64,000 nucleotides of DNA from Turnera subulata (Eukaryota; Streptophyta; Magnoliopsida; Malpighiales; Passifloraceae): NCBI GenBank assembly GCA_028386065.3, contig JAKUCV010006120.1, forward strand, positions 1-64,000, read 5' to 3'. Below are positions 1 through 64,000 of this stretch, in pieces. Under the pieces are notes generated by a model. The model made no database searches. It worked only from the letters and a program-made list of their open reading frames with translations, and was not told the DNA's origin. The position numbers and the translations under genes are program-made. Numbering within the stretch: position 1 is the stretch's first letter; each line of letters starts with the position of its first letter.

Positions 1-286
1 TGACTCCGGATCCATACCACCGTTGCATGTGCATAAGTCTTCCGCTGCTATTCTATTGCTTGTATTGCTGTATTGCTGAATTCCTATGTTATGTATATTA
101 CTGATACTATCTGCTGCTGCTGAGAGCACTGTGTTGGGTTTGAATAATGGTCCCCGAGTGTGGGTGACAGATGTATTGCTAGTTGTTATTGTATAATATG
201 TGCACGTTGTACTGTCTGTTCTATCATAATGAATAGTTTCGGCACGTGTTTACTGTGTTACGGTAAATACGGGTCGGGGCGCTTCA
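1..286 (+). mobile_element. 3' end of an LTR (element Z), nested in element A
   Basis: The segment ends in GGTAAATACGGGTCGGGG followed by CGCTTCA. That is the same 3' terminus as the other gypsy-type LTRs here (286 is the last base of the CA end). Upstream it shares the CGGATCCATA...GCAT...AAGTCTTCCGCTG block found near the end of LTRs A, B and G. From 287 on, the sequence matches the middle of element A's right LTR (from about 5536). So a plus-strand LTR element probably inserted into A's left LTR, with most of it lying outside the window. Its other end and TSD cannot be checked. Confidence 0.65.
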
Positions 287-1384
287 CCAGCGCCGGCCCA
301 GACCCTGCACAGTGCCAAGCCCAGGCCCGTGCAGAGCCCAGCAGCACAGCAAGCCCACACCCGAATAACCCAGCCCAAAAGAAGCCAAGCCCAGATAGGT
401 GCGACCCGGATACCATACGGGTCAAACACCCGGATCTGCTCACCTCGCGGGTTGAGCAGCTGCGGCGGCGACGAGCGCGAGCAACAGCAACGGTGCAGGC
501 GTCGCGAGGCGAGGGCGACTCGTCTGGCGGTGGAAAGGCGGCGCTGCGTCGCCAGTGTCGTCGTCAGCGGCGTGGAGAGGGAGATCCGCGGGTTTCGCCG
601 CGGGTCAACGGCGCGTCACGGAGCTCCGGTGGACGGAAGGACTCGGGTGCGATGGCAACAGGTCGGCGACGGAGAGAAGAAGGCGAGGCTGGTGGCGGTG
701 CGTCGAGAGGCGGTGCGGATCGCCACGACGTGCACAGTAACCGGGGTGACGGTGAACAGTACCCTCCGGGTTTTTATTTTTTCTTCTTTTCTTATTTTTT
801 CCTATTTTCTTCTTTTCTTTTCTGATTTCCTATTTTTTTCTTTCTCTTTTTTTTTCTATTTTCTATTTTTCTGATTGGTTCCTTTTTTTTTTTCATTCCT
901 CTTCCCCCCCTTTTTTTCTTCTCCCAATTTTTCTTTTTATTATTTTATTTTTTTCTCTTTTTCTTTTCTTTTCCTCTCTTTTTCTTTTTTTCCTCCCTTT
1001 TTCTCTCTTTTTCTCTCTTACTTTCTTTTTCTTTCTCTTCTCTTCCTCTTCTCCTGCTTTCTTCTTCTTTTTATAGATGGGAAATCGCTGTGCATCACGT
1101 GAATCCTTAATAATGCAGGCGAGTCCGATCCGGACCAGAAAATAACTGATACCCCCTTAGTTATTTTCCGATGTGATTTTTCCGAAAATCCCGGGACCCG
1201 AAAAATACCAACTTAGGTCCGAAAAATCCACGAAAAAATCACGAGCGCGGAAAAACTCTCGGTTTCGAAAAACGACGCTCGATTTACCTTGAATTAATTA
1301 CCCAAGATTAATTCAACAGTAAATCACAGTAAAAAGACTTTTACAGTCCGGTAAAAATCCAAAATTTTTACCCGGGCTGTTACA
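287..1384 (-). repeat. Truncated 3' LTR of element A
   Basis: It aligns with about 5536-6652 of the right LTR, including the GC-rich segment (about 290-760), a long pyrimidine tract (about 770-1075) and the LTR start at 1384 (TGTTACA read on plus). The distal 1.8 kb is missing because of the nested LTR at 1-286. Immediately inside lies GTCTACCCATCTTAAAAAG, the reverse complement of the polypurine region. Confidence 0.8.
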
Positions 1385-1527
1385 GTCTACCCATCTTAAA
1401 AAGAATTTCGTCCCCGAAATTTCGTCTTATCCGTGGGTCCTACCACGATAAGCTTCTGGCACACTCTGCCAGGTGTCCAAACTCAACACGAGATACCGCT
1501 TATACCCTTAAGCAACATCTCGTCCTC

Positions 1528-1535
1528 TATAAGAA
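1528..1535 (+). promoter_or_regulatory. TATA-like box for antisense ORF1 (element A)
   Basis: CTCTATAAGAACC lies about 40 bp before the ORF1 ATG. Element B has CTCTATAAAAACC at the equivalent place, so the box is kept in both copies. Confidence 0.5.
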
Positions 1536-1569
1536 CCAAACCTCATGACTGGCACACTCACACACAGTC

Positions 1570-1947
1570 ATGGACTCTCCACTCCGATCTCGAACGACCT
1601 CAGACTCCGAGAACAACAGCTACATCGGTGGCACTGCCTTCCCGACAAGCTCCAATGAAGAACCTCCCAAGAAGCGGTTCAAGACGAACATCATCGTCCT
1701 GAAAGAGCACATGGTTGTCTCCAGCAGACGACGTAAGAAGCGTGCTGACAAGAAAGCTGCAGATCGAAAGGGCAAGGCGACGGCTGAAAGCAACACTCCG
1801 CAGCTGACGCTGACGCAGCTAAACGTCTCACTGAAGAAGATCAGCTCGGCGGTGATGCAGATAGAACTGGCGTGCGCGGAACTCTTCTCTCACGTGAAGA
1901 ATATACAAAAACTTGTAAAAGACCTAGAGAAGCAAGTAGCTCCATAG
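1570..1947 (+). CDS. Antisense ORF1 of element A, 125-aa basic protein of unknown function
   Basis: This is an intact 125-codon ORF running opposite to the retrotransposon that contains it. The same-length, uninterrupted ORF sits at 33864-33487 in element B. The protein starts MDSPLRSRTTSDSEN. It has two basic clusters that could be nuclear localisation signals (PPKKRFK, residues 32-38; RRRKKR, 53-58) and a lysine-rich middle. Residues about 79-122 have leucine and isoleucine spacing compatible with a helix or coiled coil. No gag, pol or envelope motif is seen and I do not recognise the family. A TATA-like box lies about 40 bp upstream. Conservation of length and frame between two LTR elements argues for a real coding region; expression is unproven. 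Confidence 0.65.
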   Translation: MDSPLRSRTTSDSENNSYIGGTAFPTSSNEEPPKKRFKTNIIVLKEHMVVSSRRRKKRADKKAADRKGKATAESNTPQLTLTQLNVSLKKISSAVMQIELACAELFSHVKNIQKLVKDLEKQVAP

Positions 1948-2688
1948 AGTACTTCTTCTCCTGTTGTAAAACTGTTATGAATTAAATAAAATAAGTTTCC
2001 TTTTTAAACAAACTCTTATGTTACGAAATCTTGTGTTAAACAGAAAAACAAAACATCTCAAAGCAGATTAAAAATCAACAATAAGATTATAAAATCAAAC
2101 ATAAAGAAATTAAAAATAAAACTCGTCTAACAAAATCAAAACAAAAAGAAATTAAAACAAAACATGTTTTCATGATCGGTGCTCGTATCGGACGTAAACA
2201 TCCTCGAACCCAAGAAACATAACACGTGCAGCTAACGATGACGTCGGTTTCCCTCACGAAAAAGACGTCCGTTAACTCCCAAGGCGACGATCACGAGAGC
2301 GTCCTGTGCCCTTCGAAAGAAACGATACCCACTTGTCCACAATTTCCGCATGAACCAAAAACGTCTGTCAAGTCTCGTATCTCTCCACGATGTCCGAACA
2401 AGTGTAAGCTTGTCGCACATGCGCTCTACTCGAGGTGTGGTCCCATCAGTCTAGCCTCAACGGTCACGAATGCATGTGATAAAAGATGCAGGAAGATATA
2501 GAAAAACCATGAGAAGAAAGGACAAAGTAGCCAGGGAGATAGAAAATCATAAGATGGGAAGGAGCTGAAAAACACTGGCATTGGTAGCCCGAAAAACGTA
2601 TAAAGTACAAAGCAATAATTGAAGCAACGACAAATTTTCAAAAAGAAATCTTACAAATCGAAAACAGTAATCACGCTCCCCATAAGAG
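1948..2688. other. Spacer between antisense ORF1 and ORF2 in element A
   Basis: About 740 bp with A-rich stretches (1980-2165) and no convincing ORF. Parts (2226-2500) match the corresponding spacer of element B (33000-33200, inverted), which supports a shared cassette. AATAAA-like words just after ORF1 (about 1984) could serve polyadenylation; this is inference. Confidence 0.4.
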
Positions 2689-2696
2689 TATAAAAG
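2689..2696 (+). promoter_or_regulatory. TATA box for antisense ORF2 (element A)
   Basis: AGTATAAAAGAA lies 117 bp upstream of the conserved ATG at 2806. The identical TATAAAAG is at the equivalent place in element B. C and D have TATAAGAA and TATAAAAT upstream of their copies. Confidence 0.55.
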
Positions 2697-2805
2697 AAAT
2701 GGAGCGGTGAGGTGTAAATCATCAAAAGCATTTAAAAGCAAACAAAACATCCAGGCAACCAAAACCACAACGTTCAGCAAACAAAACACCACACGTCGAA
2801 ACAAC

Positions 2806-3489
2806 ATGCCTGCTCCCTCATCCGTCTTCTTCGTCGAAGGTGCCAACCTAGGCAGAAGGAACCGACTGGCCTACAACATGGTCAACGAGCGTCCAGAAGA
2901 GCTACCGAACGAGCTCGGCAAAATGCCACGTCTGGTCTTCGTCGACGAACTCTACTCATTGCGGTTCTTCGTCACTCCCATAGAAGAGACATTCTTCCTA
3001 GAGGACCATGGCACTCTGAGGACCTCCTACTATGGCTCGGCAAACTCCATCATGTTCTTCATCTCGGAAAGACTTCAGGAGTTCAACCTAGAGTCCACTT
3101 GCCACTTCCTGGAGCAAGGCACCTACTACCAGCTCTCAATGATGGCCCAGAGCATGCCCAGAGTAACTTGTCTGCCCGTAACTTGGCCCAAGGCCCGACT
3201 ACTGGTGTGGAACTGCCGAGGAGTCGCTAGGCATTCCCAGGAGTTCTCGTGTACTCTGAGGGACCTGAAGAACCAATACAAGCCAAACATGGTTCTTCTC
3301 ACAGAGACCCAGTGGCAGCGTCAAGACGATCACGGTCTCATCCCACTCCGGTTCCCTCAAGCAAACCGGTTCGAGCTTCCCGGCCAGAACAACGCAGGCG
3401 GTATGTAGTTCTCGTGGAGCGACAGTATCCAAGTCAACATCAACAATGACCCCAACATCTTCAGGGTCAACGTTGTTCCAAGAAGATGA
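2806..3489 (+). pseudogene. Antisense ORF2 of element A, 227-codon protein with a LINE-endonuclease-like half, one stop
   Basis: The start MPAPSSVFFVEG is conserved in B and, as MPSPATVFFVEG, in C and D. An upstream in-frame ATG at 2707 is not shared. The N-terminal 125 residues are an unrecognised conserved region. From residue 133 the protein reads like the start of an endonuclease/exonuclease/phosphatase (EEP) domain of plant LINE ORF2: WNCRG at 135-139, TET at 166-168 and a GGM.FSW block near 198. The later catalytic motifs of that fold (the D-N pair and the terminal SDH) are absent, so nuclease activity is unlikely. Codon 201, a Trp in B and C, is TAG here (3406-3408). The remainder stays in frame to a TGA at 3487-3489. 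It runs antisense to element A. Confidence 0.7.
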
Positions 3490-4066
3490 ATGCATTTCCT
3501 TTTTAAAATATCAATGTAAAATTTATATTTGTAATATCAATATTAGCAATATTAATAATATTTATATTTTCGCTTATCTATGGCATTATTACCTCTTATG
3601 TGTATGTTCTGCGATAGCTGGCGTCTCTTGACTGGATCCATAATGCACTAACTAAAATAATATAAAATAATAAACGAATGGAGCGAACTATGCAAACAAA
3701 GACAACAACACACAAAGACTGCACAACAAGACCTAACGCCCGCTCCGCTATCAAAATGAAACGCCCCGACTCGTATTTACCGTACACAGTAAACACGTGC
3801 CGGAACTGTAACAACCCAACCCAACAAAGCCCAGCATACAGTGTATATAACAGATATCTGGGCTCAACAGCCCAAAAATAATAACTTCAATAACAACATA
3901 ATCGGCCCATTGGCCCAACAATAACAAAATAATACACAACGGAAGACTTAATAACTCACAAAACACTGTATGCGACACTGATGCAAACTATGGATCCGAG
4001 CCCTATCCAAGGGATAACGCCGCAGCCTGTCTGGAATGCACCAAACCTGTACCACAAATAACTCAT

Positions 4067-4115
4067 CCTACGGGATGAAAGCCCGCAGGTGAAGGGTGAG
4101 TCCGAAGTGCTCACC
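4067..4115 (-). repeat. Paired hairpins in LTR A
   Basis: On minus: GTGAGCACTTCGGACTCAC (stem GTGAG/CTCAC) followed by CTGCGGGCTTTCATCCCGTAGG (split here: stem TGCGGG/CCCGTA, loop CTTTCAT). The same pair occurs in the LTRs at 13539, 31357, 37064 and 39999. Confidence 0.55.
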
Positions 4116-4521
4116 GACGAAGGATAGGCAATCAATATGCAACTATAATAACTCAAGGTCCAAAAACAGGTAAAAACCACCAAAATACACCGGATCGAAA
4201 ACAAATCAAAAGACTCAAACAAAATTCCAATTTCCAATTTTTTCTTTCCGAGCCCTGTCACGGATAAGCTAGAGGTCAGACCTGGTTATCAACATATTTC
4301 GGCACGGTCTGGTTTAGGTCTCTTGGGTCCCTAGCTGTAGGGTTTTTATGCTTGGGTCCCTATCTGTAGGGTTTTTATTAGTGCCCTATCTGTAGGGTTC
4401 GTATCTGTACGAATAGTGTTCATTGGGTCCAGTGCCGGTGGTGCTTTGTCAGAATTTGGTAGCTCAGCATGGTGATGAATGGTGCACTGTTAATATAAAT
4501 CGTCATCAAAATCAAATCGTA

Positions 4522-4707
4522 GGGATCGACATCCCTAACCAAAATACCGGGATAGACATCCCTATCAAAAACCAAGGATCGACATCCTTTTCACAGTTTA
4601 TTATTAATTCCATTATACTTTAAACCAGAAAGACGCAAGGATTAACATCCAAAAACCAACATAGGATAAACATCCCGACAACAATCAAGGCCATGGGAAA
4701 AACATCC
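4522..4707 (-). repeat. Array of GGGAT-N4-ATCCC palindromes in LTR A
   Basis: About five imperfect units are visible, for example GGGATCGACATCCC (4522-4535), GGGATAGACATCCC (4549-4562) and GGATCGACATCC (4576-4587), then weaker GGATTAACATCC and GGATAAACATCC. The arms are kept while the four central bases vary. Equivalent arrays occur in the B-type LTRs and in the LTR ending at 40357. Confidence 0.55.
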
Positions 4708-4805
4708 CGAACCAAACCACAGCAAATGCAACATCCAACAAAGCAATAATCATCAACACAATAACCGAGTAATACAGACACATATTGAAGGAAATCTATC
4801 CTCAC

Positions 4806-4881
4806 CTTGGCTGATTACTCAACTCCGGAAACAATGACCGGTCCCAAGCCGGCTCCTCGGGAAACTGCCCGATATCCGAAC
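4806..4881 (-). other. 76-nt exon-like block in LTR A
   Basis: On the minus strand it is preceded by GTTGTATAG (acceptor-like) and followed by GTGAGGAT (donor-like). One frame is open and reads DIGQFPEEP and then ELSNQP. Blocks of exactly 76 nt with the same borders occur in three other LTRs here, and a 78-nt version in LTR G. Confidence 0.45.
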
Positions 4882-6009
4882 CTATACAACAAAACAATAT
4901 ATACACATAAATGCACGTAATCGGTATACTATGATGCCAAAACTGCGAAATAACCCATCCCGGTTCATATCCGTTATTATTATCTTTTACCGAAAATATT
5001 ATACCGTACGTATATCCGAATATAATTTCGGTACCATACTTTAATTAAAACTCTTTTCAAAATAATTCATAAAATAATTATAATTTTCCAAAATTATAAT
5101 CTCCATAATTTTTTCAGAAAAATAATAATCTATTTATAATTTCCAGAAAGTGTATATAGTATTTATTTTTTCTAAATATACATAATAATATTTTCCAACA
5201 TAAAATATAATTACCTTTGATTTCCAAAGTACCTATATATATATATTCCACAACCATAATTTTCTAGAGAAAATAATACATATATTAAATTTCCAGAAAT
5301 TATTTTCATGGTATATATATATTTTTTCCAACTAGTAATAGTTTTTCCAAAACAAAACTTTATTATTTATCAAAGTATATATATTTATAGTTTTCTCAAA
5401 ATACGAGAATTAAATTGACCATAATTTTTCCAAAGTAAATATATAATTTTTTTCCAAAATTATATATCAGATTATGAATAAATAAATATATATGTATATA
5501 TTGTTTTTTTTTAAATTAAATCGGGCTGGGCCATGAACAGTGCCGGCCCAGACCCTGCACAGTGCCAAGCCCAGGCTCGTGCAGAGCCCAGCAGCACAGC
5601 AAGCCCACACCCGAATAGCCCAGCCCAAAAGAAGCCAAGCCCAGATAGGTGCGACCCGGATACCACACGGATCAAACACCCGGATCTGCTCACCTCGCGG
5701 GTTGAGCAGCTGCGGCGGCGGCAGGAGCGACGAGCGCGAGCAACAGCAACAGTGTAGGCGTCGCGAGGCGAGGGCGACTCGTCTGGCGGTGGAAAGGCGG
5801 CGCTGCGTCGCCGGTGTCGTCGTCAGCGGCGGGAGAGGGAGATCCACGGGTTTCGCCGCGGGTCAACGGCGCGTCACGGCGCTCCGGTGGACGGAAGGAC
5901 TCGGGGGCGATGGCAACAGGTCGGCGACAGAGAGGAGAAGGCGAGGCTGGTGGCGGTGCGGATCGCCACAGCGTGCACAGTAACCGGGGTGACGGTGAAC
6001 AATACCCTC

Positions 6010-6332
6010 CAGGTTTTCTTTTTTTCCATTTTTTCTTCTTTTCTTCTTTTTTCCTATTTTCTTCTTTTCTTTTCTGATTTCCTATTTTTTCTTTCTCTCT
6101 TTTTTTTTCTATTTTCTATTTTTCTGATTGGTTCTTCTTTTTTTTTTTTCATTCCTCTTCCCCTTTTTTTTTCCTTCTCCCGATTTTTCTTTTTATTATT
6201 TTATTTTTTCTCTTTTTTTTCTTTTCCTCTCTTTTTCTTTTTTTCCTCCCTTTTTCTCTCTTTTTCTCTCTTTCTTTCTTTTTTTTTTCTCTTCTCTTCC
6301 TCTTCTCCTACTTTCTTCTTCTTTTTATAGAT
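6010..6332 (-). repeat. About 320-nt homopyrimidine tract (homopurine on the LTR sense strand)
   Basis: It consists almost only of C and T on plus, with TTTTCTT and CCTCTTTT words. It has counterparts at about 770-1075 (left LTR) and, as purines, at 37748-38038 in the third LTR of the B block. It produces long low-complexity open frames that are not genes. Confidence 0.7.
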
Positions 6333-6652
6333 GGGAAATCGCTGTGCATCATGTGAATCCTTAATAATGCAGTTGTCTGCATTATTAAGCGAGTCCGATC
6401 CGGACTAGAAAATAACTGATACCCCCTTAGTTATTTTCCGATGTGATTTTTCCAAAAATCCCGGGACCCGAAAAATACCAACTTAGGTCCGAAAAATCCA
6501 CGGAAAAATCACGGGCGCGAAAAAACTCTCGGTTTCGAAAAACGACGCTCGATTTACCTTGAATTAATTGCCCAAGATTAATTCAACAGTAAATCACGGT
6601 AAAAACTTTTACAGTCCGGTAAAAATTCAAAATTTTTACCCGGGCTGTTGCA

Positions 6653-7600
6653 CGTGTATGCCATACCAGATGTCCTTGCAGATGATGCACATGATGACCC
6701 AGATCCTTCATCGACAGACAGTTGGGGGACCAGTCGAAGACCCTGTTTTTACCAAGCTATCTGAGCTTGGAGGTGAGCCTTTCTCGGGGGCGACTGACCC
6801 TCGTGAGGCGGACGAGTGGTTACGTCTGATCACCAGGGTCATGCTTAAGATCAAGTGCACAATTGACCAGTGGGCGAACTATGCCGCTTCTCTTTTCCGT
6901 GAAGAAGCAGCAACATGGTGGGAATCTACCACACGAGACCTGCCGAAACCAGTGGTGATGCCATGGGCTGAGTTCACGGCCATGTTCAAGGACAAGTTCA
7001 TTACCGAGGAATTTCAGGAATGCATGCAGCGCGAATTCCTGGAATTGTGCCAGGATAATATGACCGTGACGGAGTATGAGAAGAAGTTTGAACGTCTGTC
7101 CCTGTATGTTTGAGATCTGGTAGCAACTACCAAAGCCAGATGCCAACATTTCTGGAGAGGTCTACATCCTGACATCCGAGCTATCATGGGATGCAAGGAT
7201 TATGATGGATATCAAGACATGGTAAGGGATGCTCAGAAGGCTAAAGTTACATGGCGTGATCAACAGGAGTATCGCCGGAAGAGAAATGCACCGCAGGTTC
7301 CTCCTAGCCAGAACAAGAAGCCATATGCACTTGCCGCTAGTGCACCTACAGCTGGACGAGGACAGTATCAGCAGATGACTCATGGACGTGGTTGGACTAA
7401 CAACCGCGAAGCTTTGACTGGAGGATGGAGTGGACCCGGAGTGACTAATTCTGGAGATAACCGCTTCCGACGTCCCAAATCATCGGTCAGATGTTTTGAG
7501 TGCAATGAGTTGGGACATTATCATTATGCATGCCCAAAGCTTGGGAGAGTCAGTAACTCTGCACCGGCACCAACAGTTCAGGCCTCTGTGGCTAGCGTGC
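6653..7600 (+). pseudogene. gag of element G, 5' end removed by element A
   Basis: The capsid-like region typical of plant Ty3/gypsy gag is visible from EPFSGATDPREADEWL (about 6775) through WWESTTRD and FKDKFITEEF to EYEKKFERLS. An in-frame TGA interrupts it at 7111-7113; the same frame continues after it. A CCHC zinc knuckle (C-x2-C-x4-H-x4-C) is complete at 7492-7533. The start of gag lies beyond the insertion of element A. The domain set and the chromodomain-like tail downstream place G among chromoviruses, probably Tekay/Del. Confidence 0.85.
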
Positions 7601-7679
7601 CAAGTGGATCTAGAGCTTATGGACAAGGTCGTGGTCGTGGGAATCCTTCAACAAGGACCCAATCTGGAGCTAACCAAAG

Positions 7680-9640
7680 CACAGCAGTCCCCAGAGCATT
7701 TGTCATCACCGCGGAAGAAGACCCTGATGCTGCCCAAGTTATAGCAGGTATCTTTACAGTACATGGTAGTGTTGCATTCACATTAATTGATCCTGGAGCT
7801 ACACATTCCTTTATAGACCAAACCTATGCTATGCAACATAACTGTGAAGATATATCTCTAGAAAAACCGATGAGGGTTAGGTTACCCGCAGACATCATAG
7901 TAAGGTTAGAAAGAGTTTGTAAGGATGTATCGTTAGTGTTCGAGAACAAAACCTTTCCTGCTCGACTCATTGTCATGAACATGGGAGGATTTGATATAAT
8001 CCTAGGCATGGATTGGTTGGCGAAGTATCAAGCTTTTGTGGATTTTCGAGCTAAGCAAGTGAGGTTGACATCCGCCGAAGGACGGTCGACTGTTTTGTCC
8101 GGAGTGGGGAGAACTACAACCACATGTAGTATCTCTGCTACCCAGGGCTACGGAATGAAGCAACATGGTCCAGACGCTTTGTTGACCCACATTCTAGGCG
8201 AGGAAACACAAGATCCCACCTCGGAAGATGTATCAGTTGTGAGGGAGTTTGTTGATCTTTTCCGAGATGATCTACCAGGTTTGCCACCCGACGAAGAGGT
8301 TGAGTACACCATCGAGCTTGTTCTTGGAGTTACCCCTATCTCGATGACACCATAGAGGATGGCACCGACAGAGCTTCAGGAGCTGAAGAAACAGCTGGAC
8401 GAACTACTGGAGAAAGGTTTCATCAGACCTAGTACCTCACCATGGGGTGAACTAGTTTTGCTCGTGAAAAAGAAGGACGGTAGTCTGCGGATGTGTGTAG
8501 ACTATCGACAGTTAAACAAGGCGACAGTCAAGAACAAGTACCCGTAACCGAGGATTGATGATCTTTTTTATCAGCTTCAAGGGGCAACGGTGTTTTCAAA
8601 GATTGATCTCCGATCGAGCTATCACCAGATTAAGATTTCAGAGAAGGACATACCGAAGACAGCTTTTCGTACACAGTATAGCCACTTCGAATTCACTGTG
8701 GTACCTTTTGGTTTGACCAATGCACCGACAGTATTCATGTGCTTGATGCACTTGGTACTGAATGAGTTCCTGGATAAGTTTGTTGTGGTCTTCATCGACG
8801 ATATCCTCATCTACTCCAAGAGCAAGGAAGAGCACGAAGAGCATTTGAGGATAGTGCTTCAAAGGTTACGGGAGAAGCAGCTGTATGCCAAATTCAACAA
8901 GTGTGAATTTTGGCTTGGAGAAGTTTCCTTCCTCGAACATGTAGTAGGCAGGGATGGAATAAAGGTTGATCCTGCCAAAGTTAAGGCTGTGTTGGAGTGG
9001 GAGCCTCCTAAGAATGTGTCCGAAGTCAGGAGTTTTCTTGGCCTTGCAGGATACTATCGGAGGTTCATAGAAGGTTTTTCTTTATTAGCCAGTCCCTTGA
9101 CTAAGCTATTGAGGAAAGAACAAGCTTTTGTTTGGAGCCCAGAGTGCCAACAGAGTTTTGAGGAGCTTAAGAAGAAGCTGACCACGACATCAGTGCTAAT
9201 AGTACCGAAGCCAGGAGTTGAGTACGTGTTGTTTTGTGATGCATCAGGTCTTGGTTTAGGAGCCGTGCTAATGTAAGAAGGACGAGTGATTGCCTATGCC
9301 TCCAAACAGCTAAGGACTCATGAGAAGAACTACCCAATACATGATCTTGAGATGGCAGCTGTGATCTTGGCTTTGAAGATTTGGAGACACTACTTGTTTG
9401 GAGAGAAGTGTCGAATCTTCACCGACCACAAAAGTCTCAAGTACATCATGACTCAGAAGGAGCTTAACCTACGACAAAGATGCTGGGTTGAGTTGTTTAA
9501 CGATTATGATTGTACTATCGAGTATCACCCAAGAAAGGCTAATATGGTAGCTGATTCTTTGAGCCAGAGACAATCCGATGATGCCTCCACTAGTTACTCG
9601 ATGTTTTCACTTATCGAGTTAAGGAAGTTGGGAGTTGACT
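7680..9640 (+). pseudogene. Protease, reverse transcriptase and RNase H of element G, broken by stops
   Basis: Protease: LIDPGATHSF near 7786, where the catalytic D-S/T-G triad has become D-P-G, followed by GMDWLAKY. Reverse transcriptase: [16 protein letters not shown] (about 8440), [17 protein letters not shown] and the catalytic FIDDILIYS (8791). RNase [13 protein letters not shown] (about 9235), [13 protein letters not shown], and TDHKSLKYI (about 9421). The frame is broken by TAG at 8353-8355, TAA at 8545-8547 and TAA at 9274-9276, with another TGA at 9700-9702 downstream. No insertions or deletions are obvious in this stretch. The element cannot make a functional polyprotein. Confidence 0.9.
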
Positions 9641-9699
9641 TGACAGTGGATGATACAGGAGCTTTGCTGGCACACATGAGTGTCAAGTCTAACCTAAGA

Positions 9700-10885
9700 T
9701 GATGGATAGTGGAGTTACAAGATGGAGATCATGACCTGGTCAAGCTAAAGGAAGGAGTAAGGAGTGGAAAAGAAGACAAGTTTCGTATAGCGGATGATGG
9801 AGCACTGATGATTGGGAAACGGGTATGTGTACCCAATGTCAGTAATTTGCGTATTCAGATTCTGGAAGAAGGACATATGACGCTGTATGTGATGCATCCT
9901 GGAAGTACCAAGATGTATCAGAACCTGAAGGGCCATTTCTGGTGGCCTCGCATGAAGAAGGATGTAGCTGAGTATGTTGCAAGATGTCTTAGTTACCAAC
10001 AAGTGAAAGCCGAACATCAGGCTCCAACAAGCAAGTTAAGATCGTTGACAATACCGGAGTGGAAGTGAGAGATGATCACTATGGATTTATGATTGGTTTA
10101 CCGATGACTCGGAGGCAGCATGATGCTATTTGGGTCATCGTTGACCGATTAAGAAAATTGGCTCATTTTCTCCCCATTCGCCAGACTGATACCATGGACA
10201 CGTTGGCAAGTAAGTATATTGCTGAAGTAGTGAGATTACATGGCATTCCAAAGTCCATAGTCTCAGACAGAGATCCCATATTCACATCATGTTTCTAGAA
10301 GAGCTTACAAGCAACTTTGGGAACCAAGTTGAGCTTCAGCACTACTTTTCATCCTCAGACAGATGGACAGTCTGAGAGGACCATACAGACATTGGAGGAT
10401 ATGCTTAGAGCTTGTGCACTTAACTTCAGTGGGAGTTGGAATAAGTATCTACCCTTGGCAGAGTTTGCATATAACAACGGCTACCATTCCAGCATTGGTA
10501 TGCCACCTTTTGAGGCTCTCTATGGAATGAAGTGTAGAAGTCCAGTTTGTTGGGATGAAGAAGGTTTAAGGCTGATCATTGGACCTAATTTAGTCAAACA
10601 GACAATTGACAAGATTCAGACAGTGAAGCAGTGCATGAGAGCTGCTTAGGATCGGCAAAAGAGCTATGCCAACAAACACCGATGTGAGATGGAGTATAAC
10701 GTTGGTGAGAAGGTTTTTCTCAGAGTTGCACCATGGAAAGGTGTGATCAGGTTCGGCAATTACGGAACCGCACCATTCCCATGGTAAAGGTCAAGTGGGG
10801 TAAGCATTCTGCTAACGAGTCAACATGGGAAGTCGAGGAGCACATGCGATCCCAGTATCCGCATCTCTTCACCGGATCGGAGTGA
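9700..10885 (+). pseudogene. Integrase and chromodomain-like tail of element G, frameshifted and deleted
   Basis: The H2C2 zinc region is present, with one Cys position reading Tyr (CLSYQQVKAEHQ). The catalytic core follows with MITMD (frame broken just after, near 10087, by a 1-base loss), VSDRDPIF and HPQTDGQSERTIQTLE. Stops are at 10066-10068, 10296-10298 and 10647-10649. After VAPWKGVIRFGN (about 10755) about 250 bp seem to be missing. The text resumes with RTIPMVKVKWGKHSANESTW and YPHLFTGSE before a stop at 10883-10885. That last piece matches the C-terminal chromodomain-type tail of Tekay-like elements. Confidence 0.85.
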
Positions 10886-10902
10886 ATTTCAGGGATGAAA
10901 TT

Positions 10903-10920
10903 CTTTTAAGGGGGGTAGAC
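10903..10920 (+). other. Polypurine tract of element G
   Basis: TTTTAAGGGGGGTAGAC directly precedes the 3' LTR. Elements A and B have GATGGGTAGAC and GGTGGGTAGAC in the same place. Confidence 0.65.
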
Positions 10921-12689
10921 TGTAACAGCCCGGGGTCAAAATTTATATTTTTACCGGGACTGTAAAAGGACTTTGTACAGTAATTTACCATATGGAAATA
11001 ATCTTTGGTAATTATTTTATGGTAAACCGAGCATCGGATTCCAATTCCGAGTCTCGTTCCATACTCCAGATATTTTTGCGGAATTTCAGGGACAAGTTGG
11101 AATTTTGGGATTTGGAATCTGCGAAAAGATGATTATGCCCCTGGTTTTGTTTGAAAACTATAGAAAGGAAAAAGGGCATAAGGGACATTTTGTTGGTTGG
11201 ACTCTTCTCTGCTCAATTATTCAACCGTTGCCGACACTTACATCACCTCATCTTTTCCTTTTTTTCCGTTGGTCTGCCATAGCTAAATGTTTCCTCTCTT
11301 CTGGTTATAAAAAAAAAAATTATTCTGCATACCACACTCAACCCAGTATACTCTCTTCATCCCCTGCAAACTACCCACATTTAGAACACCTTCTTTTCCA
11401 GCAAATACAAACCTCAACTAGTTCCTTCTTGTTCTCTGCAACCAACCAGAAAAAAGGGAAAGATAAATATTTAAAAAAAAACAAAAAAAACTAACTAACA
11501 ACAAACAACCCGCTGCAACACACCACACCAACCGACCGGCCGCCACCACCATCAACCGCCTGCACTATGCACGCCATCACCGCCATCATCTTCACCTCCT
11601 CACCCTTGCTCGCCGTCGCCGCCAGTGGAGACAAGCCGAGTAGGACGCAGCCACGCCTCCTTCCATCGCCGTCGCACGCCTCTCCTGCAAATCTGCCTCC
11701 TCACGCCGCCGGTACCGTCTTCTTCTCGCTCGTCGCTGCAGGAAGCCGCCGCCGCCGCCATTCGAACGGAGGAAGCCAAGCAAGTTCGCCACGTTGCCGG
11801 CCTCCCTCGTCCGATCTCCTCCCTCGCACCACCTCTCTCATCACGACGACAGTCGCGCCGCCTCCTTCCCGTTCCAGTCGCGCTTCAGTTGCATCGCCTC
11901 TGCCGCTGTCGCCTCGCGCCGCCGCCGCTGCAGGCCACAGCAAGGTGAGCCATTGCGGGTTGAGGATGACCCGGACATTGTCAACACGGGTCGGGTTGAC
12001 CCGAGGTTTTGGTTAGGTTTTGATTTTGGGCTGGATGTGAGTTGGGTTGGAGTTGGGCTGATGTGCACCTGGGCCTGCGTGTGGGCCTGTGCCTGGGCTC
12101 CTAGTTGGGTCTGGGCTTGGCACTATGCAAGGTCTGGGCCGGCACTGTTCATGACCCAGTCGGAATTTTAAAAAAAAAATTCTGGAAAGAAAAAAAAATA
12201 AATAATTATATTTGGTATATGGGAATAATCTGGAAAATATAAGAATATAGTATATTGTTATATTTTATGAAAATAAAAGAAGTAACTACCTTGTTATAAT
12301 ATTTTTAAGAAATTATAACATGATTATAGTAAATACTCTTAAGGATGTATGCTATGATGTTTTACTGGAAAATATATATATGCGTGACTAATTTCTAAAA
12401 AGATTATTTTATGATAACTATAATTTTTGGAAAAAAAATAAGTGATAGTAATAGTTATTTTTATCAAATATTTTGGAAAGGGTATTATCAAAGTAAGTAT
12501 TATACCGGAGTAATATCCGGGTATAAGTATGGTATTATTTTGACACTTGAAAATAAATGGTGAATTATGATGATAATGGGAATAACCCGGGGGAGTATCG
12601 AGCTGGTCCCGTATTTATTTTACGGCTTACAGTATTAGTCTGGCATTTGCATATCATCTTATGTGTGCATATACTATTGTTTGATATAG

Positions 12690-12767
12690 GAGTTGATAAC
12701 GAGCAGTATCCCGAGGAGCCAGAGTCGGGACATTTCGAGGACTTTCAGGAATAGGAAATCAGCTAAG
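12690..12767 (+). other. 78-nt exon-like block in LTR G
   Basis: It is preceded by TTTGATATAG and followed by GTGAGGATAAG. One frame reads VDNEQYPEEPESG, similar to the QFPEEP reading of the 76-nt blocks in A and B, but ends in TAG within the block. Confidence 0.4.
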
Positions 12768-13538
12768 GTGAGGATAAGTAAATATTTATATACTGCCCGT
12801 GATAACAAGTTGTTGTTTGTTTTCTATGTGCGATGTTTGCTGGAATGATACTTTGTGGCTGTGAATGGTTTGTTTTGTGATGATTTAAATTGATAATTGA
12901 TGTTGTTGATGTTATTGATGATGTTGGAATTGTTGGTATAAGTAAGTTATCACTGTTGTTGTTGACTATGAAAATTGTGTGAGTTGAGTACCGAGGGTAT
13001 TAGTATAGGAAAACAGTTTGGAATAAGTTTGTATTATCCAGATGAGCGGAGAGGCCGTGAGCCTGCTCGGGATAATGTGATAATGGTAAGATAATAGAAG
13101 TATAGTAACTAGATGAGGGTAAAAAAATAATAAAATGGAAACACTTAGACATCTAGTAAGTCACAGTTAAATGTTGGAACAGCCAGATGCTAGTCTTTTA
13201 TTTTATGGTGCTGGGGGAGAGTGTGCTTGGGGTCTGCTCCCTGTCTGTACCAATTATTATTTTAGGCGCTGAGGTAGAGTGTGCTTGGGGCCTGCTCCCT
13301 GTCTGTGCCAGTTATATGTGGAGGTACCAGGGCGGGGTCTACGGGCTAACTAGCTTGACTACCAGGCGACGGCCACCATTTAACTAGTGATAGGGACCCT
13401 AATAATAAAATTGGAATAGCGTGTCTAGGTTCACAAGTGTGTTATATATGATTCGTGAGGACCTAATTAAATTGTTGATGATGTGACTTGGAAATTAACG
13501 GTTGCTTGTATATGTATATTTGCTTATGGATTTTACCC

Positions 13539-13585
13539 GGTGAGCACTTCGGACTCACCCGTCGCCTGCGTGACCTGGTCACGTA
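13539..13585 (+). repeat. Paired hairpins in LTR G
   Basis: GTGAGCACTTCGGACTCAC is identical to that in A and B. The second stem is TGCGTGACC/GGTCACGTA instead of TGCGGG/CCCGTA. Both sides changed, so pairing is preserved. Confidence 0.55.
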
Positions 13586-13893
13586 GTTTGGTTGTGCGTA
13601 GCTCAGGTACGTTCGAGGCAAGCTGTGGCGCACCCTCTGCCAGGCCCGGATCTATCCTTCATTGCATCATTTTCATATTGTTGCTTATTGTTGTATTGTA
13701 TTAAGACTTCCGCTGCTTGCATATTATTTCTCTGATTCTGTTGCTTGTTGTAATAATGTCTCCGTGTCGGGATGAATACTGTTGTTGTATTATTATTGTT
13801 GGCTTGCGATATTTACCGCTGTGGTTTCTGTAATAAATAATAGGTCCCACGTGTTTTCTGTGTATAACGGTAAATACGGATCGGGGCGTTTCA

Positions 13894-15943
13894 CATTTAG
13901 ATATTTAATCTATGATTGATGAAATGAATCGTATGTTAATTGGGGAGCAAAACGTTTAACATCTATTTTAATGCACCCTATGATAAATTACACTAGGGAA
14001 AGCGGGAAATTCGAGATTAAGGCACAATATAGTTTGGAAACGAGAAACTTTATTTCTTTTAGGTTAATTGCTCCTCAAGGAAGACGGTGAACACGCCAAA
14101 TATTGGATAATTGCAAGGTTACGAGACAAGCAAAGAACCCCGAATGACTTAGGCTTCCTTCTATATGATATTTACCTTTCTGTGAAGACACGACCGGATA
14201 TCCAGCCTCTTCACCTTATTGTTTCTTCTTATCCAATCCAACAACCAAAGGAGTCAGTACCCAGATTTTATTTCTTTGGAAAATCCAGAGAAAAACCATA
14301 GGCATCAATCCTCCTTAGGAATCAAACATAAGGGACCGATCTAGCTAACCAAAGATTGTTGGATTCGGGAGTTCGTCACGGGTAGGAAGGGGTTAGCACC
14401 CTACCCGTGTTGGGGCGAAACTTTTGGTGCAATAAATAGGTTAAATAGTGTGCCTTGTGTGAGTATGATAATGTAGGAGCAAATCACATAATATAATAAA
14501 TTATTGAAAATTGAAAAGAAAGGGGGGAAGAAGAAGATTTGGTTTGCATCTCATTAGTAACTTGAGACTACCTACGTACTCGACTGACCGGGGTCAAAGC
14601 CAAGTAGTTCTAAAGGTTCATCAATATAAATCACATCATCATGTAAGCAGTAAACATCTCAGCATCAATATAACAGCAAATCAACAGTAATCAAGAGTAT
14701 TTAGAATAAAAAAGAGATTAGAGTACTAACCTTGGTTGTTGGGTAGAATCTGTGAGTCGACTTCTACTGGATTTTAAACAATAAAAACGGCTGATTAATC
14801 TTCTAGGCTCAACAAAAAAGTTGTAGATCACTCACTTAGCTTTCCAGAGAGTCCTAGATCGCAACAATCCAACACCTACAGCTCGAGATATGAATTATTT
14901 TCTGGGACTGCTCACATCAGGAACCCCAACTCGGGTTCACCATCTTTTTAGCTTCCGGATTGCTTTTGATTGCTTCTTCTTCTTGATCTCCTCTTGTTGG
15001 TTGCTTCTTGATTCTCCTCTCCATAGAATTTGACCAGAGTAACAGTAAAAAAAGAATGTTTGAGAGCTTGAAGAAGTAGAGTTTCCCCAAGTTTTTTTCT
15101 AAGCTTAAAAGTGTGTGTGTAATCTAGTCTAATGGCTCTTGATGTCCCCCGTAGAAGTGAATGGGAGCTCTATTTATAGAGTTCTGGGAGTGTACACCTC
15201 GTGGACCTCATAATTGACAGGATTCTTGCTTAAAATCAGGTCCAAAATATGTGTAATTGATTAATGGTCATAAAATAAGGGAAAAGCGCATTTCTGGAAT
15301 CCATGTCCGCCACAGCCGAGCAGTCAAGGCATGATGTTCGCTGGCCGTGGCGCTCTTGGAATCCATGTCCGCCCGGCGTGGCGGTCATCGGGTGATGACC
15401 ACCCACCATTTTGCTACAGTAACGCGTATTTTCTACTTTTAGCTCCAAATCACAACTAATTCCGAGTCTGATTGATTTTTAGGGTGAGATTAAAGTTATC
15501 AGACTAGGAATCACTCTATTCTTGTTGGCTACTCTAATCAATCACTCCAGTTAATATTATTACACCTTAATTAGCTCAAAGTCAATTCTCTTTTACCATA
15601 AACTCACATACCATATAAAGGATAATTTAATTCTGATTTTGCATGAAAATCAGAGCTAAAATTAGACTGCAAGTAATGTGTTTTTATGGACTTAAAATTC
15701 TAGAGAGTCCATGTTTCATTAATTTAAACCCTAAACATATTCATAGCCCAACATCAAATCATCTCATTAATATTGGGTTAAAACATATAAAAGGCCTAAA
15801 CTAATAGAATACCCATACTCTATTTAAATTAAACTCTAACATATTCTCAATCCCAAAGATTAAATCATCTCATTAATCTTAGATTGAAAATATAAAAAGA
15901 TTAATTTAATAAAATATAGGTAGGCCAAATTTGGGAGTTCACA
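13894..15943 (-). mobile_element. Probable LTR remnant, minus strand, family uncertain
   Basis: There are no coding domains. Read on minus it would start TGTGAACTCCCAAATTTGG at 15943. It has a TATA box at 15171-15178 (TATAAATA on minus) followed by a leader-like region, then GATCTACAACTTTTTTGTTG and, near 14360-14430, a GGGTAG...GCTAACCCC block of a kind I associate with plant copia LTRs. It may be a solo LTR cut on its left side by the insertion of element G. The ORF at 14068-14301 (77 aa) has no recognisable similarity. Confidence 0.35.
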
Positions 15944-16404
15944 CTTTTAAATTTCATAATTTTAGTTATTCTCACCCAATATCAAATCCAGAATCTCGAT
16001 ATTTTATTCATTATGCCTAATTAATCGATTTTGATAAAGACAGTTTTGTTGAAGTAGTCCTTGTGGATGACTTTGTTGCTACAAGACCCTGGGAGGAAAT
16101 TTCGAATCATGTTTTTGGCGGTGCTGGAGACTGGCATTAATTACTATTAGTTAGATAGTGAGATTGCTTAGGCTTCTTTTGTTATTTTTTCTTACGCTTT
16201 TTCTTGTGAAAGGATCTCAAACAGTGTATCCACGGTACCCAGAGCACTAATCTGAATTTTGTTTATAACATTATCGACAACTAAGGTGTGTCATTGTCCT
16301 TGTATTTGGAACGTCACCAGTTGGACGTGCTCATGAGTCAGTTGTTAGCACTTAGCACCACCAAATAGAGAACACCAACATACAATTGTTTACCCAACAA
16401 TCAC

Positions 16405-17997
16405 TAGGGGTATAAACGAGCCGAGTCGAGCCGAGTAGTGGCTTTCTCGACTCGAGCTCGTTAAGGAAATCTCAAGCTCGAGCTCGAGCTTGATCGAGCT
16501 TCAATATTTGAGCTCAAGCTCGAGCTAGTAAGAATTTTCCACTACTCGAGCTCGGCTCGATAAGGCTTGTTAAGCAGTGGTTGGCTTCGGTGGGTGGATC
16601 TTAACTCGTTAGAGCTCGTTAACGCAAGTTCGCTTAAGCTCGAGTAAGCTCGATTAAGCTCGATTAATATTATATAGACATTCATAAATTTTAAAACACT
16701 CCAAAGTCCAAACACAACTAAATTGTTAATACAAGCTGCTCCAAACAGAACTAATTAGCCCACAAAATCACCTTCAAGCTGCTCTAAATTAATCCGCTGC
16801 TCCAAATTAATCCAGTAGGCTGCTCCAAACATAACTAAAGTCCAAAAAATCAGCTTCAAGCTGCTCCAAATTAATCCAATAAGTTCTCCAAATTCCTTCC
16901 ATTTTCAGTCTCTTACACCCAAGAAACACTATCAACGACCACCAAGGAAAGTGACTATCTATCCAAAAGTCAGAATCCTTGCTTCACTATTATTAGACGA
17001 TTTACCGATGCAAAAGCGCAAAAGTGAAGTAAACAAGGGAAAAAGAAAAGAAACACAAAATCAAAAGAAAGATTAAGCATTCTTTTCATTGTTTGGCTGA
17101 GGCTAAGAGCCTAAGACAAAGGAAGAAAGCAGAGAGATTTCATGCTTCAAATTAAGGATGCGGTCACGACAAATATAAGGATGCTGTCAATATCGTGGCC
17201 CTTCATGTATCTATCCCTTCTCTCCCACTATCTATCCAAAAGGCATGTATCTGGACATGGACATGGTCAGAATCACATGTTTACATACAATACCTGTAAA
17301 CTGGATAGAGGATGACACCAACACCTGGTAGTTGCTGCAATGTCTTTTGCTTCAAGAGGCCAGGCACGAATCCGAGGAAGTTAGACTGGGAGAAAGAGAG
17401 AGCGAGAGAGAGAGGACTTGGCGAGGGAGATTTCAGCGGTGGTGGTGGGCTGTGGTGAGCCACCGCCGAGGTGGTGGCCGACGATGGATGGGTGTTTGGG
17501 GGATTGGGTTTTGTCGTGGAGATGGCAAAGAACTAGGGATTGAAAGTTTCAAATTGGGGTTTTTTTCTTGTCTAGGTTTAGTTTAGTCGTCTACTCGTCT
17601 TTTGGTCTTTGGACAATGGATTAGACTATTTAGTAAATTTGTCTTTCATTTTTTTTATTGTATCGTGTCTGTACTCTGTCATTTTAATTTAATTTATTTT
17701 TAATTTTAACTTTTATTTGTATTTTTGGGCTTAAGAAGGACATGGCCCTGATTTTTACCGAAAGCCCATATCCCATTATACTATGGCAACTGGCCCAACT
17801 TTTTAAGGCTAATATCATTATAGTATGGCAAAGCTCGATAAGGCTCGCGAGCTTCACGAGTCGAGTATTGGTAAGCTCGAACTCGGCTCGATAACCTTTC
17901 AAGCTCGACTCGAGCTCGATAAGCACGAGTCGAGTTCGAGTAGTCGCTGAGTCGATCCCGAGTAGCTCGCGAGTAGCTTGACTCGCTTACACCCCTA
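16405..17997. mobile_element. Non-autonomous hAT-type DNA transposon (1593 bp)
   Basis: It is flanked by a perfect 8-bp target duplication ACAATCAC (16397-16404 and 17998-18005). The ends are imperfect inverted repeats: TAGGGGTATAAACGAG on the left, and TAGGGGTGTAAGCGAG as the complement of the right end. Both subterminal regions (16405-16670, 17825-17990) are packed with GAGCTCG and CTCGAG words, typical transposase-binding repeats of hAT elements. No transposase (hATC or zinc-finger BED) is encoded. A short Glu/Arg/Trp-rich ORF at 17332-17586 is not recognised. Confidence 0.85.
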
Positions 17998-18005
17998 ACA
18001 ATCAC

Positions 18006-18704
18006 CAATAATCGATATGACTTCAAACCGTCATTGATTCAAATGATTCAGCAGAACATTTATACAGGGGCAAGTACTAAAGGATCCGAAGCGACGTTTA
18101 AAGAATTTTTTTGTCTTACCTGACACTGCCAGAATTTTCAGAATTTTTTTTGGTACGGAAGGTTCCAAATTAAAATTTTAGTTTGGTCTAGACAAAAAAA
18201 AATTTAAAATTAGGATCCCTTAACTCTGAAATAATTTTATACTTTATAGAATTTGGATATTAATTTACGTTTGTTTGTTTGTGAGATGAATTATTTTTAT
18301 CATGTGCCTTGTTAGGAGGATTTTAGAAACTTTGATTTTAAAGTATAAGAATTAGAGTTTTATGATTTTAAAGCTTAAAATTTTAAGGTTTATTATTTTA
18401 ATATTTGAGATTTTAGGATTTCATGAAGTAACTTTTTATATCAATCAAGGTTTAAGTGAGGTAAAGGAAAACGGCCAACACAGCCAAATTGGGTGGAAAT
18501 TGTGTTTTGTCTTTAAATTATAGGGATCAAAATAATAATGATAGGACTTGATCGAAAATTACGTAAGAATTATAGGAGTTGCAGTAATGCAGTGTGGACC
18601 TTTATACTCTGCAGAAGTCAAACGGCAGCAGCAGCATTCAACCTCCTCAAGTGTATAGTAATAATCAATCAATCGCCACCAGAACTAGAGCATATAAGAG
18701 AGGA
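18006..18704. other. Intergenic spacer and promoter region of the DUF1475 copy
   Basis: AT-rich, with degenerate TTTTAGGATTT-like words at 18300-18420. The last 100 bp (GGCAGCAGCAGCATTCAACC to AGAGCATATAAGAGAGG) match the region upstream of the intact gene at 21600-21718. That includes a TATA-like CATATAAGAG here versus CATATATAGAG there. Confidence 0.45.
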
Positions 18705-20478
18705 ATGGGAGGGGATTCATTGATGCTGTGTAGGGGACTCAAATTTCTCTTCCTGGGTTTGGGGTGTGTGATGGTGGCCACCCTCATCTACACCTTCTCC
18801 ATCGATTGCTTCCCCTTCCGCCGAGATCTCCTCACCCCGTAACTCCCTCTTACCAACCAAACTTAACTAATTAATCCATTCTTCTCAATCTTGGCTTCCA
18901 CCTCTCTCTCTTGTGGATGCAGGTGGATGGCAGCCACTTTGGTTGATTACTTCATCAATGTTATTCCTTTAGCGTTACCCTCAAGTCAACTCCCTTTGTA
19001 TTTTAAGCTTTCGTGCTGTCTTCTCATGCATGTAATCAACACTATCTACGGGGACTACCCTGTTTTATGTTGTTCCAAGTTCATTCCTGACTACAACTAT
19101 TCCTTCCTTTTATGTTGTTTCTTGTACTTTAATGTTGTAAGTTCTGATAAATCCTTAACAATATTCAACACTTTTGGCTGCTGTAATTACTCAGCTGCTT
19201 CTTATAAATAAAATTTCCATATGTTTCCAACTTAGACTTGCTTCTCCTTTATTCCAGGCTTGGGTTTCCTACAAGGAACCAAATTATATTACTGCAACCA
19301 TCTGGGTACTACCGCTTGTATGCATTGGCAGGCATGCTTCATCATTAATACTTTGATCAATCTTTTCTGGGGATGTAGTAATTGCGTTCAATTTGGTAGA
19401 TGCTACCAAAAATTGAATCATGGCACTTTTTTTCACATCAGACATAGTTCTCATGCAAATGGACATATATCCCTTCTAATTAATTCCTTTTTCTTTTTTG
19501 TCGAATTTTGAAGTAATCTCCTGACTCTCTCTCATTTGTTTGTTTCATTGCATTCAAATTTCTGGTACAGGAATCATTAATATTTTCCTTAGGTTTTGAT
19601 TCTACTCTGTGGGCAATGATAAACTATTTCCTTTGACTTCAGAAATGAATCTAGCCATTCAACATGCCCGTAATTCTTGTTTGCATTTTCAAATATTCAT
19701 AAATATTTTGTTGGCTTTTCTCTCCTCTGGTGTAACCCAGAAACAAACCTTGAATCAGTTCTGGGAAAACCCAAAAATCTGTAGAACCAACGGAGTGAGT
19801 CTGTTGGTTACTGTTGCATTAGTTTTCTCACAAATCACTCAATTTTTTGTTTAACTGTCTAAGAGCAAGTCAGAAGGCTTACAATGAACTGAAAAAACAC
19901 ACCTTTTTAGTTGATTTCACTTGATTGAACCAGATTATAACAAGCACTTATATAGGCCAATAGCATGCAAGTTGCAAGCAACTTTGCTGCTGCCACTTGC
20001 ACACACATCTGCTCCCATACTACTTCATTTCATCCTTGGTTAGTTTAACATTTAACTTCCCTAGGATAATCGGATAATATAAACAACGAAAACATTACAA
20101 ATAATCTCAAATGCACACCACTTGCACATTTGAAAATGTTTCTAGAAACTAAAGTGATGGTGGCGCCAAAACCTTTCTACTACAATTTTCAGCAGCTTAA
20201 TCACACAATCAACATATTTTACACTTGTTATACAAGCCCTCCGCACCAATTATCTTTCTTGCAGTCTGATGAAAGTAGTTCCTGGACATCTATGTGCACT
20301 TTCTATGGATTTTTGTTCTTAATCACTTTCTTATCTCTCTCTCTCTCTCTGTTTTTTGTTTTTTGGCTATTTCCAGCATTATTACTTGTCTACACATTTT
20401 TATTCAATTTCTGGAGTTGTCGCTTCAAGAATCTTCACAAGATCCAATCTATCATGTATTGTTGCGGCATGAACACAA
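18705..20478 (+). pseudogene. Partial duplicate of the DUF1475 gene (exons 1-4), splice donor lost
   Basis: Exons match those of the downstream gene in length: 18705-18838 (134 nt), 18923-18974 (52), 19258-19331 (74) and 20377-20478 (102). They encode one DUF1475 module starting MGGDSLMLCRGLKFLFLG. The donor after exon 2 reads GCG/TTACCC where the intact gene has GCG/GTACCC. A GT one base earlier would shift the frame. The exon 3 donor is GC. Exons 5-8 are absent, and similarity to the downstream copy stops near 20547. With the exon 2 donor lost, read-through ends at 19211. It is probably a non-functional tandem duplicate; a truncated transcript is possible. Intron 3 is much longer than in the intact copy. 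Confidence 0.7.
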
Positions 20479-20508
20479 GTAGGTACTCTAAACTTGCACT
20501 CTAGGTTG

Positions 20509-20942
20509 TTAGGGATGAAAATTTGGCCGACTAAAACCAGTAATAGAAAATAGCAAACTATGAGCACCATTAGGTGGTTGTACAAAATGTGAAACACCAA
20601 GACTAGGGAACTTAAATTCTAAATCAGGTAACCAGTGAGCAACCCGGTTAGTTTCAGGATAGATGTGAGACAGATTTACCGACCAATTGTGGTTAAGGAG
20701 CTCCTGCACTGCTGCAAACAGCCTGTAAAGCGGCGATTACGGCAGTCTCTTCCGCTGAGGTGAGTGAGCACCATATATAGCCGAGTCAACAAGACGAAAA
20801 CCCATCTCCCACACCTTGAGGAGACCCACAATTCAGCTTGGAGTGGGGAACATTGTCCAATGTGGATACAGAAGCCAGCAAGCCAATGTGCCTTGATGGC
20901 ATGGCCTAAAATCTTCTTGCACTGCCAGTGGCTTGGTGGCAT
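20509..20942 (-). pseudogene. LINE-type RNase H fragment
   Basis: On minus, two overlapping frames give WLAGFCIHIGQCSPLQAELW and then NHNWSVNLSHIYPETNRVAHW with a following PDLEFKFPSLG. These match the start and end of the RNase H-like domain at the 3' end of plant LINE ORF2 (also annotated as ribonuclease H-like proteins). A frame change lies near 20800. It sits exactly where the two DUF1475 copies stop resembling each other. No reverse transcriptase is seen nearby. Confidence 0.6.
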
Positions 20943-21600
20943 GGCCCCGGGCTTTTTTTTTTTATTTATTTTTTTTATTTTCGATGTAAATTCTGTTATT
21001 ACAATAAAATTAAATTATTTTATATTCCCCATGTCATGACGCAGCAAGTGTTTGACAAGTCATTCTTATTTGTATTACGGGTCGTTGGATAATTCAGGGT
21101 GGGTGTTAATTACTTGGTAAGAGTGAGCTACGTGTCTTCTTGTTATTGAGCTACTTTGTAAGAGTTAATATAACCGTCTGAGGGGGGGCCGGTTAGTTGT
21201 GTATTCAGTTTTTTGATCAATGACAATTTCAGTTTCTCTGTTGCTCTTCCCTACTTGATTCTCTTTGTGTTCTTCCCTTTCTCTTCCCAATTTCTACTAA
21301 ATGCCAGGCCAAGTTCTTAACGCCCCCCTACCCACTCCCCAATTCTTCTTTATTTCAGAATTTCTTCATACTTTTAAAGTTACCAAATTCATTTGGTTTT
21401 TATCCAAACCCAAGGAAAGTAAAAAAGTAAGACCAATTTCAGTTTTTTTTTTTTTTTAATGGATGTCGCTTTAGTTGTTTTTGTGATGACGTGGACTAAG
21501 CAGCTCCACCATCTCATTCTTGGCTTCTTTGCTCTTCCCCGCCATATAAAGTCAGCTCACGCCCCTACCTCCTCTCCGTGGTATTGGCAGCACAGTAGTA
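20943..21600. other. Spacer with a possible LTR scrap and promoter of the DUF1475 gene
   Basis: It is T-rich at 20950-20985. 21032-21260 (TGTCATGACGCAGC..., then TTACTTGGTAAGAG and GTCTTCTTG) has the feel of a short plant LTR, but no ends or TSD could be fixed. From about 21570 the sequence becomes the GC-mixed upstream region shared with 18590-18704. Confidence 0.3.
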
Positions 21601-21718
21601 GCAGCAGAGGATCGTTGTTATTTGACAAGTTAAAAAAACACAGCAGCAGCAGCACTCAACCTCCTCCATTTATAGGAGTAATCAATCGCCATCAGAACTA
21701 GAGCATATATAGAGAGGA

Positions 21719-24700
21719 ATGGGAGGGGATTCATTGATGTTGTGTAGGGGACTCAAATTTCTCTTCTTGGGTTTGGGGTGTGTCATGGTGGCAACCCTCA
21801 TCTACACCATCTCCATCGATGGCTTGCCCTTCCGCCGAGACCTCCTCACCCCGTAACTTCCTCCTCACCAACTACTGCCTAATTCTTCTTATTCTTGGCT
21901 TCCACCTCCCTCTCTCTTAGTCTTATGGATGCAGGTGTATGTTCTCTTTTGCAGGTGGATGGCAGCCACTTTGGTTGATTTCTACATCAATGTTATTCCT
22001 TTGGCGGTACCCTCAATTCCTCTTGTATTTCCTGCTTTAGAGCTGTCTTCCCATGCATGTTATAAACACACTATCTATCGGGTCTACCCTGTTTTAAATT
22101 TTGCTAACATGTATGAAATGTTTGCAAGAGTAGCCGCCTTATCTTGTTCCAAGTCCAACCCTGACAATAATTCATTCTATGTACATGTGTTGCTTCTTGT
22201 ATTTTAATGTTGTAATTAAGTTCTGATCAATCCTTCACAATATTTGCCCTGCTTATCCTATATACCAGGCTTGGATTTCCTACAAGCAACCAAATCACAT
22301 TACTGCAACCATCTGGGTAATACTGCTTATATGCTTTGGCAGGTATGCTTCATCATTATTACTTTGATCGTTTCTTGAACAATTTTTTTCAGGGGATGTA
22401 GTAATTGTGTTCAGTTTGGTAGATGCTACCCAAAATTGAATCAAGCATTGCCTAGCAACTTTCTCCCATCAGAGATAGATTTCATGCAAGTGGACATATA
22501 TTCTTTTGAATTAATTTCCTGACTTTCTCTCATTTTTTATTTCATTGCATTCAAGTTTCCGGTACATGATTCATTAATATTTTCCTTAGTTTTTGATTCT
22601 ACTCTGTATGTAATGAGAATTACTATTTCCTTTGACTTCAAAAAATGAATATAGCCGTTCAACATGCCCGTAATTCTTGTTTGCGTTTTCAGATATTCAT
22701 AAATAGATTACACTTGTTATGCATGTCCTCCACACCAATTGTCTTTCTTGTAGTCTGATGAAAGTAGTCCTTTACATCAATGTGCACTTCGTATGGAGTT
22801 TTGTTCTTAATCACTTTCTTATCTCTCTCTGTTGTTTTTTCTTCTTCTTTTTGGCTATTTCCAGCATTACTACTTGTCTATACATTTTTATTCAATTGCT
22901 GGAGTTGTCGCCTCAAGAATCTTCACAAGATCCAATCTATCATGTATTGTTGCGGCATGAACACAAGTGGGTACTCTAAACTTGCACTATATAGGGATGG
23001 AAATTTGGCTGACTAAAACCACTAATAGACCATATTAACGGATCATTTTTTGTCTTCTTAACTTCTTCTTCATTGTGGCTGCCACTACCCTTCCTCTCAT
23101 TGTTTTGTGTATCTTGTTTTAGGTGTGGTGTGGAACAAAAGGGGAAGCACTCCCCTGTGGTGGCTGCAAGAATCATATTCAGTGTTTTGGGTTGCATAAT
23201 GTTTGGTACTTTGACTTACACTATTGTTACTGATGGTTCTCCTTTTCGCAGGGACGTACTGACTCCGTAAGTTTATTTGTCCCCTTCTGTCTTTGCTATA
23301 TTTTCTTTTTTCCATTCCTTTCCACTGCAGTATGAAAGAAGAGAAATGGTATGTAGTTGAAAATCCTCATTAATCGTAAGCGATTGAAGATAGAAGCAAT
23401 GTTTTTTCAGATTTTGTCACAATGGAAAACTTAAATAGTTTTTTGATTTGTTATACCTTCATGAAATGCATTTATGGTTCCTATGGAACTATGTCATTAG
23501 TTTTAGTCTGGCTTCTCCTCTATATCCTCTGCTGCCAAAAAAGGGCGCCAAAAAAGTGTTTCAAAAGCATCATTACTGGATTCACTCGCTAGCAGATGGA
23601 AAATGAGAGCCTAGATATTACTGTTTCATGACTAGATCATTTCTTATAACATTTCATCGACATGCTCGCTTGATTTTGGCTCTCATTATCTCTTACATAT
23701 ATACATACATACATATGTATACATACACACATATACATTCATACATATACATATATATATATATATTATATACCACAAGACAAAGGCTTGCAGGGCAATA
23801 ACTAGTGGTTTGCCTGTCAAAATGCTGTAGCATGGGTTTCAGGCTTGTAATTTTTTTGTTTCTGGTCATGTTTATGTTTGAATGTCTTTGTGTCGCTAAA
23901 CATTCATATTTCCTATCTTGTATATGTTGTTTCCTCTCATGTGAATGTAAATGATGTCTTTTGTCAAAACTTCTACAGGTGGCTGAATGCAACATTAATT
24001 GACTTCTATATCAATGTTGTGGCTCTATCGGTATGTATGAGCTGCTTATGCAACTACATCTATTGTTTTAAAAGCCTATCTGCCTGTGTTTTCATGGTTA
24101 AGATTGACTTATAGCAAATTGTAACTGTCATTCTGTACTCCGATCACTTGATTCAATTTGGATACCAATGGCATTAAGTAACTTCAGTCTGTCACTGCAC
24201 ATTTTTGCCGCTTTCATTCCCCAAGTAATTGTAGTCCAATCCCACATACCAGGCAATGATACTCCCTTCAGTGAAATAATAGGTGATCACGAGTAAAGAT
24301 GTAAATGGACTAATAAAATGCCAAAAACAAGCTTATTTCTTCCTAGGATGAGAAGGAAATTTGTGAAGCTGCCATTTTTGCAATATATATATATATATAT
24401 TGAGATCTTTTTCCTTTTAGGAAATGAAGTAGGATATTAAAACTTACTTTCACTGTTATATTGAAACCAAATTTGTAAAGAGAAGGATAGAATTGTTTGA
24501 ATTGAATTTCAAGCGAATCACATTTTATTTTCTTATGCTGAAATAGGTCTGGGTTGCTTACAAGGAGTCAAGTTGGATTAGTGCCTTCTTCTGGATTGTG
24601 TTGTTAATATGCTTTGGCAGGTAACAGTAATGTATTTCTTGATTTTCATTTCCGATATAATTTTGTTTCTGTACTCAAGACATGAAATGCTATCAAGATA

Positions 24701-24903
24701 GATATCTTGCTGTCAATGTGCACCAGTACCATTTGGAAATTGTAACATATTTAATCTCTCGACTTTTCAGCATAAGCACTTGTTTCTACATTGTTCAGCA
24801 GTTGTTCAAGCTCACTTCCCATGATCCGCTTTACCTAGTACTGTTAAACACAAGCGACAGGCAAGTCTACTTTATCATTTTGAGTTTTACATCTATTGCG
24901 TAA
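21719..24903 (+). CDS. DUF1475 membrane protein gene, eight exons, two modules
   Basis: Exons: 21719-21852, 21955-22006, 22269-22342, 22865-22966, 23123-23266, 23979-24030, 24547-24620 and 24771-24903. Junctions are GT/AG and phases are consistent throughout, giving about 254 aa. The protein has two homologous modules (about residues 1-120 and 121-254). Each has a hydrophobic helix before PFRRD.LTP, then W..ATL.DFYIN, a W...YK block, a hydrophobic WI..L.CFG helix and a Q-L-F/L-E/K-L segment before a D-P-I/L-Y motif. These are hallmarks of the plant DUF1475 family (function unknown, predicted multi-pass membrane protein). Exon sizes repeat between modules (52/74 and 52/74), showing an internal duplication. 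The last exon could instead be spliced at a GC site after GAC AG; the stop used here is at 24901. The start is the first ATG after a TATA-like CATATATAGAG. Confidence 0.75.
23694..23772. repeat. TA/TACA microsatellite in intron 5
   Basis: Runs of ATACAT, then (AT)n, lie within the intron between exons 5 and 6 of the DUF1475 gene. A shorter (AT)n run lies at about 24382-24402. Confidence 0.8.
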
Positions 24904-26940
24904 GCTCTTAGATGTTTTGGTTCCGTGATTTTTTTATTTGGAAGGAGTACAAAATCTCTCCCAGATTTTGCTCGGGGTCCTAGTGGATAGTCTGGAAGTC
25001 TTTGTAAAGATGCTTTACTTTGGCTAAGAAAGACTGAAAAGTGGACATGTACTCTTTTTACTTGGAGCTGAGTTTTTGGAAGACCCTTAAGGATACTCCT
25101 AGTAAATCATTCAAGAAGGACACGGATTGTGGGTTCCATTAAAAATGAAAGCTTTTGTTCTTGGGAAAATTAGGTGTTATCTTGTTCACTTGTTAGAAGA
25201 AACGTACATAAGTTTGTCCATTGTTGGTTTTATTTAATGAAGGATGTTAACGATTAATTTGCTTGCTGTGTTGATTAGCTTCTGAACACTAATAGGTTTA
25301 TGCAAATCCAAGCATGAGTTTATGCATAAACTTAGTATTCTTAACACATGTTAATGGTCCATAATAGGGCAGAAAACAGGTATGAGAGAACATAATATTG
25401 GAACAAGAAGACAGGAGCTAATGAACAGAAGGAGGGGTTTGGAAGAGTATGTGTGTATCTATCACCATTTTTTACATGTATTTTCACAATTCTCAGATGT
25501 ATATCATAATCTGTCGAGTTTCTTGACATCATAAGACAAAACGATTGTTGGGGAGACATGCCCCTATAGTTTCAGGTGATAGTGGATATTGATCAGGGAT
25601 CCAACAGATATATACTTTTCCAGTAGTATGTATGTTCTTCTGCTTGTATCCTGGGGTGTAGCTCATTAATTCTCAGCATTGTTGAAAAAGGATCTGCAAA
25701 TAGTTCTCTCGCTTTACAGCAGTAATAAAAAACAGGGTTTGCTGTTCATTATGTTCTTGTTATAAATATATAAGTGAATGTTATTGTTACTGTCTAGTAA
25801 AATTAATTTTTACTTTACACGAATTTTTATTTCCGTTAAATGTTTTATTCCTACCACCTGGCATTCGCTTATTTCATCTGATTTCCCATTTACTTTTCAC
25901 TAGTTTTAGTGCACGTACCTCGCACGTGGTATCATATATTTTGTAAAATTATGAATTTCCAAAAATAATCAAAATAGTGTAAATAGTAATTGTTAATAAT
26001 AACATTCAGTCATATAATAACAAAATACTAACATTGTCCAAAGAAAAAATCATTAAAATATTAAGTATAGTAAAAGTATTTTATAAGCAAGAAGTAATAA
26101 TTTATTTCTTTTCCTTTTTATTTTCTTTCACTGTTGTAAGTAGATATCTCCATCTTCAATACAAATCAAGCTTTTTTTCTTTTCTTTTTTGACCTTTGAA
26201 CTTGCAAGTCGTATTTCACAACATCAATTCTTCTTTCCTTTATATTCCTTTCATTAACTTTATCAATTTTTATTAAAGAAAATATAATCTTTATTTTTGC
26301 AATTGATAAGCTTTTCAATATCTTCATTTGCCTCCAAAATATTTTTAATTAAACTTGTTAGTAATTATTTAAATTAAGCTATTTAATCATCAAATATTAC
26401 TAATTATTTACCTTAACACTCGACGCAATCATATAATCAGTGAGATCACATTCGATTACTTCTTTTGCCTCATCTAATAAGGTAACAAATACATTATTTA
26501 GTGTAAGCAAAAAATATCTTTATAATAAACATGATTTCAATCTAAATAAAATTAATACATATGAAAAATATACTCTTAAGTGTTAAAATTAATTAAATAT
26601 TATAGTTTGAAATTTTGAATAGTTTGTGCATTCCTAATTGAATTAATTGAATTATAAATCTATCACAATTATGTTAGCATTTTATACTGTCAATACATAG
26701 TCTTATTTAAATTCTACTATAATTCAAATTTCAGAAGAGATATAACATAACACATTAGTATTAAGTCAATCTATCAAAATACACACCAAATAGGATTCGT
26801 GTAGACTATAAATTTATAAAGAAAAAAAGCGTATAATTCATTTCTGCATGTTTTTAAAATTTTAGGTAAAAATTTAAAGAAAATTATTGTAGTCATATGA
26901 CTACACCGTACACCCATCCCGACTTCTAACCAAAGAAAGA
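24904..26940. other. AT-rich intergenic region
   Basis: No gene or clear repeat is seen. The 25890-26760 part is very AT-rich. The first 200 bp may be the 3' UTR of the DUF1475 gene. Confidence 0.5.
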
Positions 26941-26947
26941 GGAGTAT

Positions 26948-27235
26948 CATGGAAGATGATATTTTGAAAAAGAAGAAGATAGAGTTGGAGAATGGGGATG
27001 ATGAATTGATTAAACTATGGGCTCCGATGATTTGTTGGGGTCTCCACTTTTCTACTTTGAAAATGTGGCACTTGTTCCGAAAGGTGTTTGGCAAACCATA
27101 TTAAGGAAATACATTTGTGCTGCTACAAGAAAGAGGGGGTATATTATAATCTTCCAATCCACAACAGTCAACAAGTTTCCTCTTATTCCCGTCCCTCCAC
27201 TACCATACATGATGTTCTACCCTTTAACAAAATAA
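26948..27235 (+). pseudogene. Fragment of a DRM-type DNA cytosine methyltransferase
   Basis: Two frames in succession resemble the region of plant DRM2 that links the UBA domains to the methyltransferase. The first reads MEDDILKKKKIELENGDDE. After a frame change near 27035 it reads SPLFYFENVALVPKGVW, then AATRKRGYI and NKFPLIPVPPL ending in PLTK. The family's usual text here includes the YENVAL.PKGVW and AAARKRGY motifs. The stretch between PKGVW and AATRKRGY is shortened, there are further small frame changes, and no catalytic motif is present. It has no visible introns and is short (about 290 bp). It is a dead fragment, perhaps carried by a transposon. Assigned from memory of the motifs, without a search. 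Confidence 0.6.
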
Positions 27236-27460
27236 AATAAATTTTGCATGTTTGCGCTTCAAAATTTTGTTATTCATCTAATCATATGCTTATATTTGTT
27301 GATGTTCATGATATTCTAAATTATATAATTTATAATATTAAATTATATATTTAATAAATAGGATAATTCTATTAATTTGTTGGCTTTTATACCAGACTGG
27401 AGTTGCTATAATACACCACATGTTATTCATTGGTGTATATCGCACATTATTATTTGTTAT

Positions 27461-27895
27461 TATTAAGGAGGCATAATACCTAATTTTATACACCAATTTG
27501 TATATTTTGATCAATCTCATACATGAATTTGTATTTGGGTCAATTTAATGTATGAGTTTTCACGATTGGGTCAATTTAATATATCAGTTTTTAAAATTGG
27601 GTCAATTTAGTCGCAAGGAGCCAAATTGAAGGGAATAACTATTTTCTAAGTCCAAAACCTTTTTATTTTTTTGCAACTAAGTCCTGTATTTTTAAAAAGA
27701 CCTATTCCTTTATTAGTTACAATAAACAAGTCCAAAACATAATTTTTTTCAAGTCCTTCTATTAATTCTAACTTTTTTAAGGAAAAAAGTTACATGTTAG
27801 TCCCTCAAATATTGAATTTAAAGCAAAAAAAAATAAAAATAAAAATACATTAATTTTTATTTTTAAGAAAGAAATAATAAATCTAAAAACATAAG
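27461..27895 (+). repeat. Left inverted repeat of a foldback element
   Basis: This stretch is the reverse complement, at roughly 85 percent by eye, of about 40430-40886. Landmarks in order are GGCATAATAC, ATACATGAATTTGTA, repeated TTGGGTCAATTTA units, GCAACTAAGTCCT and TTAGTCCCTCAAA. It contains 3-4 degenerate sub-repeats of about 28 bp around GGGTCAATTTA. Confidence 0.65.
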
Positions 27896-27939
27896 ACATC
27901 CTAAATCCTAAATCAGAAAAATTTTAAATTTTTTAAAAA

Positions 27940-28480
27940 TATACATCCTAAAATTTGAAAATCCTAAACCTTGAAATGTTAAATTTTAAACCTAAAAACT
28001 CTAAACCCTAACCCTAAAATTTAATATCCTAAACCCTAAAACCTAATATCCTAAACCCTAAAGTCTAAAACCCTAAACCTTATATCCTAAACTTAAAAAT
28101 CTAAACCACAAAAACTTAAATACTATAACCTTAAATTTTTAAATTCTAAGATTTAGTTTTAGGATTTTAGGATTTAGAGACTTAAGGTTTGTGTTTTAGA
28201 ATTTTTGATTTAAGGTTTAATATTTTAGGGTTTAGGTTTTAGGATTTAAGAATTTAGGGTTTAAGGTTTTAAGTTTTTAGGGTTTAAGGTTTACGATTTA
28301 TAGGTTTTAGAGTTTAGAATTTAGGAATTTAGGGTTTAAGATTTTAGGTTTTTAGGATTTATGATTTAAATTTTAAGATTTAAAATTAGTGTTTTTGTGT
28401 TCAGGAGTTTAAGATTTTATGATTTATGGTTTAGAGATTTTTATGATTTTAGATTTATGATTTTTTTATGTTTTTAGGTT
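27940..28480. repeat. Telomere-like palindromic centre of the foldback element
   Basis: 27940-28135 is rich in CCTAAACCCTAA-like words, and 28150-28480 in the complement TTTAGGGTTTAGG. Together they form a loose inverted repeat about position 28145. The units are degenerate, unlike a recent telomere insertion. Confidence 0.65.
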
Positions 28481-29598
28481 TAATATTTCTTTTATAAAAA
28501 TAAAAGTTTACGATATTTATATTTGTAATAGCCCGGGTAAAATTTTTGATTTTTACCGGGACTGTAAAAGTCTTTTTACAGTGATTTACTGTTGAATTAA
28601 TCTTGAGTAATTAATTCAAAGTAAATCGGGAGTCGATTTTTCGAAACCGAGAGTTTTCCCGCGCTCGTGTTTTTTCCGTGGATTTTTCGGGCCTAAGTTG
28701 GTATTTTTCGGGTCCCCGGATTTTCGGAAAAAATCACACCGGAAAATAACTAAGGGAGTGTCAGTTATTTTCTGGTCCGGCCGGGACACGATTGCGTGAT
28801 TGAGTCACGCAGCCGCCCCTTTCCTATTTCACCTGTGATCCTCTTTATTTTCTTCTCCCGTGCCTCTGCCTTTTCCTTCTTTTTCCTGCACCACCTCTTC
28901 ATTTTCACTCTACCTACAACCACCTCACTGCAATTCCCGTAACCACCTACCTGCAACTAAACTGATTATAGCAAAAAAAAAAAAACAACAACAACCCAAA
29001 AACAACCCTGCACGCTGCCGTTTCCCCTCTCCCCTTCTTCTTCTTTTCTTTTTTTTTTCCTCTGCCGCCACCAGCGGAAACACCACCGCTACCAGCTCGT
29101 CACCACCACACGAGCCAACACCACCATCGCTCCTCCTCCTCTCTTGCGCGAGGTCGCGCCGCCAGAAGCTTCCCTCTGTCTCCTCCCGTCGCGCTCCTCT
29201 ACCCGACAACCGACGAGCCGCCGATCTGCTACAACCGACGAACGCCATCAGCCGACGCCGACTCCTCCCATCGACTGCTCTGTCGCCTCGCCACCGTCGT
29301 CCCGCCGTTTTGCTGCTCGCCGTTGCGTCGTCGCCGTCACAGACCCGGAACAAGGGTGAGTGACCCGTCTTTACAACCGGGTTACGGCTTTGGGTCGGGT
29401 TGACCCGAGTAGTGAGAGGTGGATCTTGGGCTGGGCGCTGGGCTTGGGCTAGGCGGGCCTGTGCAACGGGCCTGCTGCCTTGGCTGGGCCTTGCGCCTGG
29501 ATCCTTGGTTGGGCTGGTTGTGGTATGGGGCTGGGCTTGACTGTTTGGCCCAGTCCGTTTAAAAAAAAAATAAAAAATAATAATAATAATAAAACTGG

Positions 29599-29633
<35 letters not shown>

Positions 29634-30197
29634 AACAAATAAATATATATGTAATATGGATTGGATATTTTCTGGAAAAAATGAGTACATGGAGTATGTG
29701 GTTTATTTTGTGAAAATAAAAAAAAAGGTAATCATCATGTTTTATTATTTTCAAAAACTAAGGTAGTTAAAATAAGAATTATAACCTTTACAAATTACTA
29801 AATAATGACTGCATTAGAAAATAATAAATATACTATAAATATTTTGGGAGTATAAGAATTCGCTATATTTTCAAGGAATTACGTTATAGTAGCTATATTT
29901 TTGGAGAAGTATAATTATTTTATATAGATAATTTTGGAAATATAAATTTAGATACGTATCTTTACAAAATATTTATAATGATTATAAATTTTGGAAAATG
30001 ATAAATAACTTCATAAAAATATTTTGGAAAGAATTAAAGTATTAAATACCGAGGTAATATTCGGATATACGTACGGAATAATATTTTCGATAAAAGATGA
30101 TAATAAAGGATATGAGCTGGGATGGGTTATTTCGCAGTATTGGCATCATGACATACTCTTATGTGCATCTTATGTGAGCATGTTGTTTTCTATATAG

Positions 30198-30273
30198 GTT
30201 ATGATATCGGGCAGTTTCCCGAGGAGCCGGCTTTGGACCGGTCATTATTTACAGAGTTGAGCAATCGGCCAAG
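30198..30273 (+). other. 76-nt exon-like block in LTR B1
   Basis: Preceded by TCTATATAG and followed by GTGAGGATG. The open frame reads YDIGQFPEEPALDRS and then ELSNRP. Confidence 0.45.
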
Positions 30274-30997
30274 GTGAGGATGTATAAGCCTTGATATGTA
30301 CCTGTAATACCTTGTGTGTTTGTTTTTAGATTAAACTGTTGTTATGGTTATTGTCGTTGTTGTTGGTTTGTGATATCGGTTCTGTGAACATTGTGTTGTG
30401 ATTGACGTTGACCTGTTAATTGTAAATGTTTGGTGTTAAGATATGTTGACGGTTTAGTCTGTGGGATAACCTTTTGTAATAGTAAGTTGAACAACTTGTG
30501 AAATTGAATATTGGAAATTGTGATGGTATATATATTATTGTTGGATATTTGATGATACGGATTTGTTGATGTAGTTTCTGTTTGTGATTCTTGATATTGC
30601 TCTGCTTGATTGAACTGCCATGTTGACTGTTAATGGTTTCTTAGATACTGTGTTGCGTTTGATGTTGGATTGTGAATGATTGATGCTATGAAACTATTGA
30701 TGGATTGGTCTGTCGTATAATTTGAGTTAATAGGAAGTTGAGTAATTGTTTGACTGATTTGGATATTGTGTTTGATGTCGATAGACTGTGTTGTGACTAG
30801 TTTGTCGGAATAAACTGTGACATGGATAATTGGGAAAAAAGAAATGGAAATTGGAAGTTGATTTGAGATTTGGTTTTTGGATGATGATGACATAATTATC
30901 ACGTGGTAAGTAGAGGTACGACCGGATGGTTTGAGACTGTTTTGTGGTGGCCATGATCTGGGTTACTTGTGATGGGCATGTTGATGCCGGTTTGATT

Positions 30998-31120
30998 GGG
31001 ATGTTGATCCCTGAGATTGTGATTGGGATGTTGATCCCTGAGATTGTGATTGGGATGTTGATCCCTGAGATTGTGACTGGGATGTTGACCCCTGAGATTT
31101 GATATTGGGATGTTGATCCC
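30998..31120 (+). repeat. Five-unit GGGATGTTGATCCC array
   Basis: Units of about 27 bp, each a perfect or near-perfect GGGAT-GTTG-ATCCC palindrome joined by TGAGATTGTGATT. The partner LTR has eleven units. Confidence 0.75.
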
Positions 31121-31356
31121 GGGTTCTTTTTGATCTGGCACCATAAACAGGTTGATAGCCTGGTACGACCTTAGCTTATCCGTAACGGGGTCAGAAAGAT
31201 AAAATTGGAATAATAATAAAATCCTTGGTACGTTGGGTCGAGTCCTTGAGTTTGGTCTGTTTTGTGCGGTATTGACTTTAGTATGGTTGTGAATAATGTC
31301 TGTATTTCTTCTTTAAAGTATTATGGTTGCCTGCATATCTCTGTTTATCCTTGGTT

Positions 31357-31405
31357 GGTGAGCACTTCGGACTCACCCCTCACCTGCGGGCTTTCATCCC
31401 GTAGG
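31357..31405 (+). repeat. Paired hairpins in LTR B1
   Basis: GTGAGCACTTCGGACTCAC, then a stem TGCGGG/CCCGTA with loop CTTTCAT, as in LTRs A, B2 and the third LTR. Confidence 0.55.
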
Positions 31406-31715
31406 ATGGGTTATTTGTGGTACAGGGTTGGTGCATTTCAGACAGGCTGCGGCGTTATCCCTTGGACAGGGCTCGGATCCATAGTTTGCATCTATGTCGC
31501 ATACAGTGTCTAATGAGTTGTTAAGTCTTCCGCTGTGCATTTTATTGATATTATTGGGCCAATGGGCCGGTTTTGTTATTTATGATGTTTATTATTTTGG
31601 GTTGTTGAGCCCGTGTTCCTGTTGTATACACTGTATGCTGGGCTTTGTCTGGTTGGGTTGTCACAGTTCCGCCATGTGTTTACTGTGTACGATAAATACG
31701 GGTCAGGGCGTTTCA

Positions 31716-31735
31716 TTTTGGTAGCGGAGCGGGCG
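31716..31735 (+). other. Primer-binding-like site of element B
   Basis: TTTTGGTAGCGGAGCGGGCG follows the 5' LTR directly. It resembles the usual TGGTATCAGAGC tRNA-Met site with changes. Element A has the same variant. Confidence 0.45.
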
Positions 31736-31993
31736 TTAGGTCTTGTTGGGAAGTCCTTGTGTGTTTGTTGTCCTTGTTTGCATAGTTCGCTCCATTTGTT
31801 TATTATTTTATATCATTTTAGTTAGTGCATTATGGATCCGGTCAAGGGACGCCAGCTGTCGAAGAACATACACATAAGAGGTAATGATGCCATAAATAAG
31901 CGAAAATATAAATATTATTAATATTGCAAATATTATCATTACAAACAGAAATATTACATTGATATTTTATATTTTATAAAAATAAAAATACAT

Positions 31994-32677
31994 TTAACGC
32001 CTTGGAACGACATTGACCCTGAAGCTGGTGGGGTCATTGTTGATGTTGACTTGGATGCTGTCGCTCCACGAGAACCACATGCCGCCCCTGCCGTCCTGAC
32101 CAGGAAGCTCGAACCAGTTTGCTTGAGGGAACCGGAGTGGGATGAGACCGTGATCGTCTTGCGGTTGCCACTGGGTCTCCGTCAGAAGAACCATGTTCGG
32201 TTTGTATTGGTTCTTCAGGTCCCTCAGGGTAAGCGAGAACTCCTGGGAACGCCTTGCAACTCCTCTGCAGTTCCACACCAGTAGTCGGGCCTTTGGCCAA
32301 GTTACGGGCAGACGAGTGACTCTGGGCATGCTCTGGGCTGTCATCGAGAGCTGGTAGTAGGTACCTTGCTCCAGGAAGTGGCAAGTGGACTCTAGGTTAA
32401 ACTCCTGAAGCCTTTCGGAGATGAAGAACATGATGGAGTTGGCCGATCCGTAGTAGGAGGTCCTCAGAGTGCCGCGGTCCTCTAGGAAGAACACCTCTTC
32501 CATTGGAGTGACGAAGAATCTCGAGGAGTAGAGTTCGTCGATGAAGACTAGACGAGGCATCCTGCTGAGCTCGTTCGGTAGCTCTTCAGCACGTTCGTTG
32601 ACCATGCTGTAGGCCAGATGATTCCTTCTGCCAAGATTGGCACCTTCGACGAAGAAGACTGATGAGGGAGCAGGCAT
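31994..32677 (-). CDS. Antisense ORF2 of element B, 227 aa, intact
   Basis: The frame extends upstream to an ATG at 32863, but the conserved start MPAPSSVFFVEG is at 32677, giving 227 aa, the same as in element C. It has the N-terminal region conserved in all copies, then WNCRG (135-139), TET (166-168) and GGMWFSWSD (198-206), the beginning of an EEP endonuclease-like fold. The later catalytic residues of that fold are missing, so a binding or regulatory role is more plausible than cleavage; this is inference. It runs opposite to element B's own transcription. TATAAAAG lies 108-115 bp upstream. The Trp that is a stop in element A (codon 201) is intact here. Confidence 0.7.
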   Translation of the reverse strand: MPAPSSVFFVEGANLGRRNHLAYSMVNERAEELPNELSRMPRLVFIDELYSSRFFVTPMEEVFFLEDRGTLRTSYYGSANSIMFFISERLQEFNLESTCHFLEQGTYYQLSMTAQSMPRVTRLPVTWPKARLLVWNCRGVARRSQEFSLTLRDLKNQYKPNMVLLTETQWQPQDDHGLIPLRFPQANWFELPGQDGRGGMWFSWSDSIQVNINNDPTSFRVNVVPRR

Positions 32678-32784
32678 CTTGTTTTGGACGTATGGGGTTT
32701 TGTTTTGCGATCGTTGTGTTTTATTTGCCTGGATGTTTTGTTTGCTTTTAAATGCTTTTGATGATTTACACATCACCGCTCCTT

Positions 32785-32792
32785 CTTTTATA
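32785..32792 (-). promoter_or_regulatory. TATA box for antisense ORF2 (element B)
   Basis: On minus: AGTATAAAAGAAGGAGCGG, the same box and context as in element A (2689-2696). Confidence 0.55.
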
Positions 32793-33486
32793 CTCTTATG
32801 GGGAGCGTGATTACCGTTTTTGATTTTCAAGATTTTGCTTTTTGAATTTTCCGTTGCTTTCATTTATTGCCTTGTTACTTTACGCGTTTTTCGGACTACA
32901 ACGCCAGAGATTTTCAGCCTCTTTCCTTCTTATGATTTTCTTTCGCTCTGGCTACTTTGTCTTTTCTTTCTATGGTTTTCTATATTTTTCTTGCATCTTT
33001 TATCACATGCATTCGTGACCGTTGAGGCTAGACTGATGGGACCACATCTCGAGTAGAGCGCATGTGCGACAAGCTCACAGCTGTTTGGACATCGTGGAGA
33101 GATACGAGACTCGACAGACGTTTTTGGCTCATGCGGAATTTGTGGACAAGTGGGTATCGTTTCTTTCGAGGGACACAGGACGCTCTCGTAATCGTCACCG
33201 TTAGCTGCGTACGTTACGTTTCTCGGGATCGAGGATGCTTAGGACCGATTTGGGTGTCAATCATGAAAACGTGTTTTTGTATTAATTACCTTATGTTTTG
33301 ATTTTATTAAACGGGTTTTGTTTTTAATTTTTTTATATTTGATTTTATTTTTTTATAGTTGATTTTTATTTTGCTTTGAGATGTTTTATCTTTCTATTTA
33401 AAGAGAGATTTCATAACACAAGAAATTTTGATTTAAAAAGGAAATTTATTTATTTTATAATAGTTTTACATTGGAGAAGAAGTACT

Positions 33487-33864
33487 CTATTGAGATACAT
33501 GCTTCTCTAAGTCTTTTACAAGCTTGTGTACGTTCTTCATGTGAGGGAAGAGCTCCGCACACGCCAGTTCGATTTGCGCCACCGCCGAGCTGATCTTCTT
33601 CAGTGAGACGTTCAACTGCGTCAGCGTCTGCTGTGGGGTGCTGCTTTCAGCAGTAGCCTTGCCTTTCCTATCCTCAGCTTCTTTGGGAGCACGCTTCTTC
33701 TGGCATCTTCGAGAGACCACCATGTGTTCTTTCAGGTCGACGATGTTCGTCTTGAAGCGTTTCTTCGGAGGTTCATCATCAGAGCTTGTCGGGAAGGCAG
33801 TGCTACCAATGTAGCTGTTGTTCTCGAAGTCAGAGGTTGTTCTTGATCTCAGTGGAGAGTCCAT
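33487..33864 (-). CDS. Antisense ORF1 of element B, 125 aa, intact
   Basis: It is the same length as ORF1 of element A and similar along its whole length. It starts MDSPLRSRTTSDFENNSYIG and has the basic PPKKRFKTN cluster and a C-terminal helix-like part ending KLVKDLEKHVSQ. The second basic stretch has changed (RRCQKKRAPKE here), keeping its charge. The function is unknown. ORF1 lies upstream of ORF2 on the same strand, about 0.8 kb apart, and each has its own TATA box, so they look like two small genes rather than one transcript. Confidence 0.65.
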   Translation of the reverse strand: MDSPLRSRTTSDFENNSYIGSTAFPTSSDDEPPKKRFKTNIVDLKEHMVVSRRCQKKRAPKEAEDRKGKATAESSTPQQTLTQLNVSLKKISSAVAQIELACAELFPHMKNVHKLVKDLEKHVSQ

Positions 33865-33898
33865 GACTATGTGTGAGTATGCCAGTCATGAGGTTTGG

Positions 33899-33906
33899 TT
33901 TTTATA
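33899..33906 (-). promoter_or_regulatory. TATA box for antisense ORF1 (element B)
   Basis: On minus, CTCTATAAAAACC about 35-42 bp upstream of the ATG at 33864. Confidence 0.5.
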
Positions 33907-35745
33907 GAGGACGAGATGTCGCTTAAGGGTATAAGCGGTATCTCGGGTTGAGGTTGGACACCTGGCAGAGTGTGCCAGAAGCTTATCGTGGTAGGACCCA
34001 CGGATAAGACGGAATTTCGGGGACAAAATTCTTTTTAAGGTGGGTAGACTGTAACAACCCGGGTAAAATTTTTGATTTTTACCGGGGCTGTAAAAGTCTT
34101 TTTACCGTGATTTACTGTTGAATTAATCTTGGGTAATTAATTCAAAGTAAATCGGGACTCGTTTTTTCGAAACCGAGAGTTTTCCCGCGCTTGTAATTTT
34201 TCCGTGGATTTTTCGGGCCTAAGTTGGTATTTTTCGGGTCCCCGGATTTTCGGAAAAAAATCACACCGGAAAATAACTAAGGGGGTGTCAGTTATTTTCT
34301 GGTCCGGTCGGGACACGACTGCGTGATTGAGTCACGCAGCCGCTCCTTTCCTATTTCACCTGTGATCCTCTTTATCTTCTTCTCCCGTGACTCTGCCTTT
34401 TCCTTCTTTTTCCTGCACCACCTCTTCATTTTCACTTTACCTACAACAACCTCACTGCAATTCCCGTAACCACCTACCTGCAACTAAACTGATTATAGCA
34501 AAAAAAAACAACAACAACAACCCAAAAACAACCCTGCACGCTGCCGTTTCCCCTCTCCCCTTCTTCTTCTTTTCTTTTTTTTTTTCCTCTGCCGCCATCA
34601 CCACCTTGAGCCACCAGCAGAAACACCACCGCTACCAGCTCGTCACCACCACACGAGCCAACACCACCATCGCTCCTCCTCCTCTCTCGCGCGAGGTCGC
34701 GCCGCCAGAAGCTTCCCTCTGTCTCCTCCCGTCGCGCTCCTCTACCCGACAACACACCCGACGAGCCGCCGATCTGCTACAACCGACGAACGCCATCAGC
34801 CGACGCCGACTCCTCCCATTGACTGCTCTGTCGCCTCGCCACCGTCGTCCCGCCGTTTTGCTGCTCGCCGTTGCGTCGTCGCCGTCACAGACCCGGAACA
34901 AGGGTGAGTGACCCGTCTTTACAACCGGGTTACGGCTTTGGGTCGGGTTCACCCGAGTAGTGAGAGGTGGATCTTGGGTTGGGCGCTGGGCTTGGGCTAG
35001 GCGGGCCTGTGCAACGGGCCTGCTGCCTTGGCTGGGCCTTGCGCCTGGATCCTTGGTTGGGCTGGTTGTGGTATGGGGCTGGGCTTGACTGTTTGGCCCA
35101 GTCCGTTTTAAAAAAAATAAAAAATAATAATAATAATAAAACTGGGAATATATATATATATATATATATGTATATATGATAACAAATAAATATATATGTA
35201 ATATGGATTGGATATTTTCTGGGAAAAATGAGTACATGGAGTATGTGGTTTATTTTGTGAAAATAAAAAAAAAAGGTAATCATCATGTTTTATTATTTTC
35301 AAAAACTAAGGTAGTTAAAATAAGAATTATAACCTTTACAAATTACTAAATAATGACTGCATTAGAAAATAATAAATATACTATAAATATTTTGGGAGTA
35401 TAAGAATTCGCTATATTTTCAAGGAATTACGTTATAGTAGCTATATTTTTGGAGAAGTATAATTATTTTATTTAAATAATTTTGGAAATATAAATGTAGA
35501 TATGTATCTTTACAAAATATTTATAATGATTATAAATTTTGGAAAATGATAAATAACTTCATAAAAATATTTTGGAAAGAATTAAAGTATTAAATACTGA
35601 GGTAATATTCGGATATACGTACGGAATAATATTTTCGATAAAAGATGATAATAAAGGATATGAGCCGGGATGGGTTATTTCGCAGTATTGGCATCATGAC
35701 ATACTTTTATGTGCATCTTATGTGAGCATGTTGTTTTCTATATAG

Positions 35746-35821
35746 GTTATGATATCGGGCAGTTTCCCGAGGAGCCGGCTTTGGACCGGTCATTATTTAC
35801 AGAGTTGAGCAATCGGCCAAG
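35746..35821 (+). other. 76-nt exon-like block in LTR B2
   Basis: Same borders and sequence as 30198-30273. Confidence 0.45.
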
Positions 35822-36544
35822 GTGAGGATGTATAAGCCTTGATATGTGCCTGTAATACCATGTGTGTTTGTTCTTAGATTAAATTGTTGTTATGGTTATT
35901 GTTGTTGTTGTTGGTTTGTGATATCGGTTCTGTGAACATTGTGTTGTGATTGACGTTGACCTGTTAATTGTGAATGTTTGGTGTTAAGATATGTTGACGG
36001 TTTAATCTGTGGGATAACCTTTGGTAATAGTAAGTTGAACAACCTGTGAAATTGAATATTGGAAATTGTGATGGTATATATATTATTGTTGGATATTTGA
36101 TGATACGGATTTATTGATGTAGTTTCTGTTTGTGATTCTTGATATTGCTCTGCTTGATTGAACTGCCATGTTGACTGTTAATGGTTTCTTAGATACTGTG
36201 CTGCGTTTGATGTTGGATTGTGAATGATTGATGCTATGAAACTATTGATGGATTGGTCTGTCGTATAATTTGAGTTAATAGGAAGTTGAGTAATTGTTTG
36301 ACTGATTTGGATATTGTGTTTGATGTCGATAGACTGTGTTGTGACTAGTTTGTCAGAATAAACTGTGACATGGATAATTGGGAAAAAGGAAATGGAAATT
36401 GGAAGTTGATTTGAGATTTGGTTTTTGGATGATGATGACATAATTATCACGTGGTAAGTAGAGGTACGACCGGATGGTTTGAGACTGTTTTGTGGTGGCC
36501 ATGATCTGGGTTACTTGTGATGGGCATGTTGATGCCGATTTGAT

Positions 36545-36827
36545 TGGGATGTTGATCCCTGAGATTGTGATTGGGATGTTGATCCCGAATTTGTGATTGG
36601 GATGTTGATCCCTGAGATTATGATTGGGATGTTGATCCCAGATTTGTGATTGGGATGTTGATCCCTGAGATTATGATTGGGATGTTGATCCCGGATTTGT
36701 GATTGGGATGTTGATCCCTGAGATTGTGATTGGGATGTTGATCCCTGAGATTGTGATTGGGATGTTGATCCCTGAGATTGTGACTGGGATGTTGATCCCT
36801 GAGATTTGATATTGGGATGTTGATCCC
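36545..36827 (+). repeat. Eleven-unit GGGATGTTGATCCC array
   Basis: All eleven palindromes are intact. The linkers alternate between TGAGATT and GAATTT, AGATTT or GGATTT types in the first half, which suggests expansion of a two-unit block. Confidence 0.75.
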
Positions 36828-37063
36828 GGGTTCTTTTTGATCTGGCACCATAAACAGGTTGATAGCCTGGCACGACCTTAGCTTATCCGTACCGGGGTCG
36901 GAAAGATAAAATTGGAATAATAATAAAATCCTTGGTACGTTGGGTCGAGTCCTTGAGTTTGGTCTGTTTTGTACGGTATTGACTTTGGTATGGTTGTGAA
37001 TAATGTCTGTATTTCTTCTTTGAAGTATTATGGTTGCCTGCATATCTCTGTTTATCCTTGGTT

Positions 37064-37112
37064 GGTGAGCACTTCGGACTCACCCCTCACCTGCGGGCTT
37101 TCATCCCGTAGG
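37064..37112 (+). repeat. Paired hairpins in LTR B2
   Basis: Identical to those at 31357-31405. Confidence 0.55.
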
Positions 37113-37747
37113 ATGGGTTATTTGTGGTACAGGGTTGGTGCATTTCAGACAGGCTGCGGCGTTATCCCTTGGACAGGGCTCGGATCCATAGTTTGCATCT
37201 ATGTCGCATACAGTGTCTAGTGAGTTGTTAAGTCTTCCGCTGTGCATTTTATTGATATTATTAGGCCATTGGGCCGGTTTTGTTATTTATGATGTTTATT
37301 ATTTTGGGCTGTTGAGCCCGTGTTCCTGTTGTATACACTGTATGCTGGGCTTTGTCTGGTTGGGTTGTCACAGTTCCGGCACGTGTTTACTGTGTACGGT
37401 AAATACGGGTCGGGGCGTTTCACCGGGTAAAATTTTTTATTTTTACCGGGACTGTAAAAGTCTTTTTGCCGTGATTTACTGTTGAATTAATCTTGGGTAA
37501 TTAATTCAAGGTAAATCGGGAGTCATTTTTCGAAACCGAGAGTTTTCCCGCGCTCGTGATTTTTCCGTGGATTTTTCGGGCCTAAGTTGGTATTTTTCGG
37601 GTTTCGAAATTTCTCGGAAAATCACACCGGAAAATAACCAAGGGGGTATCAGTTATTTTCTGGTCCGGACTGGACTCGCTCCAGATTATTACATTATTGA
37701 GCTCACATGTCTAATAGTAAACAAAAAACAGTTTAAAAGCAGAATCG

Positions 37748-38038
37748 GTGAAGAGGCAGAGGAGAAGAGAAGAAGAGAAGGAAAAAAAGAGAAAGAAAAA
37801 AAAAAGAGAGAGAAGAAGAAAAGAGAAAAAAGGAGAGGGAAAAAAAAAGAGAAGAAAAAAAAAAGAAGAAAAATCAGGAAAAAAAGAAGTGGAAATGGAA
37901 AAAAAAAAGAGCCAATCAGAAAATAGAAAAAGAAAAGAAAATGAGAGAAAAAGAAAAAAAAAGAAAAGAAAAGAAAAGAAAAATTGGAAAAATAGGAAAA
38001 AGGGAAGAAAATAGAAAAAAAGAAGGAAAAAAAGGAAA
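37748..38038 (+). repeat. About 290-nt homopurine tract
   Basis: Almost only A and G (GAAGAGAAGGAAAAAAAGAG-like). Same position and strand, relative to the LTR, as the tract in element A. Its long Lys/Glu/Arg ORFs are compositional. Confidence 0.7.
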
Positions 38039-38453
38039 CCGGAGGAACAGTCCGTCACCCCGGTTACTGTGCACGCCGTGGAGCTCCGGGCCGTGTCTCG
38101 TCACACCGCCGCCACCAGCCCCTTCGCCACGCCGTCGCCGACTGAACGCCGTCACCCCCGCTCGGTTACGCCGCCGGACGCGCACTGCAGCGCCGTTGAC
38201 CCGCTGTGCAACCCGCGGATCTCCTTCTCCGCGCCGCTGACGACGACACCGGCGACGCCGCGCCTCTTTTCCGCCGCTCCAAGCCGCCCGTTGCCGCTGC
38301 TGTGCTCGCCTTTCCTTCCCTCGCGCTGTCGTCGCGCCGCCGCCCCTGTACCCGCTAGGTGAGTCGGGTTTTACCCGTTTCCTTGGCCGGGTCGCGCCTG
38401 GGTTGGGTTGCAATCCGGATTTCTTTTTCTTTTTTAGAAAAAAACTAATGATA

Positions 38454-38484
<31 letters not shown>

Positions 38485-39252
38485 CTGCTAATTAATTTCT
38501 AGAAAAAAATGGTAAATATTACTTTAGAAAATTATATGTAATATTCTGGGTTAGGGTTTAGAAAAATATATATACTTTGATTCTTCAAATTGAGATAATT
38601 ATGTTTTGTTTGAAAATTATTATTATGGTTAGTTTGAAAAATATATATATACCTTGAAAATATTTTCTAGAAATTATAATTATATGTTATTATTTCTCTG
38701 GAATACAGTATGTATATGTTATTATTCTTGGAAAATATATATAGGTATATTTCTGAAATATATATATTTATGTTGAATTATAATTGTTGGGAAATATTTT
38801 GTCTTAGGAAATAAAAATGTATATATATTAAATTGTATTTATTTTCAGAGAAGGTTTTTATGATTATATATATTCTGGGAAATAACATATAGCATAAGAT
38901 TAATATATATATATATATATAATTTTGGTAAATGACAATATTTGGTAATTATATTATGATAAATAGTTTTATTAAAAAATGTAATATTTTAGAAAATATA
39001 AATATACATATGTTATCTTTTTCAGAAAATTCTGGTGAATATATTTTGGGAAGTATAATTAATTTATGAAAATATTTCTAATAGTTTTAATTAAAGTATG
39101 GTACCGAAATTATATTCGGATATACGTACGGTAAAATATTTTCGGTAAATGGAAATAATAAAGGATAAGAACCGGGATGGGTTATTACGCAGTTTGGCAT
39201 CATAGTATACCGATTATGTGCATTTATGTGTATATGTTGTTTTGTTGGATAG

Positions 39253-39328
39253 GTTTGGATATCAGGCAGTTTCCCGAGGAGCCGGCGTCGGACCGGTCAT
39301 TGTCTCCGGAGTTGAGTAATCGGCCAAG
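39253..39328 (+). other. 76-nt exon-like block in the third LTR
   Basis: Preceded by GTTGGATAG, followed by GTGAGGATGG. The open frame reads LDIRQFPEEPASDRS. Confidence 0.45.
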
Positions 39329-39425
39329 GTGAGGATGGATTTCCTTCAATATGTGTCTGTATTACTCGGTTATTGTGCTTGATGTTTATTGCACTGTTGA
39401 TGATTGCTTTTGTTGTGATTGATGT

Positions 39426-39803
39426 CGGGATGTTTATCCTAGTATTTTGATTTGGTTTTTGGGATGTTTATCCCCGTGTTGATTTTCTGTGTCTTTTGGT
39501 TCAAAGTATAAAATGGATTAATAATGAATTGTGACAAGGATGTCGATCCTTGGATTTGGATAGGGATGTCTATCCCGGTATTTTGGTTAGGGATGTCGAT
39601 CTCTGTGATTTGATTTTGACGACGATAATATAATTGTCACGTGGTAAGTAGTGGTACGACTCGATGGTTTAAGACTGTTTCGTGGTGGCCGTGACCTGGG
39701 TTCTTGTGATAAGCATGTCTATGCTTGGGATGTCTATCCCGTGATTATTTTTGGGATGTCTATCCCTGGGTTCGTATTTTTTTGGGATGTCGATCCCTGG
39801 GTT
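39426..39803 (+). repeat. Dispersed GGGAT-N4-ATCCC units in the third LTR
   Basis: Units such as GGGATGTCTATCCC (three times) and GGGATGTCGATCCC, spaced irregularly. Other units are imperfect. Confidence 0.5.
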
Positions 39804-39998
39804 CTCTGGATTTGGTCTGGCACCCGGAACATGTTGATAACCAGGTCTGACTTCTAGCTTATCCGTGACGGGGCCCGGAAAGATAAAATTGGAAATTGAT
39901 TTTATTTGAGTCTTTTTGGTCTTGTCTTTTGGTTTGGCGGTTATTACTGTTTTGGACTTGAGTATTTATAGTTGCATATTGATTGTCTTTCCTTCGTC

Positions 39999-40046
39999 GG
40001 TGAGCACTTCGGACTCACCCCTCACCTGCGGGCTTTCATCCCGTAG
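39999..40046 (+). repeat. Paired hairpins in the third LTR
   Basis: The same two stems as in the A and B LTRs. Confidence 0.5.
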
Positions 40047-40429
40047 GATGAGTTATTTTTGGTACAGGTTTGGTGCATTCCAGACAGGCTGCAGCGTTAT
40101 CCCTTGGACAGGACTTGGATCCATAGTTTGCATCTATGTCGCATACAGTGTTTATGTGAGTTATTAAGTCTCCCGCTGTGCATTGTTTACTATTGTTGGG
40201 CCATTGGGCCAGTTATGATGATTATTGCTGTTTTTATTTTGGGCTGTTAAGCCCGTGTTCCTATTGTATACACTGTATGCTGGGCTTGTTTTGGTTGGGT
40301 CGTCACAGTTCCGGCACGTGTTTACTGTGTACGGTAAATACGGGTCAGGGCGTTTCAATATTTCTATTTTTTATTTAGAGATATTTTTTGCTATGAATTT
40401 AAAGTTTGAGGGGCTAAAATATAAATAAT

Positions 40430-40886
40430 TCCATTAAAATATTTAGGTTTCTTTCTTAAAAATAAAAAATAATATATTTTTATTTTTTGTTGAGGAAATT
40501 TTTTTTCTTTAAATTTAATGTTTGAGGGACTAACACGTAACTTTTTCCATTTAAAAAGTTAGATTTAACAGAAGGACTTGACAAAAATTAGGTTTACGAC
40601 TTGTTTGTTGTAACCAATAATGGAATAGGACTCAGATGTAGGTTTTTAAAGGTATAGGACTTAGTTGCAAAAAATAAAAAGATTTTGGGCTTAAAAAAAT
40701 AATTAACCCCTTCAATTTTGACCCCTGCAACTAAATTGACCCAATTTTGAAAACTGATGTATTAAATTGACTCAATTATGAAAACTCATATATTAAATTG
40801 ACCCAATTATAAATTCATGTATGAAATTGACTAAAATATACAAATTGATGTATAAAATTGAGTATTATGCCTTATTAAGGGTAATT
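40430..40886 (-). repeat. Right inverted repeat of the foldback element
   Basis: Reverse complement of 27461-27895, with the same landmark words in reverse order (TTGAGGGACTAACACG, GGACTTAGTTGCAA, TAAATTGACCCAATT, GTATTATGCC). The target duplication could not be fixed. Confidence 0.65.
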
Positions 40887-41300
40887 TAATCTTTCAATTC
40901 TGGGGAGGTTCATGCTTTTATTTATAGTATATAGATATAGATAATTCTATTTGTCTTAATCTTAATATTTTCACTCTTTACTTAATATCCAGATTTTTTT
41001 CTATAAATTAATTTTATTTATTTATTTTTATCCTCCCACTTTTAACTATAAATGTCCCCTCATTTCTTCGCATTTCTACCTTAACATCACACCATAAATT
41101 TCTTCTCTCTTCCTATTCCTCCTACACACCTCTTCTCAAGTTTTCTCCATATTAGTTTAATTTATTTTCTATATATCAATATTATCAAAAGTTTATTAAT
41201 ACCATCTATTATTATTATCAATCAACCGTGTATTCCTTCCATCCTCAAATGTATAACAATCTCCAAAAACTCCGTGTCCCAAAAATAAGAATTTCTAAAG
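40887..41300. other. Intergenic spacer
   Basis: AT- and CT-rich with no gene seen. It ends with TAAAG, the target duplication of element C. Confidence 0.5.
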
Positions 41301-41511
41301 TGTTATAAAACTAGTGTTTAAATCAGTGATGAGTAACAGAAAGAATGAAGAGGAAGAGGTAGAAGAATGGCAGTGAGGGAAGAAGAGACGTTCCCATGGT
41401 ATTTTTCATTCATAGGCCAATATATAGAGATACAATATATTGAAGATAGAGGTAATGGGTTGGTGGAACTTTGTCCACTAATGACATCCAAAAAATCACG
41501 TTTTTATAACA
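41301..41511 (-). repeat. 3' LTR of element C
   Basis: TGTTATAAAACTAGTG to CGTTTTTATAACA. The ends are themselves inverted (TGTTATAAAA / TTTTATAACA). Confidence 0.85.
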
Positions 41512-41519
41512 CTCCCCCT

Positions 41520-43900
41520 TGGATGTCATTGTGTGTTGTGCAGAATACGCTTTAGGGAAAAACTGCCTCATTAAAAACCTTACCAAGAAAAACCCAGTGG
41601 GATAAAAACTTGGTGAAGGGAAAAAGAGTGCAGTGCGTATTCTACTCCCCCTCATTTTCGCCTCTTTTGATTTCTTGATGTCGTTGCACGCCAATCGTCT
41701 TTGTCAACTCCTGGTGATGTGTGTTTTGTCCGATCACTTTTGATACATCATTACTTTACTGGACAGTGTATGCGGCATCATCTACATAGTTTGTTGTTGG
41801 AGCATCTGCCTTGCTATCATCTTGAGCATGTAGCATCTTCGAATGTAGTCGGGCACGGTCTCGACTAGCTCTGTGTATAATGATAATTTCTGCATCATTG
41901 GTAGTGTTTTGTGCTTCACATGATACTTCTGGTATCTGCAAGACAAACTATATTTTCTTTGGGTTGTAGTGTCATATCTTATTGTGTCCCAAAGATAAAA
42001 GCATAGCCATATCTCGCCAATAGGCTTATGGCAGAAGCTACGGGCTTCGTGTTACAAGCACTTTAATATGGTACTCCGGGACCAATAAGTGCAAATTCGG
42101 TTTAAACCATATAAAATCGATTCAGCTTGGTATTATATATTCCCGGGAATTAGTGGATCCATAGAAAATAGGCTGTAACCGCATCCATTGGATGCACTTC
42201 TAATATATTGCCAGACTTATCATATAATTGCATCCACCACAGGGGAGTATATCTCCTCATAATTAGTACCGGGTCGTTGGGTAAAAGTTGTGCTACAAAC
42301 CGTGCTTTTATATCTCACTTTATTTAATTTTCCTCATTTTTTTTCCGCACAAAATACCCATTTGTAATCGACCGGTTTTACACCATCAGGTGTTGGGACT
42401 ATCGGCCCAAAATTTCTTGCTTCATATGCGAGTCCAACACAGCCTTTAATCATGTTTCTCTATTTTGGACAATCATATTGCGCCTATATTCGCCAATGTA
42501 GGTTCATGATCCTCATTTTATTTAGCGCTATAAATAAAACAAGTATTCCATCGACGGTTATTTCCACGTCGGTTCCATCTTGTTCCTGACACTGTAATTG
42601 AGATCTCATCATTTTTCATTTATTTCAGGTACCTGAGTTACTTCTGGAACTTTATCAATTGTGTCATGGACCTCTTCTGGAGGATTTTTCTCTTCTTGAG
42701 GACATTTAATTCGGACCTCTACTAGAGGCTTTATTTCCTCATTGGGGCCATCTTATATTTTTGCTCCTTTTTCTCTATCGAGAATTTTTGTTTTCTTATG
42801 GAACCGAGCATACTCTACGCTTCTGGCGTAATTTAGATTCATTTGCATATTTTGGAGAACAGGAGCATTTGCAGCTGGTACTTGGTCACATTTTTCAAAT
42901 AAATATGTCTGGCAAATGACTTACTAATCTTTTGCAAATGAATCATCTTTTGAACTTCAGGTTCATACTAATTTATTCGAGGATCAAAACTAGATATTGA
43001 TAAATCATTTCAATAATCTCTTGATCCAGCTGCTTATTTTCTCCCCTTGATGTTGGGTAAAAACATCAATTAATAAGCAAATCTTACAATAAATAAATCT
43101 CTAATCTCCTGTCATAGGTTTCAATTACTTTTGTAATTTATGGGACCCAACGTAGATTCTCAATCTTCTTTAAAGGACCAATTTCACAATCCTGTGGTGG
43201 AGCATTATATATTGAATAACCGATGGTCCGAAGATGGGAGATACTAAGTATGTGACCATAAATCAATTAAATGGGGAGATCTTATCATGTTGGCTTGATG
43301 CACTCAAGTGTTGCTGCATATAAAATACCATTTTCTCAAACAATAATATTTCATCAATGGTCTTGTAATCAATTGTCAATATGGCCCAGAGCTCTTTGGG
43401 TTTATTTCCAATGATATACATTCTCCATTGAAGAAACATACCAGCATTATCTAGACATATAGTCTAATAACATAAGTAGGGACATATACCGCAAGTGGCT
43501 TAATTAGTGCACACAATGCCAACTTGCGTCACATAATAGACCATCTAGTCGATGCATCGTAAAAATTACCTAGATGGTTAACACCGCGGATTTATCAGTC
43601 CGCGTTTATGTCCCTGAACTATTCTCAAACTTGCTGGTGATACTAGGCCATTCTCATCTTAGGAAGGCCGTATAATAACTTTCGCAGCAAACAAACTCAT
43701 AGAAATTCGTTGATTGTAAAACTTCTGGTTTTTCAATAATGATCCAATAAATTTCGTGCATCATTATTAATCCGGGATGGCCCATCTGGTCATGCCAAGC
43801 AATAAATCCATGACCCAACTTCAAGTTGGTGCCAGCTTCAGGCTGCGCAAGCTGTGTATCTAAACACTTAAAATTGCTGGCTCTAGGCTAGTGCATTCCA
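41520..43900 (-). pseudogene. Decayed copia pol in element C
   Basis: On minus, recognisable scraps in order: a GAG-pre-integrase-like piece (GFIAWHDQMGHPGLIMM, about 43750-43800); then, after a degraded integrase, VKPVDYKWVFCA (about 42350-42390); then FTQRPGTNYEEIYSPVVDA (about 42215-42300), the start of the copia reverse transcriptase. The frame is full of stops and shifts and no long ORF survives. The order matches Ty1/copia, with integrase before reverse transcriptase. Confidence 0.65.
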
Positions 43901-44138
43901 GCTTCTGGCTGGATATATTAAGTTTCAATTACTCAACTACTAGCTTCAGGCTGCAATACATGTGTCAATATTAGGCTTATTCCTGCCACTCATGTCGGAA
44001 AAGATCAGAATTATTGAGCAGACTTTTCCAAAAGCAACTTTGGAGTTTTGTGAAACCAAAAAATCTTCAGGATCTTTTTGGAGATAAGTGAAAGAGTCCA
44101 CATATGAAATACTGACACCTGGCTGTCTAAGCTCAGGC

Positions 44139-44146
44139 TATAAGAA
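44139..44146 (+). promoter_or_regulatory. TATA-like box for antisense ORF2 (element C)
   Basis: GGCTATAAGAAGGGG, 68 bp before the ATG. Element D has GGCTATAAAATGAGG at the same place. Confidence 0.5.
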
Positions 44147-44206
44147 GGGGAGGCGGTTGAGACAGGAAGATGCAGAAAACTCAGAAAAATCAACAAGACA
44201 AGAAAA

Positions 44207-44890
44207 ATGCCTTCCCCAGCTACTGTTTTCTTTGTTGAGGGTGCCTCTCTAGGAAGAAGAAATAGGTTAGCTTATAGCATGGTAAATGAGCAGCAAGAGG
44301 AACTACCGAATGATCTGGCGAGAATTCCTCGTTTAGTGTTTGTAGATGAGCTATACTCGTCTAGGTTCTTTGTGACTCCAATGGAAGAAACTTTCTTCCT
44401 GGAGGACCAAGGCAATCTCAGGACAAATTTTTATGGCTCAGCTAACTCTATAATGTTTTTCATATCTGCTAGGATGCAGGAATTTCAGCTAGAGCCTTCA
44501 TGTCAAATTTTAAATCAAAGCAGTTATTATCAGGTTTCCATGATGGCTCGGAGCGTCCCAAGGGTGACTGGGTTACCACCTACATGGCCTAAGGTACGAC
44601 TTTTATTGTGGAATTGCAGGGGTATAGCAAGAAGGTCTCAAGACTTTGTGCGTACCTTAAGGGATCTGAAGAATCAGTACAAGCCTAACATGGTACTGAT
44701 TACCGAGACTTTGTGGCAAGCAGGAGAGAATCATGGTGTGATTCCACTTCGTTTTCCTCCAACGAATCGGTTTGAGATACCTGGAGAAAACAACATGGGT
44801 GGTATGTGGTTCTCCTGGAACGACAGTGTTAGGGTCAACATTAATGGTGAGGCTCAGAGTTTCAGGGTTAATGTTGAACCCAACAGATAG
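44207..44890 (+). CDS. Antisense ORF2 of element C, 227 aa, intact
   Basis: An uninterrupted 227-codon ORF on the strand opposite to the copia element around it. It aligns end to end, without gaps visible by eye, with the ORF2 proteins of the unrelated gypsy-type elements A and B: MPSPATVFFVEGASLGRRNR at the start, VFVDELYSSRFFVTPMEE near residue 45, GSANSIMFFIS near 78, WNCRG at 135-139, TET at 166-168 and GGMWFSWND at 198-206. The second half resembles the first third of a LINE EEP endonuclease domain; the first half is unrecognised. Third codon positions differ widely from A and B (A/T-ending here, C-ending there) while residues are kept, suggesting purifying selection. It starts 61 bp after the TATA-like box. 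The role is unknown. Confidence 0.75.
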   Translation: MPSPATVFFVEGASLGRRNRLAYSMVNEQQEELPNDLARIPRLVFVDELYSSRFFVTPMEETFFLEDQGNLRTNFYGSANSIMFFISARMQEFQLEPSCQILNQSSYYQVSMMARSVPRVTGLPPTWPKVRLLLWNCRGIARRSQDFVRTLRDLKNQYKPNMVLITETLWQAGENHGVIPLRFPPTNRFEIPGENNMGGMWFSWNDSVRVNINGEAQSFRVNVEPNR

Positions 44891-46429
44891 ATTACTGTTT
44901 AAACATATGTATGAGAACCATTCTTCTTTGAATGTTCTTCAGTTATGGATCCGTTTATGCAATAATAATATGCATGTTTGCTTTGAGCCTTTTCCATTTA
45001 TTATCTCATTTACGCCCACAGACATAAATAATTATATTGTCTTATTCACTTCAGGGAATAGATCAGAGTCAATTCATCGTGAACCATAATAATTCATTTT
45101 ATTACTAGGGGTGTCTGTATCAATATGCTCTTCCAGAGCGTAAATATACGATCTTCTTGATCATATTTAAAACATGCGTTCTTCAGGAACATATTACTAG
45201 GGGTGCCTGTACTCTTCAAGAGTATATGTTCTTCTAGAGCGTAAATATACAATCTTCTTGATCATATTTAAAACATGCGTTCTTCAGGAACATATTCGAA
45301 TTTATGCTCTTCTGGAGCGTGTTAATCTTTTTCTCATTTCGAGATATCATAATATGTTATATTGACATCCAACACATATAATTCTCCCCCTGTGGATGTC
45401 AATTTTGCATTGTCTTCGAGACTAATGCTTGAGGCATTATTCTAGAAACAATTATAAAGTACTGAAAAGTAAATAAAATAAAATTGCAATGCATAATAAT
45501 ATAAACTGAACATAAAATAAATTGAATATAAAATGAATTTCTCCTTTAGGGTAAGCAAGTATAATATCCACCTTCTGGTGGTCATATAATTTCCATCTTC
45601 TAGGGGTAATAGTTTTTATTTTCGATTTTCCTTTGAAGGATCTTCAGGATCTTTTGAAAGGTAAAACCTCCAGTCTTCGTTGTATTTTCTTTTATTGAGT
45701 CTGCTGAACTCTTATATTTAGTCTTCCAGACTATTATCATATAAATGCATTTTAGCATTTAGTGCCCATGATAAATTTCTTCCGAAAATTTTGCAGGCCT
45801 CAAATTCAAGTAACATAATCAAAAGACTTAATTAAAATAAATAAACATGGACCTTTTATTAATTAGCCCAATGAAGAATTAAATAACCAAAAAATTAAAA
45901 GCAATGGGCCTTACATAAATTAGCCCAATTAAAATAAATGACTAAAAATTAAATGCAATGGGTCTTTTATAAATTAGCCCAATAAAAATTAAATTATCGC
46001 AAAATAAATGCGATGGGCCTTATACGAGCCCAATAAAATCGTAAAGAAATTAAAACGAGAAATTAATGAGCCCAATTGAAATGTAAAGAACATAATATTA
46101 AAATGTAATGGGCCTAATATGAGCCCAAACTTAATATAAATGAAAAACAATAAAATAAATACAATAGCCTTCCGGGCTTGCCAGGAAAAATCCCGAGACA
46201 CTGAATTTCGGCCAAACACTTCCGGGTTTGCAGGGAAAAACCCAAGGTATCGAATTCCGGCCAAACACTTCTAGGCTTGTCGGGAAAATCCCGAGATGCG
46301 AAATTTCGGTAATATAAATTCTTCCTTTTTCTTTTTCTTTCTCACCTTTCTTTTCTCTTTTTTTTTTCTTTTTTATTTTTTTCTCTCTTTTTCACTTCCT
46401 TTTCCCTTTTTTTTTTTTAATTTCGGCTG

Positions 46430-46990
46430 GGCTTTGAATAGTACAGCCTAGCTCGTAACAGTGACAGCCCAAGGTGTAGAACAGTGCAGCCCAAGCCCAG
46501 GCGCCATCAGCCTATCTAAGCCCGCGGGTCAGACCCGACCCGGACCACGACCCATCCGGGTCTTCAACCCGTGGCGGGTGCTCACCTGCAGCGGTGAGGG
46601 CGCGAGGCGATGAGCGACGACGGTTGCTCTGGACGGCGACGCGAGCACGACGCGAGGCTGGGACGGCATGGAACAGCGGCGGCGCGGCGTCGCTGGGCAG
46701 GAACAGGCGCGGGAAGGGGCGGATCCGACGGAACAGCCGTCTGGTCTTTGGCCGTAGACGGCGCGTCGGCGACGGAATCGGATGGGAGAAGGCGGCGTCG
46801 AGGTCGCGACAGTGCGGGGAGTCTGAAGGTGGCGGCGGTGAGGCGAGCTACGGCATGGAACGATGACGGGTGAACAATAACGTGGAGGGTGACATGTTTC
46901 TGGTTTTTTTTTTTTGGGGTTTTCTTGCACTGGGTTTTCTTCTTCCTTCGGTTGTCCAGAAAAAAAAACGAGGCTCGGGGTAGGGACGAT
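46430..46990 (-). other. GC-rich leader module of element C
   Basis: On minus, directly after the primer-site region. It is a GC-rich stretch with a 133-codon frame (46930-46529), then CTGCAG/GTGAGCACC (donor-like, 46580-46585), CCGGGTCGGGTCTGACCCG, a GGGCTTGGGCTG part and an A run. The gypsy-type LTRs A, B and G have the same order of parts. Confidence 0.45.
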
Positions 46991-47003
46991 GGTGCTGATA
47001 ACG
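46987..47003 (-). other. Primer-binding-like site of element C
   Basis: On minus CGTTATCAGCACCATCG, adjoining the LTR. It is of the TTATCAGCAC type seen in plant copia elements. Confidence 0.4.
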
Positions 47004-47214
47004 TGTTATAAAACTAGTGTTTATTTCAGTGATGAGTAACAGAAAGAATGAAGAGAAAGAGGTAGAAGAATGGCAGTGAGGGAAGAAGAGACGTTCCCAT
47101 GTTATTTTTCATTCATAGGCCAATATATAGAGATACAATATATTGAAGATAGAGGTAATGGGTTGGTGGAACTTTGTCCCCTAATGACATCCAAAAAATC
47201 ACGTTTTTATAACA
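47004..47214 (-). repeat. 5' LTR of element C
   Basis: 211 bp, with about five substitutions versus the LTR at 41301. TSD TAAAG follows. Confidence 0.85.
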
Positions 47215-47219
47215 TAAAG

Positions 47220-47933
47220 AATGAATAAATGTGGGAAGGCAAGTTCTCTCGTGCAGTATATGTGTGGTCAGCCAAAAGATTGCCTACGCCTTCGTAAGGA
47301 CTACGCGACTATGGGATGCTGGTTTTGTGGCTTTGCCTTCATATCTTTTCTTCTTCTCGTCGTATTCCTCGTATCGTGGCCTTCTTTTCTTGTTTATTCT
47401 TTTTATATACAATTTAGAATTGGGCATCGATGTATTAAGGGACGGTTCTTTCAACATTATATTTTTCCACAAACAAAAATTAGATTTGAACTTTAAATCT
47501 TATTTTAAGGCTATTGAATTTCCTACCACTCAAGGCAACAATTGTCTAGGAACGAGGTAATAGTTTTGGCTCCAAGGGTGACTATATATATTTTACCTAA
47601 GGGTGACTATAAAATTTGGGAAAATATTTATTACATTAAAAGGCTAGTAATCTGCAAATTGATTTTATATAATTCCCACTAATTAAAATTTAAATAATAA
47701 TAGCATATTGATATAGGGGCTGTATTTCATGGATGGAAACAAAGTTTCTAACCCTAACAAAAATAGAGTTTTGACAATTTTATTCCAACACATGCAAATT
47801 CTTCTGTTAAAAAAAATGGAAAACAAAGTGAAAATATCTTATTTTCTGTTTAGAAATTTGAATTTTTGAAAAAATTATATTAATTAAAAAAATAATTAAT
47901 ATATTTAATTTGGATCTCACATCACATATGTAA

Positions 47934-47992
<59 letters not shown>

Positions 47993-48486
47993 TTGTTTTA
48001 CATAACTCACGTAGTATTATAAGTTGGCAGGATAGAATTTATTAAAATAGATTTTGTGAGCAGAGTTCGAACCCGATGAATATCCCTCCTCTTAATGAGA
48101 AATAATCCTCCAAATATCACTGTAAAGATTAATCGATAATCGATAAGCGTAACGCCTCGGGTAGGATTGAATGTTTTTTATTATTATTATTATTATTATT
48201 ATTTTGGTCGCACGTAGGGGAGGAGTGAATTGAATTGATACAAATAGATGATATAGGTAACGTGTGGGATGCGAAAACAATAAACAGTACAGTAGAAAAC
48301 TCAAAAAGGGAAAAAAGGAAAAAAAAAAAAAAGCTCAACTCCAACAAAAACTATAGGCGGCGCTAGGCTGCCCCCACAGTAACTCGAAATCATTAAGAAG
48401 AGAAAAATTAGAGGATTAAATACGATAACAATTTTTTTTTGGGCGGAAAACATACGATAATAGATTGGGAACACTAAATAAATAAA

Positions 48487-48531
<45 letters not shown>

Positions 48532-48587
48532 TGAAGAGAAATACCACCAAAGTCGGGTAGAAGAAGGATTTGTTGATTTTGGGGGGA
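47220..48587. other. Intergenic region with microsatellites upstream of the ubiquitin-RUB gene
   Basis: (AT)n at 47939-47988, (TTA)n at about 48176-48202 and (TAA)n at about 48496-48531. No gene is recognised. The ORF at 47221-47496 (hydrophobic middle) has no visible relatives. Confidence 0.55.
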
Positions 48588-48595
48588 TATAAATA
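48588..48595 (+). promoter_or_regulatory. TATA box of the ubiquitin-RUB gene
   Basis: GGGGATATAAATAGG, about 146 bp before the ATG, followed by an AGTC repeat and a purine-rich leader (48630-48733). Confidence 0.7.
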
Positions 48596-48631
48596 GGAAG
48601 ACAAGCGAAGGCGGACCTCATCAATTCATAA

Positions 48632-49900
<1,269 letters not shown>

Positions 49901-50489
49901 AAAATCCTCTTAGAAGTCAAAATCTTCTTTCCCAGGCTTTGCTGCCTAAACTTAATGGGTGCACATGCTTTGCTTCTTTATGTATGGATGAATATGAGAC
50001 AAGTGACATCATTTTGATTGATTTCCCGCGTTTCGTCTCCAAAATCTCTACTTATTTTGATTGTTGTTCTTTCAAATTCTTCCTTTTTTTTTTTTTTCTG
50101 TCGAACTTCCAAATCCATCAAGTATTTACATGTTCATGACTTTAGGTACTAACATGGCGCTGAAATTTGGTTTTAGTTTCGGTTTAGGCCCATAGAAATT
50201 TATTCTATACACGGGACTGGTTGAAAAGATATGGCCACCAAAATCTGCAGCCTAAAACTATTTTTCTTCTGATAGAATGTGTTTATATGTGAGAGCTTAT
50301 TATTATTACTAACAGGAAAAGGTAATTTTCATTCCATGAAACAGAAGTAGCACATAACCTGGGGCTAAAACTTGTGGAAGATGGTTGTGCTGGCAACAAA
50401 CTAGTGCAAGATGTGTGCCACCACAGTAGAAACACTATAAAATGCTATGAGTTCCTCATGTATAACAACTTTAAATTAAAATGCTACCA
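49901..50489. other. 3' UTR and spacer after the ubiquitin-RUB gene
   Basis: The first 200-250 bp are likely 3' UTR. No clear AATAAA was found, and no other gene is seen. Confidence 0.5.
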
Positions 50490-50583
50490 AAGGCTTATTT
50501 ATGCTGGCAATTAAGCAGCTCATGACTGCAATATTTTGAGGGGTGGCTCTATGCGTCATCTATGCACACCAGAAGAGTGGTAC
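50490..50583 (+). pseudogene. Decayed copy of the last RUB exon
   Basis: AGGCTTATTTATGCTGGCAA, then AGCAGCTCATGACTGCAATAT, GAGG.GTGGCTCT, a GCATCT and GTGGTA follow the same order as exon 3 of the gene 700 bp upstream. There are several small deletions and substitutions, so the reading frame is destroyed. It looks like the tail of a tandem duplicate. Confidence 0.6.
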
Positions 50584-50886
50584 GAGGCACCAGCAGCTTA
50601 ATACAATTAATCCTGAATTGCATACATACAAGCCTCTTGTATTTTCTTCTTATTTTCCTGGCACTTAATTATAAAGCCTGCAAGGATTGCTGAATCCCTG
50701 AAGCAGAAGCTACTAACTAGAAGGGGGGATTTGCCTTTTTGGCTACTCTAATCGGTGTCATCATGAAGAAAATTAAAAGACCTCGGTGGTTTGTTTTTGC
50801 CCGTTTGTACGTACAACTTGCTGATCATATGGTTGCATGCCTGCTGCTGCGATAGGCAATGTTTCTCCGTTTTCTGGTTGCTCTAC
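50584..50886. other. Spacer
   Basis: No gene or repeat recognised. Confidence 0.4.
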
Positions 50887-51557
50887 TTACTTGTGCAACA
50901 TCATCGGGGTTTTGCTCTTGTAGTTGCAATAACAAGGATTTGGAGGTGGCATACACCAAGCAAACAAGACAATATAAGCCCACGTTAGCAACTCCATGAT
51001 TGCCAACACCCGGAAATACTTGTCCAGGTGGCTTATGTCAATGGTGTCACAAATCCAACCCCTAATTAAACCCATTACGCAAAAGACAGTGAGGAATTTT
51101 CCGACGCTGAAAATTAAATCATTCAATGGCTGCTCAAAGAATCTATTGGACTCATCCGCAGAATGGGTGAAGAGCTCCGCCAGCCCACCCAGGACAAGTC
51201 CCTCCATCGTTCCTAGCAAGAAATATTGTGGAGCCAACCAGGCGCTGCCCATGCCATGGGAACAAAATGATTGTATAGCGATCCATCGTCGTATTTCTCC
51301 GGCTGCCTGCCTTCTTCAACTCAACTAAGTGCAATCTAAACTCCTCGACATATATGCCAAGCAAGAAAGCAACCAAAACTAGAGAGAAGCAATCCGAAAC
51401 CGATCCTCACAAAGGTAGCTCTCTGTCTCCATTGTGGACTCAAACTTTCAGGGACTACCTAATTCACGGCAAATGATGTTATGGAGGATCTTACTGACTG
51501 GACAAGGAAAAAGGTAGGGACATCAACAACAATGATGCGAGCAACAACGTGGAAATC
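50887..51557 (-). pseudogene. C-terminal part of an NPF (NRT1/PTR) transporter pseudogene
   Basis: On minus: LSPQWRQRATFVRIGFGLLL (about 51390-51450), a frame change, VAFLLGIYVEEFRLHLVELK (about 51310-51375), another frame change near 51250, then AWLAPQYFLLGTMEGLVLGG, FFEQPLNDLIFSVGKFL, GWICDTIDISHLDKYF and a hydrophobic end. This is the order of the last transmembrane helices of plant NPF nitrate/peptide transporters (the W..PQ..LLG helix and the HLDK.. loop). At least two frameshifts disable it. Upstream pieces lie beyond the TRIM-like element and element E (51824-51885, 58784-58895, 59032-59301). Confidence 0.6.
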
Positions 51558-51823
51558 TGTTAGAGTAATAAACCCAAAACCGGTCTTGGGGCCTCAACCA
51601 TCAGCTTAAGCTTTTGGTTGAGATGGTCACTTGACATGGTAGCGGAGCCATAATGACCAAACGGTCGCGTGTTCAAATCCTCACGCCTCCTTCCTTGTTG
51701 AATTAAAAAGCACAAGGTATGGACAGACCTGTGCAAGTTTCAAGCCCGAAGGGCTTTCACTTGAGGGAGGGTGTTAGAATAATAAACCCAAAACCGGTCT
51801 TGGGGCCTCAACCATCAGCTTAA
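51558..51823 (+). mobile_element. TRIM-like element (266 bp) with 52-bp terminal direct repeats
   Basis: Direct repeats 51558-51609 and 51772-51823 (TGTTAGA.TAATAAACCC ... CAGCTTAA) differ at about one position. Between them is TGGTAGCGGAGCC, resembling a tRNA-Met primer site, and GAGGGAGGG, a polypurine run before the second repeat. There is no coding capacity. A SINE-like origin is the alternative, because GTTCAAATCC resembles a B box. Confidence 0.6.
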
Positions 51824-51885
51824 CTTTGTTGGAAGAGGAATTCAAGGTGCTGGGAGTTGCTTGTGTCAGACTCGCTATACATGCA

Positions 51886-52169
51886 TGATATGATATAGCC
51901 CAACAGGCTCAAAAAAGCCCAATTCCATCAAGTCCAGGCAACCCGAGGCCCAAAGGAACTCGGCCCACGATCTAAAATTATCACCCTTATCAATCCGAAA
52001 TCCACCACTACGAATACAAGCGCGACACCTGGCGAGATAAGGAACTCCCTTTTCTCCCGAAAACCTCTCTCACTCTCTCCCATTTTCTCTCTTGTAAAAA
52101 TAGCTTTATTATCAATTAAAGCACTCACAAATCTAGCCTGAATTGGGCCAGATTTCTCATTTTATATCA
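51886..52169 (+). repeat. 5' LTR of element E
   Basis: TGATATGATATAGCCCAAC to TCTCATTTTATATCA. Confidence 0.8.
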
Positions 52170-52190
52170 TTGGTTCCGTTGCCGGGAACG
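52170..52190 (+). other. Primer-binding site of element E
   Basis: TGGTTCCGTTGCCGGGAAC, of the type complementary to the 3' end of a plant tRNA used by Athila/Tat elements, with two changes. Confidence 0.55.
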
Positions 52191-55151
52191 ATAAAATCAC
52201 AACAAATGATTCCCATCTTTTTCTATCTTAACAACCGAGAACAACAAAAACAACAAATCCAGACAAATCCAGAGAAAAAGTCAAGCATCAACGTTCAAGA
52301 ACATACAAGCAGTTCATCAATCAACAGATCAACACACAGATCAACCAAATTCAACATATCCATTCACAAAACGAGCAGATCTGATGGATCCAACATATTT
52401 TGCAAACAATAAATATGTTATCCACGGTAAATTAGTTTAAGCATGCAACTAATTGCTTTTTTATGCCTAAATGCTTGCAGATCATGAGAAAAGTAAACAC
52501 AGCAAGAAAATCAGCACCAGACTAGTGACATGGTAAATGCAGGGAAACGGCGAGAGAGAAACGATCCAACCGCCAGCCAAGCCGCGAGCGCTGCCGTATC
52601 TGAGGAGCGAGATAGCATGGCCAGACCTGATGGAGCTTCCATTGAGTGATGATGTCGTGAATGGACTGAAAAGGAGTTGCCACTAACCCAGCACGCATCC
52701 TCACCACCCGCTCGTGACCGGAGGAAGAGCAATGAAGTCATTGCTGGAGAGCACAGAAAATATCCAGGTCTGCACAAATCCTGTTAGATCTGAGCCTAGC
52801 CGGGCGGAATCCTTTCAATGTTCGTTGAGACATAAAAGAGTTGCCTCTGCTTGTGCTGGCAACGGAGGAATTGTGCGCCGACCCCTGCTACAGAAAGCCT
52901 CACCAATGCGAATCCGGCCAGATAGGGGAGAAGGCATCGTCGGTCGCCCCAATCACCATCGTGCACCGCCACTGAAGGAGAGGAGCCGCCGTGAACAACC
53001 CTTGTTGTCACCGTCACTCCAATCGCCGCCACACATCGCTGAATTGGGGATGGCATAAGAATAACCTGTCGTGTTGCCGATGGGAGTGCTGCTTCATATG
53101 ACTTGATGGTGCGCGAGCGCCACCTGATGACACCATCGTCGACCACCATGAAAGCCCAACACCACCTCGCCTAAGTGGAGAATAGCAAGGAATGACGTGT
53201 GGATGCAAAGAAGAAAACGTGAAGAAAGAAGAAGAAAGAAGGAAGACGACGCTCGAGGATGAGCAGAAAAAGTGTAAAGAAAAAAGAGGACCTAGATGGA
53301 GAGGACCTGCTCTAAGCAACATCAATAGAGGACCTATTGAGAACAGAAAAATGATGCCCTCACTCAATCTTGGAGCCAAAGCTTAGAGTGGAGCCAAAGC
53401 TTAGAGTAGTTGGATGGCCCAGAAATTTTAACAGTCCAAAAGTGTACCAACCCAACTGGCATATAAGATATTAGTTAAAACATTCGTCATTTTATAATTA
53501 TGCCATATATTATTGTAAATATAGTTTATTTAATCGAATCATTTGGAAATCTAACAACTTCTCCTTTGTGATGGGATATTGATCTTCAAGTTAGATGTTC
53601 GAAGCATTACTGAGTTCGGGAAGAACGAGGTGTTGGACCCGAGGAAGAATTTTGACGAGGATCTTTTTCACAAGGACCTTGGAAAGCACTTCATGCGGAG
53701 GCAAAGATAACTCCCGAGGACATGAAAGCAATCCCAAGAGAAAGCAACAACAAGAACAAGTGATCTTTGTGGAAAGAAAGTTGTCAGCGACGGCGGAAGA
53801 ATCTCTTTCAATAGGAATAACGATCATCGCAAATGCACGGCGTAACACGTGGAGTTTTCGATATCAAGCACTAAACGCAATGCGGAATTTAGGGAGGAGC
53901 AGAAGGGAAAGAGACCAACATTCCCAAACTAAAGGAGCTTCAACACTAAGCATTTGTAACCAAGAAATTATTGGAACTAGTTAATCAACACCATCAGCCT
54001 TGGGAGCTGCGTGCAGGACCTGCGAGTGGGAGCTAATGATGCTGAGCTATTGGATTAAAGGACCCCATCTGGGCCTTGCCATGTGAAGGAGAGCTGCCTC
54101 AGTATTGGAAAAAACAACCCCAGGAAGAATTAGTCCCAACGATGAAGAATGCAGTTCCTGGAGGAGAAAGTAGCAGATCCTATGAAGGTGCAAGTAACCC
54201 TAGGAGCAATCAAATCCCAATGATGAAAAATAAAGTTCCTTAAGGTGAAGGAACAAGGAGTTGAACCCAACAGCCAGAATGCATTTCTTAAAGGAATAAG
54301 GAGTTGAATCCAAGAGCAAGAATGTAGTTCCTAGAGGCAAAACAAACGATGTGCATGAAGAGAAGGACCTGCCATACAAGAAGCAGTCCCAAGTACATGC
54401 AACCCATGTGGAGAAAAGGAGGCCCGAAAGACAAAAACTTTCTTTACTGAATAGAAGGTAGTTGATCCTGTGAAGGTGTATGCAGCCCCAGCGATGACTT
54501 AACAATCCTTATAACAAACAAACCCAACGGAGAAGGAAAATAGTTCCTGGAGGCAAAAAGCATTTCCAGCAAAGAAAAGAAAAGAAAAGATAGCCCATTC
54601 AAACGAAAATCAACCCATGCGGAGGCATGAGCAGTCCTGTGGACGCGAAGTCAGCTCAAACAAAGCCAAAAGCAACCCTTATAGGGGTGAGAGCTATTGG
54701 AGATGGAGCCCCAAAAGCTTCGTCGTGATGACCAACACCAGACAAAGAACTCTTACAAGACTATAGGATGCTGATTTGACAAAAACCTGATGAAGTCTTT
54801 AAGAAGAACAAGTACTCAATGAAACCTTAGCAAATAGAGCCAACAGGAACAACCAGTTCCATGACGAATAACCAAAGTACTTGGTGAAAAGGAAAACCTG
54901 TTATCACAAGACCTGCATGGCGAGGTCCTCCAAATGAAAAAGAAGAAAGCTTCAAGATCTACTTCAAGCAAAAAAAAAATGCTTTAATTAAAGCAAGAAG
55001 GTTGGAGAGAAAATCTTCAATTATGGTGAAACGCTATAGCAAGCAAAGTTGCCATCCAAATGCTTTAATCAAAGCAAGAAGGTGGGAGAAGAGAACCACA
55101 ACTAGCACCGCGGAACAGAGATTCCTAACAAAGAAAGTTATGGCAGGTTTC
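52191..55151. other. Internal region of element E, left part
   Basis: Non-coding as far as can be seen. 52510-53390 is GC-richer with several overlapping short ORFs on both strands, none with a recognisable domain. 53600-55150 is A/G-rich with repeated words (CCCAA.GATGAA, GGAGTTGAATCC). Confidence 0.4.
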
Positions 55152-55161
55152 ATCAAAGGAA

Positions 55162-56839
55162 GGGTAAATAGCATATATAGGGCCCGTACTATTCCAAAAG
55201 TACCTTTTAGGGGTCTGTACTATTTTCTGCCTCTTTTACGGGTCTGTACTCTTATTTATCGTCCCGTTTAGGGGTCCGGGGCAGCCTCGTAGATGACGTG
55301 GACTGCCCGGCCCGAAGGTGAGGCGCACACGCCCTTTCTTTAGTCAGATTGCAGCGTTTGAGGCGCGTGTCATGTCACGGTGGGCGAAATGTGGCATGTG
55401 GGCCCTAATGTCGCAGTTTTTTATTATTAAAAAATTATTTCTAATTTTTGTAATTCAAATTTCTTTATTAAACCATTAAGGGGAAATTGAAAACAACAAT
55501 TGGAAAAAAATTAAACCCCACTGCCCGATCAACACCCCAAATTAAAGCCCAAATCCAACCCTCGCAAATCCTAACTCTCTCTAGACAAACAAAAATCCTA
55601 AAATTATTTCTCGTTTCTCAAAAAAAATGGCCGGCAAAAATGTTACTTTGTCTGCACTAATGGCAATGTTGGTTGCACTAATGGCAATGTTGGTGGTGAG
55701 CTCCACCATCGCTCAACAACCATCTTCTTCTCCGGCAATCTCGCCGTCCAAGCCTCCCATCACTATTACTACCCCACCTCCTGCCTCTGCTCCCACTACT
55801 CCTCAAGGCATCACCAAGACACCGACGGCCTCCCCTTCCCTATCGATGACCGTCGCAGCACCCTCTCCTACACCGTGACGACTTCTCCTCCCTCGCCAGC
55901 TCTATGGACTCCATCTGAATCTCCGGCTTCGCTTCCTCCCTCCTCGATCTCCCTGACATCGTCCCTGGCTCCTGGCCCTTCTCAGAAAGGCGACATCGTT
56001 TTGGACAAAGCCTCCAGGTCGTGGCTGCTGCTGGCCTGTTCGGCACCGTTTTGGTGTTTTAGGAGCTAGGATGTTCCTTAATTTCCTTTTCCTCTCCCAA
56101 ATCTCTGCCATCGCCTTTGTCCTCTCCCCTTCCAAACTTCGCCTTTTGTTGTTGCCATCCCTTCGAATCGTCGCTGCCAACTGAGCCACACGGATTGGGT
56201 GGAGCAATCGTGGCTGAGAATCCATGAATGTCCCTTCCAATCTTTCCTTCCCTTTGCCAGCCTCCTTTGCAACCACCGAGTCGCCACCCTACAGAACACT
56301 GTTGTTGTCGGCATCATCACCTTTGCTTTAGTAATTCAACGTGTTACCAACACCACTTTCCCTCTTCCAATTTCTCTTCCTGATGGATTTGGTTATTGAA
56401 TGCATATGGATTTGGTTGATTCAATGCGTATTAATGACAGTTCATGGCGAGTGAATTATTCAAAATTGTCAAAAAAAATTAAGCCTCCTTTTCTAATCAG
56501 GTGGTTTTTTTTCCTTTTTTTTTTTTAGTTTGAGTAAAAAATTTTAAAAACTAAATTTTGTATTAAAAAAATTAAAATAATTTTTATAATAAAATATGAC
56601 AATGGGGCCCACAAGTACAACATGTGCATAACACGCGTCTCACGCGCTGCAGTCTGACCGAAAAAAGGGCGAGTGCACCTCACCTTCGGGTTCGGGCAGT
56701 CCACATCATCTACGGGCTGCCCCGGACCCCTAAACAGGACGAAAAATACAAGTACAGACCCGTAAAAGAGATAAAAAATAGTACAGACCCCTAAACGGTA
56801 CTTTTGGAATAGTACGGGCCCTATATATGCTATTTACCC
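55162..56839. mobile_element. Pack-MULE-like element (1678 bp) nested in element E
   Basis: Flanked by a perfect 10-bp duplication ATCAAAGGAA (55152-55161, 56840-56849), the size expected for Mutator-like elements. It has long inverted repeats of about 170-200 bp (55162-55330 and 56640-56839) starting GGGTAAATAGCATATATAGG. No transposase is present. It carries gene-derived sequence (55627-56067). Confidence 0.8.
55627..56067 (+). pseudogene. Captured arabinogalactan-protein-like gene fragment
   Basis: The ORF 55627-55878 (83 aa) starts MAGKNVTLSALMAMLVALMA, a signal peptide likely ending near TIAQQ. A Pro/Ser/Thr/Ala-rich part follows with SPSKPP, TTPPPAS and AAPSPTP. After the stop at 55876 the next frame continues PSPALWTPSESPASLPPSS and a final hydrophobic tail that, across frames, looks like a GPI-anchor signal (KGDIVLDKAS, then a shift to VVAAAGLFGTVLVF ending near 56061). 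This is the architecture of a classical AGP: signal peptide, Pro-rich part, GPI tail. A duplicated LMAMLVA stretch and the frameshifts suggest a decayed copy. Its position inside a Pack-MULE indicates capture. Confidence 0.6.
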
Positions 56840-56849
56840 ATCAAAGGAA

Positions 56850-58632
56850 AGTGAAAGGATGAAGCTTAAGAAAGAGGTCCCATGAATTGCATATGACTTT
56901 GCAAATGCCAAAATGCACTGGCCATAAAAGTGCCATAAACAGCAAAATGCTAATGCGAAGGTTAAGGCATAAAATGAGGGACTCGTACTGAACCAAATCT
57001 AAAAGCTTGCCCAAAAGAGCAGGACCTCTCCATAAACTCACTCAAGCAAAGAAGCTATATTCAACAACAAACAAGCCTGCATAGTGCAAGCAGATAGCAA
57101 AGTGCAAGAAGGCTCCATGGCCCACGCAAGCCTTACGCGTAGGGTGTTAACCTGTAAACCGCACAAAAGGCCAAATGTGGGAAGATGTTCCCCAAAACTT
57201 GACGCCTAGGAAAGGGTCGTTGTTACCCGAGAATAAGGGCTAAATTGTGGTTTGGAAAAACCTAAAAATTTGCACGAATGGCCTTAAAAAGAGTTCTTGG
57301 TACTCAAAAGGAAGAAACCAAACATGGAGCTAGCAAGACTACAAGAGAAATAAAAATAGCGTTGCCATCCAGAAGGCAGGAGCTGATTGCAGAAGCTAAT
57401 AAAGCCATCATAAAAGGAAAAGAGTCCCTGGAGTTCCAAATGAAGCTTCGTGCAGGAACTGTACGTAGTGACCGGTCAAGAACCTCAGAGAAAGAACTGC
57501 AAAGCCATAAAAAGGAGCTAAATAGAAGCCAGAGATACTTCGAAGAAAAGACTAGGAGCTCAAATTCAGACCCAGAAGCCAAGATCTAGGTGCAGAAGCT
57601 CGGGAAGCAGTAAGAAAAATCACAAAGAAGTCATTAAGCGCTCAAAGAATAGAAGCTAAACAAAGCTCATTAGATGCCGGATAGTACAATTTATACTGAA
57701 ATAAGCCAAAAGGCCTATGGCTAGAAAGGAACTCTTACAAATGTAGAGGCTGTTCCGAGTTCCTGCAAAGCCAGAAACTGCTCCGGACCTCTCCAAAAGT
57801 AGAAACTGTCCAAGAATTCTTTTGCGAAGACATGAAGGATTCAAGAACCTACAATTGCCAAAGGGAATCAAAACCCAATTGGAGCTTTAGTGAAGCAACA
57901 TTAAATGATTTCCAACAAGAAATCTAAGAGGTGCTAAAATAAAATGCCAGGAGCTGAAACTAAGTGAAGAAGCTGGGAACTGAGGCTAAGCACAGATGCT
58001 AAAGGAAGAAGCTGAAACTGAGGTTGAACACAGAAGCTGGGAGAAAAGAAGGATCAAATACCCAAAAAATTGGTGACGCTCATAAAAAGAAGCATGAAAA
58101 CCCTACAAGTACCAAATAGAATTTCCAGGATTTCAGCTACACCAAAAAACCAGGAAGGTAGAACCTGAGAGCAGTACCAGGAACTGGAGCCGGGTACTGC
58201 GAAGACGTCATGAGGACCTGATGAGAAATGAACATCAATAGGAGGACCAGAAGAATGAAGTAAAGGCCTATTAAGCCTTAATCCATAAACAACCAAGTAG
58301 ATGCCATGATTTCAGTCATACCAAGACAATGAAAGCAGAGCCTATTGCGTGACAAGAGGACCTGGAACTAGAGACATCAAAGCTATGAGGATGATCCGTC
58401 TTCGAAAAGGAAGCACCTCAAAAGCAGGAACTCCAAATTCAAGTGACGGAGGGACTAAGGATCAAGACGTCCAATTGCTTTAACAACAACTAGCGGTGGA
58501 GAATTGTAGAAACTCGCATCGAGTAATGTAAAGCCTAAAGTGACCCTTCCGAAGCAACCGGCAGGAAGTACGCAAAGGATCGCCGACTATCAAATGCTCG
58601 TGCTCAAAGTGCCCAACCATTTGGGGGACTAA
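56850..58632. other. Internal region of element E, right part
   Basis: Purine-rich, with repeated words (GAAGCTGAAACTGAGG, AGAAGCTGGGA). The ORF at 57278-57589 (103 aa, Lys/Glu/Arg-rich) has no recognisable domain. Confidence 0.4.
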
Positions 58633-58778
58633 TGATATGATATAGCCCAACGGGCTCAAAAAGCCCAATTCCATCAAGTCCAGGCAACCCGAGGCCCAAA
58701 GGAACTCGGCCCACGATCCAAAATTATCACCCTTATCAAATCTAGCTTGAATTAGGCCAGATTTCTCATTTTATATCA
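58633..58778 (+). repeat. 3' LTR of element E, internally deleted
   Basis: It matches both ends of the 5' LTR but lacks about 138 bp between CACCCTTATCAA and ATCTAGC. Confidence 0.75.
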
Positions 58779-58783
58779 ATGCA

Positions 58784-58895
58784 GGCCGCACAAGTCCATA
58801 GAGGAACCCATGCCAAAAGCCTCTTGGTTTGGTTTGCTTCACTTCACTTGCAGCCACCAAGCGCTGGACGGCGGATTCCTGCCGTCCGCTGGTGG
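58784..58895 (-). pseudogene. NPF pseudogene piece upstream of element E
   Basis: On minus: EANQTKRLLAWVPLWTCAA, continuing across the E insertion into CMYSESDTSNS at 51885-51840. The TKRLL..VP(L/I)W motif is typical of the central loop and helix of NPF transporters. The piece is split by element E, whose TSD ATGCA lies within it. Confidence 0.45.
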
Positions 58896-59031
58896 GATTG
58901 ATCATCACCTATAGCTTTTTTTTCTATCCATGTGCATAATTAATTACATTCATAATTTGGTTAGATTAGATAATCTTATATGTATAAATAAATGGAAATT
59001 AAGTAAGTAGCTGCTGGCTATATCTACCACC

Positions 59032-59301
59032 TCAAAAAGGGTATATCCGGTGAAAATGGAGGTTTAAGTCCAACAGAATCATCATGAGAGTTGCAGGATG
59101 ATGAGTGTGAGGAGGAGGAGGAGGAGGAGGGTGATCCTGCGGTTTACATTTGTGCAGCGCTTGCTTAAGGACTTGACAGACCATACCGAAAAGGCTTCCA
59201 TCTGGTTTGCTCTTGTTTATATATAAGGTGCAGTGCAGAAATAAATCCCAGATAAGAATAGCAAGCAACCCGCCCTCATCAGTCGTCATAGTATACCACA
59301 A
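59032..59301 (-). pseudogene. NPF pseudogene piece, possible N-terminal-half exon
   Basis: On minus: YINKSKPDGSLFGMVCQVLK then ALHKCKPQ, reminiscent of the P.GSPLT...QV..AA loop of NPF proteins. The following part is a CTCCTCCTC repeat-derived Pro run. The assignment rests on this one motif and on its position upstream of the other pieces on the same strand. Confidence 0.35.
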
Positions 59302-59394
59302 CAGTAAGTAGCAATACCGCCCACCTAATTAATAATAATTAAACATATTCTGTGATATATCTATCCTTAAAGAAAGCGAGAAGGGGAATATAAC

Positions 59395-59601
59395 TGTTAT
59401 AAATAATATTATTGATGTAGAAGAGATTGAAGAAGAAATGGAGAGGAAGAGAGGAGCAGAAAAATGGCTGGGAAATACTGAGCTCGGGAAATATGGCAGC
59501 ACCATTTTCTTATTCTTTAATCATATATATATACAATGATTGGTATGTATTTGGTATGTATACAATGACATACATACATATACAATACATGTTTTATAAC
59601 A
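59395..59601 (-). repeat. 3' LTR of element D
   Basis: TGTTATAAATAATATT to CATGTTTTATAACA, 207 bp. Its ends match those of C but its middle differs (TACATACATATACAATACATG). Confidence 0.7.
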
Positions 59602-59649
59602 CTCCCCCTTGGATGTCATTGTGTTGTTGGGTAGAATACGCTTTGGGGA

Positions 59650-62150
59650 TACTGCCTCATTAAAAACCTTACCAAGAAAAACCCAGTGGGATAAAAAACT
59701 TGGTGAAGGGAAAAAGAGTGCAGTACGTATTCTACTCCCCCTCATTTTAGCCTCCATTGATTGCTTGATATTATTGCATGCCAATCGTCCTTGTCAGCTT
59801 TTGGTGACGTGTGTTTTGTCTGATCACTTTGATACATCATTGCTTACAGGGTTGACAGCATTATCTTCATAATTTTGCCGTTGGAGCGTCTATCTTGTCA
59901 TCTTGCTTTTGTAGTCCAATGATTTTGTAATATCATGTGTAAAGTTGTAGTTGATGTCCGTCTCAGCTTTATGTGGACTTGAATAAGGGATCTACATCTG
60001 CAAAAATCAACTTTACTCTCTTTCGGGTTTACAGGATTACACATTTGTTATTTCCCGAAGATAAGAGCAAATACATATCTTGCCAATAGGCTTAAATCAA
60101 AAGCTTCAGGCTTTTCATTACAAGCAACACATATTGCACTAAGACGGGGTACTTCAGGACCAGTCTAATAGCACGGTATTTGGAAGCCTCTTCTGGAGTT
60201 TCAATCACTAACCATATAGATATCAACATAAAATTTATTCATACTCAAAAATAATTTAAACTCGATTTAATCTTTGTAATTTCCCGGGAATTAGTTGCTT
60301 CAGGCAACTCGGATCCTTCAGGGATCTTCATGCATATTTCACAACTTATGGATCCATAGTAGGCTGTAAAAACATTCATTAGATGCATTTCTAATTCTTT
60401 TCATATAATGCCAGACTTATCAAAATAATTGCATCCACCACAGGGGAGTATATCTTCTCATAATTAATACCTGGTCATTTGGGTAAAACTTTGTGCCATG
60501 AACCGTGCTTTATATCTCATATTCTTTCCCACACAAATTCCCATTTTATGATCAGTTGAATTTTACACCTTCTAGTGTATGGACTGTAGGTCCGGAAATT
60601 TCTCGCTTCGAGCAAGTCTAACACAGCCTTTAATCATGTTTCTCTATTTTGGCCAATCATACTGCGCCTACATTTGTCAAATGTAGGTTCATGATCCTCA
60701 TTTTAATATTTAGCGCTATAAATTAAAATTGTATTCCGTCGACGGTTATTTCTTGTCGGTTCCATCTTATTCCTGACACTGTAATTGAGATCTCATCATT
60801 CTCATTTATTTCAGGTACCTGAGTTACTTCATGAAATTTATCAACTGTGTCAGAGAATCAACCTCTTCTGGAGGACTTTTAATTCAATCCTCTACTGGAG
60901 GTCTTATTTTCTCACTGGGGCCATCTTATCACTTTTGCTCCTTTTTCTCTATCGAGAATTTCTTTGCTTTTGGAACCGAGTATAATCTATATGGATTCAT
61001 TTGCATACTTATATTGTTCTTCAGGATCATCAAAACAGGAGCATTTGCAGCTGGTATATAGTCACATATTTCAAATAAATATGTCTGGCAAATGACTTAC
61101 TAATCTTCTGCAAATGAATTATTTCTTAGAACTTCAGGTTCATACTAATATTCGAGGATCAAAAATTAAATATTGATAAGTCATTTCAATAATTTCTTGA
61201 TCCAGCTGCTTATTTTCTCTCCCCCTGATGTTGGGTAAAACATCAACTAATAAGCAAATATTGCTATAAATGAATCTCCAACCCCCTGTCATAGATTTCA
61301 ATTATCTTTATAATATATGGAGATACATACCCAAAGTAGATTCCCAATCTTCTTAAGGGACCAATTTCACAACCCTGTGGTGGAGCATTATATAACTCAA
61401 GGTCCGAAGATGAGAGATACTATGTATCTGACCATTAATCAATTAAATGGGGGGGTTCTTATAACATCATGTTGGCTTGATGCACAGTGTTGTTGCATAT
61501 AAAATATCAATTTCTCAAGCAATAATATTTCATCAACAGTCGTGCAATCAATTGTCAATGTTCCCCCAAATTTGTTTAGGTTTATTTCCAATGATATACA
61601 GTCTCTTATTGATGAAATATCCCAGCATTATCTAAACATATAGTCTAGTAACATAAGTAGGGACATGCGCCCGCAAGTGGCATAATAAGTGCGCACTGAT
61701 GCCAACTTTCGTCACACAATAAACCATCTAGTCGATGCATCGTAAAAATTACCTAGATGGTTAACACCGCGGATTGATCAGTCCGCGTTCATGTCCCTGA
61801 ATTATTCTTATACTTGCTGGTGATGCTAGGCCATTCACATCTTAGGAAGGCCGTAAGATAACTTTCGTAGCAAACAAACTCATAGAAATTTATTGATTGT
61901 AAAACTTCTGGTTTTTCAATGAATGATCCAATAAATTTCGTGCATCATTATTGACCCGGGATGGCCCATCCGGTCATGCCAAGCAATAAATCCATGAACC
62001 AACTTCAAGTTGGTGCCAGCTTCAGGCTGCGCAAGCTGTGTATCTAAACACTTAAAATTGCTAGCTCCAGGCTAGTGCATTCCAGCTTCTGACTGGATAT
62101 GTTAAGTTTCAATTGCTCAACTGTTAGCTTCAGGCTGCAATACATGTGTC
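59650..62150 (-). pseudogene. Decayed copia pol in element D
   Basis: Collinear with 41560-43990 in C, with the same GAG-pre-integrase-like and reverse transcriptase-like scraps on minus and many stops. Confidence 0.55.
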
Positions 62151-62342
62151 AATATTGGGTTTATTCATGCCACTCATGTCGAAAAAGATCGGAATTATTG
62201 GACAATAATTAATGCAGTGGCAGACATTTCCAAAAGTAAATCCTCGAGGATCGTAAAGCTTTGGAATTTTCTAAATAATAATATAATCCACCGAAAAATC
62301 TTCTGGATCTTTTCGGGGACACCTGGCTATCTATGCTCAGGC

Positions 62343-62350
62343 TATAAAAT
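62343..62350 (+). promoter_or_regulatory. TATA box for antisense ORF2 (element D)
   Basis: GGCTATAAAATGAGG, 92 bp upstream of the ATG at 62435. Confidence 0.5.
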
Positions 62351-62434
62351 GAGGAAGGATTACATGGGGAGATACAGGAAAACTCATAGATATAGAAAAA
62401 TTCATTAAAGCAGAAAAACTCAACCAAGACAAAA

Positions 62435-62795
62435 ATGCCTTCCCCAGCTACTGTTTTCTTTGTTGAGGGTGCCTCACTAGGCAGAAGAAATAGATTGGCC
62501 TATAGCATGGTAAATGAACAACAAGAGGAATTGCCTAATGATCTGGCGAGAATTCCTCGTTTAGTGTTTGTAGATGAACTATACTCGTCTAGGTTCTTTG
62601 TGACTCCAATGGAAGAGACTTTCAGCAGGAGAGAATCATGGTGTGATTCCACTTCGTTTTCCTCCAACGAATCGGTTTGAAATACCTGGAGAAAACAACA
62701 GGGGTGGTATGTGGTTCTCCTGGAACGACAGTGTTAGGGTCAACATTAATGGTGAGGCTCAGAGTTTTAGGGTTAATGTTGAACCCAACAGATAG
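62435..62795 (+). pseudogene. Antisense ORF2 of element D, internally deleted
   Basis: Begins MPSPATVFFVEGASLGRRNR and follows element C almost exactly to residue 63. 323 bp equivalent to 44396-44718 of C are then missing. Because 323 is not a multiple of three, the frame shifts and ends at 62680. The remainder (GGMWFSWND part) is still readable in another frame to a TAG at 62795. The EEP-like WNCRG and TET motifs are lost. Confidence 0.75.
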
Positions 62796-64000
62796 ATTAT
62801 TTGTTTAAACATATGTATCAGAATCATTCTTCTGTGAATGTTCTCCAGTCATGTATCCGTTTATGGAATAATAATATGCAAGTTTACTTTGAGCCTTTTC
62901 CGTTTATTATCTCATTTACGCCCACAGGCACAAATAATTATACAGTCTTATTCGCTTCAGGGAATAAATCTGAGTCAATTTATTTGGGATCCATAATAAT
63001 TCATTTTATTACTGGGGATGTCTGTACTCACGTAAATACACGATCTTCTAGATCATATTTAAAACATGCGTTCTTCCGGAACATATGCGGATTTATGCTC
63101 TTCTGGAGCGTGTTAATCATTTTTCATTTCGAGACGTCATAATATGTTATATTGACATCCACACATATAATTCTCCCCCTGTGGATGTCAATTTTGCATT
63201 GTCTTCGAGACTAATGCTTTAGGCATTATTCTAAGAAACAATTATAAAGTACTGAAAAGTAAATAAAAATAAATTACAATGCGTAATAATTTAAACTAAA
63301 CATAAAAATAAATTGAATATAAAATAAATTGCTCCTTCAGGGTAAGCAAGTATAATATCCACCTTCTGGTGGTCATATAATTTCCATCTTCTGGTGGTAA
63401 TAGTGTGTATTTTAGATTTTTCTTTGAAGGATCTTCAGGATCTTTTGAACGGTAAGACTTCCAGTCTTCGTTTTATTTTTCTTTTCCCGAGTCTTCGGGA
63501 CTCTTACATTTATTCTTTCAGACTATTCTCATTTAAATGCATTTTCGCATTTAATGCCCATTATAAATTTCTTCCAGAAATTTTAAGAGCCTCAAATTCA
63601 AATAACATAATATAATAAGTAAATGCTTAATTAAAATAAATAAGCAAGGGGCCTATAATAAATTACCCCAAGTAAAAATAAATGACAGAAAATTAAATGA
63701 TGGGCCTAGTATGAGCCCATATTAAGCATAAAATTAAAGGCAAGGTAATTAAATACAATGGGCCCTTTTATAGCCCAATTAAAAATAAATGCCTGAAAAT
63801 TAAATGCGATGGGCCTTTTTATTAATTAGCCCAATAAAAATTAAATTGCTAAAAAAAAAAAAAAATGCAATGGGCCCATAGCGAACCCACTAAAAATTAA
63901 ATTGCAGCAAAATAAAAGCGATGGGCATTATACAAGCCCAATTCAAAATGTAAAGAAATAGGCGGCTTAGCCGGCCATTATGGGCCTTTCATGAGCCCAA

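What the first reader, a model, noticed from the sequence alone, without database searches (positions are those of the whole stretch)
44207..44890. One antisense protein family inside both copia-type and gypsy-type LTR elements
The ORFs at 2806-3489 (A), 32677-31994 (B), 44207-44890 (C) and 62435-62795 (D) encode one family of 227 residues. A and B have gypsy-type LTRs of about 3 kb; C and D are copia-type with LTRs of about 210 bp. In every case the ORF is antisense to the host element. Between A and C most residues are kept while third positions differ at a large share of codons (GTC/GTT, TTC/TTT, GAA/GAG, GAC/GAT). Two copies are fully open. Extra and antisense ORFs are known in some plant Ty3/gypsy lineages, but I know of no family shared across the two superfamilies.
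Basis: partly seen in the sequence, partly recalled or inferred. Interest (0 to 1): 0.9.

Follow-up and report, generated by a model that had tools for sequence, protein, structure and literature searches.

The report
Shared antisense gene in unrelated retrotransposons
Two unrelated kinds of plant jumping gene in this stretch carry the same small protein gene, written backwards relative to the element and kept intact by natural selection although the elements' own copying genes are missing or broken, which suggests that the protein does something useful for such elements.

Summary
One 227-codon gene (here p2) lies antisense in four elements: A and B (Ty3/gypsy-type ends, LTRs about 3 kb) and C and D (degenerate Ty1/copia). 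It aligns without an indel in A, B and C; B and C are open, A has one internal stop, D a 323-bp deletion. Changes sit in third positions: dN/dS 0.15 for A/B; 14 synonymous and 1 nonsynonymous differences for C/D; 73% residue identity between the groups with saturated synonymous sites. C/D flanks show no codon phase and 55 frame-breaking indels. A and B hold no detectable gag or pol, so selection acted there in already pol-less elements; for C and D, which keep only broken copia RT, this is likely but less certain. A/B carry a second selected antisense gene (p1, 125 aa). A TATA box precedes all six ORF starts. The C-terminal half of p2 weakly resembles the start of a LINE-type endonuclease domain. 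No relative turned up in a protein collection that holds plants. Antisense accessory ORFs are known in plant gypsy elements; my searches showed none shared with copia. Best reading: an accessory gene module used by unrelated LTR elements. Function is inferred; the host genome could not be searched.

The parts
44207..44890 (+). p2 gene, copy C: 227 aa, fully open, antisense to its copia-type element
   Evidence: translation; selection; orientation
41301..47214 (-). Copia-type element C: LTRs 41301-41511 and 47004-47214 (97.6%), TSD TAAAG, PPT AAGGGGGAG beside 41511, decayed RVT_2 at about 42230-42400; p2 lies upstream of it in the element's own direction
31994..32677 (-). p2 gene, copy B: 227 aa, fully open (the frame stays open up to 32863, but the first 50 residues of that extension have no match in C)
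28524..37422 (+). Gypsy-type element B: LTRs 28524-31715 and 34050-37422 (98.0% by substitutions), PBS at about 31719, PPT at about 34037; interior without gag or pol match
33487..33864 (-). p1 gene, copy B: 125 aa, basic, second antisense gene
2806..3489 (+). p2 gene, copy A: 227 codons with one internal TAG
1570..1947 (+). p1 gene, copy A: 125 aa, open
   Evidence: A/B dN/dS 0.158
1..6652 (-). Gypsy-type element A: 3' LTR from 1384 leftwards (cut by the window start), interior 1385-3756, 5' LTR 3757-6652; no gag or pol match inside
62435..62795 (+). p2 gene, copy D: codons 1-63 and 172-227 kept, 323 bp deleted between
59592..64000 (-). Element D: degenerate relative of C, cut by the window end; no full LTR seen
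44139..44144 (+). TATAAG box 68 bp before the p2 start in C (D: 92 bp, A: 117, B: 115; p1 in A and B: 42)
   Evidence: 6 of 6 upstream regions of 150 bp against 15.8% of random 150-bp stretches
6653..10945 (+). Gypsy element F: gag, protease, RT and RNase H open pieces, chromodomain-like tail (by eye), same PPT/LTR start as A/B; no p1 or p2 found in what is present (its 5' part is interrupted by A)

Best explanation
p2 is a real protein gene, probably with its own promoter, carried in antisense by two unrelated lineages of non-autonomous LTR retrotransposons. It is kept by selection acting on the element lineages, not on single genomic copies. SHOWN: one indel-free 227-codon family in gypsy-type and copia-type elements, purifying selection inside both lineages, no detectable gag or pol in A/B and only broken copia RT in C/D, and a TATA box before each start. 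INFERRED: the antisense unit is transcribed by RNA polymerase II independently of the LTR, and the protein acts in trans, most likely in the nucleus, by blocking host silencing of the element's DNA or RNA or by helping the borrowed particle or cDNA. The pol-less element would thus supply an accessory function while borrowing gag and pol from a relative such as F. The gene reached the two superfamilies by exchange between elements or by two captures from one source; saturated synonymous sites make this old. Its C-terminal half may derive from the first part of a LINE-type endonuclease domain, turned into a non-catalytic part. Rough odds: selected accessory gene 0.85; anti-silencing or regulatory role 0.4; replication or integration help 0.25.
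For: A/B: dS 0.354, dN 0.054, Fisher p=4.6e-14. C/D over 119 codons: 14 synonymous against 1 nonsynonymous, p=3.8e-9. B to C: 219 differences give 62 residue changes and no stop; with the same changes placed at random the mean is 126 (minimum 109) with 9.4 stops, and none of 5000 trials is stop-free. C/D flanks: 348 differences over 2301 sites in 21 ungapped blocks without phase bias, and 55 frame-breaking indels in 20 bins of 200 bp, against one inside the ORF, the D deletion. A and B share a collinear interior of about 2.35 kb with no Pfam gag or pol in the three element-strand frames of each, so their common ancestor most likely already lacked it. p1 is selected too (dN/dS 0.158, p=1.1e-10). 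TATAAR precedes 6 of 6 starts. Published precedent for an antisense accessory gene with its own promoter and a nuclear product: maize Grande gene23 (as reviewed in PMC7264820, parts 1-2 of 3 read).
Against: No expression data and no assay of function. No relative in 2 of 2 protein searches, and no confirmed locus in prokaryote or viral contigs. Only four copies in one 64-kb window were seen, and the host genome could not be searched. For C/D the age of D is unknown, and whether their breaks in pol are shared was not tested, so that selection acted on an already dead element is less certain there. A trans-acting protein in a non-autonomous element needs some cis preference or family-level selection, which is not shown. 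One opposite-strand frame of the same DNA also gives a low ratio (0.25 for A/B, 0.15-0.18 between groups), but it holds 10 to 12 stops per copy. TATA matches are weak evidence, and the six sites are only three independent ones. Structure models are poor (mean pLDDT 36.3 and 42.5) and the fold search was uninformative.
Confidence: 0.62

Rival explanations
1. A host gene (or gene family) was captured twice, once by a gypsy-type and once by a copia-type element; the conservation is mostly a memory of selection on the host gene before capture.
For: Alignable DNA between A/B and C/D is confined to the ORF (44204-44874 against 32680-32010), and GC3 differs between the groups (0.69 against 0.43), as two captures could give. 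Gene capture by LTR elements is well documented (reviewed in PMC7264820).
Against: Selection is seen after capture: A/B and C/D differences arose inside one element lineage each, yet 14 of 15 are synonymous in C/D and dN/dS is 0.15 in A/B. The gene is antisense with its own TATA box, whereas transduced genes are usually in sense (PMC7264820).
Confidence: 0.2
2. p2 belongs to another mobile element (for example a LINE-derived non-autonomous insertion) that nested in both LTR families.
For: C-terminal half of B matches PF03372 (E=6.1e-4; 0.0034 for the whole protein), and motifs such as WNCRG, TET and GG-W resemble plant LINE endonucleases (recalled, not from a call).
Against: The PF03372 match is below the curated cut-off (20.0 against 24.5 bits) and absent for C and for the A piece. 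No shared flank outside the ORF was found, although flanks as old as this could have become unalignable. The ORF has a common start and stop and has been inherited within each element family.
Confidence: 0.1
3. The antisense transcript, not the protein, is the functional product (dsRNA, siRNA or interference with sense RNA).
For: Antisense RNAs of LTR elements can regulate them (discussed in PMC7264820, parts 1-2, and PMC12786077, passages).
Against: Differences respect codons: 45/30/142 by position for A-C, 1/1/13 for C/D. Of the five other frames, four give ratios above 1 and one, on the opposite strand, a low ratio (0.15-0.25) but 10-12 stops per copy.
Confidence: 0.03
4. Selection acts at host level: p2 is a domesticated gene that happens to lie in elements.
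For: Two of four copies are open.
Against: A has a stop and D a large deletion; where LTR pairs can be compared (A, B, C) they are 95-98% identical. This is as expected if copies decay after insertion and selection works only through transposing lineages.
Confidence: 0.05

Closest known systems
Antisense accessory ORFs (aORF-3R) of plant Ty3/gypsy elements: maize Grande gene23, rice RIRE2, Silene Retand, PvRetro13 (PMC7264820, PMC11963269)
   Same: Extra gene antisense to the element, conserved in most copies, own promoter reported for Grande, nuclear product suspected.
   Different: Those lie between pol and the 3' LTR; in Retand, 57 of 104 antisense ORFs carry a Transposase_28 domain (PMC11963269, passages). 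p2 and p1 show no such domain, A/B have no detectable pol, and in C the gene lies upstream of the RT of a copia element.
Tekay 5' aORF of sunflower, rice RIRE3/RIRE8 and Retrosat-2 (PMC11728184, passages)
   Same: Accessory protein in a chromovirus lineage that A, B and F may belong to; conserved in 500 of 523 sunflower copies; predicted nuclear, as p1's basic make-up would allow.
   Different: Located upstream of gag-pol in elements that have gag-pol. No sequences were at hand to compare with p1 or p2.
ORF3 types shared between LTR and Penelope-like elements of bdelloid rotifers (PMC5408684, abstract and section 3.4)
   Same: The same accessory protein type in unrelated retroelement classes, read there as gene sharing between elements.
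   Different: Animal elements; proteins with known domains (DEDDy exonuclease, GDSL esterase). Here the gene is antisense, in plant gypsy-type and copia-type elements.
Env-like ORFs of plant LTR elements (mentioned in PMC9289625 and PMC7264820)
   Same: An accessory ORF type reported in lineages of both copia and gypsy.
   Different: In sense, named for similarity to retroviral env, often with membrane segments; no sequence comparison was made here.
VANC anti-silencing proteins of plant MULEs (passages and cited titles in PMC13317346 and PMC12859917)
   Same: Model for a transposon-encoded protein that frees its own family from host silencing.
   Different: DNA transposons with transposase; no sequence comparison was made here.
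LARD-type non-autonomous LTR elements
   Same: Long LTRs and a short interior without gag or pol, as in A and B.
   Different: LARD interiors are regarded as non-coding (recalled); A/B code for two selected antisense proteins.

Membership tests
Plant antisense accessory ORF (aORF-3R) | ORF antisense to the host LTR element | tested here: met
   PBS/PPT/LTR ends
Plant antisense accessory ORF (aORF-3R) | Conserved as protein among copies | tested here: met
   dN/dS, codon-position and random-placement tests on the four copies in the window
Plant antisense accessory ORF (aORF-3R) | Lies between pol and the 3' LTR | tested here: not met
   A/B show no pol; in C p2 lies upstream of the RT remains
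Plant antisense accessory ORF (aORF-3R) | Transcribed from its own promoter | tested here: inconclusive
   TATAAR before 6 of 6 starts; no RNA data
Retand aORF with Transposase_28 (PF04195) | PF04195 match | tested here: not met
   Pfam scans of p2 (B, C whole; halves of A up to its stop, B and C) and p1 (A only): none
Exo_endo_phos / LINE endonuclease domain (PF03372) | Profile match above the curated cut-off | tested here: not met
   B half 20.0 bits against 24.5; C and A piece none
Exo_endo_phos / LINE endonuclease domain (PF03372) | Complete domain with the later catalytic residues | tested here: not met
   Best match covers profile positions 2-91 of 225, then the protein ends; which residues are catalytic is recalled
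Ty1/copia (element C) | Copia-type reverse transcriptase (RVT_2) in element sense | tested here: met
   E=1.3e-8, 35.2 bits, cut-off 31.6, a 57-residue piece
Ty1/copia (element D) | RVT_2 and LTRs | tested here: inconclusive
   RVT_2 13.3 bits, gag_pre-integrs 15.0 bits, both below cut-off; no LTR in the window; DNA homology to C
Ty3/gypsy (elements A, B) | gag-pol of gypsy type | tested here: not met
   No Pfam match in interior element frames; filed by LTR start, PPT and similarity to gypsy element F
Non-autonomous long-LTR element (LARD-like) for A, B | Long LTRs, PBS and PPT, interior without gag or pol | tested here: met
   (the left LTR of A is cut by the window start)
Captured (transduced) host gene | Parent gene outside elements | not testable with these tools

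The most novel reading that the evidence does not exclude
p2 is a mobile accessory gene that circulates among otherwise unrelated LTR-retrotransposon superfamilies in a plant and, alone or with p1, forms the only working coding content of pol-less elements. Such elements borrow the replication machinery but bring their own antisense-coded protein against host control, comparable to a satellite virus that carries its own suppressor.
Probability: 0.3. Interest if true: 0.87.

Novelty: new variant of a known kind. Interest (0 to 1): 0.7.

Why it matters
The function and origin of most antisense accessory ORFs in plant LTR retrotransposons are described as unknown in a 2020 review (PMC7264820), and a 2025 Retand survey calls the role of their main domain unknown (PMC11963269, passages). 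A family present in both superfamilies, and under selection in elements without gag and pol, separates the accessory function from the replication genes and makes it directly testable. It would also mean that annotation which requires gag-pol or sense ORFs misses selected genes. A published screen of 25,565 RT-containing consensuses (4,811 copia, 20,288 gypsy) from 121 plant assemblies found 15 uncommon domains, all in gypsy-type elements (PMC9289625, passages), so a selected extra gene in a copia lineage is unexpected.

Tried and rejected
Dual coding with sense gag/pol: rejected. In B and C every other frame over the ORF holds 3 to 17 stops (in A, 2 to 12), against only the terminal stop in the p2 frame of B and C, and element-strand frames of A and B interiors give no Pfam match. 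One opposite-strand frame also has a low dN/dS (0.15-0.25), as a frame that shares most silent positions can, but it holds 10 to 12 stops.

Chance ORF: rejected by the substitution pattern.

Whole-protein relatives: 2 of 2 database searches empty (E<=0.01 for C; E<=10 for the B+C alignment); the method needs shared 5-residue words. As a control, the neighbouring gypsy protease ORF gave 177 proteins, of which 120 were listed; those listed with an organism name are plants, so plants are held. Listed identities were 37% at most, so the host lineage may be poorly covered.

Solved structures: no match for C or for the B+C alignment; single chance-like hits at E=1.3 for the halves of B and C.

AlphaFold2 with 2 sequences: poor for the whole protein and the C-terminal half; Foldseek of the latter had no hit at E<=0.001 among 198 at E<=10, so no fold is claimed.

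p1 in C/D: nothing beyond chance-level hits by tblastn and profile search, the best at 61503-61640 with E=0.17. Rfam and tRNA scans of the window: none.

Literature: 8 answered searches listed no antisense family shared by gypsy and copia; apart from the papers named here I saw only listings. The library lacks most subscription papers. The 2011 survey of extra ORFs (Steinbauerova) and the Grande gene23 paper were not read; they are known only through the reviews.

Full report
OBSERVATION. Copies A (2806-3489 +), B (31994-32677 -) and C (44207-44890 +) are each 684 bp, and 227 codons align with no gap. B and C are open; A has one internal TAG. D keeps codons 1-63 (62435-62623) and 172-227 (62625-62792), with 323 bp missing between. 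Protein identity is 90% for A-B, 73% for A-C and B-C, and for C-D 100% over the first 63 codons and 98% over the last 56. DNA identity between A or B and C is only 68%, and alignable DNA between the groups is confined to the ORF.

THE HOST ELEMENTS. B is a plus-strand element with LTRs 28524-31715 and 34050-37422 (98.0% identical by substitutions), a PBS-like TGGTAGCGGAGCGGG after the 5' LTR, and a polypurine tract followed by TGTAACAACCCGGG. A is the same kind of element on the minus strand, its left LTR cut by the window start; the LTR parts that can be compared are 95.4% identical over 1097 sites. Their interiors are about 2.35 kb and collinear, and none of the 3 element-strand frames of either matches a gag or pol family, with stops read as X. 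The neighbouring element F (plus strand, about 6653-10945) has gag, protease, RT and RNase H pieces of gypsy type, a tail that looks like a chromodomain (recalled pattern), and the same PPT and LTR start as A/B. Profile search found no p1 or p2 in what is present of it. So A and B are best read as pol-less relatives of a gypsy family like F. C is a minus-strand element with LTRs 41301-41511 and 47004-47214 (97.6% identical), TSD TAAAG on both sides and PPT AAGGGGGAG. It retains a 57-residue copia-type RT fragment (RVT_2, E=1.3e-8) and gave no other gag or pol match in the element-strand frames scanned. D is homologous to C and shows the same PPT, but has no full LTR in the window and only sub-threshold RVT_2 (E=0.065) and gag_pre-integrs (E=0.021) signals. 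In all four cases p2 is antisense to the element. In C it lies upstream of the RT remains, unlike the antisense ORFs described in the review, which lie between pol and the 3' LTR (PMC7264820, parts 1-2 of 3 read).

SELECTION. For A/B, dS=0.354 and dN=0.054 (ratio 0.153), Fisher p=4.6e-14. For C/D over 119 shared codons there are 14 synonymous and 1 nonsynonymous differences (p=3.8e-9). For A-C and B-C the synonymous sites are saturated (pS 0.87 and 0.86) while pN is 0.15-0.16. If the 219 B-to-C changes are placed at random with the same base spectrum, 126 residues change on average (minimum 109) with 9.4 stops, against 62 and 0 observed; for B to A it is 50 against 22, for C to D 10.8 against 1. 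The flanks are the internal control. In C/D, 348 differences over 2301 sites in 21 ungapped blocks outside the ORF show no codon phase, and 20 bins of 200 bp hold 55 indels that are not multiples of three, while the ORF holds one, the D deletion (the bins across that deletion are left out of the 55, one bin includes the first 105 bp of the ORF, which has no indel, and two bins are only 62-68% identical, so their indels are placed less surely). Control against: one opposite-strand frame of the same DNA also gives ratios of 0.15-0.25, but has 10-12 stops in each copy. In A/B, nonsynonymous divergence (5%) is little more than the 3.3% expected from decay since insertion, if each copy has half of its LTR divergence (4.6% and 2.0%). 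The stricter phase of selection therefore lies before insertion, while the lineage was still moving. That is inference. As both interiors are collinear and without pol, the common ancestor of A and B was most likely already pol-less and still under selection for p2. For C/D the same is likely, because the copia remains show no codon phase since their split, but the age of D is unknown and I did not test whether breaks are shared.

A SECOND GENE. A (1570-1947 +) and B (33487-33864 -) carry another antisense ORF, p1: 125 aa, pI 9.5-10.1, with basic clusters, dN/dS 0.158, p=1.1e-10. In C or D there is nothing beyond chance-level hits (best E=0.17). The Pfam matches of the A copy are weak and below cut-off.

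EXPRESSION SIGNALS. TATAA[AG] occurs within 150 bp upstream of 6 of 6 ORF starts (p2 in A-D, p1 in A and B), against 15.8% of random stretches on a given strand. The six are three independent promoters. No RNA data were available.

WHAT THE PROTEIN IS. p2 has no relative in the searched protein collection, which does hold plant proteins, and none by sequence in the PDB. The C-terminal half of B matches the start of Exo_endo_phos (profile positions 2-91 of 225; E=6.1e-4, 20.0 bits, cut-off 24.5). C and the A piece do not match. WNCRG and TET fit the first two motifs of LINE-type endonucleases as I recall them, and the protein stops before the later catalytic residues. If the match is real, p2 is probably not a working nuclease. 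Structure prediction with two sequences failed (mean pLDDT 36.3 and 42.5) and the fold search gave nothing.

MECHANISM. I take p2 to be an accessory protein expressed from its own antisense promoter that helps non-autonomous elements, most likely by countering host silencing or otherwise in the nucleus. Shown: coding, selection, antisense position, absence or breakage of gag and pol. Inferred: transcription, nuclear action, benefit to the element. Precedents are Grande gene23 (own promoter, nuclear; reviewed in PMC7264820), Transposase_28 ORFs of Retand (57 of 104 antisense ORFs; PMC11963269, passages), the Tekay 5' aORF (500 of 523 sunflower copies; PMC11728184, passages) and VANC proteins of MULEs (passages and cited titles in PMC13317346 and PMC12859917). 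Sharing of accessory ORFs between unrelated retroelement classes is published for bdelloid rotifers (PMC5408684, abstract and section 3.4).

NOVELTY. Antisense accessory ORFs are known, so this is a new variant. New, as far as 8 literature searches show, are the sharing of an antisense family across Ty3/gypsy and Ty1/copia and the selection within pol-less elements. Env-like sense ORFs are reported in both superfamilies (PMC9289625, passage), so an accessory ORF type in both is not new in itself. The screen in that paper found uncommon domains only in gypsy-type consensuses, but it started from RT and known domains, and so would have missed A, B and p2.

LIMITS. Four copies in one window. The host genome could not be searched because the tool was unreachable in 10 of 10 tries, so copy number, host gene parents and orthologues are unknown. 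The host is probably a flowering plant, judging from ubiquitin/NEDD8-like and other gene pieces that I recognise by eye.

Noticed in passing
1570-1947 (+) and 33487-33864 (-): Second selected antisense gene p1 (125 aa, basic, probable coiled coil by eye) near the 3' LTR of A and B, with a TATA box 42 bp before its start.
   Followed up: partly
6653-11000: Gypsy element F with open gag, protease, RT and RNase H pieces and the same PPT/LTR start as A/B; a likely helper type for them. A appears to be inserted just upstream of its gag.
   Followed up: partly
37423-40357: A further A/B-type LTR directly abuts the 3' LTR of B, without its first bases; the 5 bases beside the two ends of B differ (ATATT against CCGGG), which suggests recombination.
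   Followed up: no
36515-36832: Tandemly repeated stretch inside the 3' LTR of B (self-matches at steps of about 26 bp).
   Followed up: no
48734-49500: Ubiquitin followed by a NEDD8/RUB-like unit, a host gene recognised by eye from its translation.
   Followed up: no
50890-51315 and 55585-55875: Pieces that look like an NPF-type transporter and an arabinogalactan-like peptide (by eye).
   Followed up: no
18622-23029: Duplicated segment (18622-20547 and 21640-23029, pieces 77-88% identical), perhaps a host membrane-protein gene and its copy.
   Followed up: no
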